64,000 nucleotides of DNA from Closterium sp. NIES-65 (Eukaryota; Streptophyta; Zygnematophyceae; Desmidiales; Closteriaceae): assembly GCA_948144175.1 (NCBI GenBank), contig CANXME010000053.1, positions 186,001 through 250,000 on the forward strand. Reading direction: 5' to 3'. Positions within the stretch are counted from its first letter, which is position 1; each line of letters starts with the position of its first letter. Made by a program: the position numbers and the translations under genes. Below are positions 1 to 64,000 of this stretch, piece by piece. The notes under the pieces were generated by a model. It saw nothing but the letters and a program-made list of their open reading frames with translations, made no database searches and had not been told where the DNA came from.

Positions 1-1026
1 CCCATCACCCCCACTCCCTTGCACATCCTCAACCATGAGGAACATCCCAGGGTCGGCTTTACTTTGTTCACCATCACCTTGTGCACCCGAACCTTGCACA
101 GCGCCACCGCGTGCACGTTCACCACTTGGCGGCTTCATGCCTGGAGGGGCCCATCCCTGAGGCCGGCTGAAACACTTGTACCATGGGTGTCCAACCATGG
201 GTGTTCAGTACCAGCACGCACCCTCCATTCGGGTGCTCCCCCTGCCACCAGAGCTCCCATGCCCCTCATTGTAGTCACCTCGGCCTCTCCCTCTGCCAAA
301 GCCTCTCCCACGGCCTCGGCCTCTCCCTCCCCCTCTTCCTCTGCTGCTTCCTGCAGCTCCATACCCCTCAGCAGTTTTGTTGGCAGCACCACCTTCCGTG
401 TGGCGCCTGCGGAATTCCTCCTGCAGAATCTGCTGCCGTAGCGACTCAGGCGTCCATTTGTCCTGCTGAACGTTGAGGGTGGGGATGAGGTTGTCCCACG
501 AGTTGTCGAGCACCGAGATGATCTTGGTGCACTGTTGCATCTGCGACACCTCGCTGCCCGCCGCTGCCATCCTCGCATAGGTGTCCTTGATCTTGTCAAG
601 GACCGGTTTCACATCATCTCCCGGTTTCATGGAGAGGGCAGCCAACTCCTTCTCCAACACAATCACCATCGGCAACGTGTTGGGCTGAATCATGTCGCGT
701 AGCAGCTTCCATGCCTTCGGTCCGGAATCATTTAACTCCACCAAATCCTTGATGTGCTGGAACATGTTGTTGTTGACCGATTGGAGGATGAGGTCGTACA
801 CCACCGCGCTCTTCTCAATCTACTGATCGCGGGCATCTCCTTCCTCTGGCATCTTCTCCTCTCCCATTGCAATTTTCAGCAGCTTGTAGCGCTTGAAGGC
901 GCTCCGCGTCCGCCCGCTCCATTCCTCATAGTTGGAGCCATCCAAAGCTTCAATCTTGGATGGTGGCGGCTCACTCCTCTTCTCAGCTGCATCTCCACTC
1001 CTTTGATTCATCTTCTCTGCTCCCAA
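1..1026 (-). pseudogene. gag: Ty1/copia Gag remnant (element Cop1), truncated by the window edge
   Basis: Gag packages element RNA into cytoplasmic particles. The frame opens at an ATG at 1026 with a typical copia Gag N-terminus (LDGSNYEEW), continues through a helical Gag core (LVELNDSGPKAW, LEKELAALSM, ILQEEFRRR) and a Gly/Arg-rich RNA-binding tail at about 250-330, then a CCHC zinc knuckle ending GHPWYKC. Two breaks are visible: an in-frame TAG at 822-820, and a TGA at 207-205 where the second knuckle cysteine should be. The same knuckle occurs in the related Gag at 48180-48903. Pol would lie left of base 1. The primer-binding site and LTR follow immediately on the right, so the order is that of a minus-strand LTR element. 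Confidence 0.85.
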
Positions 1027-1233
1027 TCAAAGGTTTCAGCTCCCCCCTTTGCTGGTCACGATGTAGATCCACACAATCTTCACAAGTGTCGGCGCCAACG
1101 AAATTTCGGCACAGTTTCCCCTTAGCGGAAGTCACATCCAACCTCCAGAACTCCACTTAGGCACGCCCACAGGCCATGGTGGGTCTAGGAGGGTCTTCAA
1201 AATTCAGTAGACTCCCCACAAGGTCATTAATCA

Positions 1234-1245
1234 GCTCTGATACCA
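1234..1245 (-). promoter_or_regulatory. Primer-binding site of Cop1 (initiator tRNA-Met type)
   Basis: Read on the minus strand these 12 bases are TGGTATCAGAGC, the usual plant retrotransposon site complementary to the 3' end of initiator tRNA-Met. It lies 2 bases inside the LTR at 1248 and about 210 bases upstream of the Gag ATG, fixing the element's orientation. Confidence 0.85.
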
Positions 1246-1247
1246 CT

Positions 1248-2122
1248 TGTTAAAGACTAAGGACGGAGTCTATAAAGATTATGGGCCTAAATTTCTCAAA
1301 ATCGTTGGTCTCAATTTCTGGACAGAAAAGTCGAGTTCACAAGAAACACCGTCGACAAAACACGCACAGTCAAAACTTCACGAATTTCAGATATGTTATA
1401 GCTCTAGTTAGTGGCTACAATTTCCAAGTTGAATCGTACAAAAAAAAGAAGTATTTCTTGAATTATCAATTTTGGCGCACTAGGGGGTATGCTGCAATAG
1501 AATCTTAACTCAATCACAATAGTCTCACACAAGTTCACAATTACTACACAAGAGAGTTAGAGTAGCACTAAACCAGGTGGGATGGGATGAGGAGGACAAG
1601 AGGGAAGGTCCCAAGAGATTCCCCAACCAAGGAAACCCCATGCCACACAATTCCCTTCCCCATAGGCGACCCAACTTTGACATTTGTCACTTTCCCAACC
1701 CATGCCATCCACCTTGCCCAACTTGGCCACACTTGCCAACCTGGTTTGGTTTCTCCCAACCATTTGGCAGCAACTATAGTAGAAAAGACGAATTTCCCAA
1801 CCCCCAAAAGTCTGTACCCCATATTGAGTCAACCCCACAACTTCCCACAGTTGCCACAATCAAATATGAAAAGCATACGAACTCCAACGTTCGTAACTTT
1901 CTTGTTCGTGCTCCGATTGAAGCGATACTTGGTTCGTCGGAAAGCTCTTGAGCAGAGGAGTCACTTCAGATATCTGCTCAAGCCAAATAACATTTGCACA
2001 CACTCAGAAAATTCAAACCACACAAAACACAAATTCTTGCACACGCTCACACCACGCATGCAACGCACGAACATATGATGGGAGGCAGACAGACGTAAAT
2101 GCATATGATTGCATCACACAAC
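1248..2122 (-). repeat. 5' LTR of Cop1 (LTR family 1, 875 bp)
   Basis: Bounded by TGTTAAAG at 1248 and ACACAACA at 2122, giving the TG...CA ends with a short TGTT/AACA inverted repeat. It adjoins the primer-binding site. Homologous copies occur at 26840, 35655, 39757 (partial), 42560, 49649 (partial) and inverted at 8001. It should hold the promoter, but I could not place a TATA box confidently. Confidence 0.85.
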
Positions 2123-2275
2123 ATATCTAGGGCACTCACCTAAGTCAGTGAGCAAGTAGGTCAATCAGCGAAGCTCTTGAGCAGCCACAGCACTGGCAAA
2201 GATCTAGGCCTCAACACTGGACGACGCCACAGATGATGACGGAGTAGACCTTCACGATACTGCTCCGGAGTCATG
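2123..2275 (-). pseudogene. Copia RNase H fragment of the short-LTR family
   Basis: Minus-strand reading gives the RNase H segment SSVEA-stop-IFASAVAAQELR-stop-LTYLLTDLG, matching the element at 54632-54961 (SSCEAEIYAGAMAVQDLRWL...LLTDLGE). The conserved acidic residue in the EAE motif is followed by a stop, and a second stop replaces the Trp. The piece is about 150 bp, bounded by the Cop1 LTR on one side and gypsy integrase on the other, so it is probably the sequence Cop1 inserted into. Confidence 0.65.
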
Positions 2276-3382
2276 CTGAAGCAAAAAGAGACAAGCAGTT
2301 GCTTCTGCTGTAGCCGTGGCGCTGGTCGAAATGAAGTGTCCCATTTTAGAGAACTTAACAATCACCACGAGTAGCGTCATGCCCTCTTGAGGTCGAAGGA
2401 AGCCCATAGATGAAGTCTAGGCTGCCGACTTGCCATGGTTGCTCCGGTATGGGTAGAGGCTGAAGTAACCCTGTTTGTTTTTCTGCTTGCTACTCCTCAT
2501 CCACTGGTACGTGTCGCATGAGGTGACGAACTTCTCCACGTATGCTGCCATCCGAGGCTAGTAGTAGTACTTTGCTATTCCTGCTTACGTCTTGTTGCTC
2601 CCGAAATGTCCCGCGTATGCCACGTCGTGAAACTCCATCAAGACTTGTCAGAGCGGGGCATAGTTTAGTTCCCAATTCTTCCCTGAACCCTTACTTACAA
2701 CCACAGTAACAGTATGTGTTTCTGTGCTGTAGCAGTCTCCATGTCCACGAAGTAACCATGTTGGAATAGACCCTTGAGCACAGAGTTCATTTTGTCGAGT
2801 TGGATACCAGCTACATGCCCTGAGCGGCTCAGCACACCGGCCTTGTTGTGTAACCCAGGTTTGTAGACGTTGTCGTAGTGGAAGTGAGTTTCCAGGAAGT
2901 CCACCCACCACACCTGTCGTCGTGAGAGCGTCAGCTGCAACTTGAGTTATTTGAGACCAAAGTGGTTAGTGTAGACTGTAGTCTTGGCTCCCTCTAGGTA
3001 ACACCTCCATGCGTTGAAGCTGTGACTATCGCTAAGGCTTCATCGTCATGGATTGGGTGGTTCAGTTCTGCTCTGTGTAGCTTCTTACTGAGAAAGGCGA
3101 TAAGTTGCAAACCGCGTCCCTGATCCTGCATCAATACTGATCCAACTGCGTGGTCACTAGCGTCTGCTTGTACCACGTAGTCCTGATCTGGATCTGGTTG
3201 TACTTTCCGTAGATGCTCCACGTGCTCCTTCAAATCCTCGGAGTAGATGAGTATGTGGTCCAGGTACACCACCACGCACTAATCCAGCAGAGGCTGTAGG
3301 ATGTGATTCATCTCTGCGTGGAATGTCCCTGATGCGTTGCAGAGTCCGAACGACATCTCTAAATATTTGTAGGAGCCGTATC
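2276..3382 (-). pseudogene. pol: Decayed Ty3/gypsy pol: RT, RNase H, integrase (element G1)
   Basis: In minus-strand order: RT fingers/palm (YGSYKYLEMSFGLCNAS, 3380-3290), the catalytic box as VYLDHILIYS (usual YLDD, here YLDH), a deletion that removes the thumb, RNase H (VVQADASDHAVGSVL...HDDEALAIV; FLETHFHYDNVYKPG...LSRSGHVAG), then integrase zinc and catalytic segments in several shifted frames (YYWPRMAAYVEKFVTSCDT near 2560; VIVKFSKMGHFIS near 2340). A TAG at 3281-3279 sits just before the YLDH box. Gag and protease are missing, because the gypsy leader joins RT directly at about 3383. The acidic residue change and multiple shifts make it inactive. Confidence 0.8.
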
Positions 3383-3844
3383 TGGTATGGCAGCACTTGG
3401 CCGATGTGGTTGCCCGGTCGACCAAGTTACCTGGGCGACGGGGCTCTACGCAGGTATGCGATAGTCGCACAGGTGGTTCTGGCGAAGCCAACCTCGGAGG
3501 TGTTATCTTGAGGTCGACGTGGCGGATCAGGTGCAGTCGCCGGCACGTGGTCGGCTTGGCGCCTGCGTTGTGCACGTGACGGGACACAACAAGCTGCAAG
3601 CACATGTATAGCGGGTGCGACGCTGTCATGCGAGTACAACGCTGTGCAGCCGCCTTGCTGCAGGTTTGGCACGCCGTCGACCTATAGCGTTGGCAGGCCC
3701 CCATTTTTCACTACTAGAGTGCGGTCGACCTTGCGGTGCTGAAACACGATCGACCGTGCTGCGCTGGCAGTCGGGCTCGTAGTGATAGAAACGCGGTCGA
3801 CCGTGCTGCGCTGGCAGTCGACCTGTTTGTATGCTAGCTCCTAA
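3383..3844 (-). repeat. Gypsy leader repeat rich in GTCGAC (copy 1)
   Basis: About 460 bp with repeated GTCGAC and GGTCGACC motifs. Homologous, by shared blocks such as GAGGTCGACGTGGCGGATCA, to 56141-56806 and, inverted, to 61800-62580. It lies between the gypsy pol and its presumed LTR, so I read it as the 5' leader or degenerate gag of this gypsy family. No convincing Gag motif was seen. Confidence 0.55.
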
Positions 3845-4010
3845 TGTAGTCCATTGTTGGTTTGCTTGTTCAACCATTGATTAAAACTTTTGCTATCGAA
3901 ACTCTTGCCAATTCTCCTGGTGAATATGTGAGTAGAGAAAACACAAGCAAGCGCTAAGAGACCCCGAAGGACGCCGAATCCTCCTTTGGAGGCAAGGGGT
4001 GAGATGACGG
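3845..4010 (-). repeat. Probable gypsy LTR fragment (copy 1)
   Basis: Begins TGTAGTCC next to the GTCGAC leader and carries the block CTTGCCAATTCTCC plus GAGAAAACACAAG, shared with about 56808-56920 and, in reverse, with 61690-61800. The right boundary with the copia remnant is uncertain (about 3990-4030). No canonical initiator tRNA-Met site abuts it. Confidence 0.45.
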
Positions 4011-4794
4011 GGAGGCGTCGCGCTCGCTGGTCGGAGTCATGGAGTGGACCGTCTCGCTGGCACCGGAGGCCGGCGAAGACTTGGCGGTGGCGCCAGCCGT
4101 TCAGGTGAACCCGGTGGTGGTCCTGCTCGACAGGAGCTGCTCGCACCACCTGATGGGGACGAAGGAGGCCTTCGTCAACTTGGGGCCAAGCGGCAACGTC
4201 AAGCAAGTGCGCGGTTTCAATGAAGCGTTGCAGGGCGTCCGGGGGCATGGCACTGTCGCCCTACAAGGGGAGGTCGGGAAGCTTGTGCTCATCCCCGACG
4301 TAATCTACGTCCTGGGTGTGCAGGCAAACCTGCTGTCAGCCGGTCAGCTGCAGAAGAGCGGTGTGCGACTGCAGGACGATGGCGACGAGATGCTGCTCGT
4401 CTCGGCGACTGGGGACGTGCTTGGTCGGGCGAAGTACATAGGCCGAGTCCTCTGTACTGACTTGCGACTGTGCAAGGCGACGTCGATGACAACCCCAACA
4501 GCGATGGTGGCCCTGCGGACCATCGCTTAGCGACGAAGTCGACGCCGGCCAGGTGGCACTCAAGGCTCACACATGTCGGCGTCGACATGATACGGAGCTC
4601 GGCGAATCACGAGGTTGCCACCAGCTTGGGCTTCAAACTGTCGGCCGTCACCAATTCTCCATGTGTCTCGTGCGTCGGCGGGAAGCAAGCACGGCACACC
4701 TTCCCTGACCGGATGCCGACGACGCCCTAGCCACCGTGCAAATTGACCTGTGCGGGCCGTTTTGGATGGCCGCTACGGATGGCAACATATACTT
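4011..4794 (+). pseudogene. pol: Copia protease, pre-integrase and start of integrase (element E, donor 1)
   Basis: The frame 4039-4530 carries a copia-type aspartic protease region (VVLLDRSCSHHLMG; the catalytic D-[ST]-G reads D-R-S, so probably dead) followed by VIYVLGVQANLLSAGQL, the usual hydrophobic segment after the active site. A shift leads to the pre-integrase zinc motif (WHSRLTHVGVD...CVSCVGGKQARH, 4545-4700) and the first strand of integrase (QIDLCGPFWMAATDGNIYFL, to about 4793). The text then jumps to RNase H of another copia family, so the integrase core, RT and most of RNase H are absent. This protease is unlike that of element H at 30.9 kb. Confidence 0.75.
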
Positions 4795-5169
4795 CTTGGG
4801 AGAGCCAGAAGCAGGTGGACCAAGCATTGAGCTCGGTGGAGTCCGAGTACATGGCACTCTTCCGTGCCGTACGGAAGATTGTGTGGCAGCGGCATTTGTT
4901 GGCTGTATTGGGGGAGGAGCAGCAAGGATCTACCCCCACTCTACTGTGGCAACCAGGGTGCCATTGCACTAGCTAAGAACCCCGTGTTGCATGGCCTCAC
5001 CAAGCACATGAGGGTGAAGTGGCATTGGACGAGGAGCATGGTGGCCGCGGGTGAAGTTGAGTTGCGCTATGTGAAGATGACGGGGTAGCCAGCTGACATG
5101 ACGATCAAGAGGCTGGTTGAGCAGCAGCACTTAAAGTGTTGCAAGCCGGCTGGGATGGCTCTGGACTGA
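4795..5169 (+). pseudogene. pol: Copia RNase H C-terminus (element E, donor 2, family 3)
   Basis: Starts abruptly at about 4795 in WESQKQVDQALSS and reads EYMALFRAVRKIVWQR, then GLTKHMRVKWHWTRSM and the C-terminal VELRYVKMTG. It is a close copy of 34137-34510. A TAG at 5086-5088 replaces the Gln of the TGQPAD motif seen in element H (CAG to TAG), and small shifts occur near 4950. The stop at 5167-5169 is followed by the polypurine tract CGAGGGGGAG and the family 3 LTR. Confidence 0.8.
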
Positions 5170-5208
5170 GAGCAAAGGATCATAAGGCCAACAATCCGAG
5201 GGGGAGTT

Positions 5209-5506
5209 TGTTGGTGCAACCTTACGGTTTGCACTCGGCTTGTTGACCGTGTGCGTGCGTGCATGAAATGGTATGAGGGCATGAAATAGTACAGAATTTT
5301 CATGTCTACAAAAGTGCGTGAATGTTGAGTCATGATGTCGAATGTATGTGTCGAGTCAATAGCGAGTTATTGCTAGTCGCGTGTCACGCGGTCGTTTGCG
5401 TCTCGTGCGCGGTTTTTCTTTGTCGTGTGTCGAACGTTCGGCGTGTCGCAGGTGTGTGCACCAGACCCATCAAGAACTCAAGGATGAGTTTTTTGTGAAG
5501 AACCAG
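5209..5506 (+). repeat. 3' LTR of element E (family 3), left part
   Basis: Begins TGTTGGTGCAACC directly after the polypurine tract, like the LTR starts at 29202 and 34550. It is interrupted at 5506/5507 by an insertion and continues at 6465. The five bases ACCAG at 5502-5506 are the left target duplication of that insertion. Confidence 0.85.
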
Positions 5507-5847
5507 TGTTGAGAAATGAGAAATGAAGAAGAGAGGAGGTTCACTAGCAAACATTGGGATACATATAGCAAACCCTAAAAGGGTTGTACTCACTATAGAG
5601 TACCCCACTGCAGACTAGAGAAACATAATATTCTGACACACCCCCATAGTCAAAGTGGGGTGTAATCAGCACAAGCAAAGCAGAACAAGCTCAGGGTGGA
5701 TCACAATGTCACCACACATTCTGAGCACAAGTACTAGAAGCAACAGTTTAAAGTTCACAAATGTAAGCAAAGCTAGAGGCTATTGCAGAGGGCAAGTGTG
5801 GAGGAGGAGGGACTATGAGAGGAGAGGAGGTAGTGGGCGGCAGCTGA

Positions 5848-6085
5848 AGCTGCTGGCACACGGCGCAACTAGAGCAACTGGCACACGGGAAACTGGAGCA
5901 ACTGGCACACTGGCAACTGGAGCAACTGGCACACGGGCTACTGGAGTAACTGGCTCCGCGGCTAACTCTGAGCGGCAGGAGCAACGGACTCACGGGCGAC
6001 TGGAGCAACGGGCTCACGGGCGACTGGCGCAACGGGCTCACGGGCGACTGGCGCAACGGTTTCACGGGCGACTGGAGCTGCGGGC
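5848..6085. repeat. 24-bp minisatellite inside the nested element
   Basis: Roughly ten copies of a 24-bp unit. The first half uses variants of ACTGGAGCAACTGGCACACG, the second half variants of CTCACGGGCGACTGGCGCAA. Since 24 is a multiple of three it leaves a frame open on both strands (for example ATGTRATG-like and SCASCSSFP-like runs), which I take as incidental. A degenerate version occurs at about 52440-52560. Confidence 0.75.
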
Positions 6086-6348
6086 TTCACGTCGGCCACC
6101 CCCTTCAACCTCCCCAAACTATCCCACCCCCATTTCACACACCCCCTACTGCACCCCTAGGTTACCTCACACCCCACCCCCTAGCACCACTCCGTCGACT
6201 CCCACACACCCACCCCCCTCAGCGGCAGCTGCTGCAGTGGGCGACAGAGGAGGAGGAGGAGCAGGGGAGACCACACACCCGCCACCCCCCACTCGCCACC
6301 CCCAAACCCTAACACAGGGCAGGGCGGGATGGCGGGTAGGGAGGTTAC

Positions 6349-6436
6349 GGGGGGGGGGGGGGGGGGCGACGCGCGGCCTCCCAGGGCGCCAAAGCAGGCG
6401 GCAGAAGGGGCGACGCTCGCCCCCCCCCCCCCCCCC
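6349..6436. repeat. G18 and C17 homopolymer pair in inverted arrangement
   Basis: G runs from 6349 to 6366 and C from 6420 to 6436, separated by about 53 bp in which CGACGC follows the G run and recurs just before the C run. The two tracts could pair into a long GC hairpin. They sit next to the truncated right LTR end of the nested element. Confidence 0.8.
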
Positions 6437-6464
6437 AGGTCGCCCCTCCCATAATATTCTGACA

Positions 6465-6936
6465 ACCAGAGCCTTGGATTCAAGATTCAAGTGATCTTGA
6501 AGCCCGTGAAAAGGGTAAACTTCAAGATATTGAAAATAGTTATATTACTTTATGTCGTGTAACATTTCAATTGGTGTAGGACCTTGTGGAGGGTAGTTTC
6601 GGGATCCTTTGTGGTTTGGGACAGTCTCGCACTGTTCCACATCACTATACCTCGGATCTTGGGGTTTGTAGAGGCTGGGAGTCTTTCCCACCTCGTAACT
6701 CTTCCAAATGTGTGTTCTAAGGCTATAGTGGCTGCCATAGTGCCGTTCGTTTATGCTGATGTTGCGTCGACAATGCTTGATGAAACCGTCCCATCTAAAT
6801 TGCCTTTTCCAGATGACATCAAGATGCTCTAGAGCTGTTAGCAGAACACTATGAACGTTTAACGCCGCAGTGCAGAATTCCGACTGTGCACTCTATCTTT
6901 CGTTTTTTACACATTCAAGCCTATTGTGACTATAAC
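6465..6936 (+). repeat. 3' LTR of element E (family 3), right part
   Basis: Resumes the LTR after the nested insertion: ACCAGAGCC then TTCAAGTGATC and GAAAATAGTTA, matching 34850-35359 of element H, and ends TGACTATAACA at 6936. Joined, the LTR is about 765 bp, near the 810-bp 3' LTR of element H. Confidence 0.85.
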
Positions 6937-7430
6937 ACTCTCCCCCATTCACAAGAGAAGATTGCCTTGTTATGGTGCTGCCACTACTCAGCTCCGAAGA
7001 CAGCTCCATACGCTCCAAACCGGAACTCTTCACCTCCCCAAACCGCACACCAATCTTCGCCCAATTTTCCGCATTCCACTACTTATACATCAGGTTCTCC
7101 GTGAATTTCCAATCCCTGCTCACCAAGAATTTCTTCGTGAATGGGTCCCAAAGAAGCCATCCTTTGCTGTTTTGTGCCATGCCCAAGTGCTGAGCACATA
7201 TCGCCTTGGCACAAAGCTTGTTGTGCCGAAGATGCTTAGGCACGAGCGCCATGCACATGCACCCCAACTCCCAAAGCATATCCTCCTTTGGCTTCCTTCC
7301 AATCCACTCCACATAGGGCGCCCTTTTGTCTGCTCTCACATGAGTCAAGGCTCTTTTTTTGGCCACACATGCACTCCACACCACATCACGGTGGCCAAGT
7401 GACGGCTCTATTCTTGGCCACGGTCTCCAC
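6937..7430 (-). pseudogene. Copia integrase C-terminal fragment (family 3), opposite strand
   Basis: Minus-strand frame 7444-7079 reads VVWSACVAKKRALTHVRADK, RKPKEDML, MALVPKHLRHNKL, GMAQNSKGWLLWDPFTKKF, matching 32166-32640 of element H almost segment by segment, and continues to a sequence equivalent to SSLVNGGE at 6940. Frameshifts lie near 7075 and 6990. It abuts the end of element E's LTR at 6936/6937, so E and this piece are in opposite orientation and E may have inserted into a relative. Confidence 0.75.
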
Positions 7431-8000
7431 GGCCTCTTCCTCACCCTCCACCTGCTCCTATACCCTCTTGGCCTTTAGCAGGCGTCCATCCTATTGGAGT
7501 AGGCTGATGTTCGCTCTGCCTTTTATTTTGGCCTTACATGATTTTCTGGCCAGTTTTAGACTTAGTGTCATTTCTTGTTCGTTTTAGGTTCACTTTGCGG
7601 TCTGTACTTGCATTGAACATACCCTAGGTTCAGTCAGGGTTTCCCAACTCCATGCTTGAAATGTCTCTCGACTTTTTTCCTAGTTCAACTTTTTCGTTCT
7701 CTCCTAAGTCACCTATCGGCGGCCATGGCTCTTCTAAGACTCACTTTAACATGGTATCTAGCACGATGTCCTAGGCGTCTCCCTATTCTTCACATCTCCT
7801 AGCAATCCTTAGGCCATCAGCCATTTCCACGCCATCTATTAGCTAGGCAATTTTCTTTTCTAAGTTCTAGAATTCGCATTTTACTCATCATCTCCCCTCG
7901 GATCTACCCTTAATAGTCGCGCCCTGTCCGAGCGCTGCTGCTCGTGCTCCCACTGCCCTGCCATGCTACGCACCCGAGCCACCCGCTAGCCGCTGCCTTA
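7431..8000. other. Unassigned; possible LTR end and primer site
   Basis: No frame with recognisable domains. At 7752-7763 the plus strand reads TGGTATCTAGCA, close to the initiator tRNA-Met primer site (TGGTATCAGAGC), preceded by AACA-like ends at 7747-7750. This suggests the end of an unrelated plus-strand LTR followed by a leader. The 3' part (7915-8000) is GC-rich. I see nothing else that can be supported. Confidence 0.3.
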
Positions 8001-8179
8001 TGTTATGTGATGCTATCACTTGCATTCACGTCTGTCTACCTCCCATTATATGTTCGTGCGTTGCATGCGTGGTGTGAGCGTGTGAAAGAATTTGTGCTTT
8101 CTGTGGTTTGGACTTTCTGAGTGTGTGTGAATGTTATTTGGCCTGAGCAGATATCTGAAGTGACTCCTCTGCTCAAGAG
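8001..8179 (+). repeat. LTR family 1 fragment, inverted relative to Cop1
   Basis: The plus strand TGTTATGTGATGCTATCAC at 8001 is the reverse complement of the right end of the 1248-2122 LTR. Similarity runs to CTCTGCTCAAGAG at 8179, where the LINE begins. This is the only family 1 LTR copy in the window in this orientation. Confidence 0.75.
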
Positions 8180-8180
8180 G

Positions 8181-10980
8181 ATCTTAGTGGATACGATCGG
8201 GATATGCTGCGAGCAGCTTGGACTGAAGAGGAAGTGCGGAAGGCAATCAGACAACTGCCGAAAGGGAAAGTGCCTGGCCTGGATGGACCCCCAAAGAACT
8301 CTTTGAGGAGAACTAGGACATTCTAGGCCCCAGCTTCATGAGTTTCATACAAGAGTTCGAAAGATCGGCGCGGCTTCCATCCCAACTTACAACAGCTGTT
8401 ATGATCCTCCTGCACAATAAGGGGGACAAGGCAAAGTTAGAAAATTACAGGCCTATCACCCTTCTGAGTGCTACGTACAAAATTGTGGCGAAGGTACTGG
8501 CGAATCGGATAAAACAAGTGTTGCCGGTGGTGATCTCGGAACATCAATATGGTTTCTTACCAGGACGGAAGTTGGCTGATGCGGTCAACGTGGTTGCTGA
8601 CGCTATCGATGCAGCGGCGGCAAGAAAGGAGGACTGGTTCCTCCTTCTGGTCGATTTACAGAAGGAGTACGACTCTATTTCCAGGAGATTCATGTTCCAG
8701 ACTCTGGAAAGGATGGGCTTCCTAGAGGAGTACGTGGAGTGGACAAAGGGGCTTCATGAACAATCTGGGACACAGATGCTGATCAATGGCTGGCTGGGAG
8801 ACAGGGTGGGGATGGAGAGAGGAGCTAGGCAGGGTTGCCCTTTAGCCCCCTACCTCTTCATTTGCGCTGCAGAACCAATCAGACAGGAGATCAAGAGGAG
8901 ACGGATGGGGGTATGGAAAAGAGGAATAGGAGAGATTGGCTACTTGGGATATGCGGATGACACTACATTGGTACTGAACCGGAAGGAGCAGATCGGGAAA
9001 GCATGCGAACTCTTGGAGGAGTTTGGGGGGAGATTGGGACTCAAAGTCAATCGTGATAAAACAGTGGTGGTACCGCTCGGCAAGAACAGAGCCCTGCCAC
9101 CGCCGATAGACACGCCGTACACCTGGGCAGGCAAGGAGGAACCACAGCGGCTGTTGGAAGTCTGGATCACCCCAGGAGGAGACCCGGGGCCTTCGTGGGA
9201 AAAGGCGGCAGACCGTGCAGGAGAGGTGCTGGTCGCATGGCAGAATCAACACGTGAATACGTCAGTGAGGGTCGCGGCGCTCAACTCATACGCTACGCCC
9301 ATTCTCCTCTTCCAGGCGCAAGTTTATCCGCCCCTAAAGGAGACGTAGACGGAGTTCCGCATCACCAGTCACAACTTCACATCCAGCGGCAAAGCGTCGG
9401 TCGACCGACACTTCGTCCTATGGAGCGGAGACCTAGCGTACAAAGACAAAAAGGAGGGGGCCTTGGGAGTCTTTGATTCGACAAAGCGAGTGGAATGTAT
9501 GGCACTCAAAATATTGGGCACAGCAATCCAATAGAGGAACCCGATGAAGGTGTGGCTGATGGAGAAAGCGGCCCGCATGCCGTTCGGATGGGCGACGCTC
9601 TTGTCTCATAGAGAAACTCTACGGCTGTGGGTAAAAGGGAGTGAGAAATGGCGGAGAACGGTGATTACCTTCTGGCAGACCTTACAGTCCAAACTCCCGG
9701 AACTGGCAAACCGCTGGGAGTATGCGAATGAGAGGTTATGCTTTAGCAGGCACATCTTCTACAGAGGCAAGAGCCTTTCGGCATACAGAAGGGATCGGAT
9801 GCCTGCTGGAACTGAAGCTGGGTGATCTGATAAAAATAGAATGGGACGGGACACGCAAACTCAAAGACATGTGGGCCCTCACAAGAGAAACGATAGTTCA
9901 ACGACGGCACGGTGGGCCTTAAAAGCATGGAAGGCAGTACCGGAGGACTGGAAAACGACACTTCTGTCACAACTAACTGGAGAGGAGATTTTGAAGCTGA
10001 CGCGACTGGCCATCACGCGGTCCCTGGCAGGGAGGACAATGTATTGGCAGCTGCTGTCAGCAGATGAACGCGGAATTCTTGGAACACCCGCGGAGGTGGG
10101 GAAGAACGGAGAAGTGCTACTAACGAACAGATCCAGTCCGATCCGACTCGAAGCGTACAGACTGACTCCGTTGCTTGTGGAGGAGGGCAGGTTGGTGGGA
10201 GAAGTGGGCCTCCCACTCACACTGCTAAGTCTTTCGGTGCTCTGTGTGAAGGGGCAAGGTGCAACACTAAGGCAACTGCGAGCAGAATTGAAGGGGCCAG
10301 TTGAGCAGCCAAAGCAGCAGAGGAAGTGGGAGTAGGAGTATGGGAGACAAATTGACTGGAAAAGTGCCATACGAAAACGGGACACTTTGGTAACGCCGCG
10401 CAGAGCAAGGGAAATTATTTTGCGACTACACTGCAAAAACCTCCAGGTGGGAGACAGACTGCAGTTCATGGAAGAACATATCACCTGCCCACACTGCAAG
10501 GAGGATGAAACCCTTGCGCACTGTCTACTCGAGTGTGAAGTGATACAGCCTGTCATCGGCGCGCTTAAGGGGGCGCTGAAGCAGATGAATCCAAAGCGAG
10601 AGGTGGGGAGGTTGGAGAACTTCCTGTTTGTGGAAGATGGCACGAAATTGGGTTTTCCGGAAAAGCCGCTGATAGCAGTGACATTTCACCAGGTATGGCT
10701 GGAGAGGTGCGAGGCAGCCTTTCGGCACGACAAGTTTCAGCCTTTGAGGGTGCTTTGGAGAATTGGCGTGAACTTCATGAAACATGTCAGGATCTACAAC
10801 GCCCATAGAAAACACGTGGCAAACAACAGCAGGCAAGGAGGTGCGCAGAGCTGGGCCTTTTTGGAGCGGGACGAGGCTGTAATGCTGAGCCGGATTTTTC
10901 AGGATGAGGACACGCTGACGTGGAAGGATGGCTTTAGATCGGTGTGGTCCAACCCGAGAACAGCCTTCCAACCACGCTAG
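8181..10980 (+). pseudogene. LINE ORF2 remnant: reverse transcriptase and CCHC zinc-finger domain
   Basis: Segments in order: pre-RT (EEEVRKAIRQLPKGKVPGLDG, 8200-8290); RT fingers (NYRPITLLSATYKIVAKVLANR, 8437-8510); palm (YGFLPGRKLADAV; ARQGCPLAPYLF); catalytic YADD at about 8951; RT thumb to 9345; a linker with LWSGDLAY and EGALGVFD; and near 10485 the zinc motif CPHCKEDETLAHCLLEC typical of plant LINE C-termini. The longest open piece is 8338-9348. In-frame TAG stops occur at 8314, 9346, 9532 and 10333. One shift in a run of C's near 8290 and others near 9825-9850 break the frame. LINE RT copies element RNA at a nicked chromosomal target; this copy cannot make it intact. Confidence 0.9.
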
Positions 10981-11081
10981 GATGTTATCGGAAGGGCAGT
11001 GTTGACTCCCCGTCTCCCAGGTCCCTTCCCCCCTCCCAGTTACGACTGTGGATGTACCCACTTTTATAAGTGCAATGCATC

Positions 11082-11114
<33 letters not shown>
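8181..11114 (+). mobile_element. 5'-truncated LINE with poly(A) tail
   Basis: A non-LTR retrotransposon by three signs: a LINE-type reverse transcriptase, a C-terminal zinc-finger domain, and a pure A31 tail at 11084-11114 after a short 3' untranslated segment (10981-11083). It starts inside the region upstream of RT, so ORF1 and the endonuclease are missing, as expected of incomplete reverse transcription. I could not identify a convincing target duplication: CTCCTCTGCTCA on the left and CACCTCGCTCACA after the tail are only loosely alike. Confidence 0.85.
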
Positions 11115-11115
<1 letters not shown>

Positions 11116-12398
11116 ACCTCGCTCACATTACAACTGGGAATATCCTTGGTCAGAGATTGAGCAGGGAAATGTACCAGCAACTCTGCCTCTCGACTCACTT
11201 GGACCAACCTCTTGCTCTGATCCATTCGGCTGCTTCATCGAAGGCACCAGGACTCCGCTCAACATTATTCCCGACCGCAACTTCCTCGCGCTCTACCTTA
11301 CAATAGCACCTGTAGAAGGGGAGACAGCATCAGAATCAGAAGTAGAGGAACGGGACAACGAAGCAGAAGCCAGAGAAGAAGGACCAGTGCTCCAGATTCC
11401 GCACGAGATAGAAGCAGAGGTGGCGGAATATCTTGCACGATACCTGCGTACTCCAGGAATCCACGCAAAAGATGACCCCTGGCATCAGCGACTCAGCCAC
11501 CCCTTGCTCCAGACGTTCAACAATTGCCTCCGCGCCAAAGTTTTTCTCCCAGGAGCACTAATGCGTCCTGACGGCACGGAGCCACTCAGCATTTCACACC
11601 CAAACACTTGCACCGTCTGTCCCACTGCCGCACTCACACACCAAGCCTACCCCTCGTTGGAGCCGAGCACCAACCACTACAAGAAGCTGCACAAAGTCTA
11701 CAACGACTACATCATGCTCACCTTTGAAGGCACCAACGGCGAAAGCAACACGCTCACCTTTGTGGATCCGTATTCACGCTACGTCCGGATCGCCAACGTC
11801 GAAGTTTGCTCCAAGGCTTCTGAGATCTTCTGCATCTTGCTCACACACGCACAATGGGAGTTAGGCAAGAAGCTGAAAATCTGGCAGACCGATGGCACCA
11901 AGGAATTTCGCAGCAATGAGCCGGAAGGGCTTCTTATGGAGAAGGGGATCAAGCACCGAATCTCACTTCCCTACGCCCACCAGTAGCAAGGTGTCGCTGA
12001 GAAGGTAAACCACACTCTCATGACAAAGGTCCGCGCCCTTATGAATCAGTCCGGCCTACCCAAGAAGTACTGGCTGTACGCCATGAACCACGCCGTGCGC
12101 CTGCAAAACCTTCTCTCCACAAAGGCCAACAAGGGCAGCTTCCCCCCGCACATGAAGTGGACTAGGTCAAGGGGAGATACCTCCATGTTGAGGGTTTGGG
12201 GGTGTGTGGTGCAGTATCGACCGACTTCCGCCACCATCGGCAAGTTCACCCAATGCGCACGCTGGGGAGTCCACCTGGGACTTTGGCCACGAGTACAAGC
12301 ATTGGCTGGTCCTAGACATTGACACCAACAAGATCGTACCTGTGCGCGACATCCTCTTCTACGAACAACTCACCTTACAGCAGTCGATTGAGGACTAG
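11115..12398 (+). pseudogene. pol: Copia integrase of element F
   Basis: Frame 11048-11986 carries an acidic linker (EVEERDNEAEAREE), the pre-integrase zinc motif (WHQRLSH...CTVCPTAALTH, 11480-11640), and integrase strands (LHKVYNDYIMLTF for the first acidic site, WQTDGTKEF for the second). A TAG at 11984 interrupts the motif before the third acidic site, which continues as QGVAEKVNHTL with its Glu preserved. The following region reads SGLPKKYWLYAMNHAVRLQN and MLRVWGC, then shifts near 12250 into HLGLWPR/FGHEYKHWLVLD and DILFYEQL. A second TAG lies at 12396. Integrase would insert cDNA in the nucleus. Of the four integrases in the window that reach this motif, only this one keeps the catalytic Glu. 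Confidence 0.85.
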
Positions 12399-14097
12399 CG
12401 TAGAAACGTCGCACAAGCCTATGCCAACCATGGGCATAGCTTCGCCTCTCCAGAAGACGAAGCAGCAGCAACAGTAGCAGCACTCGACCACAACCCCGCC
12501 GATGAACATCGCGGCGTACCTCCTCGCCCGCGTGACGATGACGACGACGATGACAGCAATGACGCTCCCGCGCTAGGACCATCACGTCGTCGTGCTCCGC
12601 CAAGCACCTCCTCACCCGCCCACAAAAGCGATGACGACGACGTGGTGGAAGTCACCGCTCAAGAAGCCAAAGTGGCCTCCAATGTTACAGGCCTACAGCT
12701 TCTCGGCCTGCACATGGCCGTCACTACCATCGCGAAAATCATCGAGCCCAAGAACCCGCGCCAGACCCTAACCGGTCCCCACGCCAAGGAGTGGCGTGCG
12801 GCTATGGATGCGGAGCTAAAAGCACTAGAGTCTCGTGACACCTGGGTACTAGTCGATCGTGAAGCAGTAAACGGAAGGAGGATGATAAGTGGAAAGTGGG
12901 TTCTTCGTCTGAAAGCCATCGCTGACGCAACAATCGAACGCTTCAAAGCACGTTGGGTCCTACGCGGCTACGATCAGCGCCACATCGTCGATTTCGTCCA
13001 GACCTTCGCCCCCGTCAGTCGCCATACCTCTATGAGAATTTTGCTTGCCATTGCTGCTGCTACGCATCTTCCACTATGGCAGATCGACGTCAACAACACA
13101 TTTCTATATGCGTTCGTCGATGCGACAATCGTCGTGGAACAGCCTCACACCTACGGGGAAGGAGACCCGAGGGTCAGCAAGCTGAAGAAATCAGTTCGTC
13201 GTAAGTTCTCAAAATGACAAATCCTCAACAATAATTGACACCAACAAGAACATGTGCGCGACATCCTCTTCTACGAGCGACTCACCTCACAGTTGTGGAT
13301 CGAGGACCAGCGCAGAAACGTTGCACAAGCCTACGTCAACAACGGGCGTAGCTTCGCCTCTCCAGAAGACGAAGCAGCAGTAGCAGCACTCGACCGCGCC
13401 CCTGCCAATGAACATCCCGGCGTTCCTCCTTGCCCGCGCGACGATGACGACGACGATGAAAGCGATGACGCTCCCGTGCCAGGTCGATCACGTTCCCGCT
13501 TTCCGCCACACACCTCCTCACCCGCCCACAAAAGCGACGATGACAACGTGGTGGATGTCACAGCTCAGGAAGGTGAACTGGCCCCCAATGTTACAGGCCT
13601 GCAGCTTCTCGGCCTGCACACGGCCGTCACTACCATTGCGCAAATCGTCGAGCCCAAGAACCCGCACCAGGCCCTAACCGGTCCCCACGCCACGTAGTGG
13701 CGTACGGCTATGGATGCGGAGCTGAAAGCGCTAGAGTCTTGTGACACCTGGGTCCTAGTCGATCGTGCAACAGTGAAGGGGAGGAGGGTGCTAAGGGGAA
13801 AGTGGGGTTTCTGTCTAAAAACCGCCGCTGATGGAACGATCGAACGCTTCAAAGCACGCTGGGTCACACGTGGCTACGACCAGCGCCACGTTGTTGATTT
13901 TGACCAGACCTTCGCCCCCGTCACTCGCCATACCTATGTGAGGATTCTGCTCGCCATCGCTGTTGCTAAGCATCTTCCACTGCGGCAAATCAACGTCAAG
14001 ATCGCATTTCTATATGCGTTGGTCGACGCGACAATCTTCGTGGAACAACCACGCACCTACGAGGAAAGAGACCCGAGGGTCTGCCAGCTGAAGAAAT
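12319..14097 (+). repeat. Internal tandem duplication in element F (copies 12319-13193 and 13235-14097)
   Basis: The segment from the integrase end (GACACCAACAAGA, 12321) through the linker and RT start (…VSKLKKS at about 13190) is repeated from 13237 (GACACCAACAAGA) to QLKKS at about 14097, offset 916 bp. The copies keep colinear landmarks (DILFYE, RRNVAQAY, SFASPEDEAA, SPAHKSDDD, VTGLQLLGLH, EWRAAMDAELKALES, WVLVDR, FKARWV, RGYDQRH, QTFAPV) but differ at many bases. A 42-bp spacer of unclear origin joins them. Only the second copy leads on into the rest of RT. Confidence 0.85.
12642..13216 (+). pseudogene. Copia RT N-terminal half, first duplicate copy (element F)
   Basis: Open frame of 191 codons: linker (VEVTAQEAKVASNVTGLQLL), the start of the copia RT domain (EWRAAMDAELKALESRDTWVLVD, GKWVLRLKAIADATIERFKARWVLRGYDQRHIVDFVQTFAPV) and the second RT block (LPLWQIDVNNTFLYAFVDATIVVEQP). 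It stops in LKKS, after which a foreign 42-bp spacer follows, so the palm with its YxDD box is absent. Compare the copy at 13254-14159. Confidence 0.85.
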
Positions 14098-15222
14098 CCC
14101 TTTATGGGATAAAACAGGCGCCGCGCCTCTGCAGCAGCATCTGCACAAGATACTCCTAGAGATCGGCTTCAGACAGCTGCCGCACCACCCGGGAATGTAC
14201 CGCCTCCACTTCAACGGCAATTACATCGTCCTGAAAGTTTACATCGAAGACCTGCTATACTCCGGTACCTGCAACAAGCTTCTCAATCAGTTCGACGAAA
14301 GCCTGGCGCAGCGCGTTGATTTCACCATCAACCACAACGTCACACAGTTTCTGGGGCTGAACATTACCTACGCGCCAGAAGCAATTCACCTGTCAGCCTC
14401 CAAGTACGCAGAGCAGTTGGGGTAGCGCTTCAAAATTTTGCCCGCACCAGTCTTAACCCCTTACCACACCCCTTGTGCCAATAACAAACCGGACAACAAA
14501 CCTTTGTCGCTCGCAGGACTCCAACTGTACCAACAGAAAGAAGGGTGCATGCTGTTCCCCTCTGTCACCTGCCGACCCGACCTTTCGTACATCGCCAGCC
14601 AACTGGCACAATACTCTCGTAAGGCAGTAGCTGAGAACCAGCTGGACTTGGAGCTTGCCTTGCGTTTCTTCATCTCCACACCTGACATCGGGCTCTCCTA
14701 CTCCATGCTAATAATAACCTCCTTCAACCTCACAGGCTACGTGGACGCAGATCATGCCGCTGATCCTGCGAATCGACGGTCACGAACGGGCTTTATCTTC
14801 TGCCTGGAGCCAACAGGTTCGATTTTCTGGACTTGCAGAAGCAAGAATTGGTTGCACTGTCATAGGCTGAAGCTGAGTACGACGCCGCGACAGCCGCAGT
14901 TCGCAAAGGGCTTTACCAGTAGGAGTTGATGCTGGATGCAAAAATCCCAACTTCGCCTACCTTTTGCCTTCACTGCGATAACCAGAGCGCCATCAAGATC
15001 GTGAACAAGCCAGGGTTTGTCAACCGCACGAGGAACATTGCGCTTCGATACATTTTATTCAAGGACGAAATTGACCAGGGCAAAGTTGACCTCGATTACT
15101 GCCCCACTACCGAGATGGCAGCCGACTTCCTCACCAAGCAACTGCCACGTCACCAGTACAAACACTGCTCCGACCTCATGGGAGTAGTCAAGCGAGTCAG
15201 CTCTCTGCACGCCCAGGAATGA
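13254..15222 (+). pseudogene. pol: Copia linker, RT and RNase H, second copy (element F)
   Basis: Second linker (RDILFYERL...PEDEAAVAALD), a TAG at 13695 where the first copy has GAG, then RT (MDAELKALESCDTWVLVD ... KSLYGIKQAP). The catalytic box is VYIEDLLYSG at about 14240, with Glu for the first Asp of YxDD. A TAG at 14423 follows SKYAEQLG. The thumb and connection read PSVTCRPDLSYIASQLAQYSR. RNase H has GYVDADHAADPANRRSRTG with its Asp, a shift at about 14860-14925, then CDNQSAIKIVNKPG and MAADFLTKQLPRHQ, ending with TGA at 15220-15222. Multiple breaks and the altered YxDD make it inactive. Confidence 0.85.
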
Positions 15223-15229
15223 AGGGGAG

Positions 15230-15638
15230 TGTTACGATATGAAATTCAATGAGAAGGCATTCTTGTATGGTGCAGGAGCCGACTCTGCCAAGTATGAAGT
15301 TGAGGAGTCAGAAGAGTCGAAGCGACACCCGCAACTCTGACCAAGACCGATGCAGACAAAAACATTTGAAATGAAAAGAGCGGGAACAGGTTTGGAACGG
15401 GTTCCCGTGTCGCACAGTTTGAATTCGTTGTAATAAGGGAATGTACCCCTTCGAGTACATGACTAGTCTAGGTCGTTTGGTATTCCTTTGTATTTCTTAT
15501 ATAGACTCGATGTCTACATGCTATTATCATCTCAGTCATTTACATTCACTCTGATATGAGGTCAACACTTCCGCTGCAACTCTACCTGCGATCAATTCTG
15601 AGGCGATCCTTTGCTAAGTTCCATTCGAGATTGTAACA
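15230..15638 (+). repeat. 3' LTR of element F (409 bp)
   Basis: TGTTACGATATG directly follows the polypurine tract, and the right end is GATTGTAACA, giving the inverted ends TGTTAC/GTAACA. No other copy of this LTR is seen in the window, so its length is inferred from the termini alone. Confidence 0.7.
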
Positions 15639-16690
15639 AAAATGCCCGACTCCGATAGTTCTTGCCTTTTCACTCGCCTAAAGGCCAAAGAAACCCCTCT
15701 GCCTACTAGACGAAGCGTGCGACTCATGGATGAGGAAAATGCTCAAAACAATGATGCAGCAAATGGCAGATATGCAGGCGTTAACGATGGAGGTCGAGCA
15801 ACTACATGAAGAAAACGTCGGACTACCTCTGGCGAGAGGCAAAACACGTCGGAATTTGCCTGTCAAGAAGGTGATACCACCAGCCATGGAGTGAGTGGGA
15901 TCGCAACAAGTGGCGAGCTCATATGAGGCAACGAGGAGAGCGATAAGTAGGCAATGCCGACGACAACAACAATTGCAGTTACTACAATCAAGATTAAACC
16001 CATGAGCCGGCCCCCGTCCAACCCTACAGACAAGACGATTACGGTCAAGGGGTGGTTGTTTGGTGTGGAGGTTTTCTTTACTGCAATGCGAGTTGACGTG
16101 ATGCCGCGCGCGTTAATTATGTGGCTTCGCTTCTCCAAGGACCCGCCCAAGAGTGGTGGCGACGTACCTTAGATACGAGGACCTCGACAGGTGTGACACA
16201 TGCGGCGGACGGGACCTCAAGTTCGGCTAATCAAGTGGCAATGTCAATATTCAGTGTGACCAAGATTCGCACGTGGAAGGAGTGGGGTGTAGCATTGCGA
16301 GATCGTTTTGAGCATGTATCCGCCTCTGTTCAGGACTACACGTCATCGTTTATGGCTCTTGCTGACCAAGTGGACGACATGGCGGAATCGGAGCGGTTGG
16401 AAAATTACATCAATGGCCTCAAATACAAGATACAGTACGAGGTCTGTCGAACCTGCCCGACTACGTACTTGGAAGCTGTATGGTTGAGTCCGCAGATGTG
16501 TTGATGCAGTGGGCGAGGACAGGTTCCGGGAGGAAAACCATTTTCGCGAACAAACCCAGTGGGCCACGACCAACTGAGTCCATGCACCCGACCGCCCTTT
16601 TACAGGGTTGTGTTATAAGTGCGGGAAACGGGGCACATGTCAAGAGAGTGCCCCGAGTAAATGCCTGGGAAGAGGAACGATAGGAAAGAG
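15639..16690 (+). pseudogene. gag: Ty3/gypsy Gag remnant
   Basis: The plus strand from an ATG at about 15643 (MPDSDSSCLFTRL) to a zinc knuckle. The Gag core reads VKGWLFGVEVFFTAMRVDVMPRA then, after a shift, LLQGPAQEWWRRTLDTRTS, KEWGVALRDRFEHVSASVQDY, LADQVDDMAESERLENYINGLKYKIQYEV; this WLFQVE...GPAQEWW...F...GLK order is typical of gypsy Gag. The CCHC knuckle at about 16610-16670 is split by one missing base: CYKCGKRG in one frame and GHMSRECP in another. It begins a few bases after element F's LTR and runs into protease, so it is a separate element truncated at its 5' end. Confidence 0.8.
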
Positions 16691-16918
16691 CAGGGAGATG
16701 GGAAGAGTCAATAATTAACGGGCCCTTACTGACTAGCCCAAACACCAACATCCCCATAGAAGCGAGGTTCGAATTCATGCAGTCGATCGCACTCGGCCGA
16801 TAAACGGGGATAATTATGTGGATCACCTTGTGCTGGTCGTTGACAAGGTGTTAAAGAAATTTTTAAAAAAGTTTGTCGATGTCGGAGCAAGCCATAGCCT
16901 CTTCAATCTGGCAACAGA
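16691..16918 (+). pseudogene. Gypsy aspartic protease fragment
   Basis: Frame 16818-17000 reads LVVDKVLKKFLKKFVDVGASHSLFNL. The VDVGASHSLF core matches the usual gypsy protease active site (D-S-G-A-S-H-N-F) with Val for Ser. It continues from the Gag fragment and stops in a run of 19 A's (16918-16936), 45 bp before the satellite begins. RT and integrase are absent. Confidence 0.6.
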
Positions 16919-16980
16919 AAAAAAAAAAAAAAAAAAGTTGGAGCTGAACTGGTGCCTGCCCGAAATTGATGCTCGCCTGT
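16918..16980. other. A19 run and short junction segment before the satellite
   Basis: Nineteen consecutive A's (16918-16936), then about 44 bp without repeat structure before the first satellite monomers. The A run interrupts the protease frame. It could be the tail of an inserted polyadenylated sequence, but nothing else supports that. Confidence 0.5.
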
Positions 16981-19900
16981 TGGTCCAATGGACTAGCTAG
17001 ACCAACTAGCCTGGTGGTCTATTGGACCGGCTAGACCAACTAGCATGTTGGACCAATGGACCGACTTTACCAACTGGCCTATTGGTCCAATGGACCGGTT
17101 GGACCAACTAGCATGTTGGTCCAATGTACCGGCTGGACCAACTGCCCTGTTGGTCCAATGGACTGGCTAGACCAACTGGCCTCTTGGTCCAATGGACCAG
17201 CTGGACCAGCTGGCCTGTTGGTCCAAAGGACCAGCTGGACCAACTCGCCTGTTTGTTTGATGGACCGGCTGGACCAACTAGCCTGTAGATCCAGTGGACC
17301 GGCTGGACCAACTGGCCTGTTGGTCCAATGCACCGGCTGGACCAACTGGCATGTTGGTCCAACGTACCGGCTGGACCAACTGGCCCGTTGGTCCAATGGA
17401 CCGGCAGGACCAACTGGCCTCTTGGTCCAATGGACCAGCTGGACCAGCTGGCCGGTTGGTACAATGGACCGGCTGGACCAACTCGCCTGTTGGTCCGATG
17501 GATTGGATGGACCAACTAGCCTGTAGTTCCACAGGACCGGCTGGACAACCTGGCCTGTTGGTTCAATGGACCGGCTGGACCACCAGGACTGTTGGTCCAA
17601 AGGACCGGCTGGTCCTACCGGCCTGTTGGTCGAGTGGGCCGGCAAGACCAACTGGCTTGTTGGTACAATGAACCGGCTGGACCAACTTGCCTGTTGGTCC
17701 AATTGACCGGCAGGACCACCTGACCTGTGTGTCCAATGGACTGGTTGGACCACCTGGCCTTTTGGTCCAATGGAGCGGCTGGACCAACTGGCCTGTTGGT
17801 CCAACGGACCGATTGGACAACCTTGCCTGTTGGTCTAATGGACTGGTTGGACCAACAAGCCTGTTGGTCCAATGTATCGGCGAAACCTACCGGCCTCTTA
17901 GTCCAATTGACCGGCTAGACCAACTGGCCAGCTGGTGTAATGGACCGGCTGGACCAACTGGCATGTTGGTCCAATGGACCGGCTTGACCAACTTGTCCGT
18001 TGGTCCAATTGACCGGTTGGACCAACTGGCCGGTTGGTCTAATGGACCCGTTGGACCACTTGTCCTGTTGGTCCAATGGACCGGTTGGACTACATGACCT
18101 GTTGGTCCAATGAAGCGGCTAGACCACCTTTCTTGTTGGTCCTATGGACTGGCAGGAGCAACTGGCATGTTGGTACAATGGACCCGCTGGACAAAGTGGC
18201 TTGTTGGTCGAATGAACCGGCTAAACCAACCGGCCCGTTGGATCAATGGACCGATTGGACCACTTGGATAGTTTGTCCAATGGACCGGTTGGACCACCAG
18301 GCCTGTTGGTGCAATGGACCTGCTGGACCATTTGGCATGTTGGTCCTATGGACTGGATGGACCAACTGACCTGTTGGTCGAGTGGACCAGCTGGACCAAC
18401 CGGCCTGTTGGTCCAATGGACCGGCTTGACCAACTTGTCCGTTGGTTCAATTGACCGGTTGGAGCAACTGGACTTTTGGTCTAATGGACCCGTTGGACCA
18501 CCTGACCTGTTGGTCCAATGGATAGGTTGGACCACCTGAACTGACAGTCCAACTTACCGGCTCGACCACCTGACCTGTTAGTCCAATAGAGCGGCTAGAC
18601 TACCTGTCCTGTTGGTCCAATGGACCGGCTTGACCAACTAGCCTGTAGATCTAGTGGACCACCTGGACTATTTGTCCAATGAACCGGCTGGTCCTACTGG
18701 CTTGTTGGTCGAGTGGACCGCAAGACCAACTCGCCTGTTTGTACAACGAACTGCCAGGACCAACCGGCCTCTTAGTCCAATGGACCGTTTGGACCACCTG
18801 AACTGCTGGTCCAATTGACCAGCTGGACCACCTGACCTGTGTGTTCAATGGACCGGATGTACCACCTGGCCTTTTGGTTCAATGGACCGGTGGGACAACT
18901 GGCCTGTTGGTCCGATGGACCGGCTGGACCAACTGGTCTATTGGTCCAATGGACAGGCTGGACCAACTCGCATGTTGATCCAATGGACTGGCTGGACCAA
19001 CAGGCCTGTTGGTACAATGGACCGGTTGGACCACATTAACTATTTGTCGAATTGACCTGCAGGACCACCTGACCTGTGTGTCCAATGGACCGGCGGGACC
19101 AACTGGCCTGTTGGTCCAATGGACCGGCTATACCAATTGGCCTATTGGTCCAATGGACCGGTTGGACCAACTGGCCTATTGGTACAATGAACCGGCTGGA
19201 CCAACCAACCGGTGGACTGGCTGGACCAACTTTCATGTTGGTCCAGTGGACCGGCTGGACCATCCGGCCTGTTGGTCCAATGGAGCGTTGGACCAACAAG
19301 CCTGTTGGTCCAATGGACCGACTGGACAACCTGGCCTGTTGGTCCAATGGACCGGCTAGATCCAGAGGCCTGCTGGTCCAATGGACCAGCAAAACCAAAC
19401 GGCCTCTTAGTCCAATGGACCGGCTGGACCAACTGGCATGTTGGTCCAATGAACCGGCTTGACAAACTTGTCCGTTGGTTAACTGACCGGTTGGAGCAAC
19501 TGGACATTTCGTCTAATGGACCCGTTGGACCACCTAGCGTGTTGGTCAAATGGACCGATTGGACCACTTGACCTGTTGGTCCAATGGAGCGGCTAGACCA
19601 CCTGTCCTGTTGGTCTTAAGGACCGGCAGGACCAACTAGCATGTTGGTCCAATAAACCGGCTGGACAAAGTGGCTTGTTGGTCCAATGGACCGGCTGGAC
19701 CAACTGGCCTGTTGGATCAATGGACCGATTGGAACACTACGATAGTTGGTACAATGGACTGGTTGGACCACGTGGCCTGTTGGTCCAATGGACCTGATTG
19801 ATCAACTGGCTTGTTGGTCGAGAGGACCAGCTGGACCAACCAGCCTGTTGGTCCAGTGGACCGGCTTGACCAACTTGTCCGTTGGTCCAATTGACCGGTT

Positions 19901-20334
19901 GGAGCAACTGGACTTTTGGTCTAATGGACCCGTTGGACCACATGACCTGTTGGTCCAATGGACCGGTTGGACAACCGGAATTGTCGGTCCAACTTACCGG
20001 CTGGAGCACCTCACATGTTGGTCCAATGGAGCGTTTAGACCTTCTGTCCTGTTGGTCCAATGGACCGGCTGGACCAACTAACGTGTTGGTCCGATGCACC
20101 GGCTGGACCAACTAGCCTGTAGATCCAGTGGACTGGCTGGACCAACTGGCCTGTTGGTCCAATGGACCAGCTGGACCACCTAGATTGTTGGTCCAATGGA
20201 CCGGCTGGTCATACTGGCCTGTTGGTCGAGTGGACCGGCAAGACCAACTGGCCTGTTGGTACAATGAATCGGCTAGACCAACCGGCCTGTTCGTCCAATG
20301 GACCGGCTGGACCACCTGAACAGTTGGTCCAATT

Positions 20335-22466
20335 GACCGGCTAGACCACCTGACCTGTGTGTCCAATGGACCGAATGGACCACCTGGCCTTTTGGTCCAA
20401 TGGACCAGCGAGATCAACTAGCCTGTTGGTCCAATGGACTGGCTGGACCATCTGGTCTGTTTGTCCAATTGAAAGGCTGGACCAACTCTCATGTTGATCC
20501 AATGGACCGGCTGGACCAACAGGCCTGTTGGTACAATGGACTGGCTGGACCAACTAGCCTGTGGATCTACTGGGCCAACCGGCCTGTTGGTCCAATGGAC
20601 CAGCTGGACCATCCTGCCTATTGGTCCAATGGACTGGCTGGACCAACAGGCCTGTTGGTTCAATGGACCGGATGGACCAACCGGCCTGATGGTCCATTGT
20701 ACCGGCTGGACCAACTGGCCTGATGGTCCATTGTACCGGCTGGACCAACTGGCATGTTGGACCAATGGACCGGCTTAACCATCTAGCCTATTGGTCGAAT
20801 GGACCAGCTGGACCAAGTGGCCTATTGGTACAATGGATCGACTCGACCAACCAGCCAGTGGACCGGCTAGACCAACCGGCCTGTCGGTCCTATGGATCGG
20901 CTTGACCAACTGGCCTGCTGGTCCAATGGACTGGCTGGACCAACAAGCCTGTTGGTCCAATGGACCTGCTGGACCGACCGGCTTGTTGGTCGAATGGACT
21001 GAATGGACCACCTGGACTGTTGGTCCAATGGACAGGCTAAACCAATCGGCCTCTTAGTCCTATGGACCGGCTGGACCAACTGGCCGGTTGGTCTAATGGA
21101 CCGGCTGGACCAACTAGCATATTGGTCCAATGGACCGGCTTGACCAACAAACCGATTGGTCCAGTGGACCAGCTGGACCAACTGGCCTGTTGATCCAATG
21201 GTCCGGTTAGACCATCTGGCCTATCGGTCCAATGGACCGGCTGGACCAACCGGCCTTTCGGTCCAATAGACTGGTTGGACCAATTGGTTTGTTGGTCGAG
21301 TGGACAGGCTAGACCAACCGGCCTGTTGGTCTAATGGACCGGCTGGACCAATTCGTTTGTTGGTCGATTGGACAGGCTGGACCAACCGGCCTATTGGTCC
21401 AATGGATCGGCTGGACCAACTAGCCTTTAAGTCCAATGGACATGTTGGACCACCTGGCCTATAGGTCCAATTCACCGGTTGGATCACCTGGCCTGTTGTT
21501 TGGTTGGACCATCTGGCATGTTGGTCCAATGGACCGGTTTGACCACCTTGCCTATTGGTCCAACGCACCGGTTGGACCACCCGGGCTGTTGGTCCAATGG
21601 TGGTGTTGGACCACCTGACATGTTGGTCCAAAGGACTTGTTGGACAACCTGAACTATTGGTCCAATTGACCGACTAGACCACTTGACCTGTTGGTCCAAT
21701 AAACTGGCTGGGCCAACTTGCTTGTTGGTCTATTGGACCGGCTGGACCAACTGACCTCTTGGTCCATTGGACCGGCTGGACCAACTAGCTTGTTGGTCTA
21801 ATGGACCGGCTGGACCAACTGGCCTATTGGTCCAATGGACCGGCTGGACCAAGTGGCATGTTGATCCAATGGACCGGCTGGAACAAGTGGCATGTTGGTC
21901 CAATGGACCGGCTGGACCAACTGGCATGTTGGTCCACTGGACTGGCTGGACCAGCCGGCATGTTGGTCAAGTGGACTGGCTGTACCAACTAGCATGTTGG
22001 TGCAATGGACCGGCTTGACCAATGGGCATGTTGGTCCAATTGTCCAGATGGACCAACTAGCCTCTCGGTCTAGTGGACCGGCTGGACTAACCGGCCTGTT
22101 GGTCCAGTGGACCGGCTGGACCAACCGGCTTGTTGGTCCAATGGACCGGCTGGACCAACTGACATGTTGGTCCAGCTGACCAACTGGCCTGTTGGTCCAG
22201 TGGACCGCTGGACCAACCGGCCTGTTGGTCCAATGGACCGGCTGGACCAACTGACCTGTTGGTCCAATGGAGTAGCTGGACCAACTGGCCTGTTGGTCTA
22301 ATGGACTGGCTGGACCAACCGGCCTGTTGGTCCAATGGACCGGCTCGACCAACTGGCCTGTTGGTCCAAGGACCGATTGGACCACTTTGACTGTTGGTCC
22401 AATGGATTGGCTGCTTGCCTGTTGGTCCAATGGACCGGCTTTACCAAATAGCCTGTTGGTCCAATC
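20335..22466. repeat. 2,132-bp satellite segment, first of two apparently identical copies
   Basis: Begins GACCGGCTAGACCACCTGAC and ends just before the same string recurs at 22467. Every position I compared, and every translated segment on both strands from 20400 to 22430, recurs unchanged 2,132 bp later, while ordinary neighbouring monomers differ from each other at several positions. Confidence 0.9.
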
Positions 22467-24598
22467 GACCGGCTAGACCACCTGACCTGTGTGTCCAATG
22501 GACCGAATGGACCACCTGGCCTTTTGGTCCAATGGACCAGCGAGATCAACTAGCCTGTTGGTCCAATGGACTGGCTGGACCATCTGGTCTGTTTGTCCAA
22601 TTGAAAGGCTGGACCAACTCTCATGTTGATCCAATGGACCGGCTGGACCAACAGGCCTGTTGGTACAATGGACTGGCTGGACCAACTAGCCTGTGGATCT
22701 ACTGGGCCAACCGGCCTGTTGGTCCAATGGACCAGCTGGACCATCCTGCCTATTGGTCCAATGGACTGGCTGGACCAACAGGCCTGTTGGTTCAATGGAC
22801 CGGATGGACCAACCGGCCTGATGGTCCATTGTACCGGCTGGACCAACTGGCCTGATGGTCCATTGTACCGGCTGGACCAACTGGCATGTTGGACCAATGG
22901 ACCGGCTTAACCATCTAGCCTATTGGTCGAATGGACCAGCTGGACCAAGTGGCCTATTGGTACAATGGATCGACTCGACCAACCAGCCAGTGGACCGGCT
23001 AGACCAACCGGCCTGTCGGTCCTATGGATCGGCTTGACCAACTGGCCTGCTGGTCCAATGGACTGGCTGGACCAACAAGCCTGTTGGTCCAATGGACCTG
23101 CTGGACCGACCGGCTTGTTGGTCGAATGGACTGAATGGACCACCTGGACTGTTGGTCCAATGGACAGGCTAAACCAATCGGCCTCTTAGTCCTATGGACC
23201 GGCTGGACCAACTGGCCGGTTGGTCTAATGGACCGGCTGGACCAACTAGCATATTGGTCCAATGGACCGGCTTGACCAACAAACCGATTGGTCCAGTGGA
23301 CCAGCTGGACCAACTGGCCTGTTGATCCAATGGTCCGGTTAGACCATCTGGCCTATCGGTCCAATGGACCGGCTGGACCAACCGGCCTTTCGGTCCAATA
23401 GACTGGTTGGACCAATTGGTTTGTTGGTCGAGTGGACAGGCTAGACCAACCGGCCTGTTGGTCTAATGGACCGGCTGGACCAATTCGTTTGTTGGTCGAT
23501 TGGACAGGCTGGACCAACCGGCCTATTGGTCCAATGGATCGGCTGGACCAACTAGCCTTTAAGTCCAATGGACATGTTGGACCACCTGGCCTATAGGTCC
23601 AATTCACCGGTTGGATCACCTGGCCTGTTGTTTGGTTGGACCATCTGGCATGTTGGTCCAATGGACCGGTTTGACCACCTTGCCTATTGGTCCAACGCAC
23701 CGGTTGGACCACCCGGGCTGTTGGTCCAATGGTGGTGTTGGACCACCTGACATGTTGGTCCAAAGGACTTGTTGGACAACCTGAACTATTGGTCCAATTG
23801 ACCGACTAGACCACTTGACCTGTTGGTCCAATAAACTGGCTGGGCCAACTTGCTTGTTGGTCTATTGGACCGGCTGGACCAACTGACCTCTTGGTCCATT
23901 GGACCGGCTGGACCAACTAGCTTGTTGGTCTAATGGACCGGCTGGACCAACTGGCCTATTGGTCCAATGGACCGGCTGGACCAAGTGGCATGTTGATCCA
24001 ATGGACCGGCTGGAACAAGTGGCATGTTGGTCCAATGGACCGGCTGGACCAACTGGCATGTTGGTCCACTGGACTGGCTGGACCAGCCGGCATGTTGGTC
24101 AAGTGGACTGGCTGTACCAACTAGCATGTTGGTGCAATGGACCGGCTTGACCAATGGGCATGTTGGTCCAATTGTCCAGATGGACCAACTAGCCTCTCGG
24201 TCTAGTGGACCGGCTGGACTAACCGGCCTGTTGGTCCAGTGGACCGGCTGGACCAACCGGCTTGTTGGTCCAATGGACCGGCTGGACCAACTGACATGTT
24301 GGTCCAGCTGACCAACTGGCCTGTTGGTCCAGTGGACCGCTGGACCAACCGGCCTGTTGGTCCAATGGACCGGCTGGACCAACTGACCTGTTGGTCCAAT
24401 GGAGTAGCTGGACCAACTGGCCTGTTGGTCTAATGGACTGGCTGGACCAACCGGCCTGTTGGTCCAATGGACCGGCTCGACCAACTGGCCTGTTGGTCCA
24501 AGGACCGATTGGACCACTTTGACTGTTGGTCCAATGGATTGGCTGCTTGCCTGTTGGTCCAATGGACCGGCTTTACCAAATAGCCTGTTGGTCCAATC
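22467..24598. repeat. 2,132-bp satellite segment, second copy
   Basis: Exact-looking tandem copy of 20335-22466. It departs at 24599-24603, where the first copy's follow-on would be GACCGGCTAG and here is GACCAGCTGG. 2,132 is 62.7 monomers, so the duplicated segment is not a whole number of 34-bp units and the register shifts at the joint. Confidence 0.9.
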
Positions 24599-26839
24599 GA
24601 CCAGCTGGAGCAACTGGCCTGTTGGTCCAATGGACCGGCAGAACCAAATAGCCTGTTGGTCCAATGGACCGATTGGACCAGCTGGCTTGTTGTTCCAATG
24701 GGCCGGCTTGACCAACTAGCCTGTTGGTCCAATGGACTAGCTGGACGAGCTGGCCCATAGGTCCAATGGACGAGTTGGACCATTTGTCCTGTTGGCCCAC
24801 TAGACCAGCTGGACCAACTAGCCTTTTGGCCCAGTGGACCGGCTGGACCACCTGGCTTGTTGGTCTAGTGGACCGGCTGGACTAACTGACCTCTTGGTCC
24901 ATTGGACCGGCTGGACCAACTAGTTTGTTGGTTTAATGGACCGGTTGGACCAACTGGACCAAGTGGCATGTTGATCCAATGAACCGGCTGGACCAACTGG
25001 CATGTTGGTCCAATGGACCGGCTGGACCAATTGGCCTGTTGGTCTAGTGTACCGGCTTAACCAACCGGCCCGTTGGTCTAGTGGACTTGCTGGACCAACC
25101 GGCTTGTTGGTTCAATGGACTGGTTTGACAAAACGGCATACTGGTTCAATGGACTAGCTTGTCTAACCAGCCTGTTGGTTCAGTGGACCGGCTGGACCAA
25201 CCGGCGTGCTGGTCCAGTGGACGGGCTGGACCAACCGGCCTGTTGATCCAATAAACCGGCTGGCCCAACCGTCCTGTTGGTCCAGTAGACTGATTGGACC
25301 ACTTGGACTGTTGGTGCAATGGACCGGCTAGACCAACCAGTCTGTTGGTCCAATGGACCGGCTGGACCAACTAGCCTGTTGGTCCAATGGACCGGCTGGA
25401 CCAACTGGCTTGTTGGTCCAATGGACCGGCTGGACCAGCTGGTCTGTTGGTCCAATGGACCAGGTGGACCAACAGGCCTGTTGGCCCACTGCACCGGCTT
25501 GACCAACTTGCATGTTGGCTCAGTGTACCGGCTGGACCAGCTGGCCAATAAGCCTAGTGGACCGGCTGGATCACCTGGCCGGTATGTCTACTGGACTGGC
25601 TGGACCAACTAGCTTGTTGGTCTAATGGACCGGCTGGTCCAATTGGCCTGTTGGTCCATTGGACAGGCTGGATCCATTGGCCTTTTGCTCCAATGGACCG
25701 GCTGGGTCAACTGGCCTGTTCTGTGGATCGGCTGAATCTGTTGGTCCAATGGACTGATTGGTTCACTTGGACTCTTGGTCCAATGGACCGGCTGGACGAA
25801 CTGGCCTATTCTTCAAGTGCACCGGCTGGACCAACTGGCCTGTTGGTCTAATGGACCGGCTGGACCAACTGGCCTCTTCGTCCAATGGACCGGCTGGACC
25901 AAATGGCCTGTTGGTCCTTTGGAACGGCAAGACCAACTGGCCAGTTGGTACAATGGACCGGCCTGGCCAACTTACCTGCTGGTCAAGTGGACCGGCTGGA
26001 CCAACCGGCCTGTTGGTCTAATAAACCGGCTGAACTAACTGGTCTGTTGGTCCAATGGACTGCCTAGACCAAATGGCTTGTTGGTCCAATGGACCGTCTG
26101 GACTGACTGGCCTGATTGTCTAATGGACCGACCGGACCAACAGGCCTATTGGTCCAATGGACTTGCTGGACCATCTGGCCCGTTGGTCGAATGGACCGGC
26201 TGGACGAGTTAGCCTGTTGGTTCAATGGACCGGCTGGACCAACTGTTTTGTTGGTCCAATGGAACGACTGGACCAACTGGCTTGTTTGTCCATTGGACCA
26301 GATTGGAAACCTGGACAATTGGTCAATGGACTGGCTGGACCAACTGGCCTGCTAGTCCATTTGACCGGATGGACCAACTGGCCTATTGGCCCGATAAACC
26401 AGCTCGAACATCTAGCTTGTTGGTCCAATGGACCGACTGGACCAACTGGTATGTTGGTCCAGTGGACCGGTTTGACCATGTGGATTGTTGGTCCAATGGA
26501 CCGGTTCGACCAACTGGCCTGTTGGCCCAATGCTCCGGTTGGAGCAACTGGCTTGTTGGTCCAATAGACTGGTTGGAACAATTGTCTTGTTGGTCCAATG
26601 GACCGGTTTGACCAAATCTCATTTGGCCTAATGAACCGGTTGGACCGACTGCCCGGTTTGCCCAATGGACCGGTTGGACCAACTAGCCTGTTACTCCAAT
26701 GTAATTGTTGGACCAGCTGGCAAATTAGCCTAAATAAGTCTTGTTGGCCCAACTTTCCTACTGGCCCAATGGACCGGTTGGACCATCTGCAGAGTTGGCC
26801 CAATGGACCAGTTGGACCAGCTGGCCTATTGGTCCGTTG

Positions 26840-27536
26840 TGTTAGAGAGTGAGGACGGAGTCTATGAAGATTAGGGGCTGAAATATAACAAAATTGTTGA
26901 ACTAGAATTTAGGAAAGAATTGTCGACTTCACAAGAAACGACGTTGACAAAAAGTTCAAGGTTTGAATGTTCTCTAACACAATTATGTTGTAGCCCTTGG
27001 CCGTAGCTATCTTTCCCAATTTGAATCGTATCAAAAGATGGAGTATAACTCAAGTTATGAATTTCGGCACACAATTTCCCCTCTCTATAGGAACCCAACT
27101 TTGACCCTTGTTCTTTTCCCAACCTCTCAAATTCACCTCACCAAACTTGGCCACACTTGCCAACCTGGTTTGGATTCTCCCAACAACTTGGCATTATCTA
27201 CAGTAATGGTGACAAATTTCCCAACCCCCAAAAGTCTACACCCCATATTGAGTCACTCCACAAATTCTCAAAGTCGCCACATTACAATTAAAACTTCGAA
27301 CGATCTTATCTTTCTCGTTCTTGCCCCGATCGCGGCGATTCTTGGTTCGTCAGAAAGCTTTCTAGCAAAAAAGTCATTTCAAACATCTGCACAAGCAAAA
27401 TATCATTTACACACACTCTTAGAATTCAAACCACACCAAATACGAATTCTTGCACACGCTCACACCACGCATGCAATGCATGAACATATGATGGGAGGCA
27501 GACAGACGTGAAAGTAAATGATAGCATCACATAACA
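26840..27536 (-). repeat. Solo LTR family 1 in the satellite, 143-bp deletion form (697 bp)
   Basis: Starts TGTTAGAGAG and ends CACATAACA, with satellite on both sides and no internal element sequence. Compared with the copy at 42560 it lacks 143 bp between TTTCGGC(G)CAC and ACAATTTCCCC, a deletion it shares with 35655-36351. Flanking five bases are CGTTG and CAATC, probably a decayed CAATG duplication. Orientation as in Cop1. Confidence 0.85.
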
Positions 27537-29201
27537 CAATCGACCGGTTGGAACAACTTGTCGGTTGGTCCAATGGACCGGCTGGACCAACGGATCTGTT
27601 GGTCCAATGGACCGGCTGGACCAACGGATCTGTTGGTCTAATGGACTGATTCGATCACTTGGACTGTTGATCCATTGGACCGGGTGGACCGACTAGCCTA
27701 TTGGTCCCATAAACCAGCTCGAACAACTGGCCGGTTGGTCCAATGGACCGACTCGACCAACTGGCCTGTTGGTCTAATGGACCGACAGAACAACCTGGCC
27801 TGTTGTTCTAATGGTATAGCTAGACCAACTGGCCAGTTGGTCTAATGGAGAGCTAGGACCAATTGGCATTTGTTCTAATGGACCAGCTGGACTAACTGGC
27901 CTGTAGGTTCAATGGACCGGTTGCACCAACTTTCCTATTGTCCAATGGAAAGACTGGACCAATTGGCTTGTTGGTGCAATGGACCGGTTGGACCACCTGG
28001 CCTGTTTGTCAAATGTACCGGTTGGACCAACTGGTCTGTTGGTCCAATGGACTAGCTGGACAACCTGGCCAGTTGGTCCAATGGACCGGCTGGACCAACT
28101 GGCCTGTTGGTCCAATCGACCGGCTGGACCAACAGCATATTGGTCCAATGGACTGGCAGGACCAACTGACCTGTTGGTCCAATGGACCGGTTGGACCAGG
28201 TGGCTTGTTGGTCCAATGGACCGGTTGGACCAGCTGGCCTGTTGGTCCGATGGACCAGTTTGGATCAACTGTTTTGTTGGCGCAATGGACCGGTTGGACC
28301 TACTAGTCCGTTTGTCCATTGAACCGGTTGGACCAACAGACCTGTTGGCCAAATGGACCGATTGGACCAACTGGCCAGTTGGACAAATGGACCAGTTGGA
28401 CCAATTAGCCAGTTGGCCAAATGGACCGGTTGCACCAACTGGCTTGTTGGTTCAATTGACTAATTGGACCAACAGGCCTGTTGGTCCAATGGACCGGTTG
28501 GAACAACTGGCCTGTTGGTCCAATGCTCCATTTGGACCAACATGCCAGCTGGCTCAATGGACCGGTTGGAACAACTGGCCTGTTGGTGCAACGGACCGGT
28601 TGGACAAACTGCTTGTTGGCCTAATGGACCAGTTGGACTAATTGGCCTGTTCATCTAATGGATCAGCTGGACCAACAGGCATTGGTCCAATGGACCGGCT
28701 GGACCAACTGGCCTGTTGGTCCAATGGATTGGTTGGACCAACAGGTCTGTTGGTCCAATGAACCGGTTGGACCAATAGGCCTGTTGGTCCAATAGACCGG
28801 TTGGAACAACTAGCCTGTTGGTCCGATGGACCGGTTGGAACAACTTGCCTATTGGTCTAATGGACGGATTGGACCAACTGGCGTGTTGGTCCTATGGACG
28901 GATTGGACCAACTGGCATGCTGGCCCAATCGATCGGTTGGACCAATTGGCCTGTTCGTCCAATGGACAGGCTGGACCAATTAGCATGTTGGCCATATGCA
29001 CTGGTTTGACGCATTCCCTGTTGGCCCAATGGACCGGTTGGTACAACTGCCTAGTCGGTCCAATGGACCGGTTGGAGCTAATGGCTTGTTGGTCCAATAG
29101 ATCGATTGGACCAACTCGATTGTTGGTCCAATGGACCGGTTGGACCAATTGGCCTGTTGGCCCAATGGACCGGTTGGAGCAACTGGCTTGTTGGTCCAAT
29201 A
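27537..29201. repeat. 34-bp satellite, block 2
   Basis: Mainly CGGTTGG-type monomers with GGCCCAATGG and GGCCTAATGG variants. Paralogous in order and detail to 36352-38000: for example the sequence around 27938-28140 recurs at 36719-36920 with scattered changes. Ends in GGTCCAATA, where element H is inserted. Confidence 0.95.
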
Positions 29202-29756
29202 TGTTGGTGCAACCCTACGGTTTGCACTCGGCTTGTTGTCCGTGTGCATGCAGGCATGTGTGCATGGAATGGAATGAGTGCATGAAATATATATATATTT
29301 ATTGATGACCACGTTACACGCGACTAGCGATAATTCGCTATTGACGCGACTAGCGATAATTTGCTATATTTATTGATGACCACGCTACACGCGACTAGCT
29401 ATAATTGGCGTGTAATGTGTGTGAATGATGGGTAATGATGTCGACTGTGTGTGTCCCGCGCGGTTTCTATCTTGTCGTGCGCGGTTTCTATTTTGTCGCT
29501 TGTCGAACGTTCGGCGTGTCGCAGGTGTGTGCAGTAGACCCATCAAGAACAAAGGATGAGTTTGTGATGAAGGACTCGAGCCCTAGATTAAAATTCCTAT
29601 TGTAGGCAATGTTACGACGCTCCAGATCCCAGTTGAATCAGGACATTTGGAGTTGTGAGCAGATCGCTATGAACGTTTAAATCCGCTGTGCAGAAATCTG
29701 ACTGTGCACTCTATCTTTCGTTTTTTGGCACATTGGAGCCTACTGTGACTATAACA
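29202..29756 (+). repeat. 5' LTR of element H (555 bp)
   Basis: TGTTGGTGCAACCC...GACTATAACA. It is shorter than the 3' LTR: the segment from GAAGGACCCGAGTCC to about TAAATTACATG of the 3' LTR (about 34846-35190) is replaced by a short stretch near 29575. It also carries a local duplication of GCGACTAGCGATAAT around 29320-29400 not seen at the 3' end. Confidence 0.85.
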
Positions 29757-29758
29757 AG

Positions 29759-29770
29759 TTGTATCTGAGC
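29759..29770 (+). promoter_or_regulatory. Primer-binding site of element H, degenerate
   Basis: TTGTATCTGAGC, two bases after the 5' LTR, differs from TGGTATCAGAGC at two positions. The position relative to the LTR and gag supports it. Confidence 0.7.
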
Positions 29771-29790
29771 CCCTTGGAGCAGTTTTGACA

Positions 29791-30753
29791 ATGTCTGGAC
29801 CTGAGGAAAGGGGTGGCAGAGGTGCTGGTGGCAGTGGAGAAGCCCAAGCACAAGGCCAGGCCCGTGATTCAGCCGTGGCGCCCGTGCAACCAAGTGTTGG
29901 CCCATCTAGGGATAAGCCTAGAGTGTTTGGCCTTAACAAGTTCAACGGTGACAACTTTGCTGAGTGGTCCTTCAGAATGGAGACGTGTTTGAACACTACG
30001 ATCTGCTGGAGGTGATGGAAGGAACGGAGAAGCGCCCCGAGAACGACCCGGAGAAGAGCCCGTGGGTGCGGAAGAGCGCACAAGGCTACCTCCTACTTGG
30101 GCAAGCGTTGGGAAGCAGCCAGATCCGTCACATCAAGCCATTCCAGCGTGAACCAGAGAAGAGACCAAAGGCATGGGCTGCTCTCAAGGGTGTACACGCT
30201 CCTGCAACAGCGGTGGTAGCTGTGGTGTTGGAACGGCAAATGGCGACGCTATTAATTGAGGAAGATGAACCCTTGGAAGACGGGGTGAAGAAATTCTTCG
30301 ACTTGTTGACGCGGCTTGAGGGAGCTGATTTGAACTACAGTGAGCTCCAGAAGGAGAACAAGTTGCTGGTCCTACTCCCCGAGTCGTGGTCCTCGCTCAT
30401 CATCAACTTGAACTGTGACCTGCCCCGTCTCTCGCTTGAAGACGTGAAGCGAGCAATCCTCCAAGAGGATTTCCGCCGCCGTGAGTTGGCGAGTGCGGAT
30501 GGCGCTGGGTCAGCAAGTGTTGGCCGTGGATATGGCCGACGAAGAGGTAGAGGACGAGGGGGAGGAAGGTTTGGTGGCAGCAACTTCGGCGGAGGCCGTG
30601 GGAGTGGCGGTTATGGCAGCGACGACAAGAGCTACGGGCGCGGTCGCGGCCGATTCGATGGCGACTGCCATTTATTGTCATAAGACCAGACACATGTGGC
30701 GCGATTGCTACAAGCTCCCTGATGGTGACCCCTGCTCAAGACCAAGAGGGTAG
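29791..30753 (+). pseudogene. gag: Copia Gag of element H, two frameshifts
   Basis: ATG at 29791 (MSGPEERGGRG). The N-terminus reads KPRVFGLNKFNGDNFAEWSFRMETCL, then a one-base shift near 29988 moves to FEHYDLLEVMEGTEKRP and on through QGYLLLGQAL, WAALKGVHAPATAVVAVVLERQM, LLPESWSSLIINL and ILQEDFRRREL to a Gly/Arg-rich tail (30530-30650). The zinc knuckle is split by a second shift near 30667: the first Cys lies in DCH and the remainder in YCHKTRHMWRDCYKLPDG. Domain order is that of the UBN2-type copia Gag. Confidence 0.88.
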
Positions 30754-31821
30754 AGGAGCAGGTGGAGGGAGAGGAAGAGGCTGTAGAGGCCGTGGCGGTC
30801 GCGGTGGCGGAGCTGCAAACATGAAGAGCGGAGACAACGACAAGGACCCAAGCGACGGTCGGTACCCGGGTCTATTCTACTTTGTGTCGACGCAAGTACC
30901 GGCTGGTCCAGAGAAGGACGAAGGCTTTGAGGAGCCAGCAGCTGTGGGGAAGGTGACCCTACACCCCCTGGACTATTGGGTGATCGATAGCGGCGCTATC
31001 TAAAGCATGACACCTCGCCCGGACTTGCTCACCGAACTCGAACCGTCACCGGTGAAGCATGTCACATCGGCTTTGGGGCAGCGAGCAGAGGTGAAAGGCA
31101 TGGGCAAGGCCATGTTCAAGGGTGCTGATGGGAAGATGGTGGGCCTCAAGAACGTGCTTTGGGTGCCCAGCCTTGCTGCGAACCTGATTTCCGTGCGGCG
31201 GTTGGCAAAGGCCGGCATGGACACGAACTCGAAGGGAGCCAAGACCTACACCGCAAGGCTTGGCAATCGGATCCTTTGGGACCTTCATGAGGACAGGGAT
31301 GTCTACAACGAGATGTGGCAGATCTTTGTGGTCCCTATGCCTAAGGAGAGGCAAGTGGCAGCAAGCATCAGCGCCAAGGGTGAAGCGGTTGGTAGCGGCG
31401 ATGGTGCGAACGGTCGCGTTAAGTAGAATGAGTCCAACAAGTGGAAACTTGGAGGGACCAGCAAGAAGAGTGAACCTACGGAGAGTGATGCAGCAGCCAA
31501 GGAGCAGCACAAGGGTGAGGAGAACCCCAAGGCAGCTGCGGACGAGGAGTACGGAGAGAGGATGTGGGGCGCTATTGCGAGCGCGGCATTCTCCAATCCG
31601 ACTTCGACTACGGGGGAGTGTGATTGGCTCACTTTGCATCGGCGCATGGGGCATGTGGCCTTGCCTATTTTGCAGCAGCTAGTTAAGGGAGAGATGGTTG
31701 CTGGTATACGTGTGAAGGGGGAGCCCGATGAGGTGCTTGGCTGCCCGACGTGCATTCAAGCCAAGTTCACCCGGTTTCCGTTCCCTAGTTCGGAGGCAAT
31801 GGCAAAGACACCACTTATGAG
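30754..31821 (+). pseudogene. pol: Copia protease and pre-integrase of element H
   Basis: Gly/Arg-rich segment, then WVIDSGAI with an intact D-S-G protease site at about 30985, immediately cut by TAA at 31001. The frame resumes SMTPRPDLLTELE and LKNVLWVPSLAANLISVRRLAKAGM, the standard protease C-terminal part. A TAG occurs at 31424. The pre-integrase zinc motif is LTLHRRMGHVALPILQQL...GCPTCIQAKFTRFPF (31625-31780). Confidence 0.88.
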
Positions 31822-32748
31822 GTGGTGATGGACGTGGTGGGCCCCCTAAAGCTTGGAGCTGCTATAGCTGAGTATTTCCTCACCATTGTGGATGTGTACA
31901 CCTGCATGACTTGGGTGTATGTGCTGGCCAAGAAGAGTGACGTGGCTGAAACATTGAAGACGGATTGGTTCCCGATGGTGGAGCGGCAACAAGACCACCT
32001 TGTCAAGTCAATCCGCACCGATCGAGGGGGAGAGTTCCTGAGCAAGGAGTTTGGGTTGTGGCTGAAGAAGAATGGTATTAGGCACTCCCTCACCATGCCA
32101 TACTCCCCTGCAATGAACCGCACAATCACGGAGGCGGCACGCGGGTTGCTCATTGAAGTCGGGCTACCCGACTATTTCTGGCCTGATGCGGTGCGGAGTG
32201 CATGTGTGGCCAAGAACAGAGCCCTGACTCATGTGAGAGCAGACAAACAGGTGCCCTATGTGGAGGGGATTGGAAGGAAGCCTAAGATGGATATGCTTCG
32301 GGTGTTCGGGTGCATCTGCATGGCGCTCGTGCCTAAGCATCTTCGGCACAACAAGCTTGGTGCCAAGGCGATATGGGCTGTGCACTTGGGCATGGCTCGA
32401 AACAGCAAGGGCTGGCTTTTTTGGGACCCATTCACCAAGAAGTTCTTGGTGAGCAGGGACTGCAAGTTCATGGAGAACTTCATATACAAGGATTGGAAGG
32501 CGGAGAATGAGTTGAAGATAGGCGTGCGGTTTGGGGAGGTGAAGAGTTCCGGTTTGGAGCGTGTGGAGCTGCCTTTGGAGCTGAGCAGCGGTAGCACTAC
32601 CACAAGGCAATCTTCCCTTGTGAATGGGGGAGAGGAGGCCAATGATACAGAGGAAGAAGAGGAGGAGGTGCAGCAAGTGAGCGAGCGTGCACCGTCACTC
32701 CCTTCCCGTACTACGAGTGCTCCACGGATTCGAGCCGCACCGCAGTAA
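31822..32748 (+). pseudogene. pol: Copia integrase of element H, catalytic Glu deleted
   Basis: Open frame of 308 codons. First acidic site VMDVVGPLK, second SIRTDRGGEFLSKEF. The third site is missing: family members read NGVAER(A/M)NRT, but here YSPA joins MNRTITEAARG at about 32112, an in-frame loss of roughly seven residues including the Glu. It continues KPKMDMLRVFGCICMALVPKH, GWLFWDPFTKKFLVSRD and an acidic Glu-rich linker (TEEEEEEVQQ). Length and order are otherwise normal, so the lesion can be judged clearly. Confidence 0.88.
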
Positions 32749-32874
32749 CGCCAAGGCCTTCAAGTCCCTGCAGCTGAGGAGGAAGGAAGGGGGAAGAGGA
32801 GAGTTCAACCCCCTAATAGGCTGACCTATGATGCACCAGGAAAGCAAGGCAAGACGGCCTTAGCCGGAGCGGCA

Positions 32875-34510
32875 ATGATGGTCGGAGACGATGAGGAGAG
32901 TGACTACGAGGAGTGTGCCTTCACGTTCTTCTCTCCGGTGGAGATGCCGGGAGAACCAGCAACTCTCAAGGAGGCTTTGGAGAGTAGTGATGCTGAGGAG
33001 TGGAAGAAGGCCATGGAGAGTGAGCTGAAGAGCATCGAGGAGAATGACACGTTTGAATTGGTGGAGCTACCGGAGGGGCGTACGGCGATAACGTCCAAGT
33101 GGCTCTTCAAAATCAAGTCGGATGCCGACGGCAAGATCAAGCGCTACAAGTCTAGGCTTGTAGCCAAGGGGTACCAGCAGAAGTAGAAGGTGGACTTCAA
33201 GGAGCTGTTTGCTCCTGTGGTGAAGCCGACGACGGTGCGAACCCTACTCGTGGGAGCCGCCATCAAAGGATGGGTGGTAAAGCAAATGGACATCGTAACG
33301 GCATTCCTTAACGGCATCCTTGAGGAGGAGATTTTTATGGCGTAGCCAGAGGGGTTTGATGATGGTAGTGGCAGAGTGTGGAAGCTGAAGAAGGCCCTCT
33401 ATGGGCTGAAGCAGGCCCCTAGGCAATGGTACATGAAGCTGCGCAAAGTGTTGGAGGAATCGGCTTCACTCCCTCAACGGCCGATCACTCCTTGTTCATG
33501 CTTGGCGGGGGGGAGCAGAGGAGCTTCATGGTGGTTTATGTGGATGACATTCTCATATTCTCACCCTCCTCTGACCTGGTGAAGGAGGTGATGCTGAAGC
33601 TGCAAGACAAGTTCAAGTGCAAGTCCCTTGGTGACGTCAACTTCTACCTTGGGCTCCACATCGAACGAGGCGTGGAGAAGCGGAGCATGCGAGTGCACCA
33701 ACGGAAGTACCTGGAGGCGTTGGCCGCCAACTTCGGCCAGAGTGAAGGTCATGTGGCTACTCCCTTTCCCTCTGTGTTCAAGTGTGTGAAGGGGCCAGAG
33801 GAGGAGAGCGTTGGAGAAGAGGAGAGGCGCCGTTTTCACTCGTTGGTGGGCAGCCTCATGTATGCGGCGGTAAACACCCGACCGGATGTCGCGTTTGCTA
33901 CTGGGCAGCTGGCAAGGGTTGTGCAATGCCCTAATGAGGAGCAGGTAGCAGCTGGAATGAGAGTGGCCAAATACCTTGGCCAAACACCGACCGTTGGGCT
34001 ACAATACTCGGCGGTGATGGAGTTGAACCCGGGCGTTTGATTCTCACCGCCTACTCGGATGCTTCTTATGCATCGGAACTAGAGGACACGACTAGTGTGG
34101 GAGGCTTCATTTGCTGTGTTGGTGGAGGCCCAACTACTTGGGAGAGCAAGAAGCAGTTGGACCAAGCATTGAGCTCGGTGGAGTCCGAGTGCATGGCACT
34201 CTTCCGTGCCGTACGGGAGATTGTGTGGCAGCGGCGTTTGTTGGCTGAATTGGGGGAGGAGCAGCAAGGACCTACCCCACTCTACTGTGACAGCCAGGGT
34301 GCCATTGCACTAGCCAAGAATCATGTGTTGCACGGCCTCACCAAGCACATGAGGGTGAAGTGGCACTGGACGAGGAGCATGGTGGCCGCGGGTGAAGTTG
34401 AGTTGCACTATGTGAAGACGACGGGGCAGCCGGCTGACATGATGACCAAGAGGCTGGTGGAGCAGCAGCATTGGAAGTGTTGCAAGCTGGCTGGGATGGC
34501 TCTGAATTAA
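32875..34510 (+). pseudogene. pol: Copia reverse transcriptase and RNase H of element H
   Basis: RT start EWKKAMESELKSIEENDTFELVELP, SKWLFKIKSDADGKIKRYKSRLVAKGYQQK, a TAG at 33184, FAPVVKPTTVRTLL, QMDIVTAFLNGILEEEIFMA, a TAG at 33343 in place of the usual Gln of MAQPEG, LKKALYGLKQAPRQWY, a shift near 33460, then FTPSTADHSLF and the intact catalytic box VVYVDDILIFS (about 33545). The thumb/connection is FHSLVGSLMYAAVNTRPDVAFATGQLARV. After a shift near 34035, RNase H: LTAYSDASYASE, SSVESECMALFRAV, CDSQGAIALAKN, GLTKHMRVKWHWTR, TGQPADMMTKRL. Stop TAA at 34508-34510. A related fragment is at 4795-5169. Confidence 0.92.
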
Positions 34511-34549
34511 GAGAGCAACATCCTAAGGCCAACAATCCGAGGGGGAGTT

Positions 34550-35359
34550 TGTTGGTGCAACCCTACGGTTTGCATTCAGCTTGTTGTCCGTGTGCGTGCA
34601 TGCGTGTGGGCATGGAATGGAATGAGTGCATAAAATAAATATATAGTTCATGCTTATAATGGTGTGTGAATGATGGGTAATGATGTCAAGAGTGTGTGTC
34701 GATTCAATAGCGAATTATCACTAGTCGCGTGTAACGTGGTCATTTTGTGTGTCCCGCGCGGTTTCTATTTTGTCGCTTGTCGAACGTTCTGCGTATCGCA
34801 GGTGTGTGCAGCAGATCCATCAGGAACTCAAGGATGAGTTTGTGATGAAGGACCCGAGTCCTGGTGTCAACGTTCAAGTGATCGCGAAGCTCGCCAAAAG
34901 GGTACACCTTAATAAATTGAAAATAGTTACATTACTTTGTGTAGTGTGACATTTCACTTGGTGTAGGCCCTAGTGAAGGGTAGTTTCGAGACCCTTCGTG
35001 GTTGGGGACAGTGTGGCACTGTTCTACATCACTGTACCTTGGCTCTTGGGGTTTGTAGAAGCTGGGAGTCATTCCCAACTCGTAACTCTTCCCAACTCTT
35101 CCTAATTTGTGTTCTAATACTATAGTGGCTGCCATAGTGCCGTTAGCTCCAACCGATGCTGTGTCGTCAATACTTGGTTAAATTGTGCGATCTAAATTAC
35201 ATGTTGTAGGCGACGTTAAGACGCTCCAGATACAAGTTAAATCAGGTCATTTGGAGTTGTGAGCAGATCGCTATGAACGTTTAAAGCCGCTGTGCAGACA
35301 TCCGACTTTGCACTTTATCTTTCGTTTTAGGCACATTGGAGCCTATTTTGACTATAACA
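34550..35359 (+). repeat. 3' LTR of element H (810 bp)
   Basis: TGTTGGTGCAACCC directly after the polypurine tract, ends GACTATAACA at 35359. It is the fullest family 3 LTR in the window and aligns with the split LTR at 5209-6936. Confidence 0.88.
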
Positions 35360-35654
35360 GAATAGACTGGCTGGAACAACTGGCATGTTGGTCCTATGGA
35401 CCGGTTGGACCAAATCTCATTTGGCCTAATGAACCGGTTGGACCGATTGCCCAGTTTGCCCAATGGACCGGTTGGACCAACTAGCCTGTTAGTCCAATGG
35501 ACTTGTTGGACCGACTGGCAAATTAGCCTAAATAAGTCTGGTTGGACCAACTTTCCTACTGGCCCAATGGACCGGTTGGACCAACGGACCGGTTGGACCA
35601 ACTGCAGGGTTGGCCCAATGGACCCGTTGGACCAGCTGGCCTGTTGGTCCATTG
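35360..35654. repeat. 34-bp satellite, block 3 (short)
   Basis: About 295 bp of CGGTTGG-type satellite between element H and a solo LTR. It reproduces the order of 26570-26839, including the unusual GGACCAAATCTCATTTGGCC and GCAAATTAGCCTAAATAAGT strings. Confidence 0.95.
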
Positions 35655-36351
35655 TGTTAGAGACTGAGGACGGAGTCTAAGAAGATTAGGGGCTGAAATA
35701 TCACAAAATCGTTGAACTAGAATTTAGGAAAGAATTGTCGACTTCACAAGAAACGCCGACGACAAAACGTTCACAGTTTGAATGTTCTCTAACACAAGTA
35801 TGTTGTAGCCCTTGGCCGTGGCTATCTTTCCCAATTTGAATTGTATTAAAAGATGGAGTATAACTCAAGTTATGAATTTCGGCACACAATTTCCCCTCTC
35901 TATAGGAACCCAACTTTGACCCTTGTTCTTTTCCCAACCTCTCAAATTCACCTCACCAAACTTGGCCACACTTGCCAACCTGGTTTGGATTCTCCCAACA
36001 ACTTGGCATTATCTACAGTAATGGTGACAAATTTCCCAACCCCCAAAAGTCTACACCCCATATTGAGTCACTCCACAAATTCTCAAAGTCGCCACATTAC
36101 AATTAAAACTTCGAACGATCATATCTTTCTCGTTCTTGCCCTGATCACGGCGATTCTTGGTTCGTCAGAAAGCTTTCTATCAAAAAAGTCATTTCAAACA
36201 TCTGCACAAGCAAAATATCATTCACACACACTCTGAGAATTCAAACCACACCAAATACGAATTCTTGCACACGCTCACACCACGCATGCAACGCACGAAC
36301 ATCTGATGGGAGGCAGACAGACGTGAAAGTAAATGATAGCATCACATAACA
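35655..36351 (-). repeat. Solo LTR family 1, 143-bp deletion form (697 bp), second copy
   Basis: TGTTAGAGACTG...CACATAACA, same length and same internal deletion as 26840-27536. Flanks are CATTG and CAATG, a 5-bp duplication with one change. The satellite on both sides also matches the first copy, so this is a duplicated block, not a second insertion. Confidence 0.88.
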
Positions 36352-39300
36352 CAATGGACCGATTGGAACAACTTGTCGGTTGGTCCAATGGACCGGCGGG
36401 ACCAACGGATCTGTTGGTCCAATGGACTGATTGGATCACTTGGACAGTTGGTCCATTGGACCGGGTGGACCAACTAGCCTATTAGTCCCATAAACCAGCT
36501 CGAACAATTGGCCGGTTGGTCCAATGGACCGACTCGACCAACTGGCCTGTGGGTCTAATGGACCGACAGGACAACCTGGCCTGTTTTTCTAATGGTATCG
36601 CTAGACAAACTGGCCAGTTGGTCTAATGGAGAGCCAGGACCAATTGGCATTTGTTCCAATAGACCAGCTGGACTAACTGGCCTGTTGGCTCAATGGACCG
36701 GTTGCACCAACTTTCCTATTGTCGAATGGAAAGACTGGACCAATTGGCCTGTTGGTGCAATGGACCAGTTGGACCACCTGGCTTGTTTGTCAAATGTACC
36801 GGCTGGACCAACTGGTCTGTTGGTCCAATGGACCTGCTGGACAACCTGGCCAGTTGGTCCAATGGACCGGCTGGACCAACTGGCCTGTTGGTCCAATCAA
36901 CCGGCTGGACCAACGGCCTATTGGTCCAATGGACTGGTAGGACCAGCAGGCCTGTTGGTCCAATGGACCGGTTGGACCAGGTGGCTTGTTGATCTAATGG
37001 ACTGGTTGGACCAGCTGGCCAGTTGGTCCGATGGACCGGTTTGGATCAACTTTTTTGTTGGCCCAATGGACCGGTTGGACCTATTAGTCCGTTGGTCCAT
37101 TGAACTGGTTGGACCAACAGACCTGTTGGCCAAATGGACCGCTTGAACCAACTGGCTAGTTGGCCAAATGGACCAGTTGGACCAACTAGCCAGTTGGCCA
37201 AATGGACCGGTTGCACCAACTGGCTTGTTGGTTCAATGGACCAATTGGACCAACAGGCCTGTTGGTCCTATGGACCGGTTGGAACAACTGGTCTGTTGGT
37301 CCAATGCTCCATTTGGACCAACATGCCAGCTAGCTCAATGGACTTGTTGGAGCAACTGGCCTGTTGGTCCAAGGGATCGTTTAAAACAACTGGCCTATTG
37401 GTGCAACGGACCGGTTGGACAAACTACTTGTTGGCCTAATGGACCAGTTGGACCAACTGGCCTGTTGGTCCAATGGATCGGTTGGACCAAGAGGCATTGG
37501 TCCAATGGACCGGTTCGACCAACTAGCCTGGTTGTCCAATGGATCAGTTGGACCAACAGGTCTGTTGGTCCAATGAGCCGGTTGGACCAATAGGCCTGTT
37601 GGTCCAATAGACTGGTTGGAACAACTAGCCTGTTGGTCCAATGTTTAGTTGGACCAACTGCTAGTTGGCCAAATGGACCGAATGGAACAACTTGCCTTTT
37701 GGTCCAACGCACAGGTTGGAACAACTAGCCTATTGGTCTAATGGACCGGTTGGACCAACTGGCGTGTTGGTCCTATGGACGGATTAGACCAACTGGCATG
37801 TTGGCCGAATCGATCGGTTGGACCAATTGGCCAGTTTGTCCAATAGACAGGTTGGACCAATTAGCATGTTGGCCAAATGGACTGGTTTGAAGAACTCCCT
37901 ATTGGCCCAATGGACCGGTTGGTACAACTGGCCAACTGGCCTAATGGATTGGTTGGAACAACTGGCTAGTTGGTCCAATGGACCGGTTTGACCAATTGGC
38001 CTGTTGGCCAAATGTACTAATTGTACCAGCTACCTGTTAGCCCAATGGACTAGTTGGACAAACTGCCCAGTTGGCCTAATGGACTGGTTGGACGAACTGA
38101 CTTGTTGGTCCAATGGACTGATTGGACCAACAGGCCTGTTGGTCCCATGGACCGTTTGGACAAACTGCCTAGTTGGCCAAATGGACTGGTTAGACGAACT
38201 GGCTTGTTGGTACAATGGACTGATTAGACCAATAGGCCTGTTGGTCCCATGGACCGGTTGGCCCAACTGGCTTGTTGGTCCAATGGACCAGTTGGAATAA
38301 CTGGCTTGTTGGTCCTATGGACCCGTTGGGCCAACTGGCTTGTTGGTCCAATGGACCGGTTGGAACAACTGGCCTGTTGGTCCAGTGGGCCAGTTGGAAC
38401 ATCTCGCCTGTTGGTCTAGTGGACCGGCTGGACCAGCTATCCTGTTGGTCCAATGGACCAGCTGACTTACTGGCCTGTTGGTCCAATGGACCGGCTGGAC
38501 CAACTCGTGTGTTGGTCGAAGGGGCCTGCTAAACCAACAAGCCTGTTGGTCCAATGGACTGGCTGGACCAACCGGCCTGTTGGTCCTATGGACCGGCTTG
38601 ACCAACCGGCCTGTTGGTCCAATGGACCGGCTAGACCATCCAGCCTGTTGGTCCAGTGGGCCGACTGGACCTACCGATCTGTTGGTCCAATGGACCGGCA
38701 AGACCAACCGGCCTGTTGGTCCAATCGACCGGCTGGACCAACCGGCCTCTTGGTCCAATGGACCGGCTAGACCAACCGGCCTGTTGGTCCAATGGACCGG
38801 CTGGACCATACGGCTTGTTGGTCCAATGGATCGCCTGGACCAAACAGCGTGTTGGTGCAATGGACCGGCTGGTCCAACCGGCCTCTTGGTCCAATGGATT
38901 GGCTGGCCCAATCGGCCTGTTGGTCCAATGGACCGATTGTGCCACCTGGACTGTTGGTCCATCAGACCGAATGGACCAACAAGCCTTTTGGTCCAGTGGA
39001 CTGCTTGGACAAACTGGCCTGTTGGCCCAATGGACCGGTTTGACCAACTGGACTGTTGGTCCAATGGACCGGCTGGACCAACCGGCTTGTTGGTCCATTG
39101 GACCGGGTGGACCAACTGGCCTCTTGGCCCAATGGACCGGCTGGTCCAAATAGTATGTTGGCCCAATAAACCATCTCGAAAAATTAGCCTATTGGTCTAG
39201 TGGACCGGCTCAACTAACTGGCCTGTTGGTCCAATGGACCGGTTCGACCACCTGGATAGTTGGTCCAATGGACCGGCTAGACCAAGTGGCCTGCTGGTCC

Positions 39301-39756
39301 ATTGGACCGGGTGGACCATGTGGCCTGTTGGCCCAATAAACCAGCTTGAACAACTGGCCTGTGTGTCCAATGGACCGACTGGACCAAATGGCCTATTGTT
39401 CTAATGGAACAGCTAGACCAACTAGCCTGTTGGTCCACTGGACAGGCTGGACTAACTGGCCTGTTGTTCCTACGGACCAGCTGGACCAACTGGCTTGTTG
39501 GTCCAATAAACTGGTTGGACCAACTGGCCTGTTCGTCCAATGGAAAGTCTGGACCAATTGACCTGTTGGTCTAATGAACCGGTTGGACCAACTGGCCTGT
39601 TGGTCCAATAGACCGGCTGGACCAGCTGGCCTGTTGGTCCAATGGATCGTTTGGACCACCTGGTCTGCTAGTCAAATGTACTGGTTGGACCAACTGGTCT
39701 GTTAGTCAAATGTACCATTTGGACCACCTGGTCCGTTAGTCAAATGTACCGGTTGG
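36352..39756. repeat. 34-bp satellite, block 4
   Basis: 36352-38000 is a paralogue of block 2. About 38400-39300 switches to CGGCTGG-type monomers with AACCGGCCTG, resembling block 1, then returns to mixed types. Ends at GGTTGGACC where a truncated LTR begins. Confidence 0.95.
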
Positions 39757-40219
39757 ACCCCATAAGCACACAATCTCCCCTCTCCACAGGAACCCAACTT
39801 CGACCCTTCTCCTTTTCCCAACCTCTCAAACTCACCTCACCAAACTTGGCCACACTTGCCAACCTAGTTTGGCTTCTCCCAACCCCTTGGCATCATCTAC
39901 AGTAATGGTGATGAATTTCCCAACCCCACGTTGAGTCACTCCACAAATTCACAAAGTCGCCACATCACAGCCAAAACTTCGAACGATCACATCTTTCTCA
40001 TTCTTGCTCCGGTCGCTGCTATTCTTGGCTCGTTGGAAAGCTTTCTAGCAGAGAAGTCATTTCAAATATCTGCACAAGCCGAAAATCACTCACACACACT
40101 CTGAGAATTCAAACCACACCATATACAGATTCTTGCATACGCACATACCGCGCATGCAACACACGAACATATGATGGGAGGCAGACAGACGTGAATGTAA
40201 ATGATAGCATCACATAACA
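39757..40219 (-). repeat. LTR family 1 copy lacking its left end (463 bp)
   Basis: Satellite passes directly into CCCATAAGCACACAATCTCC, equivalent to about 42937 of the full copy, and runs to CACATAACA at 40219. The left half of the LTR is missing. The right junction with satellite is the same as in the other copies (TAATGGACC here, CAATGGACC elsewhere). Confidence 0.85.
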
Positions 40220-42559
40220 TAATGGACCAGTTGGAACAACTGGTCTGTTGGTCTAAAGGATCGGTTGGAACAGTTGGCCTGTTAGTGTAATGGACCTGTT
40301 GGACAAAATGCTAGTTGCCCTAATGGACCAGTTGGACTGACTCTTCAGTTTGACCAATAGACTGGTTGGACCAACTAGCCTGTTGGTCCAATGGACCAAT
40401 TAAACCAGGTGGTCTGTTGGTCCAATCGACCAGTTGGAACAATTGGCATGTTGGTTCGATGGACCCTTTGGACCAACTGCCAGTTGGCCTTATGGACCGG
40501 TTAAAACAATGGCATGTTGCTCTAATGGACCGGTTGGAATAACTGGCCAATTGGTCCAATGGACCGGTTGGAACACCTGGCCTGTTGGTCTAATGGACCC
40601 ACTAGACCAACTGCCTATTGGCCTAATGGAGTTGCTGGACCGACTGCCCAGTTCGCCCAGTGGACCGGTTGGACCAACTGGCATGTTGGTCCAATGGACC
40701 AGTTGGACCACGAGGCAAATTGACCTAATGGACAGGTTGGATCAACTGGCCTGTTGGTCCAATGGACCGGTTGGACCGATTGGCCTGCTGGTCCTATGGA
40801 CCGGTTGGACCAACTGTCCAGTTGGCCCAATGGACCGGTTGGACCAGCTGGCCCTTTTGTCCAACGGGCCGGTTGGAACAACTGGCATGTTAGTCCAATG
40901 GACCGGTTGGAGCAACTTGCTTGTTGGTGCAAAGCACCGGTTGGATAAACTACTAGTTGGCCTTATGGACCGGTTGGACTGACTGCTCAGTTTGCCCAAT
41001 GGACCGGTTGGACCAACTAGCTTGTTGGTCCAATAAACCGGTTGGACCAACTGGTCTGTTGGTCCAAAGGACCGGTTGGACCAATTGGCCAATCGACCTA
41101 ATGGATTGGTTGGAACAACTGGCCAGTTGGCCCAATGGACCGGTTGGACAAACTGCCCACTTGGCCTAATGGACCGGCTGGACCAACTGGCTCGTTGGTC
41201 CAATGGACCGATTGGACCAACAGGCCTGTTGGTCCCATGCATCGGCTGGACCAACTGGCGTGTTGGTCCAATGGACCAGTTAGAACAGCTGGCCTTTTGG
41301 TCCAATGGACCGGTTGGACCAACTGGCTTGTTGGTCCAATGGACCGGTGGGACCAACTGCTAGTGAGTCCAATGGACCAGTTGGAACAAGTGGTCTGTTG
41401 GTCCTGTGGACCCGTAGGAACAACTAGCCTGTTGGTCCAATGGACAGGTTGGGACTAGCTGGCATGTTGGCCTATTTGATGTGTTGGACAAACTGGCCAA
41501 TTCTTCCAATGGAACGGTTGGACCAATTGGCCTGTTGGAAAAATGGACCCGTTGGACCAACTCCTTGTTGGCCCAATGGACTGGTTGGATCAACTGGCTT
41601 GTTGGTCCAATGGACCGATTGGTTCAACTGGCCTGTTGGTCCAATGGACTAGTCAGAATAATTGGCCGGTTGGTCCGATGGACCCTTTGGACCAACTACC
41701 AGTTGGCCTTATGGACCGGTTGAATCAATTAGCCTATTGGTCCAATGGACCAATAGGACCAACTGCATGTTGGCCTCATCGACTGGTTGGACCGACTGCC
41801 CAGTTAGTTCAATGGACCGGTTTGACCAACCGGCTTGTAGGTCCAATGGACCGGCTGGTCCATCTCGCAAATTGGCCTGATGGACTTGTTGGATCAACTG
41901 GCTTGTTGGTCCATTGGACCGGTTGGACCAACTACCAGTTGGCCTAATTGGCTGGTTGGACCGATTGGCCTGCTGGTCCTATGGATCGGCTGGACCAATT
42001 GGCCTATTGGTCCAATGGACCGATTGGACCAACAGGGTTGTTGGTCCAATGGACCGATTGGAACAACTGCCAATTGGCCTAATGGACTGGTTGGATCGAC
42101 TGTCTTGTTTGCCCAATGGACCGGCTTGACCAACTGGCCAGCTGGTCCAATGGACAGGTTGGACCAACTGGCCTGCTCATCCTATGGACCGGCTGGACCA
42201 ACTGGCCTGTTGGTCCAATGGACCGGTTGGACCAACTGGCCAATTGGCCTAATGGACCGGTTGGAACAACTTGCCTGTTGGTCCAATAGACCAGTTGGAA
42301 CACCTGGCTTGTTGGTCCAGTGGACCGGTTCGACCAAATCTCATTTGGTCCAATGTACCGGTTGGACCAAATCCCATTTGGCCTAATGGAGCGGCTGGAC
42401 TCATTGCCCAGTTTGCCCAATGGACCAGTTGGATCAACTAGCCTGTTGGTCCAATGGACCGGTTGGACCAACTAGCCAATTGGCCTAAATAGACTAGTTG
42501 GACCAACTGCCGAGTTGGCTCAAGGGACCGGTTGGACCAGCTGGCCTGTTGTTCCAATG
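40220..42559. repeat. 34-bp satellite, block 5
   Basis: CGGTTGG-type monomers with many GGCCTAATGG and GGCCCAATGG variants. Colinear with 43400-45400 at an offset of 3,180 bp. Ends GTTCCAATG, the left target duplication of the next LTR. Confidence 0.95.
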
Positions 42560-43399
42560 TGTTAGAGACTGAGGACGGAGTCTATGAAGATTATGGGCTG
42601 AAATATCACAAAATCGTTGGACTAGAATTCAGGACAGATTTGTCAACTTCACAAGAATCGTCGTTGACAAAAAGATCATAGTTTGAATGTTCTCAAACAC
42701 GATTATGTTGTAGCCCTTGGCCGTGGCTACCTTTCCCAATTTGAATCGTATCAGAAGATAAAGTATAACTCAAGTTATGAGTTTCGGCGCACTAGGGGTC
42801 AGCTGCCAGAGAAACTTAACTCAATAACAAAAATCTCACAAGAACTACACATGAAAGTTGGAGTGGCTAGAAACCAGGTAGGAGGGTATGAGGAGGACGA
42901 GAGGGAAGGTCCCAAGGGAGTCCCCACCCAAGGAAACCCCATAAGCACACAATTTCCCCTCTCCACATGAACCCAACTTCGACCCTTTGCGTTTTCCCAA
43001 CCTCTCAAACTCACCTCACCAAACTTGGCCACACTTGCCAACCTGGTTCTGCTTCTCCCAACCACTTGGCATCATCTACAGTAATGGTGATGAATTTCCC
43101 AACCCCATATTGAGCTACTCCACAACTTCCCAAAGTCGCCACATCACAGCCAAAACTTCGAACGATCATATCTTTTTCGTTTTTGCTCCGATCGCTGCTA
43201 TTCTTGGTTCGTCGGAAAGCTTTTTAGCAGAGAAGTCATTTCAAATATCTGCACAAGCCAAAAATAATTCACACACACTCTGAGAATTCAAATCACACCA
43301 AAATACAGATTCTTGCACGCGCTCATACCATGCATGCAACGCACGAACATATGATGGGAGGCAGACAGACGTGAATGTAAATGATAGCATCACATAACA
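42560..43399 (-). repeat. Solo LTR family 1, full form (840 bp) with exact target duplication
   Basis: TGTTAGAGACTG...CACATAACA, flanked by CAATG at 42555-42559 and CAATG at 43400-43404. It retains the 143 bp missing from the copies at 26840 and 35655. No coding region is attached, so it is a solo LTR left by recombination between the two LTRs of an inserted element. Confidence 0.92.
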
Positions 43400-45402
43400 C
43401 AATGGACCGGTTGGAACAACTGATCTGTTGGTCTAATGGACCGGTTGGAACAGTTGGCCTGTTAGTGCAATGGACCTGTTGGACAAAACGCTAGTTGCCC
43501 TAATGGACCAGTTGGACCGACTCTTCAGTTTGCTCAATGGACTGGTTGGACCAACTAGCCTGTTGGTCCAATGGACCAAATAAACCAGGTGGTCTGTTGG
43601 TCCAATCGACTAGTTGGAACAATTGGCATGTTGGTCCGATGGACCCTTTGGACCAACTGCCAGTTGGCCTTATGGACCGGTTAAAACAATGGCCTTTTGG
43701 TCAAATGGACCGGTTTGACTAACTGGCCAAGTGGTCCAATGGACCGGTTGGAACACCTGGCCTGTTGGTCCAATGGACCCACTGGACCAACTGCGTATTG
43801 GACTAATGGAGTTGTTGGACCGACTGCCCAGTTTGCCAAGTGGACCGGTTGGACCATGTGGCAAATTGACCTAATGGACTGGTGGGATCAACTGGCCTGT
43901 TGGTCCAATGGACCGGTTGGACCGATTGGCCTGCTGGTCCTATGGACCGGATGGACCAACTGTCCAGTTGGCCCAATGGACCGGTTGGACCAGCTGGCCC
44001 GTCTGTCCAATGGACCGGTTGGAACAACTGGCTTGTTGGTCCAATGGACCGGTTGGAGCAACTTGCTTGTTGGTGCAATGGACCGGTTGGACAAACTACT
44101 AGTTGGCCTAATGGACCGGTTGGACCGACTTCTCAGTTTGCTCAATGGACCGGTTGGACCAACTAGCTTGTTGGTCCAATAAACTGGTTGGACCAACTGG
44201 TCTGTTGGTCCAAAGGACCGGTTGGACCAATTGGCCAATTGGCCTAATGGACTGGTTGGAACAACTGGCCAGTTGGCCCAATGGACCGGTTGGACAAACT
44301 GCCCACTTGGCCTAATGGATCAGTTGGACCAACTGGCTCGTTGGTCCAATGGACCGATTAGACCAACAGGCCTGTTGGTCCCATGCACCGGCTAGACCAA
44401 CTGACCTGTTGGTCCAATGGACCAGTTGGAACAACTGGCCTTTTGGTTCAATGGACCTGTTGGACCAACTGGCTTGTTGGTCCAATGGACCAGTTGGAAC
44501 AAGTGGTCTGCTGGTCCAGTGGACCCGTAGGAACAACTAGCCTGTTGTTCCAATGGACGGGTTGGGACCAACTGGCATGTTGGCCCAATTGATCTGTTGG
44601 ACAAATTGGCCAGTTCTTCCAATGGAACGGTTGGACCAATTGGACTGTTGGCAAAATGGACCCGTTGGACCAACTCCTTGTTGGCCCAATGGACCGGTTG
44701 GATCAACTAGCTTGTTGGTCCAACGGACCGATTGGACCAACAAGACTGTTGGTCCAGTGGACCAATTGGTTCAACTTGCCTGTCGGTCCAATGAACTAGT
44801 CAGAACACTTGGCCTGTTGGTCCGATGGACCCTTTGGACCAACTACCAGTTGGCCTTATGGACCGGTTGAAACAACTGGCCTGTTGGTCCAATGGACCAA
44901 TTGGACCAACTGCATGTTGGCCTCATCGACCGGTTGGACCGACTGCCCAGTGGCCCAATGGACCGAATTTGACCAACTGGCTTGTAGGTCCAATGGACCG
45001 GTTGGACCAACACGCAAATTGGCCTAATTGACTGGTTGGATCAGCTGGCTTGTTGGTTCAATGGACCGGTTGGACCGATTGGCCTGCTGGTCCTATGGAC
45101 CGGTTGGACCAATTAGCCTGTTGGTCCAATGGACCGATTGGACCAACAAGGTTGTTGGTTCAATGGACCGGTTGGAACAACTGCCAGTTGGCCTAATGGA
45201 CTGGTCGGACCGACTGTGCAGTTTGCCCAATGGACCGGCTTGACCAACTGGCCAGCTGGTCCAATGGACCGGTTGTACAACCTTGCCTGCTCGTCCTATG
45301 GACCAGCTGGACCAACTAACCTGTTGGTCCAATGGACCCGTTGGACCAAGTGATGTGCTGGTCTAAAGGACCGCTTGGACCAGCCGGCATGTTGGTCCAA
45401 AG
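43400..45402. repeat. 34-bp satellite, block 6
   Basis: Last satellite block, paralogous to block 5. It ends abruptly at about 45402 (GTTGGTCCAAAGG), where the truncated LTR of element A begins. Confidence 0.95.
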
Positions 45403-45638
45403 GAACTGCAAAGATTCCATCTTTGGTTCCTTTGCGAACTCGTACTTTCTGCTTGCATTGCTCATAGGGCGTACAATGTTGTGCCGAAGCGCACATTGCG
45501 CGAATACCTGCAAATGCATCAAGCGAAAATTGTGAAAGCAATTACACGAACACACCATTCATACGCAAATGCATTCCCACATGCTTACTCGTACAAACAG
45601 ACGGCAGGATGTCTTGCAAAGTGAATTTGCACCCAACG
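45402..45638 (-). repeat. 3' LTR fragment of element A (family 2)
   Basis: Minus strand reads (T)GTTGGGTGCAAATTCAC from about 45638, matching the start of the solo LTR at 50764, and is cut after about 237 bp at the satellite boundary. The expected TG terminus reads CG, apparently a point change. Confidence 0.8.
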
Positions 45639-45680
45639 AACTCCCCCTCAGCCTGCCGGCTGCATCGTCATCATTCCATG

Positions 45681-48179
45681 CTAGTTTATGCTTATTCCAT
45701 TCATGCACACACAACGCCAATGAGGCTCATGCGCAAGCCTCTTGGGGAGAAAGTCTGCTGGCTGCTGGTGAGTCTTGATATAGATCAGATTCACAGTACC
45801 CCTCTTCACCTCCTTACGCAGCCAGAGCCACTTGATACGCATGTGCTTGTTCAGCCCGCGAAGCACAACGTTCTTGTGCTGCTGCATTTTCTAGATCTCC
45901 TTCGTGCTGCTAATGAAGAGAAGAATGTCGTCCGCGTAGACCTGAAACATCACCAGCTTCTTCTTCTCCCCCTTGAGAAAGAGGCTCTCATCGTAGCTGC
46001 TGGTCCTGAATCCCATCTCCTCTTAAGCAGCTGCCTACTTTTGGTACCAGCAACGCGGCACCTGCTTCAAGCCGTAGATGGACTTGTTGAGCTTGTACAC
46101 CCTGCCCGTACCATCCTCATACCCAGGTGGCTGCGTCATGTACTCCCCCTCCTCTAAAATCCCATTGAGGAATGCCGTTGATAAATTTCTCACTAACGGT
46201 TGCATCTGCCAACAAGACACGGGGGTAGGGGGTTTGGCAGTAGGAGCAAAGTTCTCGTTGAAGTCCTGCTTCTCCTTCTGCTGAAACCCCTTAGCCACCA
46301 ACCTGCTCTTGTAGATGGTGACCTGCCCCTTGTCTTCGGTCTTGACACTCAGCACCTACTTGCACTGTACCGATATCTTCCCCTCAGGCAGCACCACCAG
46401 ATCCCAAGTCCCATTCTCTAGCTGGCTCGAGTACTCAGCATCCCTTGAATCCAGCCACTTGTCCATATCTGGACCAGCTAATGCCTCCTCCATGCTAGCT
46501 GGTTCCTCTAGAGCAGGGGAAAAAACAAACAGTACGCAGGCTCGTCCTCCTCATCCGGGTCATAGCCTTGAGGCAAAATCAGCAAGCTGCTGCCCTGCTA
46601 CATCAGCTCCTGCAGTCAGCATCCTAGTGGCCATATGGGTACGTCCTGGCCTGGAGACGGGTGTCTCCCATCCCTTCTTAATGACACCCTTCCACCTTGG
46701 TGGTAGTGTAGGAGCCTTAGCTTTGCACTGTTGCTGCTCTCCAACCTCAGGTCCAGCAGCTCCACTAGTGCTACCACTAGCCTCTACACCACCTCTTCCA
46801 AGCAGGTGCCTCCTGTACCTTCTGTCCATCACCATCCTCTTCAGCTGCCTCCTCTCCCTCCTCCCACACATTAGGAGTAAGGTCCAGCTGAATGGTGATC
46901 TGCTCCATCTCGTGTGAAATCTTGGCCTCCTGCTGATTCTTCCAGCCCCCGTACAACAAGCCCTCAACAAAATTCACATCCCTGCTGTCAAACAACACAC
47001 CCTTGCGTGGTTCCCACAGCAGCCAACCCCAAATGCATACACCAGATTGCACTCGCCCCCAACTTACTTCGGTACTTCTTGGGGACGTGGGCGACTCCCA
47101 TGCAACCAAACACCCTCAGCATGTCCACTGGCGGCTTCTTCCCAAGCCACCTCCCCAACGGCACCCACGAGTCATCACCAACCTTCGAGAGCACCCTGCT
47201 TCTAGCCACAGTAGCTTGCCGGACAGCATGGGGCCACATCGAGTTGCCCAGCCCAGATTCTATGAGCAGCGCCCTAGCTGTCTCCAAAATCGTCCGGTTC
47301 GCTCGTTTTGCAACACTATTGGACAGTGGGGTGTAAGCCGCAATCAGCTCCCTCTAGATGCGCCGCTTCCCTTTGTGCCATTTTACCGGCAGCGGCCCCA
47401 CCAAGTCCATGTGGACCAACTCCAACAGCTTTTTTCTCCTGCCAGCCACACTGTGGAAGGGAAAATGGGTTAATTTGGATAGCTTTTAAGTCTCAAAATT
47501 GTCATCGTGTGGCTGTCCATTCAGCTCCAGACCCTTAACGGCACCATCCTTCTCCAACTACTTCAGCAAAGGCATTGCTACATGCCCGAAGCGTCGGTGT
47601 GCCGTTTCCCAATCTCTCTCCCCAGGTCTGGCCGACACTTTCACACCAACCCCTCTAACGGCGTCGCACTCCCCGCGGGATGCAGGCCCCTCTCTAGCCT
47701 GCCCCCCACCGTGCCACGCCAACGCCGTCAGCTGCCATATGGATCTGTACACATCCTTGCTCTCGTGCAAATCCCAACGCACCCAATTGCTCTGCTGCCC
47801 CTTGTAAATGGTGCACCATCCGTGCTAGTGCTCACCCCAGCCTTGGCAAGCACCACCGGCTTGCCATCCGCTCCCTTCAACGCGTGACAAGAGGCAGAGC
47901 ACACCTCATTGATTGGTGCAGCGTGCAGGTCGCCAAGCAGATCCTTGCGCGGCATCATCGTCCACGTGTCGCGCGTGTCCAACACCCAGAAGTCCAAGGG
48001 GTGCAGCTCTGCTCCAACCTTGTCAGAGTCGCCTGTTTGCTCCCCCTTGTCTCCCACATAGAAGAACTAGTCCACGATGCGCTCCTTCTTCTTCTCAACA
48101 GCGCCGTTGCCTTTGGGGTTGTCGTCGGACAAATCAGACACCATGTTCGCGCCGATTTTCTGGTCCTCAGCGCGCCGCC
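45681..48179 (-). pseudogene. pol: Copia pol remnant of element A with large deletions
   Basis: From the 5' side: protease as FWVLDTRDTWTMMPRKDLL (D-S-G altered to D-T-R, near 47970); pre-integrase DWETAHRRFGHVAMPLLK; integrase first site HMDLVGPLPV near 47410, which jumps to LIAAYTPLSNSVAKRANRTI, losing the second Asp and changing the catalytic Glu of the AER motif to Lys (codon at 47308-47306); MDMLRVFGCMGVAHVPKK-like segment; linker; RT VTIYKSRLVAKGFQQKEKQDF...STAFLNGILEEGEYMTQPPGYED...YGLKQVPRCWY; catalytic QVYADDILLF near 45925. The RT thumb and most of RNase H are deleted, so YADD leads straight to NVVLRGLNKHMRIKWLWLR and ends at 45681. Confidence 0.85.
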
Positions 48180-48903
48180 ATCCTGGTGACAATTCTGGGG
48201 GGTCCAACCTTTGGGTTTCTTATAACACAAGAACCAGGGATGCCCCTCCTTCTTGCAATACCAGGAACTCCCGTTCATTTTGCCACCAGCACCCGATATG
48301 CCCCCACGTCCAGATTCGGTCAGTAGTGAGAGCATCTTCAAGCTTTTGGTCTGCTCCTGGTAGGTGTTTCCTGCAGTCGTCAACTTTGCGTAGAGGTCGT
48401 GCATCTTGTCCTGGACACGTTGCACCAGCTCTCCTTTGCTCAAGCGCAATGCGGACAGCTCCCTCTCTAGCATCAACACTGCGACAACTGAAGTCGGGGT
48501 GCGCAGCTCCTTCGACATGGTCCACGCCTTCGGACCACACTTAACCTCTGGCAGCAGGTGCATGACGTCATGTCGCTGGTTCAGCTCCAAACTCTGTGAC
48601 ATCAAGAAGTAGTCAGCCGAGGAACGCTTGTCCCTACCCTTCTGTTGCACGGGGTCACTCGGTCTAGGCTCCTCCTCAATCATTAGTTTCAGCAAATCGA
48701 TCTGATGGAAATATAATTGCATTTTCCAAGCCCAATCACCATAGCCCTCACCGCTTCTTGACGGTGAAGTTCTTCAACACCTCCTTGATCAGTGAGCCCT
48801 GGTTTGTTCGTGCCCCCCTTGGCGCAGAAACACCAGAATCTTGGCTGCTGCTACGATCTTGGGCTGAAGATTCACCAGTTCCCACCGAGGTATTTCTCGT
48901 CAT
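48180..48903 (-). pseudogene. gag: Copia Gag of element A
   Basis: ATG at 48903 (MTRNTSVGTGESSAQD) chosen because it lies just inside the primer site. The N-terminus runs to LKNFTVKKR then a stop; after a shift near 48740 it continues WAWKMQLYFHQIDLLKLMIEEEPRPSD, CGPKAWTMSKEL, LERELSALRLSKGELVQRVQDKMHDLYAKL, and a zinc knuckle SSWYCKKEGHPWFLCYKKPKGW in which the first Cys of CX2C is replaced by Ser. Related to the Gag at 1-1026 (same knuckle type). Confidence 0.85.
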
Positions 48904-48934
48904 AGCTACCTATAACAAGGATCACCATAACGCA

Positions 48935-48946
48935 GCTCTGATACCA
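48935..48946 (-). promoter_or_regulatory. Primer-binding site of element A
   Basis: Minus strand reads TGGTATCAGAGC, an exact initiator tRNA-Met type site, 3 bases from the LTR at 48950. Confidence 0.88.
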
Positions 48947-48949
48947 GCA

Positions 48950-49648
48950 TGTTGGTGTAAGGGCCAAATAATCTCAAGCTATTAAGAATTTATCAGACTT
49001 TATTCCTCTCCTCGAGGTCACCTCCAAGGGTCCTTGGGTGTCTGGTACAAGACCAGATCCCCGGGTCCGAGTTGCCAGAAGACTAAGTGATAATGAATGC
49101 ATTGAACAGAATGATGGGACAAGTACTAACCCTATTTGTGTTGTACCCCATATGGGCTACCCCACTATAGCCTACAAAACACACACAACATAATAGTTTG
49201 ACACGAGTTTGTAGAGGGAGGAACCAATGACTTGGCCATAAATAGTGAGAGTACCTTGAACGTCACGCAACGTGTCGTGCACACCATCAATCGGATAAAG
49301 CTGAGAATTTCTTATATTGAAGCTCGCTCCAAGAGCTTTAAAATAGCCAAGTTGCCTCGCGAAAAGTTCTGCCATTGCAGAGTTTTGGCTTGAACAGCGA
49401 TTGCCTAGCGTTTATGTGCTAGTGGGTAGCATTCCGCCGTTGAACCGCGTAGAGACAAAATTCCAGGAAGGAATTTGCTTGTATCAATTTGACTATATCC
49501 AGGCACAAACAGAGAAGGAATAAATGGTTCTAGCTAGCAAGGACCTTGGGAATCAATCTGGGAACAACCAGGGATGATCCCAAATGATTCCAAGCAAAAG
49601 AACCAACCTGACTGGACAAAACAGCAGGTAGTAGAAAACAACCTCTGA
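48950..49648 (-). repeat. 5' LTR of element A (family 2), outer end missing
   Basis: Aligns in reverse with 51834 down to about 51290 (shared TGTTGGTGTAAGGGCC, GGTCACCTCCAAGGGTCC, AAGGACCTTGGGAATCAA). After CAACCTCTG at 49648 it switches without spacer to family 1 LTR sequence, so about one third of the LTR is lost. Confidence 0.85.
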
Positions 49649-49879
49649 TCATAACTTTTTCGTTCTTGCTCCGATCGCGGCGATTCTTGGTTGTCGGAAA
49701 GCTCTTGAGCAGTGAAGTCATTCAGATTTCTGCTCAAGCAAGATAACATTCACACGCACTCATGAAATTGAAACCACACCAAACACAAATTCTTGCACAC
49801 GCTCACACAACGCATGCAACGCACGAATATATGATGGGAGGTGGACAGACGTGAATGCAAATGATAGCATCACACAACA
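49649..49879 (-). repeat. 3' LTR fragment of element B (family 1)
   Basis: GATCATAACTTTTTCGTTC to CACACAACA at 49879, matching the right third of 1248-2122. It follows element B's polypurine tract on the minus strand and is cut at 49648 by element A's LTR. Confidence 0.85.
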
Positions 49880-49933
49880 ACCCCCTGTGGCTGCCAACCA
49901 TCATCCCACATGCCTCAGCTCATGCATGCACTC

Positions 49934-50763
49934 TCAATGCACACTCATCCCAGCAAGCTTCATGCCCTTCCAATGCTCTGGTTCAGCCAGGTGCTTGGTG
50001 AGAATGTCAGCCGCCTGCTGATGGGTCTTCACAATCTCCAGCCGCACCTCCTTGTCAAGGAGCCTCCTCACCCAATGCCACTTAGGCCTGATGTGTTTGG
50101 GCAGCCCATCAAGGCAAGCGTTCTTGGCAAGCTTCACAGCCAGCTCGTTCTGGCTAACTCTAATCTCCTCCCACAAACTCATCAACCATACCACGTCCTC
50201 AGTTTCGCACGAGGACAGCCCCACATCATTCTGCTTCTTGCAGCGCCAGCTCCCTGCACCATCACCAAACAGACATACATAGCTTCCAATGCCGGTGCCA
50301 TCCACCTTCACAAAGTTGAAGCTAGGGTCGGTGTAGCAGGTCAAGAGCATCTCCCCCTTTCCCAAATCAGCAGCACCCCACTTCTGCCTTTGCCTCCCAG
50401 CACTGTACTCCAAACCCACTGATGTTGTCACACTCACATAGTGGACCAACCTCTTGACCGCTTCTAGCTGCTCATGACTGGGGCGTGAAACCACACTGGC
50501 AAGCCTGGATGTAGCAAAGGCAATATCAGGCCGTGTGTGGTTAGCCGCATAGCTGAGTGCCCCCACCATGGAATGATACAGTTTCCTATCGATATCACTC
50601 ACCATATCTACATCAGCACAGGGCTCCATAGTGAATCCCAAAGGCAGTGGGGTTGCTTGCTTTCCCCCCATCTTACAGCCCATAATTCTCAGCCAGCTCT
50701 TCACAACACTTCTTCTGGTGCAACCTCAACACTCCCTTGTCAAGGTCTCTCTCCACGTGCATC
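49934..50763 (-). pseudogene. pol: Copia RT connection and RNase H of element B
   Basis: From the solo LTR: HVERDLDKGVLRLHQKK, ELAENYG, a shift, then the 256-codon frame 50704-49934. Landmarks are KLYHSMVGALSYAANHTRPDIAFATSRLASV (connection), CYTDPSFNFVKVDG (first RNase H acidic residue), SSCETEDVVWLMSLWEEI (second), LAVKLAKNACLDGLPKHIRPKWHWVRRLL, and THQQAADILTKHLAEPEHWKG. The usual DNQ(G/S)A motif is missing between EEIRVSQNE and LAVKLAKN, so a catalytic Asp is lost. Confidence 0.88.
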
Positions 50764-51834
50764 TGTTGGGTGCAAATTCACATTGTACGACATCCTGCTG
50801 TCTGTTTGTCCGAGTATGCATGTGCGAATGCATTTGCGTATGAATGGAATGTTCGTGTGTTTGTTTGCTTTCGCACTTTTTGCTTGAAGCATTTGCAGGT
50901 ACTCGCGCATTGTGCACTTCGGCACAACATTGTACGCGCTATGAACAGTACAAGCAGAAAGGACGAGCTCGCAAAGGAACCCAAGATGGAAGCTTTGCGG
51001 TTCGGCTTACTTGATTGCGCAGATTCAATTCTATCCAATTCGAAATTGTATTGTTTTGTTTGGTTGGCTATAGTGTAGCAGGGCAGGCACTATAGAGGTA
51101 CAATTTAGGTGAAGGTTGGATGTTGTTTGTCGGTATCTGCATGCTACAAGGCCAGGGGAAACCAGTAGAACCAGCATTTGGCTGGTTGGGCAAAGTCAAA
51201 TCAGGTTCTGTTTTTAGGACCTGAACCTGGTTGTTGTTTTCATAGGTTGGAAAAAGAGAACCAGAGGTTGTTTACCAACCTACCACCTGCTGTTTTGTCC
51301 AGCCAGGTTGGTTCCGTTGCTTGGAATTATTTGGGATCATCTTTGGTTGTTCCCAGGTTGATTCCCAAGGTCCTTGTTAGCTAAAACTATTTATTCCTTC
51401 TCTGTTTGTAGATGGATATATTCAATCGATTCAAGCGAATTCCTCCCTTCCTGGAATTTCGTTTCTACGCGGTGCGACGGCGAAATGCTAGCACACTAGC
51501 ACTCCAACGCTAGGCAAACGTAATGGCAGAACTCCGTAATGGCAGAACTTCTCGCGAGGCAACTTTGCTCATTCTAAAGCTCTTGGGGCGAGCTTCAATA
51601 TTGAAAATTCTCAGCTTTATCCGATCGACGGTCTGCACGATACGTTGCGCGACGTTCAAGGTTCACTTGTTATTTTAGCTAAGTCATTCTTGACTCCTCT
51701 CTCTACAAACTCGGACCCGAGGGTAGGGGCTGGTTTTGTAGGCACCCAAGGACCCTTGGAGGTGACCCCGAGGAGAGGTTTTTAAGTTTGATTAAGTCTT
51801 CATAGCATGAGTTTATTAGGCCCTTACACCAACA
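50764..51834 (+). repeat. Solo LTR family 2 (1,071 bp) inserted in element B
   Basis: TGTTGGGTGCAAATTCAC...GGCCCTTACACCAACA, flanked by GCATC (50759-50763) and GCACC (51835-51839), a 5-bp target duplication with one change. It is in the opposite sense to elements A and B. Removing it and one flank brings the two halves of element B's RT back into the same frame across the usual YLGVHVERD motif, which confirms the boundaries. This is the only full-length family 2 LTR here. Confidence 0.93.
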
Positions 51835-52392
51835 GCACCCCCAAGTAATACTTCACATCTCCCATCTTTGAACACTAAAACTGCATCACCAGCATTTCCT
51901 CCACACGCTCAATTATCGGAGACGACTCGGAGAAAAGAAGGATGTCGTCCATGTACACCAGGAGCATCAGAAACTGCTCCTTCTGTTGCAGCAGGAACAA
52001 GCTATAATCACTCGCTCTTCTTGAAACCCCCAGCCAGCAGAGTCTCCTCTAGCTTGTGGTACCATGCGCGAAGAGCCTGCTTCAGGCCATAGATGGCCTT
52101 CTTCAACCTGCACACCTTGCCGCTCCCATCATCCAACCCCTGAGGCTGCAGCAAGTACAACCCCTCTAGGATGATCCCGTTGAAAAAAGCAGTAGGGACA
52201 TCCATCTGGTTGATCTTCCATCCGCGGTTTGCATCTGTTCCCAACATCACCCTCAGTGCTGCCCCTTTCCCGACATGAGCATAGAGCTCTTCGAAGTCCT
52301 TTCACTTTGTCTGTTGAAACCCCTTAGCCACAAGCCTTGACTTGTAGCGGGTCAGCACCCCATCTGGTCCGTACTTATGCCTGAAGACAGTT
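51835..52392 (-). pseudogene. pol: Copia reverse transcriptase of element B, 5' of the solo LTR
   Basis: Reads RHKYGPDGVLTRYKSRLVAKGFQQTK, a TGA, KDFEELYAHVGKGAALRVMLG, the 80-codon frame 52250-52008 (INQMDVPTAFFNGIILEGLYLLQPQGLDDG, LKKAIYGLKQALRAWYHKL), a shift after GGFKKSE, then the catalytic box LVYMDDILLFSES (about 51940) and KMGDVKYYLGV at the solo LTR edge. The YMDD box is intact. Confidence 0.85.
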
Positions 52393-52917
52393 GGGGGAGG
52401 TTGAGCGGAGGTTGAGCCATCGTGTCGCCAGCAGCGCTAGTAGTCCGTAGGCTACAATCTCCAGTAGTCGCGAGTCGCCCGTGGGTCAGTTGCTCCAGCC
52501 GCACAGCGTAGCCGCGGAGCTAGTTACTCCTGTAGTCTGGGCCTTTGCTTCGGTAGCCACTGAGCCAGCAGCTACTGTGTGTCTGCAGCTTCCGTCGTCA
52601 CCTCCCATCTCCTCTCCTCTCACATTCCCTCCTCCTCCTCACGTGCCCTTTGTGAATACCTCTAGCTTTGCTTATACTTGTGAACCTGCTCTATGAATGC
52701 TTGTTGTGCTGATTATACCCCACTTTGACTATGGGGGTGTGTCCGAACATTATGCTTATCTAGACTATAGTGGGGTACTCAATAGTGAGTATTACCCTTT
52801 GGGCTTGCTATTTGTATCCCTCTCCTTTCTAGTTCAAACCTCTCTTTTGCCTATTCTCTCTTGCCTAGCTAGCTAAACCCTAGCTATGGCCTCTGCATTC
52901 TAGCTACTATTGTGACA
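52393..52917 (+). mobile_element. 3' end of a short-LTR copia, plus sense
   Basis: The noncoding interior (52393-52739, with degenerate 24-bp repeats and CTCCTCTCCTCTCACATTCC) and polypurine tract GACTATGGGGGTG match, in reverse, the nested element at 5639-6330. An LTR follows: TGTCCGAACATTATG at 52740 to TTGTGACA at 52917 (178 bp), with the shared blocks CTATAGTGGGGTACTC and GTGAGTA. No coding part remains. Confidence 0.7.
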
Positions 52918-53239
52918 CTTTTCGCTAATTTCAGTCTCCCCCCGAAGATACGTGCATGCCTCGGATAAGAGCATGCTCCTCTATCTAGAGCACAACTCTT
53001 ATAGATTGCCCTTGGTTATATGTACACCCTAAATGCCTTGAGTATTATAAGCACACCCACCCTTGTTTATAAATACAACAAATGCAACAAATACAACAAA
53101 TGAAAGCATTCTCCCTAACCAATTGTCCAAGTTTACACAATTTGGTCAAATATTAATTTCACTAATATATGGAATATTTACAAATCAAAGTATTCCAATC
53201 CTCATCCTCAGCCATGGCGGTGTCATCCAGATTGGCCTC
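52918..53239. other. Unassigned AT-rich segment
   Basis: No recognisable coding signal. It contains AACAAATGCAACAAATACAACAAATG (53075-53102), a short ACAAAT-type repeat. It may be the 3' noncoding part or terminal region of the DNA transposon that follows on the minus strand. I could not find a matching terminal inverted repeat. Confidence 0.3.
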
Positions 53240-54264
53240 TTAATCCGACCCTGGTTCCTCCATGTTATTGTGTTTGCATCCATATGCTGCAAGATCATCA
53301 GTCACATCTTCTTCCACAAGCGATGAGTTTCGCTTGTGTTGCAGGCAGAGGTCCTCCTGGGACCCATCCTGGGCGTTGCAAATACCGCATGTGACAAACG
53401 CATGTTGTATCAGGGTCAGCACGCCTTCCAGGATTTTGGAGATCCAGCGGAGCAACTACGCAATCCTTGATGATGCCTACAGATCATAAACAAGAGGCAT
53501 TAGTACAGGGAGGTAAAGAAAAACCAAAATACCAATCACTTGAGAGAGAAGTATTACATTTAGCAGTCAACGCGTTGACCCTCTCGTGCTCGAACCACTA
53601 TTGGTGCCCTGTCTGATTTGAACAAATGCTTGACATAGAATTCAAAGGATTGTACCTCCGTGGCACCCCCAACGGGAATTATGGTGGTTACGGTTTTGAG
53701 CTTACTAAACTTCGCCTTCAAATCTGCAATCCTGCGGTAGGAGTCGAGGACTAGCATGACCTTCCTGCAATGAACCCCAAATTTGGAGAACATATATGGT
53801 CTCAATGGTGCCCTTTAGCCACTAAATGACGCATGGCTTCAAGGATATTTGCACATTAGAAAAATAAAGCACAATATTATTCAATAGAAACGAAGAAAGG
53901 TCGTAGCACAGATTGACCCTGACGAGAAGTCCTCGTTGGGGACCAGGTCGTGCTTAAAGAACACCATGCTTTCAGCTTCTCTCCACTAGCGATGTGGCCA
54001 AGCATAACGGTGACATGCTTATTCTAATATCTGCCGCTTTGGATAAAAGCGGAGCATGCTTCCACCTCCTCGACGATGTGCCTGGCGAGCATCTCCTGCC
54101 ATGTCGGTGTTTGGTCCACGGTGATGATCCAGCATGGATCGATTTTGTACAAGCAGCGAGTCTTGCGCAGGAACTTCTAGAAGTTATGTACCTTCTCTTT
54201 ACAATCTTTGCGGAAAGAAGGAAATAAGGCACACATGAGTAAAATCAAATAAGTGCGAGAGTCA
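53240..54264 (-). pseudogene. Pogo/Tigger-like (Tc1/mariner superfamily) transposase remnant
   Basis: Minus-strand reading from 54235: EKVHNF-stop-KFLRKTRCLYKIDPCWIITVDQTPTWQEM (first catalytic Asp, D-Q-T-P), HVTVMLGHIASGEKLKA, a shift, MVFFKHDLVPNEDFSSG; then 53805-53560 reads KVMLVLDSYRRIADLKAKFSKL (second Asp, LVLDS) and TVTTIIPVGGATEVQSFEFYVKHLFKS; then 53490-53240 reads LRWISKILEG...FVTCGICNAQDGSQEDL. This order fits the DDE_1 family, where the third acid lies in a QPLD-like motif (here QSFEF). Gaps at about 53806-53890 and 53490-53560 may be introns, since one ends ATCTGTAG before coding resumes. The DNA-binding N-terminus is missing because element C begins at 54265. Confidence 0.72.
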
Positions 54265-54396
54265 TGTTAGAATCATAAACAACAGAATGATGAACTATGA
54301 AAGAAGGAGGATACAGGTACTAACCCTAAACGGGCTATACCCTATACATGCTAGCCCAATACAGCCTATAAAAACAACTACGTATATAATTTAACA
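54265..54396 (-). repeat. 3' LTR of element C (132 bp)
   Basis: Plus strand TGTTAGAATCATAAACAAC to ATAATTTAACA. It pairs with 61499-61625 through shared blocks (GAATGATGAACTATGAAAGA, TATACCCTATACA, ACAGCCTATAA). The adjacent CACCCCCAT on the right is the polypurine tract read from the minus side. Confidence 0.88.
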
Positions 54397-54631
54397 CACC
54401 CCCATACGTGAAGTGGGGGACAAGAAATGGTAGACCAATCATGAGAAGAAACAAAACAAAGCTCGTGTGGAACCCAAGTTCACCGCAGAGTTCGAGCACA
54501 AGCAAGTACCCATAAGGCCACTTCACATGCAGGGTTATAATAGTATAAGCAGTACAGTGATCACAACCTAGTAAGAGTAAACATGCAGGTAGGTCAAAAC
54601 GTAAGCAAATGAGGCAGAGTAGGCACTAGGC

Positions 54632-56140
54632 CTAGAGCACTGCAGAAACGCTGATGGTCAGTAGACCCAATGGCATTGGTGAAGACATCAGCAGTGTTGG
54701 CCTGTGCGGCCACGTTACGAAGACGAAGCTGTCCACGCTGCTACAACTCCTCCACGAGAAAGTAGCGAAGGGCAACATGCTTCGTTCTCTGCTCCAGTCT
54801 CTGCTCTTGAGACAAGGCAATCTAGCCTTGTTGCCAACGTACAGAACCGAAGGAGAACGAGGCCGCTCACCCAAGTCAGTGAGCAAGTAGATCAGCCATC
54901 GCAAATCCTGCACAGCCATAGCCCCAGCGTAGATCTCGGCCTCACAGCTGGAGCCAAGCACAGAAGACGAGCGCGTGGACCTCCATAAGACAGAACTAGC
55001 GCTGAGACAAAGAGTGTAACACTGTGATGATCGCTGAGTCTCCTAGTCGTCGGCCCTCGAAGCGTCTGATTATCCAGTGAGTACAAAGGGCCCTGTCCTC
55101 CAAGCACAAGCCCCATGCCTTGTGTACTGGCTAGTAGCGCAATACCCTCATAGCAGCCCCCCAGTGCATAGGGGGTGTCTCCCGGGCGCAACATAGCGTG
55201 CTACGAGGCTGAGAGGGTACACGAGGTCGGGCCAAGTACGCGTCTTCAGGTACATGAGGCAACCCACAAGCTTTGGATACGTACCACTTGGCTCTACGGA
55301 CTTGTTCGAAAGTGGAGCTGAGAGCGAGTGTCCCGTAGGCAGAGAGTGGGCTGTGACGAGAAGAACTGAAAGCCGAAACGCTGAAGGACCTGCTGCACCA
55401 TGTGTGACTGAGTCAAGGTAATGGTGTGTCGGGCTCTGTCGCGGGTGATCTGTAAGCCAAGATAGCTATGCAGCTCACCCAGGTTGTGCACGTGTGTCTC
55501 TTCTGCAGCTCCGACTTCACTAGGGCTAGTCCCTCAGTGTCAGCAGTGGCAAAGATCAAGTCGTCGATGTACAAGAGGATGTAGAGCTGCGACAGCGAAG
55601 TGTCGATGCGTAGAAACAGCGACGGGTCAGCAGTCGAAGGAGCAAACCCAAGAGCCACAAGTGTCGTCCTCAGTGTGTCGTGCCACTTGCGAGGCGCCTG
55701 GCGAGACCGTAGACTGGCCGCCGGAGGCTCCACTGGGTACCTGCAGGAATTGACCTAGTGTAGCCAGGTGGGCGGCGCAGCCAGATCTCCTAGTGAAAGC
55801 TGCCCTACAAGAAATTTGTCAAGAAGTCGAGAGCGTGCAGCTCGTTGTCACACTGTGCTGCAACATGCAGTAACACCCGAAGATTCGTCATCTTTGGGTT
55901 GGGGTGAAGGTCTGGAAGAAGTCATCCTCTTGACGATGTCTGAAGCCTCTCGCAATGTAACGCGCCTTGAAGACATGCGAAGAACCTGGCGGCCGCTTCA
56001 CCCTAAAAATCCACATGCCATCGAGTATGTTCGCCCCAGGAAGGGGAACTGCGTAAATGTCCAGTGCATCCGGGTCTCCCTCAGGGGAAAGAAGCATGGC
56101 AGCGAGATGAGGTACAGCAGCCGCGAGGCACTCCAGCTTG
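54632..56140 (-). pseudogene. pol: Copia RT and RNase H of element C
   Basis: RT: LECLAAAVPHLAAMLLSPEGDPDALDI, a deletion, VPLPGANILDGMWIFRVKRPPGSSHVFKARYIARGFRHRQEDDFFQTFTPT, a further deletion of the block with the second RT Asp, then SRQAPRKWHDTLRTTLVALGFAPSTADPSLFLRID and the intact box LLYIDDLIFATAD (about 55570). It continues NLGELHSYLGLQITRDRARHTITLTQSHMVQQVLQRFGF. The connection is frame-shifted between about 55300 and 55000. RNase H keeps SSCEAEIYAGAMAVQDLRWLIYLLTDLGERPRSPSVLYVGNKA, with Gly for Asp in the usual VDNKA. Confidence 0.85.
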
Positions 56141-56995
56141 TCAAAGGGAGTTGTTGTTGGCCCCGTCCTCGCTTGGGCGGAGCCGACTTCGTGGTTGGGT
56201 GTACAGGAGGTACAGCCGACTTGTTGCAGTGGGCGACGCCGACTTGGGCGAGCTGGCCGACGGGGTTGGTCGACTTGCACGGGGCCACTGCAATGCCGCC
56301 GACTTGGTGGTCGGTGATGTGGCACGTCGACCCAGAAGTCGGCGCCGACTTGCAAGGTCACCGACTTGGGAGGTCGACGGGCATGTACGGGAGCAGCTGG
56401 TCGACGTGGTTGCCAATTCGACCAGGTTACCTGGGTGATGAACTTTTGTGGAGGAGTGCGACGGTCGCCCAGGCAAAGTTGGCGAGTCCGACCTCGGTGG
56501 TGGTATCCCGAGGTCGACGTGGCGGATCAGGTGGAGCTGTCAGCACGAGGATGACTTGGTGCGTGCGTTGTTCAGGTGACGAGGCTTAGCCCGCCAATCA
56601 TCTACGAGCACCTGTGAAGTAGGTGCGTTGCTGTTCTACGGGAGCAATGCTGGCACACCGTCAACCTGCAGCGTTGGCACGCCGTTGACTTTGCACTGCT
56701 GGAGCGCGGTCGACCAAGTCGTGCTGGAGCGCGGTCGACCAAGTCGTGCTGGAACGCGGTCGACCATGCTGTGCTGGCAGTGGACCGACCTGAATGCTAG
56801 CTCTGATGTAGTCTTGCCATGCCAACTGATTTGGATGATTATTGTCATGTTTTCCTAGTGAAAATCTTGCCAATTCTCCCCGTGAACTAGCAAGTAGCGT
56901 GAACACAAGGAAACGACTAAGTGAACGAACGCAGAGATCACACGAGCACCCGTGCCTAGCCCGCAGTCTAGCTCCCGTTGCAGCAGTTATCTCCG
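56141..56995 (-). mobile_element. Gypsy LTR/leader fragment inserted in element C (copy 2)
   Basis: GTCGAC-rich leader (56141-56806) followed by a presumed LTR segment starting TGTAGTCTTGCC (56809) and containing CTTGCCAATTCTCC. It shares long blocks with 3383-4010 in the same orientation. It separates two adjacent parts of element C's polyprotein: DVLGDTQFQL on the right and KLECLAAAVPHL on the left, which are neighbours in the family. No gypsy RT is attached and no clear flanking duplication was found. Confidence 0.6.
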
Positions 56996-57545
56996 CACAG
57001 CTGAAACTGCGTGTCCCCAAGGACGTCACAGCCAAGGGCAAGCTGACCCCCAACGGACGGAGGACAGTCAGACTCGGTAACAAGACTCGTGAAGTAGTCA
57101 AGGCAGCAGCAAAGTCAATGAGCTTAGAGACTAAGGGAGACGCAGCAACAGACTCATACGTAGGGTCAGTGACAAGTGTGGCCAGACAACGAGCAAGGTC
57201 AGACTCAGGGTCAGGAACGTCAGGAAGAGAGGACACAGGAGGACACGGCAGGACAGGACGCTGTACAATATAGGAAGGACGAAGTGCCATATTGTGCTCA
57301 CTAGGAACAGATGGAGGGCAAACATGGCGAGCACGACTAGCAGTAGGTGAGGCACCATGAGACACAAGCTCTCGACACTCAGTCAGGGAGTCCCTCAGCA
57401 CAGTGTAACGAGAAGGAACAGGCAGTGGGGAGTCAGGCGGTAAGTGTGTCTGAGACAGGTCAGTCGGTAGGACCAGTAGGGGAGGAGCACTACCAGTTGT
57501 AGGCTGCTCTGCAGAGGCATACGGAAGACGAAGAACGTGATGAAG
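56996..57545 (-). pseudogene. Copia linker between integrase and RT, element C
   Basis: Minus frame 57401-56996 reads LRDSLTECRELVSHG, ARHVCPPSVPSEHNMALRPS, SSLPDVPDPESDLARCLATLVTDPTYESVAASPLVSKLIDFAA, then in the next frame CLDYFTSLVTESDCPPSVGGQLALGCDVLGDTQFQL. Upstream, SAPPLLVLPTDLSQTHLPPDSPLP precedes it. The same linker occurs in element D at 63304-64000. It is a spacer without a known enzymatic role. Confidence 0.75.
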
Positions 57546-57839
57546 TTGTCAAAGTAGTATCGCTTAGGAAGCGGGTTTAGGGCTTATTCTTAGTAGCCTA
57601 AGCCAAGCGGGTGTCGAGAGAAACGTGCCAAGGGAGGAGTGAGGATGTTCACCAAAGAAGTGGTTTCAATAATGACGAGAGTTATAAGATTTAGTCGAGA
57701 ATGATGCAGAGGATGTGGTACACCACCAACAAGAGGTACAAACACTACAGTAACTACAGCAAGCATGATAAATGTTTCATATAACTTTAACAGAAGTGTC
57801 GAGCCAGGTTGTGGCAGCGACGATCGCGGCTACTCCCAG
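57546..57839. other. Unassigned segment within element C
   Basis: About 290 bp with no frame continuing the polyprotein on the minus strand (for example around 57590-57790, CATATAACTTTAACAGAAG). It lies between the Pro/Ser-rich linker and the Gly/Ala repeat, which are adjacent in element D, so it is probably inserted sequence. No ends could be recognised. Confidence 0.4.
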
Positions 57840-58346
57840 AACAACCGACGCCGCTGCCGTGGCTGGGCAGCACCTCTAGCTCCAATACCTCCAGCGGCAG
57901 TACCTCCAGCACTAGAACCTCCTGTACCGCTAGCTCCAACACCTCTAGCTCCAGTACCTCTAGCACCAAAACCTCCAGCACCTCCAGCGGAAGTACCTCC
58001 AGCACCAGAACCTCCATCACCGCCAGCTCCAGCACCTCCAGCTCCAGTACCTCCAGCACCAGAACCTCCAACACCTCCAGCGGTAGTACCTCCAGCACCT
58101 GAACCTCCAGCACCGCCAGCTCCAGCACCTCCATCTCTAATACCTCCCGCACCAGAATTTTCAGCACCAGAGCTCCAGCACCCCCAGAACCTCCAATACC
58201 AAACTCAGGAAGTGGAGCCAAGACTGTTGCTGCTCCCAGTACAAGGGCCACCACGGCAGAGGCTGCAACGCACCCGCAGAACCTCCTGCAATAGCACCCT
58301 CGGCTCCACCACCACTAGGACGCTCAGCACCCCAAAACTAGCACCT
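57840..58346 (-). repeat. Gly/Ala-encoding tandem repeat in the element C linker
   Basis: Plus strand shows tandem 15-bp variants of CCTCCAGCACCAGAA and CCTCCAGCTCCAGTA; the minus frame encodes runs of GAGG, GAGGAGAGG and related. It sits between integrase and RT where this copia family has a low-complexity Gly/Ala linker. The start of another such linker is at 63920-64000. Unit slippage probably changes its length. Confidence 0.75.
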
Positions 58347-59428
58347 CTAGAGTAAGCACCACCAGAACCAGCACTCCCAGAACCAGCATCCCAAAAGCCC
58401 GAACTCCAGTGTCACCACCCCCAGCATCAACGGAGTCCATAACGACATGCGGCAGAGGCGGCGAAGACGGCCGAGAAAAAAACCAGGAGGGGTCTTCAAG
58501 CGTGGTGAGCGACGAGAGGCCACAGTGTTGTCGGCAGCTGGGTCACCCACCTCATCAGGGTCAGAGGGGTCTGAGGAGACCTCCAAAGGCTCAATCAAGG
58601 GAGGTGGTGTGACATGAGGGAGCAAGACGCAAGGGGGGAGGGGGTCTACCGAGGGGTAACCCGGAACCAGGAACAAAGGTGATGGGGGGACAGGAGAACT
58701 GCGGTGGGGAAGGAGACACGGGGCCAGAGGTTGAGCTGATGCGCTGCGTATCGGACCGCAAACGAGCACAGAAAATGTGGAGCAGCCGCATAGATCATGG
58801 AGGTGCAAGCAATCTCTTTTATCAAGCCAATGCGGCGCCCAACGATCCCATTCTGCTGTGGAGAGGCCGGAAGCTTGAACGACTGGGTGATGCCCTCCTC
58901 GTAACAAAAGTCCTCAAGGAGACCGGAGGAAAACTTACCTCCACGGTCAGAGTGCAGACGGAATACCAGGAGGTCCTGACGAAACCGTGCGCTCAGCTGG
59001 CAGCAAACAACGCGGATCCAAGGGCTCAAAACAACACGGACGTCTCCCTTGTGCTGCAAGGGAAACACCGTGGTGTAGCGCGTATAGTCGTTAATGACCA
59101 GCAGGAAGTAGCGCTCCCGGCGCAGCCCAAAGACGGGGGCGGGGCCCCACACGTCCATGTGCAGCGTCTGCAGAGGAGCAGTGGTCGGAGAAAATGAGGA
59201 GGGCTGAGGAGCGGCCCGCTGCCGACCCTCGACGCAGGGAGTGTTCGACAGTGCAAGCGACGGTGGGAGCAGGGGCAGGGACATCGGGAGGCCAAAGGCA
59301 AGGAGATGCAAGTGCATTCGACGCAGACGATGCAGGGAGGAGTGACCAAGACGGTGGTGCCATAGGAGAGACGGATGCGTAAGTAACCGACACGAGCGAG
59401 ACGTAGCTATGTGATCGGACACGACCAC
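58347..59428 (-). pseudogene. pol: Copia integrase and Ser/Pro linker of element C, catalytic Glu to Gly
   Basis: Frame 59428-58646 (261 codons): zinc motif LLWHHRLGHSSLHRLRRM...NTPCVEGRQRAAP (residues 22-73), first Asp in HMDVWGPAP (residue 92), second in RLHSDRGGKFSSG (161), and the third position in QQNGIVGRRIGL, Gly 197 where the family has Glu (GxAER). The codon at 58840-58838 is GGG, one transition from GAG. It continues FAVRYAAHQLNLWPRVS, then in frame 58907-58347 shows linker EPLEVSSDPSDPDEVGDPAADNTVASRRSPRLKTPPGF. The part between is shortened by deletion. Confidence 0.85.
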
Positions 59429-59915
59429 TTGTCAGACTCAGTGTGCAGTGTGTACAGGCTAGACCGAGGCCTCCAAGTGAATGTGGCGAGGTGGTCGCCA
59501 GTCACTGTGTCCGTACAAATCGCCACGAGCTCACCCCAGGAGTGGTGGTAGTGACCAATAGATCCTGGAGGCCAGAGGATCCTGGAGGTGATCTACTCAC
59601 CAAGTTTGTAGCAGACGAGTGGAGGTGGAGACCTGTGAGGAAGTCAGAGGGAGCTGCCAGGCATGGGAGAACAGTGGAGCCGCGTGCAACGACTGGGCCA
59701 GAGGAGGGTTCAGCCAGAGTGACAGGGACAGGTGCTGTGAGCGGTGTGAAAGTGGTGCAGTCGTGGAAGAAGCAGCGAGACATGCCTGAGTCCAGTGTGA
59801 ACGTGTGCAAAGTTTCCGCAAGAACTGCACCTGCGCTAGCAGACTCACAAGCACCTACACTATCAGACTCACAAGCACCTGCACTAGCAGCCTCAACACC
59901 ACCAGACGCAGCTTC
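59429..59915 (-). pseudogene. pol: Copia protease of element C
   Basis: Minus strand after gag: repeated ACESASAGA-type spacer, then LHTFTLDSGMSRCFFHDCTTFTPLTAPVPVTLAEPSSGPVVARGSTVLPC. The DSG triad is intact with Met for the usual Ala or Thr. Frame 59810-59502 is open through the protease; after it, frame and stops break the link to integrase near 59450. A TAG at 59918-59916 separates it from gag. Confidence 0.8.
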
Positions 59916-59918
59916 CTA

Positions 59919-60929
59919 AGTCACCGTACCTGGGCCTCCACCCCTGTAAGCTCCACCTCGACTGCCACTCGAGCCCCCTCCTCCACCCCTGGCACCCTCA
60001 CGACCTCCACCACCCCCGTCACTCCTACTGCGACTGCCACCTCCACCACCCCCGCCGCTACCGCCCTCTCCACCATTTCCACTACCCGCACCCCTCGTAT
60101 GTCCACCCCTGCTGTGGCGCCTCCCGCTAGGAGCAAACGCAGTAATGACCTCCTCAGCACCAAGGAAGTCCGCGGTATCAGCAGAGGCAACAGAGGGCAC
60201 GAGATGGGAGGGAGAGCACCTCTCGAAGAAGGAGAGGCTAGGAGAGCCACGGGAGGCAGCTACAGCGCGAGCACTAGTCTCAGCCTCGAAGAGACAGGTC
60301 TCAAACGAGGCAAGGGTGGGCTCAATGAGGTCTAGGGAAGGGAAGTGGTCTGGAATGGCGTGAAGAGAGTAAGGGAGGCGAGTCGTGAGGAAGTAGAGAG
60401 TGAGATACATGACGGGCTGGTTCTCAGCCAGAAAGTATGGCATGAGAGCAGCACGGTAGCGGGTGTCAAGGGAGCGCACGTGAGACGTGAGGTCGACTAC
60501 AGTGGTGAAGTTAGACAGCTCAGGGAAGAGAAACGGCAGTGCAAGACGGCCTATGGTGGCAGCAGAGGGGGAGGAGTAGTGTCTAACCACAGCGTCGTAG
60601 AGTGCCTGGGCCGACGTCACCTGGCAAAAGTAAGCCCTCTGGTCGTGTGGCAAGTGAGTGCGGATAGCAAACTGGGCGGTGGCGTCGCGTGACGTCCACT
60701 GTCTATAGGTAACGCGGTCAGCCCAGTAACTCTGCTGCACCTCCTCCCTAACGTCAGCAATAGGCTCAGCTGAAGTCGTGGGGGCCGGAAGGGACCCCGG
60801 CATGTGCTCGAACAAGGAGACGTCGTCGCTAGTGACACTTTGCAGGTACAGGTGCAAATCCTCTAGCCAGGACTCGAACTTGATAAGGCGCCCCTCTGCG
60901 TCAAACGCTAGGACAGAGATAGTTGCCAT
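59919..60929 (-). CDS. gag: Copia Gag of element C, open frame
   Basis: 337 codons from the ATG at 60929 (MATISVLAFDAEGRLIKFESW); the frame extends nine codons upstream, but this Met begins the recognisable Gag. Core motifs: ESWLEDLHLYLQSVTSDDVSLFEH, SRDATAQFAIRTHLPHDQRAYF, LYDAVVRHYSSPSAATIGRLALPFLFPELSNFTTV, LAENQPVMYLTLYFLTTRLP, then a Gly/Ser/Arg-rich RNA-binding tail (about residues 270-335). It has no CCHC knuckle before the TAG at 59918-59916. This is the only long transposon frame here without a break. It is possibly still translatable, but the rest of the element is defective. Confidence 0.85.
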
Positions 60930-61486
60930 GACATAAACTAGGTCAGGCTGCCGCACTAGGATCTAGGCATGGACGGCGGCTCGGGATACAGCCCGGCAGT
61001 ATGTGAGCAGTAGCATGGCTTAGTGCAGCAGTGACGCTCGGGCGGTAGCGGTACGCACGCAGCAGTGACGGTATGGTGCACGAGCGGCAGTGGCGGCAGC
61101 GCTGTGCACGAGGAGCAGCGCCGCAAGGGCAGCAGCAGTGGCGGTGCAGTGCAAGGGCGACTGCGGCTGCGGTGTGGTGCACCGGCGGCAGCAGTGCACA
61201 GGCAGCAGCAGCGCACAGGCAGCGCACGGGCTGCGGCATGGCAGCGCATGGGCAGGCTCGGCAGCGAGCGCACGGGCAGCTGCTTGCAAGGCAGCGGTGG
61301 CAAGGCAGCGCTTGCGGGCAGGCGCTGCACGCGAGGAATGCATGGGCAGGCGTGTCACGGTGGCGCACAGGCATCTGTGCGCAAGGCATGCGCGGCGCGT
61401 GGGGCAGCGAGGGTTAGAGTGCACGAGGGGCAGCTGTGCATCGGACACGCACGGGTAACTAGCGGTAGGTACGGACCTAACCTAGC
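60930..61486 (-). repeat. GC-rich leader of element C with GCAGCGG-type microrepeats
   Basis: About 550 bp between primer site and gag, dominated by imperfect short repeats of CGGCAGCAG and GCGCACGGGCAG. The compositional bias keeps frames open on both strands, none with recognisable domains. Position identifies it as the untranslated leader, where packaging signals would lie. Confidence 0.65.
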
Positions 61487-61488
61487 AA

Positions 61489-61497
61489 CTGATACCA
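61489..61497 (-). promoter_or_regulatory. Primer-binding site of element C
   Basis: Minus strand TGGTATCAG, nine bases of the initiator tRNA-Met type site, then TTGC where AGC is usual. It sits one base from the LTR. Confidence 0.75.
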
Positions 61498-61498
61498 T

Positions 61499-61625
61499 TT
61501 TTAGAATTGTAAACAGCAGAATGATGAACTATGAAAGAAGCATGACATAACTACCTAAAAGGGATATACCCTATACAGGCTACCCTACTACAGCCTATAA
61601 CAATGACTATGTATATGATTTGACA
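61499..61625 (-). repeat. 5' LTR of element C (127 bp)
   Basis: Plus strand TTTTAGAATTG (expected TGTTAG; the terminal TG is mutated to TT) to TATATGATTTGACA, followed by GGTCA. It pairs with 54265-54396. Confidence 0.85.
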
Positions 61626-62580
61626 GGTCACTCTACATGGTGGGAGCTGAACTACGGGTGAAGGCACGGGTAATATAAGTGATCGTAGCCATCCCTTTGT
61701 TCTCTAGCACTTGTGCGTTCACAGGGAAAAACTGCAAGAGTTTCCACTAACAAAAATTGATAACAAGAATACAGAATGATAGAATGGCAATGACAAAAAA
61801 GTGACTACATTTGGGACCTACAAGCCTAGCGACCACGCAGGTCAATCTCTAGTGCAGCAAAGTTATCGACCTCCCAGCACTACAGAAAGGCACCGCACCA
61901 GCGTTGCAGAAAGGCGGCTTGCCAACTCTACAAGTCGACAATCCGCCAGCACTGCATCTGCGCGGCTTGCTAATGCTGTAGCAGAGCGGCTAGCGAGTGT
62001 TGCAACCGAAGATGACAATAGCGCATATGCGCACCAACTTCGTAGGTGTGCGGCGACGGTCGAGCACGTTTGTGCACCGTCGCGCAGGTGCCAGGTCGGC
62101 CACGTGCTGACACTTGTGCCTGAAGAGCCACGTCGACCTCGGGATAACAGCTCGAGGTCGCCTTCACCACAGCAATCTTGATGACATTCGCACGCCCCCA
62201 TAGACCTCATCGAGGAGGTTACTTGGTCGACCTGGCAGAGTTCCCGGCGCCCTGGTCGACGACCTCCCTCGTCGACCGCCACTTCTGACGAAGACCACCC
62301 TGGTCGATGGACCCCTCCGTCAACCAACTCGGCCAGCTGCTGCTGTCAAACCCCCCATCTTCGACGGCTCCGCGACAGTTCCGACCACCTTCGTCGACCT
62401 CCCTGTCGAAATGGGCCGTCGGCTCTCGTCGACGGCGGGGTCACTGCGGTCAACTGCAGGTCGACCAACTTCATCGACCTGCACGCGTTGACCTCTGCGG
62501 ACAGTCGGCCACACCTCCAGCGCACCCGAGCACAAAGCTAGCTTCACCCAAGCAAGGGCGGGGCCAACGCTCAATTCTCG
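61626..62580 (+). repeat. Gypsy LTR/leader fragment, plus sense (copy 3)
   Basis: LTR-like part (to about 61806, with GCGTTCACAGGGAAAAACTGCAAGAG and ending GACTACA) followed by a GTCGAC-rich leader (ACGTCGACCTCGGGATAAC, TTGGTCGACCTG, GGTCGACGACC). In reverse it resembles 3383-4010 and 56141-56995. Its boundary with element C is that element's target duplication, so element C inserted into or beside it. Confidence 0.55.
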
Positions 62581-63323
62581 TCAACAATAAGCACTTACAA
62601 GAACAGAGAAAAATTCTCCCTTCACAAGAGTTAAGAAACAATAAGCATAAACATTTCGAATTTCAAACACATGACAAGTATAGACTCACGAGAGAAAAGC
62701 TTCAGACAGGCCCAGGTTTTGGCGCTCACGGTGAGATTCAACTGTCACCGAAACCGCTCCGTCCACTGCAAGGATCCGCTCCAAATGGCGGTCGGATGCA
62801 TTTACTCGTAATGTCCTACAAAGACTTCTACAACTTGCTTACCGATTCGACGAGGCCTTTGTTCCAGGCCGCCAACACCCACAAATTGGCCTCCCGCTCA
62901 TGTATCGGTAACGAAGATCGGCCGTGTCTGTATAGTCACTGCAGAAGCGGTGCATCATTCAAAAGGGTGCTGGTTCGGGAGGCACATGAGGAGCTAGAGG
63001 AGCAAGAGAAGCAAGATCTTACAGTGGGGCAGGAGTGGCTAGTGGTGCTAGACGCGGAGATGCTGTTGGGCTCTGCCATGCCTAGAAATCAAAAGAATCG
63101 AGTGCCGATGAATGGGTGCCTGGAAAGCCCCCAATGGCCTAGCAAGGCCAAACGAGAACAGAAAAACCGAAGAGAGACGAGAATGAAGCTGGTTCAAAAC
63201 CCTTGCTCGAGACCCCTCCAACTTTGCAGTCTAGGTTCCTCTACAGCGAACGGTGCCCTGAGGCTAAGATCACCCGCAGAGGAACTGAGGTGGGCTTTTA
63301 GCCTCATTGGCGGGGAGAAGTAG
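62307..63323 (+). CDS. Unrecognised 338-codon open frame
   Basis: ATG at 62307. The first third overlaps the GTCGAC leader and reads Pro/Ser/Arg-rich sequence typical of translated leader. From about residue 95 the sequence is different (HFEFQTHDKYRLTREKLQ, MSYKDFYNLLTDSTRPLFQAANTHKLASRSC, REAHEELEEQEKQDLTVGQEWLVVLDAEMLLG, a basic tail). I recognise no domain, see no signal peptide or membrane segment, and found no other copy in the window. It could be a chance frame across an unidentified element. Confidence 0.2.
   Translation: MDPSVNQLGQLLLSNPPSSTAPRQFRPPSSTSLSKWAVGSRRRRGHCGQLQVDQLHRPARVDLCGQSATPPAHPSTKLASPKQGRGQRSILVNNKHLQEQRKILPSQELRNNKHKHFEFQTHDKYRLTREKLQTGPGFGAHGEIQLSPKPLRPLQGSAPNGGRMHLLVMSYKDFYNLLTDSTRPLFQAANTHKLASRSCIGNEDRPCLYSHCRSGASFKRVLVREAHEELEEQEKQDLTVGQEWLVVLDAEMLLGSAMPRNQKNRVPMNGCLESPQWPSKAKREQKNRRETRMKLVQNPCSRPLQLCSLGSSTANGALRLRSPAEELRWAFSLIGGEK
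62581..63303. other. Unassigned segment between gypsy leader and element D
   Basis: About 720 bp unique in the window, AT-richer at its left (AACAATAAGCATAAACATTTCG) and ordinary composition elsewhere. It is covered by the unrecognised open frame. It could be the inner part of the gypsy copy 3 element or a separate insertion into element D. Confidence 0.4.
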
Positions 63324-64000
63324 CTGCCTTGAACTCAAGCCAAAACTGCGTGTCCTCTAGGATGTCATGGCCAAGAGCAGACTCACTGCCTGCGGACAGA
63401 GTACGGGTAGGGAGAGCAGCCACCATGCGGGTGGCGTAGTCAAGGCGCTGGGTGGCAGCAAAGTCAATGACAATGGCAACAAGAGCCGAGACAGGTGACG
63501 GATAGGCAGTGGTGTCCGTGACAAGAGAGGCAAGAACATGTGAGACAACATGTCGAGCAGTACGGTAGTAATCAGTAATAGGGTGAGAGGAGGCTGTAAG
63601 TGACGACACAGGAGGTGACGCGAGAACAGAATGAGGCAGAGAACGAGGAGGACTAGCACAAAGCAAGACCGAACGGAGGTCACTAAGTGGAGAAGAGGCA
63701 CGAGCACCCGGGGGAGAATGGGTGGTCTAAGTGTGCAGGACAACAGGAGGAGGCAGTTGTGAACGAGAAATAGAGAAATCTGTCGGAAACGAGTCTGGAG
63801 GAGGAAACGTAGGACCGTAAGTAGGCCGAGACAGTGCACGGTCAAGAGGAGAGGAAGGAAGGCCAAGGGTCTGAAGACCACTCACAGGTTGGGACAACCA
63901 TTGTAACAGTGGCTGCTGCGATGTCTATGGCTTCTGCTGTTGCTTCTGATGCTCCAGCTGCTCCTACGCCAAACGCCCCTGCTCCTCCTGCTCCAGCTGC
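63304..64000 (-). pseudogene. Copia element D (short-LTR family) linker, leaves the window
   Basis: Minus strand from the right edge: Gly/Ala-rich linker (AGAGGAGAFGVGAAGASEATAEA), then PSPLDRALSRPTYG, SISRSQLPPPVVLHT, a TAG, SDLRSVLLCASPPRSLPHSV, PITDYYRTARHVVSHVLASLVTDTTAYPSPVSALVAIVIDFAATQRLDYATRMVA and SALGHDILEDTQFWLEFKAA. It is the same linker as in element C (56996-57545) but clearly diverged. It breaks off at 63304 close to the point where element C is interrupted by gypsy sequence. Confidence 0.7.

Follow-up and report, generated by a model that had tools for sequence, protein, structure and literature searches.

The satellite array and its four LTR copies

An array of a 34-bp satellite (2 x 17) was identified at positions 16972-45404 of the window, the whole 64,000-nucleotide stretch of Closterium sp. 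NIES-65 DNA that was analysed. The array, which was delimited from period-34 TRF rows and has no assigned strand, is broken by LTRs and by one nested retrotransposon. Further arrays of this satellite are present elsewhere in the genome. Satellite sequences compared out of register are approximately 75% identical, and this value was taken as background.

Four copies (U1, U2, U3 and U4) of one ~0.7-0.84 kb LTR element lie in the array, and the positions and single orientation given for them in the first-pass annotation were confirmed. Their sense strand is the minus strand, the orientation being taken from the PBS-like and PPT-like flanks of relatives. U1 (26840-27536) and U2 (35655-36351) are both 697 bp long and have the same internal deletion, by which U1 lacks ~158 bp present in U4. 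U4 (42560-43399) is the most complete copy, with 840 bp. U3 (39757-40219) is missing its left ~376 bp, and hence also its left junction; it is cut at a satellite/LTR junction with a 3-bp (ACC) microhomology. A 16-bp deletion is common to U3 and U4. U1, U2 and U4 have the termini TGTTAG...ATAACA, and their flanks are CGTTG/CAATC, CATTG/CAATG and CAATG/CAATG, respectively, corresponding to a decayed target duplication in U1 (2/5), a 4/5 match in U2 and an exact 5-bp duplication in U4 (5/5).

With TG...CA ends, 5-bp target duplications and solo copies elsewhere, the four copies belong to a true LTR retrotransposon family. LTRs of this sequence also occur in pairs in longer elements, including an element on contig C2251 (interior read in part) that has two LTRs and PBS-like and PPT-like motifs and sits inside another array of the same 34-bp satellite. 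LTR pairs 5-6 kb apart were found on contigs C1798 and C1155. A copia-type gag domain (PF14223) adjoins the related LTR X1 (1248-2123) on the expected strand, and the inserting element was probably Ty1/copia. Equal 5-bp flanks were found in 8 of 31 LTR rows; two of these, L023 and L026, have a PPT-like right flank and for that reason were left out of the solo LTRs. When both strands were scanned at up to 2 mismatches (an earlier version covered one strand and exact words), none of the 33 LTR loci outside the window (31 distinct places) had satellite-like words closer than ~1.5 kb, so insertion into the satellite is uncommon.

The placement of all four copies at the same point of the monomer holds for the right junction in 4/4 copies and for the left junction in 3/4, that of U3 having been lost. 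Equal phase and orientation, which had been listed in favour of a common origin, are not diagnostic, because an independent insertion on another contig (C1450) shares both with the window copies. Equal insertion phase in a satellite should therefore be treated with caution, as it is no proof of common descent.

Duplicated units and their flanks

The four copies form two tandem pairs, U1/U2 (lineage A, unit ~2.64 kb) and U3/U4 (lineage B, ~3.18 kb). Unit A1 (26483-29117, plus strand, ~2.64 kb) contains a left flank, LTR U1 and a right flank; its limits come from an in-register comparison with A2, made in windows of 120 bp. The second tandem copy, A2 (35361-37950, plus strand), has its first ~80 bp (29118-29197) to the left of the nested element. 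Unit B1 (39757-42559, plus strand, period ~3.18 kb) contains the truncated LTR U3, its right flank and the left flank of U4, and unit B2 (42560-45404, plus strand) contains LTR U4 and its right flank up to the array end. With the nested element bridged, the A1/A2 junction is seen to lie in the satellite and not in the LTR. False haplotype duplication was considered and would not account for the units, which are observed in the order A A B B and not A B A B.

The nested element (29202-35359, plus strand) is a copia-type retrotransposon of a different LTR family, with the Pfam domains rve, RVT_2 and Retrotran_gag_2 and the flanks CAATA/GAATA. It was rejected as a marker of the duplication boundary, since the A1/A2 junction lies ~84 bp to its left. 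Its LTR pieces are 88.6-91.7% identical and, judged by divergence, are no younger than the host duplication (flanks 93.4% identical); divergence does not follow the nesting order.

Units of a pair are more alike (~93%) than monomers out of register, as is the case in higher-order repeats. Such repeats also consist of many tandem copies, and in this array units A and B each occur twice; further LTR-satellite units were not seen in the parts read of other arrays. The earlier description of the LTR as absorbed into the satellite as part of a higher-order repeat is overstated for 2+2 copies. Moreover, kb-scale duplication happens in this array without the LTR too: an exact tandem duplication (20335-24602, plus strand, 2,136 bp identical, offset 2,132) is the longest ungapped match in the array and has no LTR inside.

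The right flanks R1 and R2 showed 103 differences in 1560 aligned bases (203 gap bases aside) and R3 and R4 showed 125 in 1903 (205 gap bases aside), each pair being 93.4% identical in register, gaps aside. The first blast identities of the U1-U2 flanks (84-87%) were dropped in favour of this value, which was obtained once the 34-bp indels had been placed properly. The suggestion that the LTR evolves much slower than its flanks came from those blast values and was rejected after the correction. Between the pairs, 4/4 in-register comparisons of A and B right flanks were no better than random phase-matched satellite, and the right-flank tree gave the same result. Matching right flanks, which the first-pass annotation had claimed for the copies in general, were thus found within pairs but not between U1/U2 and U3/U4. 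At 38000-38430 the A and B sequences may become similar again, but this weak signal, with scores barely above background, was not used.

The variant GACCAAATCTCATTTGG, reported on the left side of U1, U2 and U4, was located at 26610-26626, 35408-35424 and 42332-42348, respectively (all plus strand), and in the window is joined only by a local copy with one mismatch at 42365. When 2 mismatches are allowed, these 4 matches are all that the 64 kb contain, compared with 0 expected (100 shuffles). In a tree of the left flanks that included 18 random phase-matched controls, the grouping of L1, L2 and L4 received 93/97, from a bootstrap that had not settled, and that of L1 and L2 received 100/99. When L1 or L2 was the query, 0/547 random sites reached the A-B scores of the left flanks; when L4 was the query, 1/547 did. 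An earlier scoring with junctions 1-2 bases off was weaker, some random sites reaching up to 152 with the L4 query versus observed scores of 140.8 and 144.6.

The LTRs of U1 and U2 showed 23 differences in 698 positions and those of U3 and U4 showed 34 in 461; in the latter pair, the divergence of LTR and flank did not differ (Fisher p 0.53). A 34-row LTR tree recovered a U1-U4 clade (100/100) composed of (U1,U2) (100/100) and (U3,U4) (100/98), and a 36-row tree (32 rows besides U1-U4) gave the same grouping. Both trees were built without L024 and L030 (too long), L004 and L005 (same places as the set of L021 and L019) and the C53 loci (U1-U4 being taken from the window). A second tree was discarded, as its rows had been cut by raw position and those with the internal deletion were misaligned. 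When the separate trees proposed earlier are compared, LTR and left flank agree, and the right flank agrees within pairs only. Among 40 copies scored of 3409 candidates, in which U1 and U2 themselves were unlisted and from which closer copies may be missing if they carry deletions, the best outside copy was 82% identical over 826-840 bases; with a short query, the best was 85% identical over 155 of 172 bases.

Origin of the embedded copies

Duplication within each pair, the common LTR clade, the common left flank and the target duplication of U4 are established at this locus. We infer a single insertion behind both pairs, and the history that fits best, and a likely one, is one insertion followed by solo-LTR formation and duplication together with the satellite. 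This history had been proposed in the first-pass annotation and is partly supported; the sharing of right flanks between pairs, which had formed part of it, is abandoned.

An LTR retrotransposon would have inserted once into the 34-bp array, duplicating the 5 bp CAATG, and its two LTRs would have recombined to a solo LTR, a step suggested because a single LTR lies between the target duplications. Duplication of the solo LTR with its left flank would have given lineages A and B, ~11% apart in the LTR, and a separate tandem duplication in each lineage, of 2.64 kb in A and of 3.18 kb in B, would have produced U1/U2 and U3/U4, whose right flanks are ~6.6% apart within each pair. U3 would then have lost one end, and another copia element would have inserted near the A1/A2 junction. 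The simplest account of the differing A and B right flanks would be a breakpoint or an exchange near the LTR's right end. Against this history stand the non-homology of the A and B right flanks in register, the decayed target duplication of U1, the same phase and orientation reached independently on C1450, the unsettled left-flank bootstrap with the weaker earlier scoring, the 40 of 3409 candidates scored in the copy search and the divergence of the nested copia, which is out of step with the nesting order.

The difference between the A and B right flanks would also be expected if two close relatives had inserted independently, one ancestral to U1/U2 and the other to U3/U4, and each had been duplicated with its flanks. 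Their common phase could then arise if the near-palindromic centre GGTCCAATGGACC were a preferred target, and the C1450 insertion, with its equal phase and orientation, fits such a preference. Two insertions are nevertheless unlikely, as A and B have a common left flank with the variant GACCAAATCTCATTTGG found nowhere else in the window and are sister clades to which none of the outside copies scored is closer than the above values. In addition, the left part of the LTR (9.9-10.8%) and its right part (10.7-11.4%) diverge evenly between A and B, so nothing points to a chimera made from two insertions.

Under the single-insertion reading, the LTR seems to have been carried along as a passenger in kb-scale duplication and not to have driven it, because an LTR-free part of the array holds the exact 2,136-bp tandem duplication. 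The LTRs of U1 and U2 contain a 273-bp tract free of differences, whereas such runs do not exceed 67 bp in the four other segments compared, and this tract probably reflects gene conversion. It is quite improbable, but conceivable, that the LTR within the array serves as a unique anchor guiding exchange in an otherwise register-free satellite, its copies converting each other along this tract, keeping units in register and seeding higher-order structure. The same tract would fit a role of LTR homology in driving the duplications and later conversion, thereby creating the higher-order units; with the longest ungapped match free of LTR sequence and the A1/A2 junction in the satellite, such a role is very improbable. 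Four independent insertions at a hot spot, to which the equal phase and orientation of the copies keeping a junction would conform, are hardly credible, being contradicted by flank alignments (~93% in register within pairs), by indels common to the members of each pair and by the U1-U4 LTR clade.

Comparison with other plant satellites

The copying of a solo LTR along with its satellite is a real but ordinary event in the evolution of repeat DNA, and similar cases are known from plants; the ATHILA elements of Arabidopsis are further precedents. The Closterium loci provide a compact record of a transposon remnant joining a satellite array: the array on C2251 holds a two-LTR element, and that of the window holds a solo LTR and its duplicated descendants.

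A close precedent is maize centromere 10, where a 22.7-kb adjacent segmental duplication includes a CR2 solo LTR, and CentC higher-order repeats formed via adjacent duplication, one being later interrupted by CR1 (PMC4806543). In both systems, local tandem duplication has copied a solo LTR, blocks of satellite have been duplicated in tandem, a junction shows microhomology and later insertions hit the downstream copy. Within its 22.7-kb unit, the maize solo LTR is surrounded by nested CR elements, and the satellite is a different one, whereas the solo LTR of Closterium is directly embedded in the satellite and has given rise to two pairs. Satellites of Lathyrus are described as derived from tandem repeats inside LTR retrotransposons (PMC7004042). 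Satellite and LTR element lie side by side in both cases; unlike the Lathyrus repeats, the Closterium satellite is the host of the insertion, and outside element interiors no sign was seen that the 34-bp repeat derives from the element. In the pSc200/pSc250 subtelomeric arrays of rye, solo LTRs are enriched beside the arrays and co-amplification has been proposed (PMC4857426). The association of solo LTR and satellite and the proposed co-amplification are alike in both systems; the rye association is statistical over many arrays, whereas in Closterium one array is resolved copy by copy.

The satellite array and its two tandem duplications

A degenerate 34-bp satellite array occupies positions 16972-45404 of the window (G000:C53:186001-250000, 64 kb of an 874-Mb genome). 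Its right half carries four copies of one element in a single orientation, as the first-pass annotation had claimed: the LTRs U1 (26840-27536), U2 (35655-36351), U3 (39757-40219) and U4 (42560-43399). U4, at 840 bp, is the most complete. The same ~158 bp of U4 is missing from both U1 and U2, a 16-bp deletion is common to U3 and U4, and U3 has lost ~376 bp on its left side, the break showing a 3-bp microhomology. The U3 truncation point (39757) and the right end of the internal deletion of U1/U2 (~27066) lie at most ~10 bp apart on the LTR, which is possibly a fragile spot or chance. Long stop-free frames run on both strands through the satellite (17044-45404), where the 34-bp period would translate into a repeat of 34 residues; these frames are taken as meaningless.

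The copies fall into pair A (U1/U2) and pair B (U3/U4). In ungapped 120-bp windows, U1 and U2 stay in register from the left flank through the LTR and over ~1.5 kb of right flank; identity is mostly 91-97%, dipping to ~82% at gains or losses of monomers. U3 and U4 do likewise through the LTR and ~2 kb. The satellite out of register is ~75% identical. Gapped alignments gave 20/269 differences between the left flanks of U1 and U2 (L1, L2), 23/698 between their LTRs and 103/1560 between their right flanks (R1, R2); the corresponding values for pair B were 34/461 for the LTRs and 125/1903 for the right flanks (R3, R4). The pairs represent two separate tandem duplications, of ~2.64 kb and ~3.18 kb.

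Element family and insertion phase

U4, whose ends are TG...CA, is flanked on both sides by the 5-bp repeat CAATG without mismatch. Exact 5-bp flanking repeats also occur in 8 of 31 relatives elsewhere in the genome, six of which (L007, L008, L012, L015, L017 and L020) look like solo LTRs; L023 and L026 were left out of this count owing to a polypurine-tract-like right flank. Other relatives carry, on one side of the LTR, TCTGATACCACT, which we take to be a primer-binding-site-like motif for the initiator tRNA, or AACTCCCCCTCT, presumably polypurine-tract-like on the other strand. The primer-binding-site-like motif is present in a related LTR at 1248-2123, which is adjoined by a copia-type gag (PF14223) on the expected strand. 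An element with both LTRs (L053:5489-6333 and L065:576-1253) and both motifs lies within another array of the same satellite, on contig C2251, in opposite orientation to the window. Together, these features identify an LTR retrotransposon, very probably of the Ty1/copia type, which in the window array has its sense on the minus strand.

Arrays of the 34-bp satellite are found on many contigs. Satellite-like words on either strand within ~1.5 kb were found at none of 33 LTR loci outside the window array (31 distinct places). Among the other arrays, which were read in part (L041-L054, L059-L061, L063, L064), a family LTR occurs in only two, on C2251 and C1450. The small array on C1450 runs straight into the LTR (L063:2230-3256) at a junction, GTCCAGTTG/TGTTAGAG, with the orientation of the window and a phase equal within one base; this is a left junction only, the LTR being broken off further right. 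As this LTR clusters with L031/L032 (100/97), outside U1-U4, it inserted independently. The element on C2251 differs in phase. Of the three independent insertions seen, two thus have a phase in common. The sequence GGTCCAATGGACC is near-palindromic around CAATG, and integration there might be favoured. Flanks inspected by eye at the targets of the six solo LTRs gave no obvious palindrome.

One insertion or two

The first-pass annotation had proposed one insertion, reduced to a solo LTR and co-amplified with the satellite as a higher-order repeat with matching flanks. In an LTR tree of 34 rows, U1-U4 form a single clade (100/100) containing (U1,U2) (100/100) and (U3,U4) (100/98). The closest outside copy is 82% identical among 40 of 3409 candidates scored, a list with gaps in that U1 and U2 themselves are absent from the matches listed. 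A query of 172 bases, for which 40 of 1978 candidates were scored, puts it at 85%, the same search giving U2 at 93% and U4 at 90%. The left flanks of U1, U2 and U4 agree with this clade: in a tree with 18 random pieces of satellite matched for phase, L1, L2 and L4 group together (93/97), with an unsettled bootstrap. When L1 or L2 was the query, 0/547 random sites reached the left-flank scores between the pairs; with L4, 1/547 did. A previous scoring, in which the junctions were slightly misplaced, gave weaker support: with L4, some of 542 random sites scored higher (up to 152) than the observed 140.8 and 144.6. The left-flank variant GACCAAATCTCATTTGG does match as described, lying within the window only left of these three copies; of 16 additional satellite loci that were searched, two had a slightly shorter form, and both of these belong to the array in the window itself.

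The right flanks count against one insertion. In a tree with 14 controls they group within pairs only (R1 with R2 and R3 with R4, each 100/100), and between pairs their similarity is no better than chance, so the claimed match holds inside each pair and fails across them. LTR divergence between the pairs is uniform along the length (9.9-10.8% and 10.7-11.4%), and a chimera of two insertions is thus not indicated. We favour a single insertion into satellite ancestral to U1-U4, with a subsequent breakpoint or exchange close to the LTR's right boundary.

Duplication, probable gene conversion and the nested copia

The array's longest ungapped match is LTR-free: 20335-22470 equals 22467-24602 over 2,136 bp exactly, at an offset of 2,132. 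This tandem duplication of satellite is very recent or else an artefact of assembly; unless it is the latter, the LTR would be a passenger, unnecessary for kilobase-scale duplication here.

The LTRs U1 and U2 share a difference-free stretch of 273 bp (27033-27305 and 35848-36120), while their right flanks are 6.6% apart; in the other four segments that were compared, such runs reach 67 bp at most. The right part of this LTR pair is less diverged than the flanks (9/463 vs 103/1560, Fisher p 4e-5). In the left part, divergence is not below that of the flanks (14/224, p 1.0), and the effect is absent from U3-U4. The simplest and likely cause is gene conversion between U1 and U2. Their shared internal deletion has its breakpoint inside the 273-bp tract and therefore gives no independent support for common descent.

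The present array is a further case of a kind already known in plants. In maize CEN10, adjacent segmental duplication copied a solo LTR, the downstream copy later took insertions, and CentC higher-order repeats arose by adjacent duplication (PMC4806543); in rye, solo LTRs are enriched next to satellites (PMC4857426). To that extent, maize CEN10 and the window array are alike in a solo LTR copied by tandem or adjacent duplication and in an insertion into the downstream copy.

A copia-type retrotransposon of another LTR family is nested in the array at 29202-35359, with a near target duplication (CAATA/GAATA). Compared across it, 26483-26562 matches 29118-29197 at 76/80, which locates the junction between the two copies of the ~2.64-kb unit and places its entry ~84 bp into the second copy. 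Its LTR pieces are 88.6-91.7% identical; by this divergence it would be no younger than the duplication hosting it, which does not fit neatly with the nesting. Its right LTR seems to carry an extra ~325 bp.
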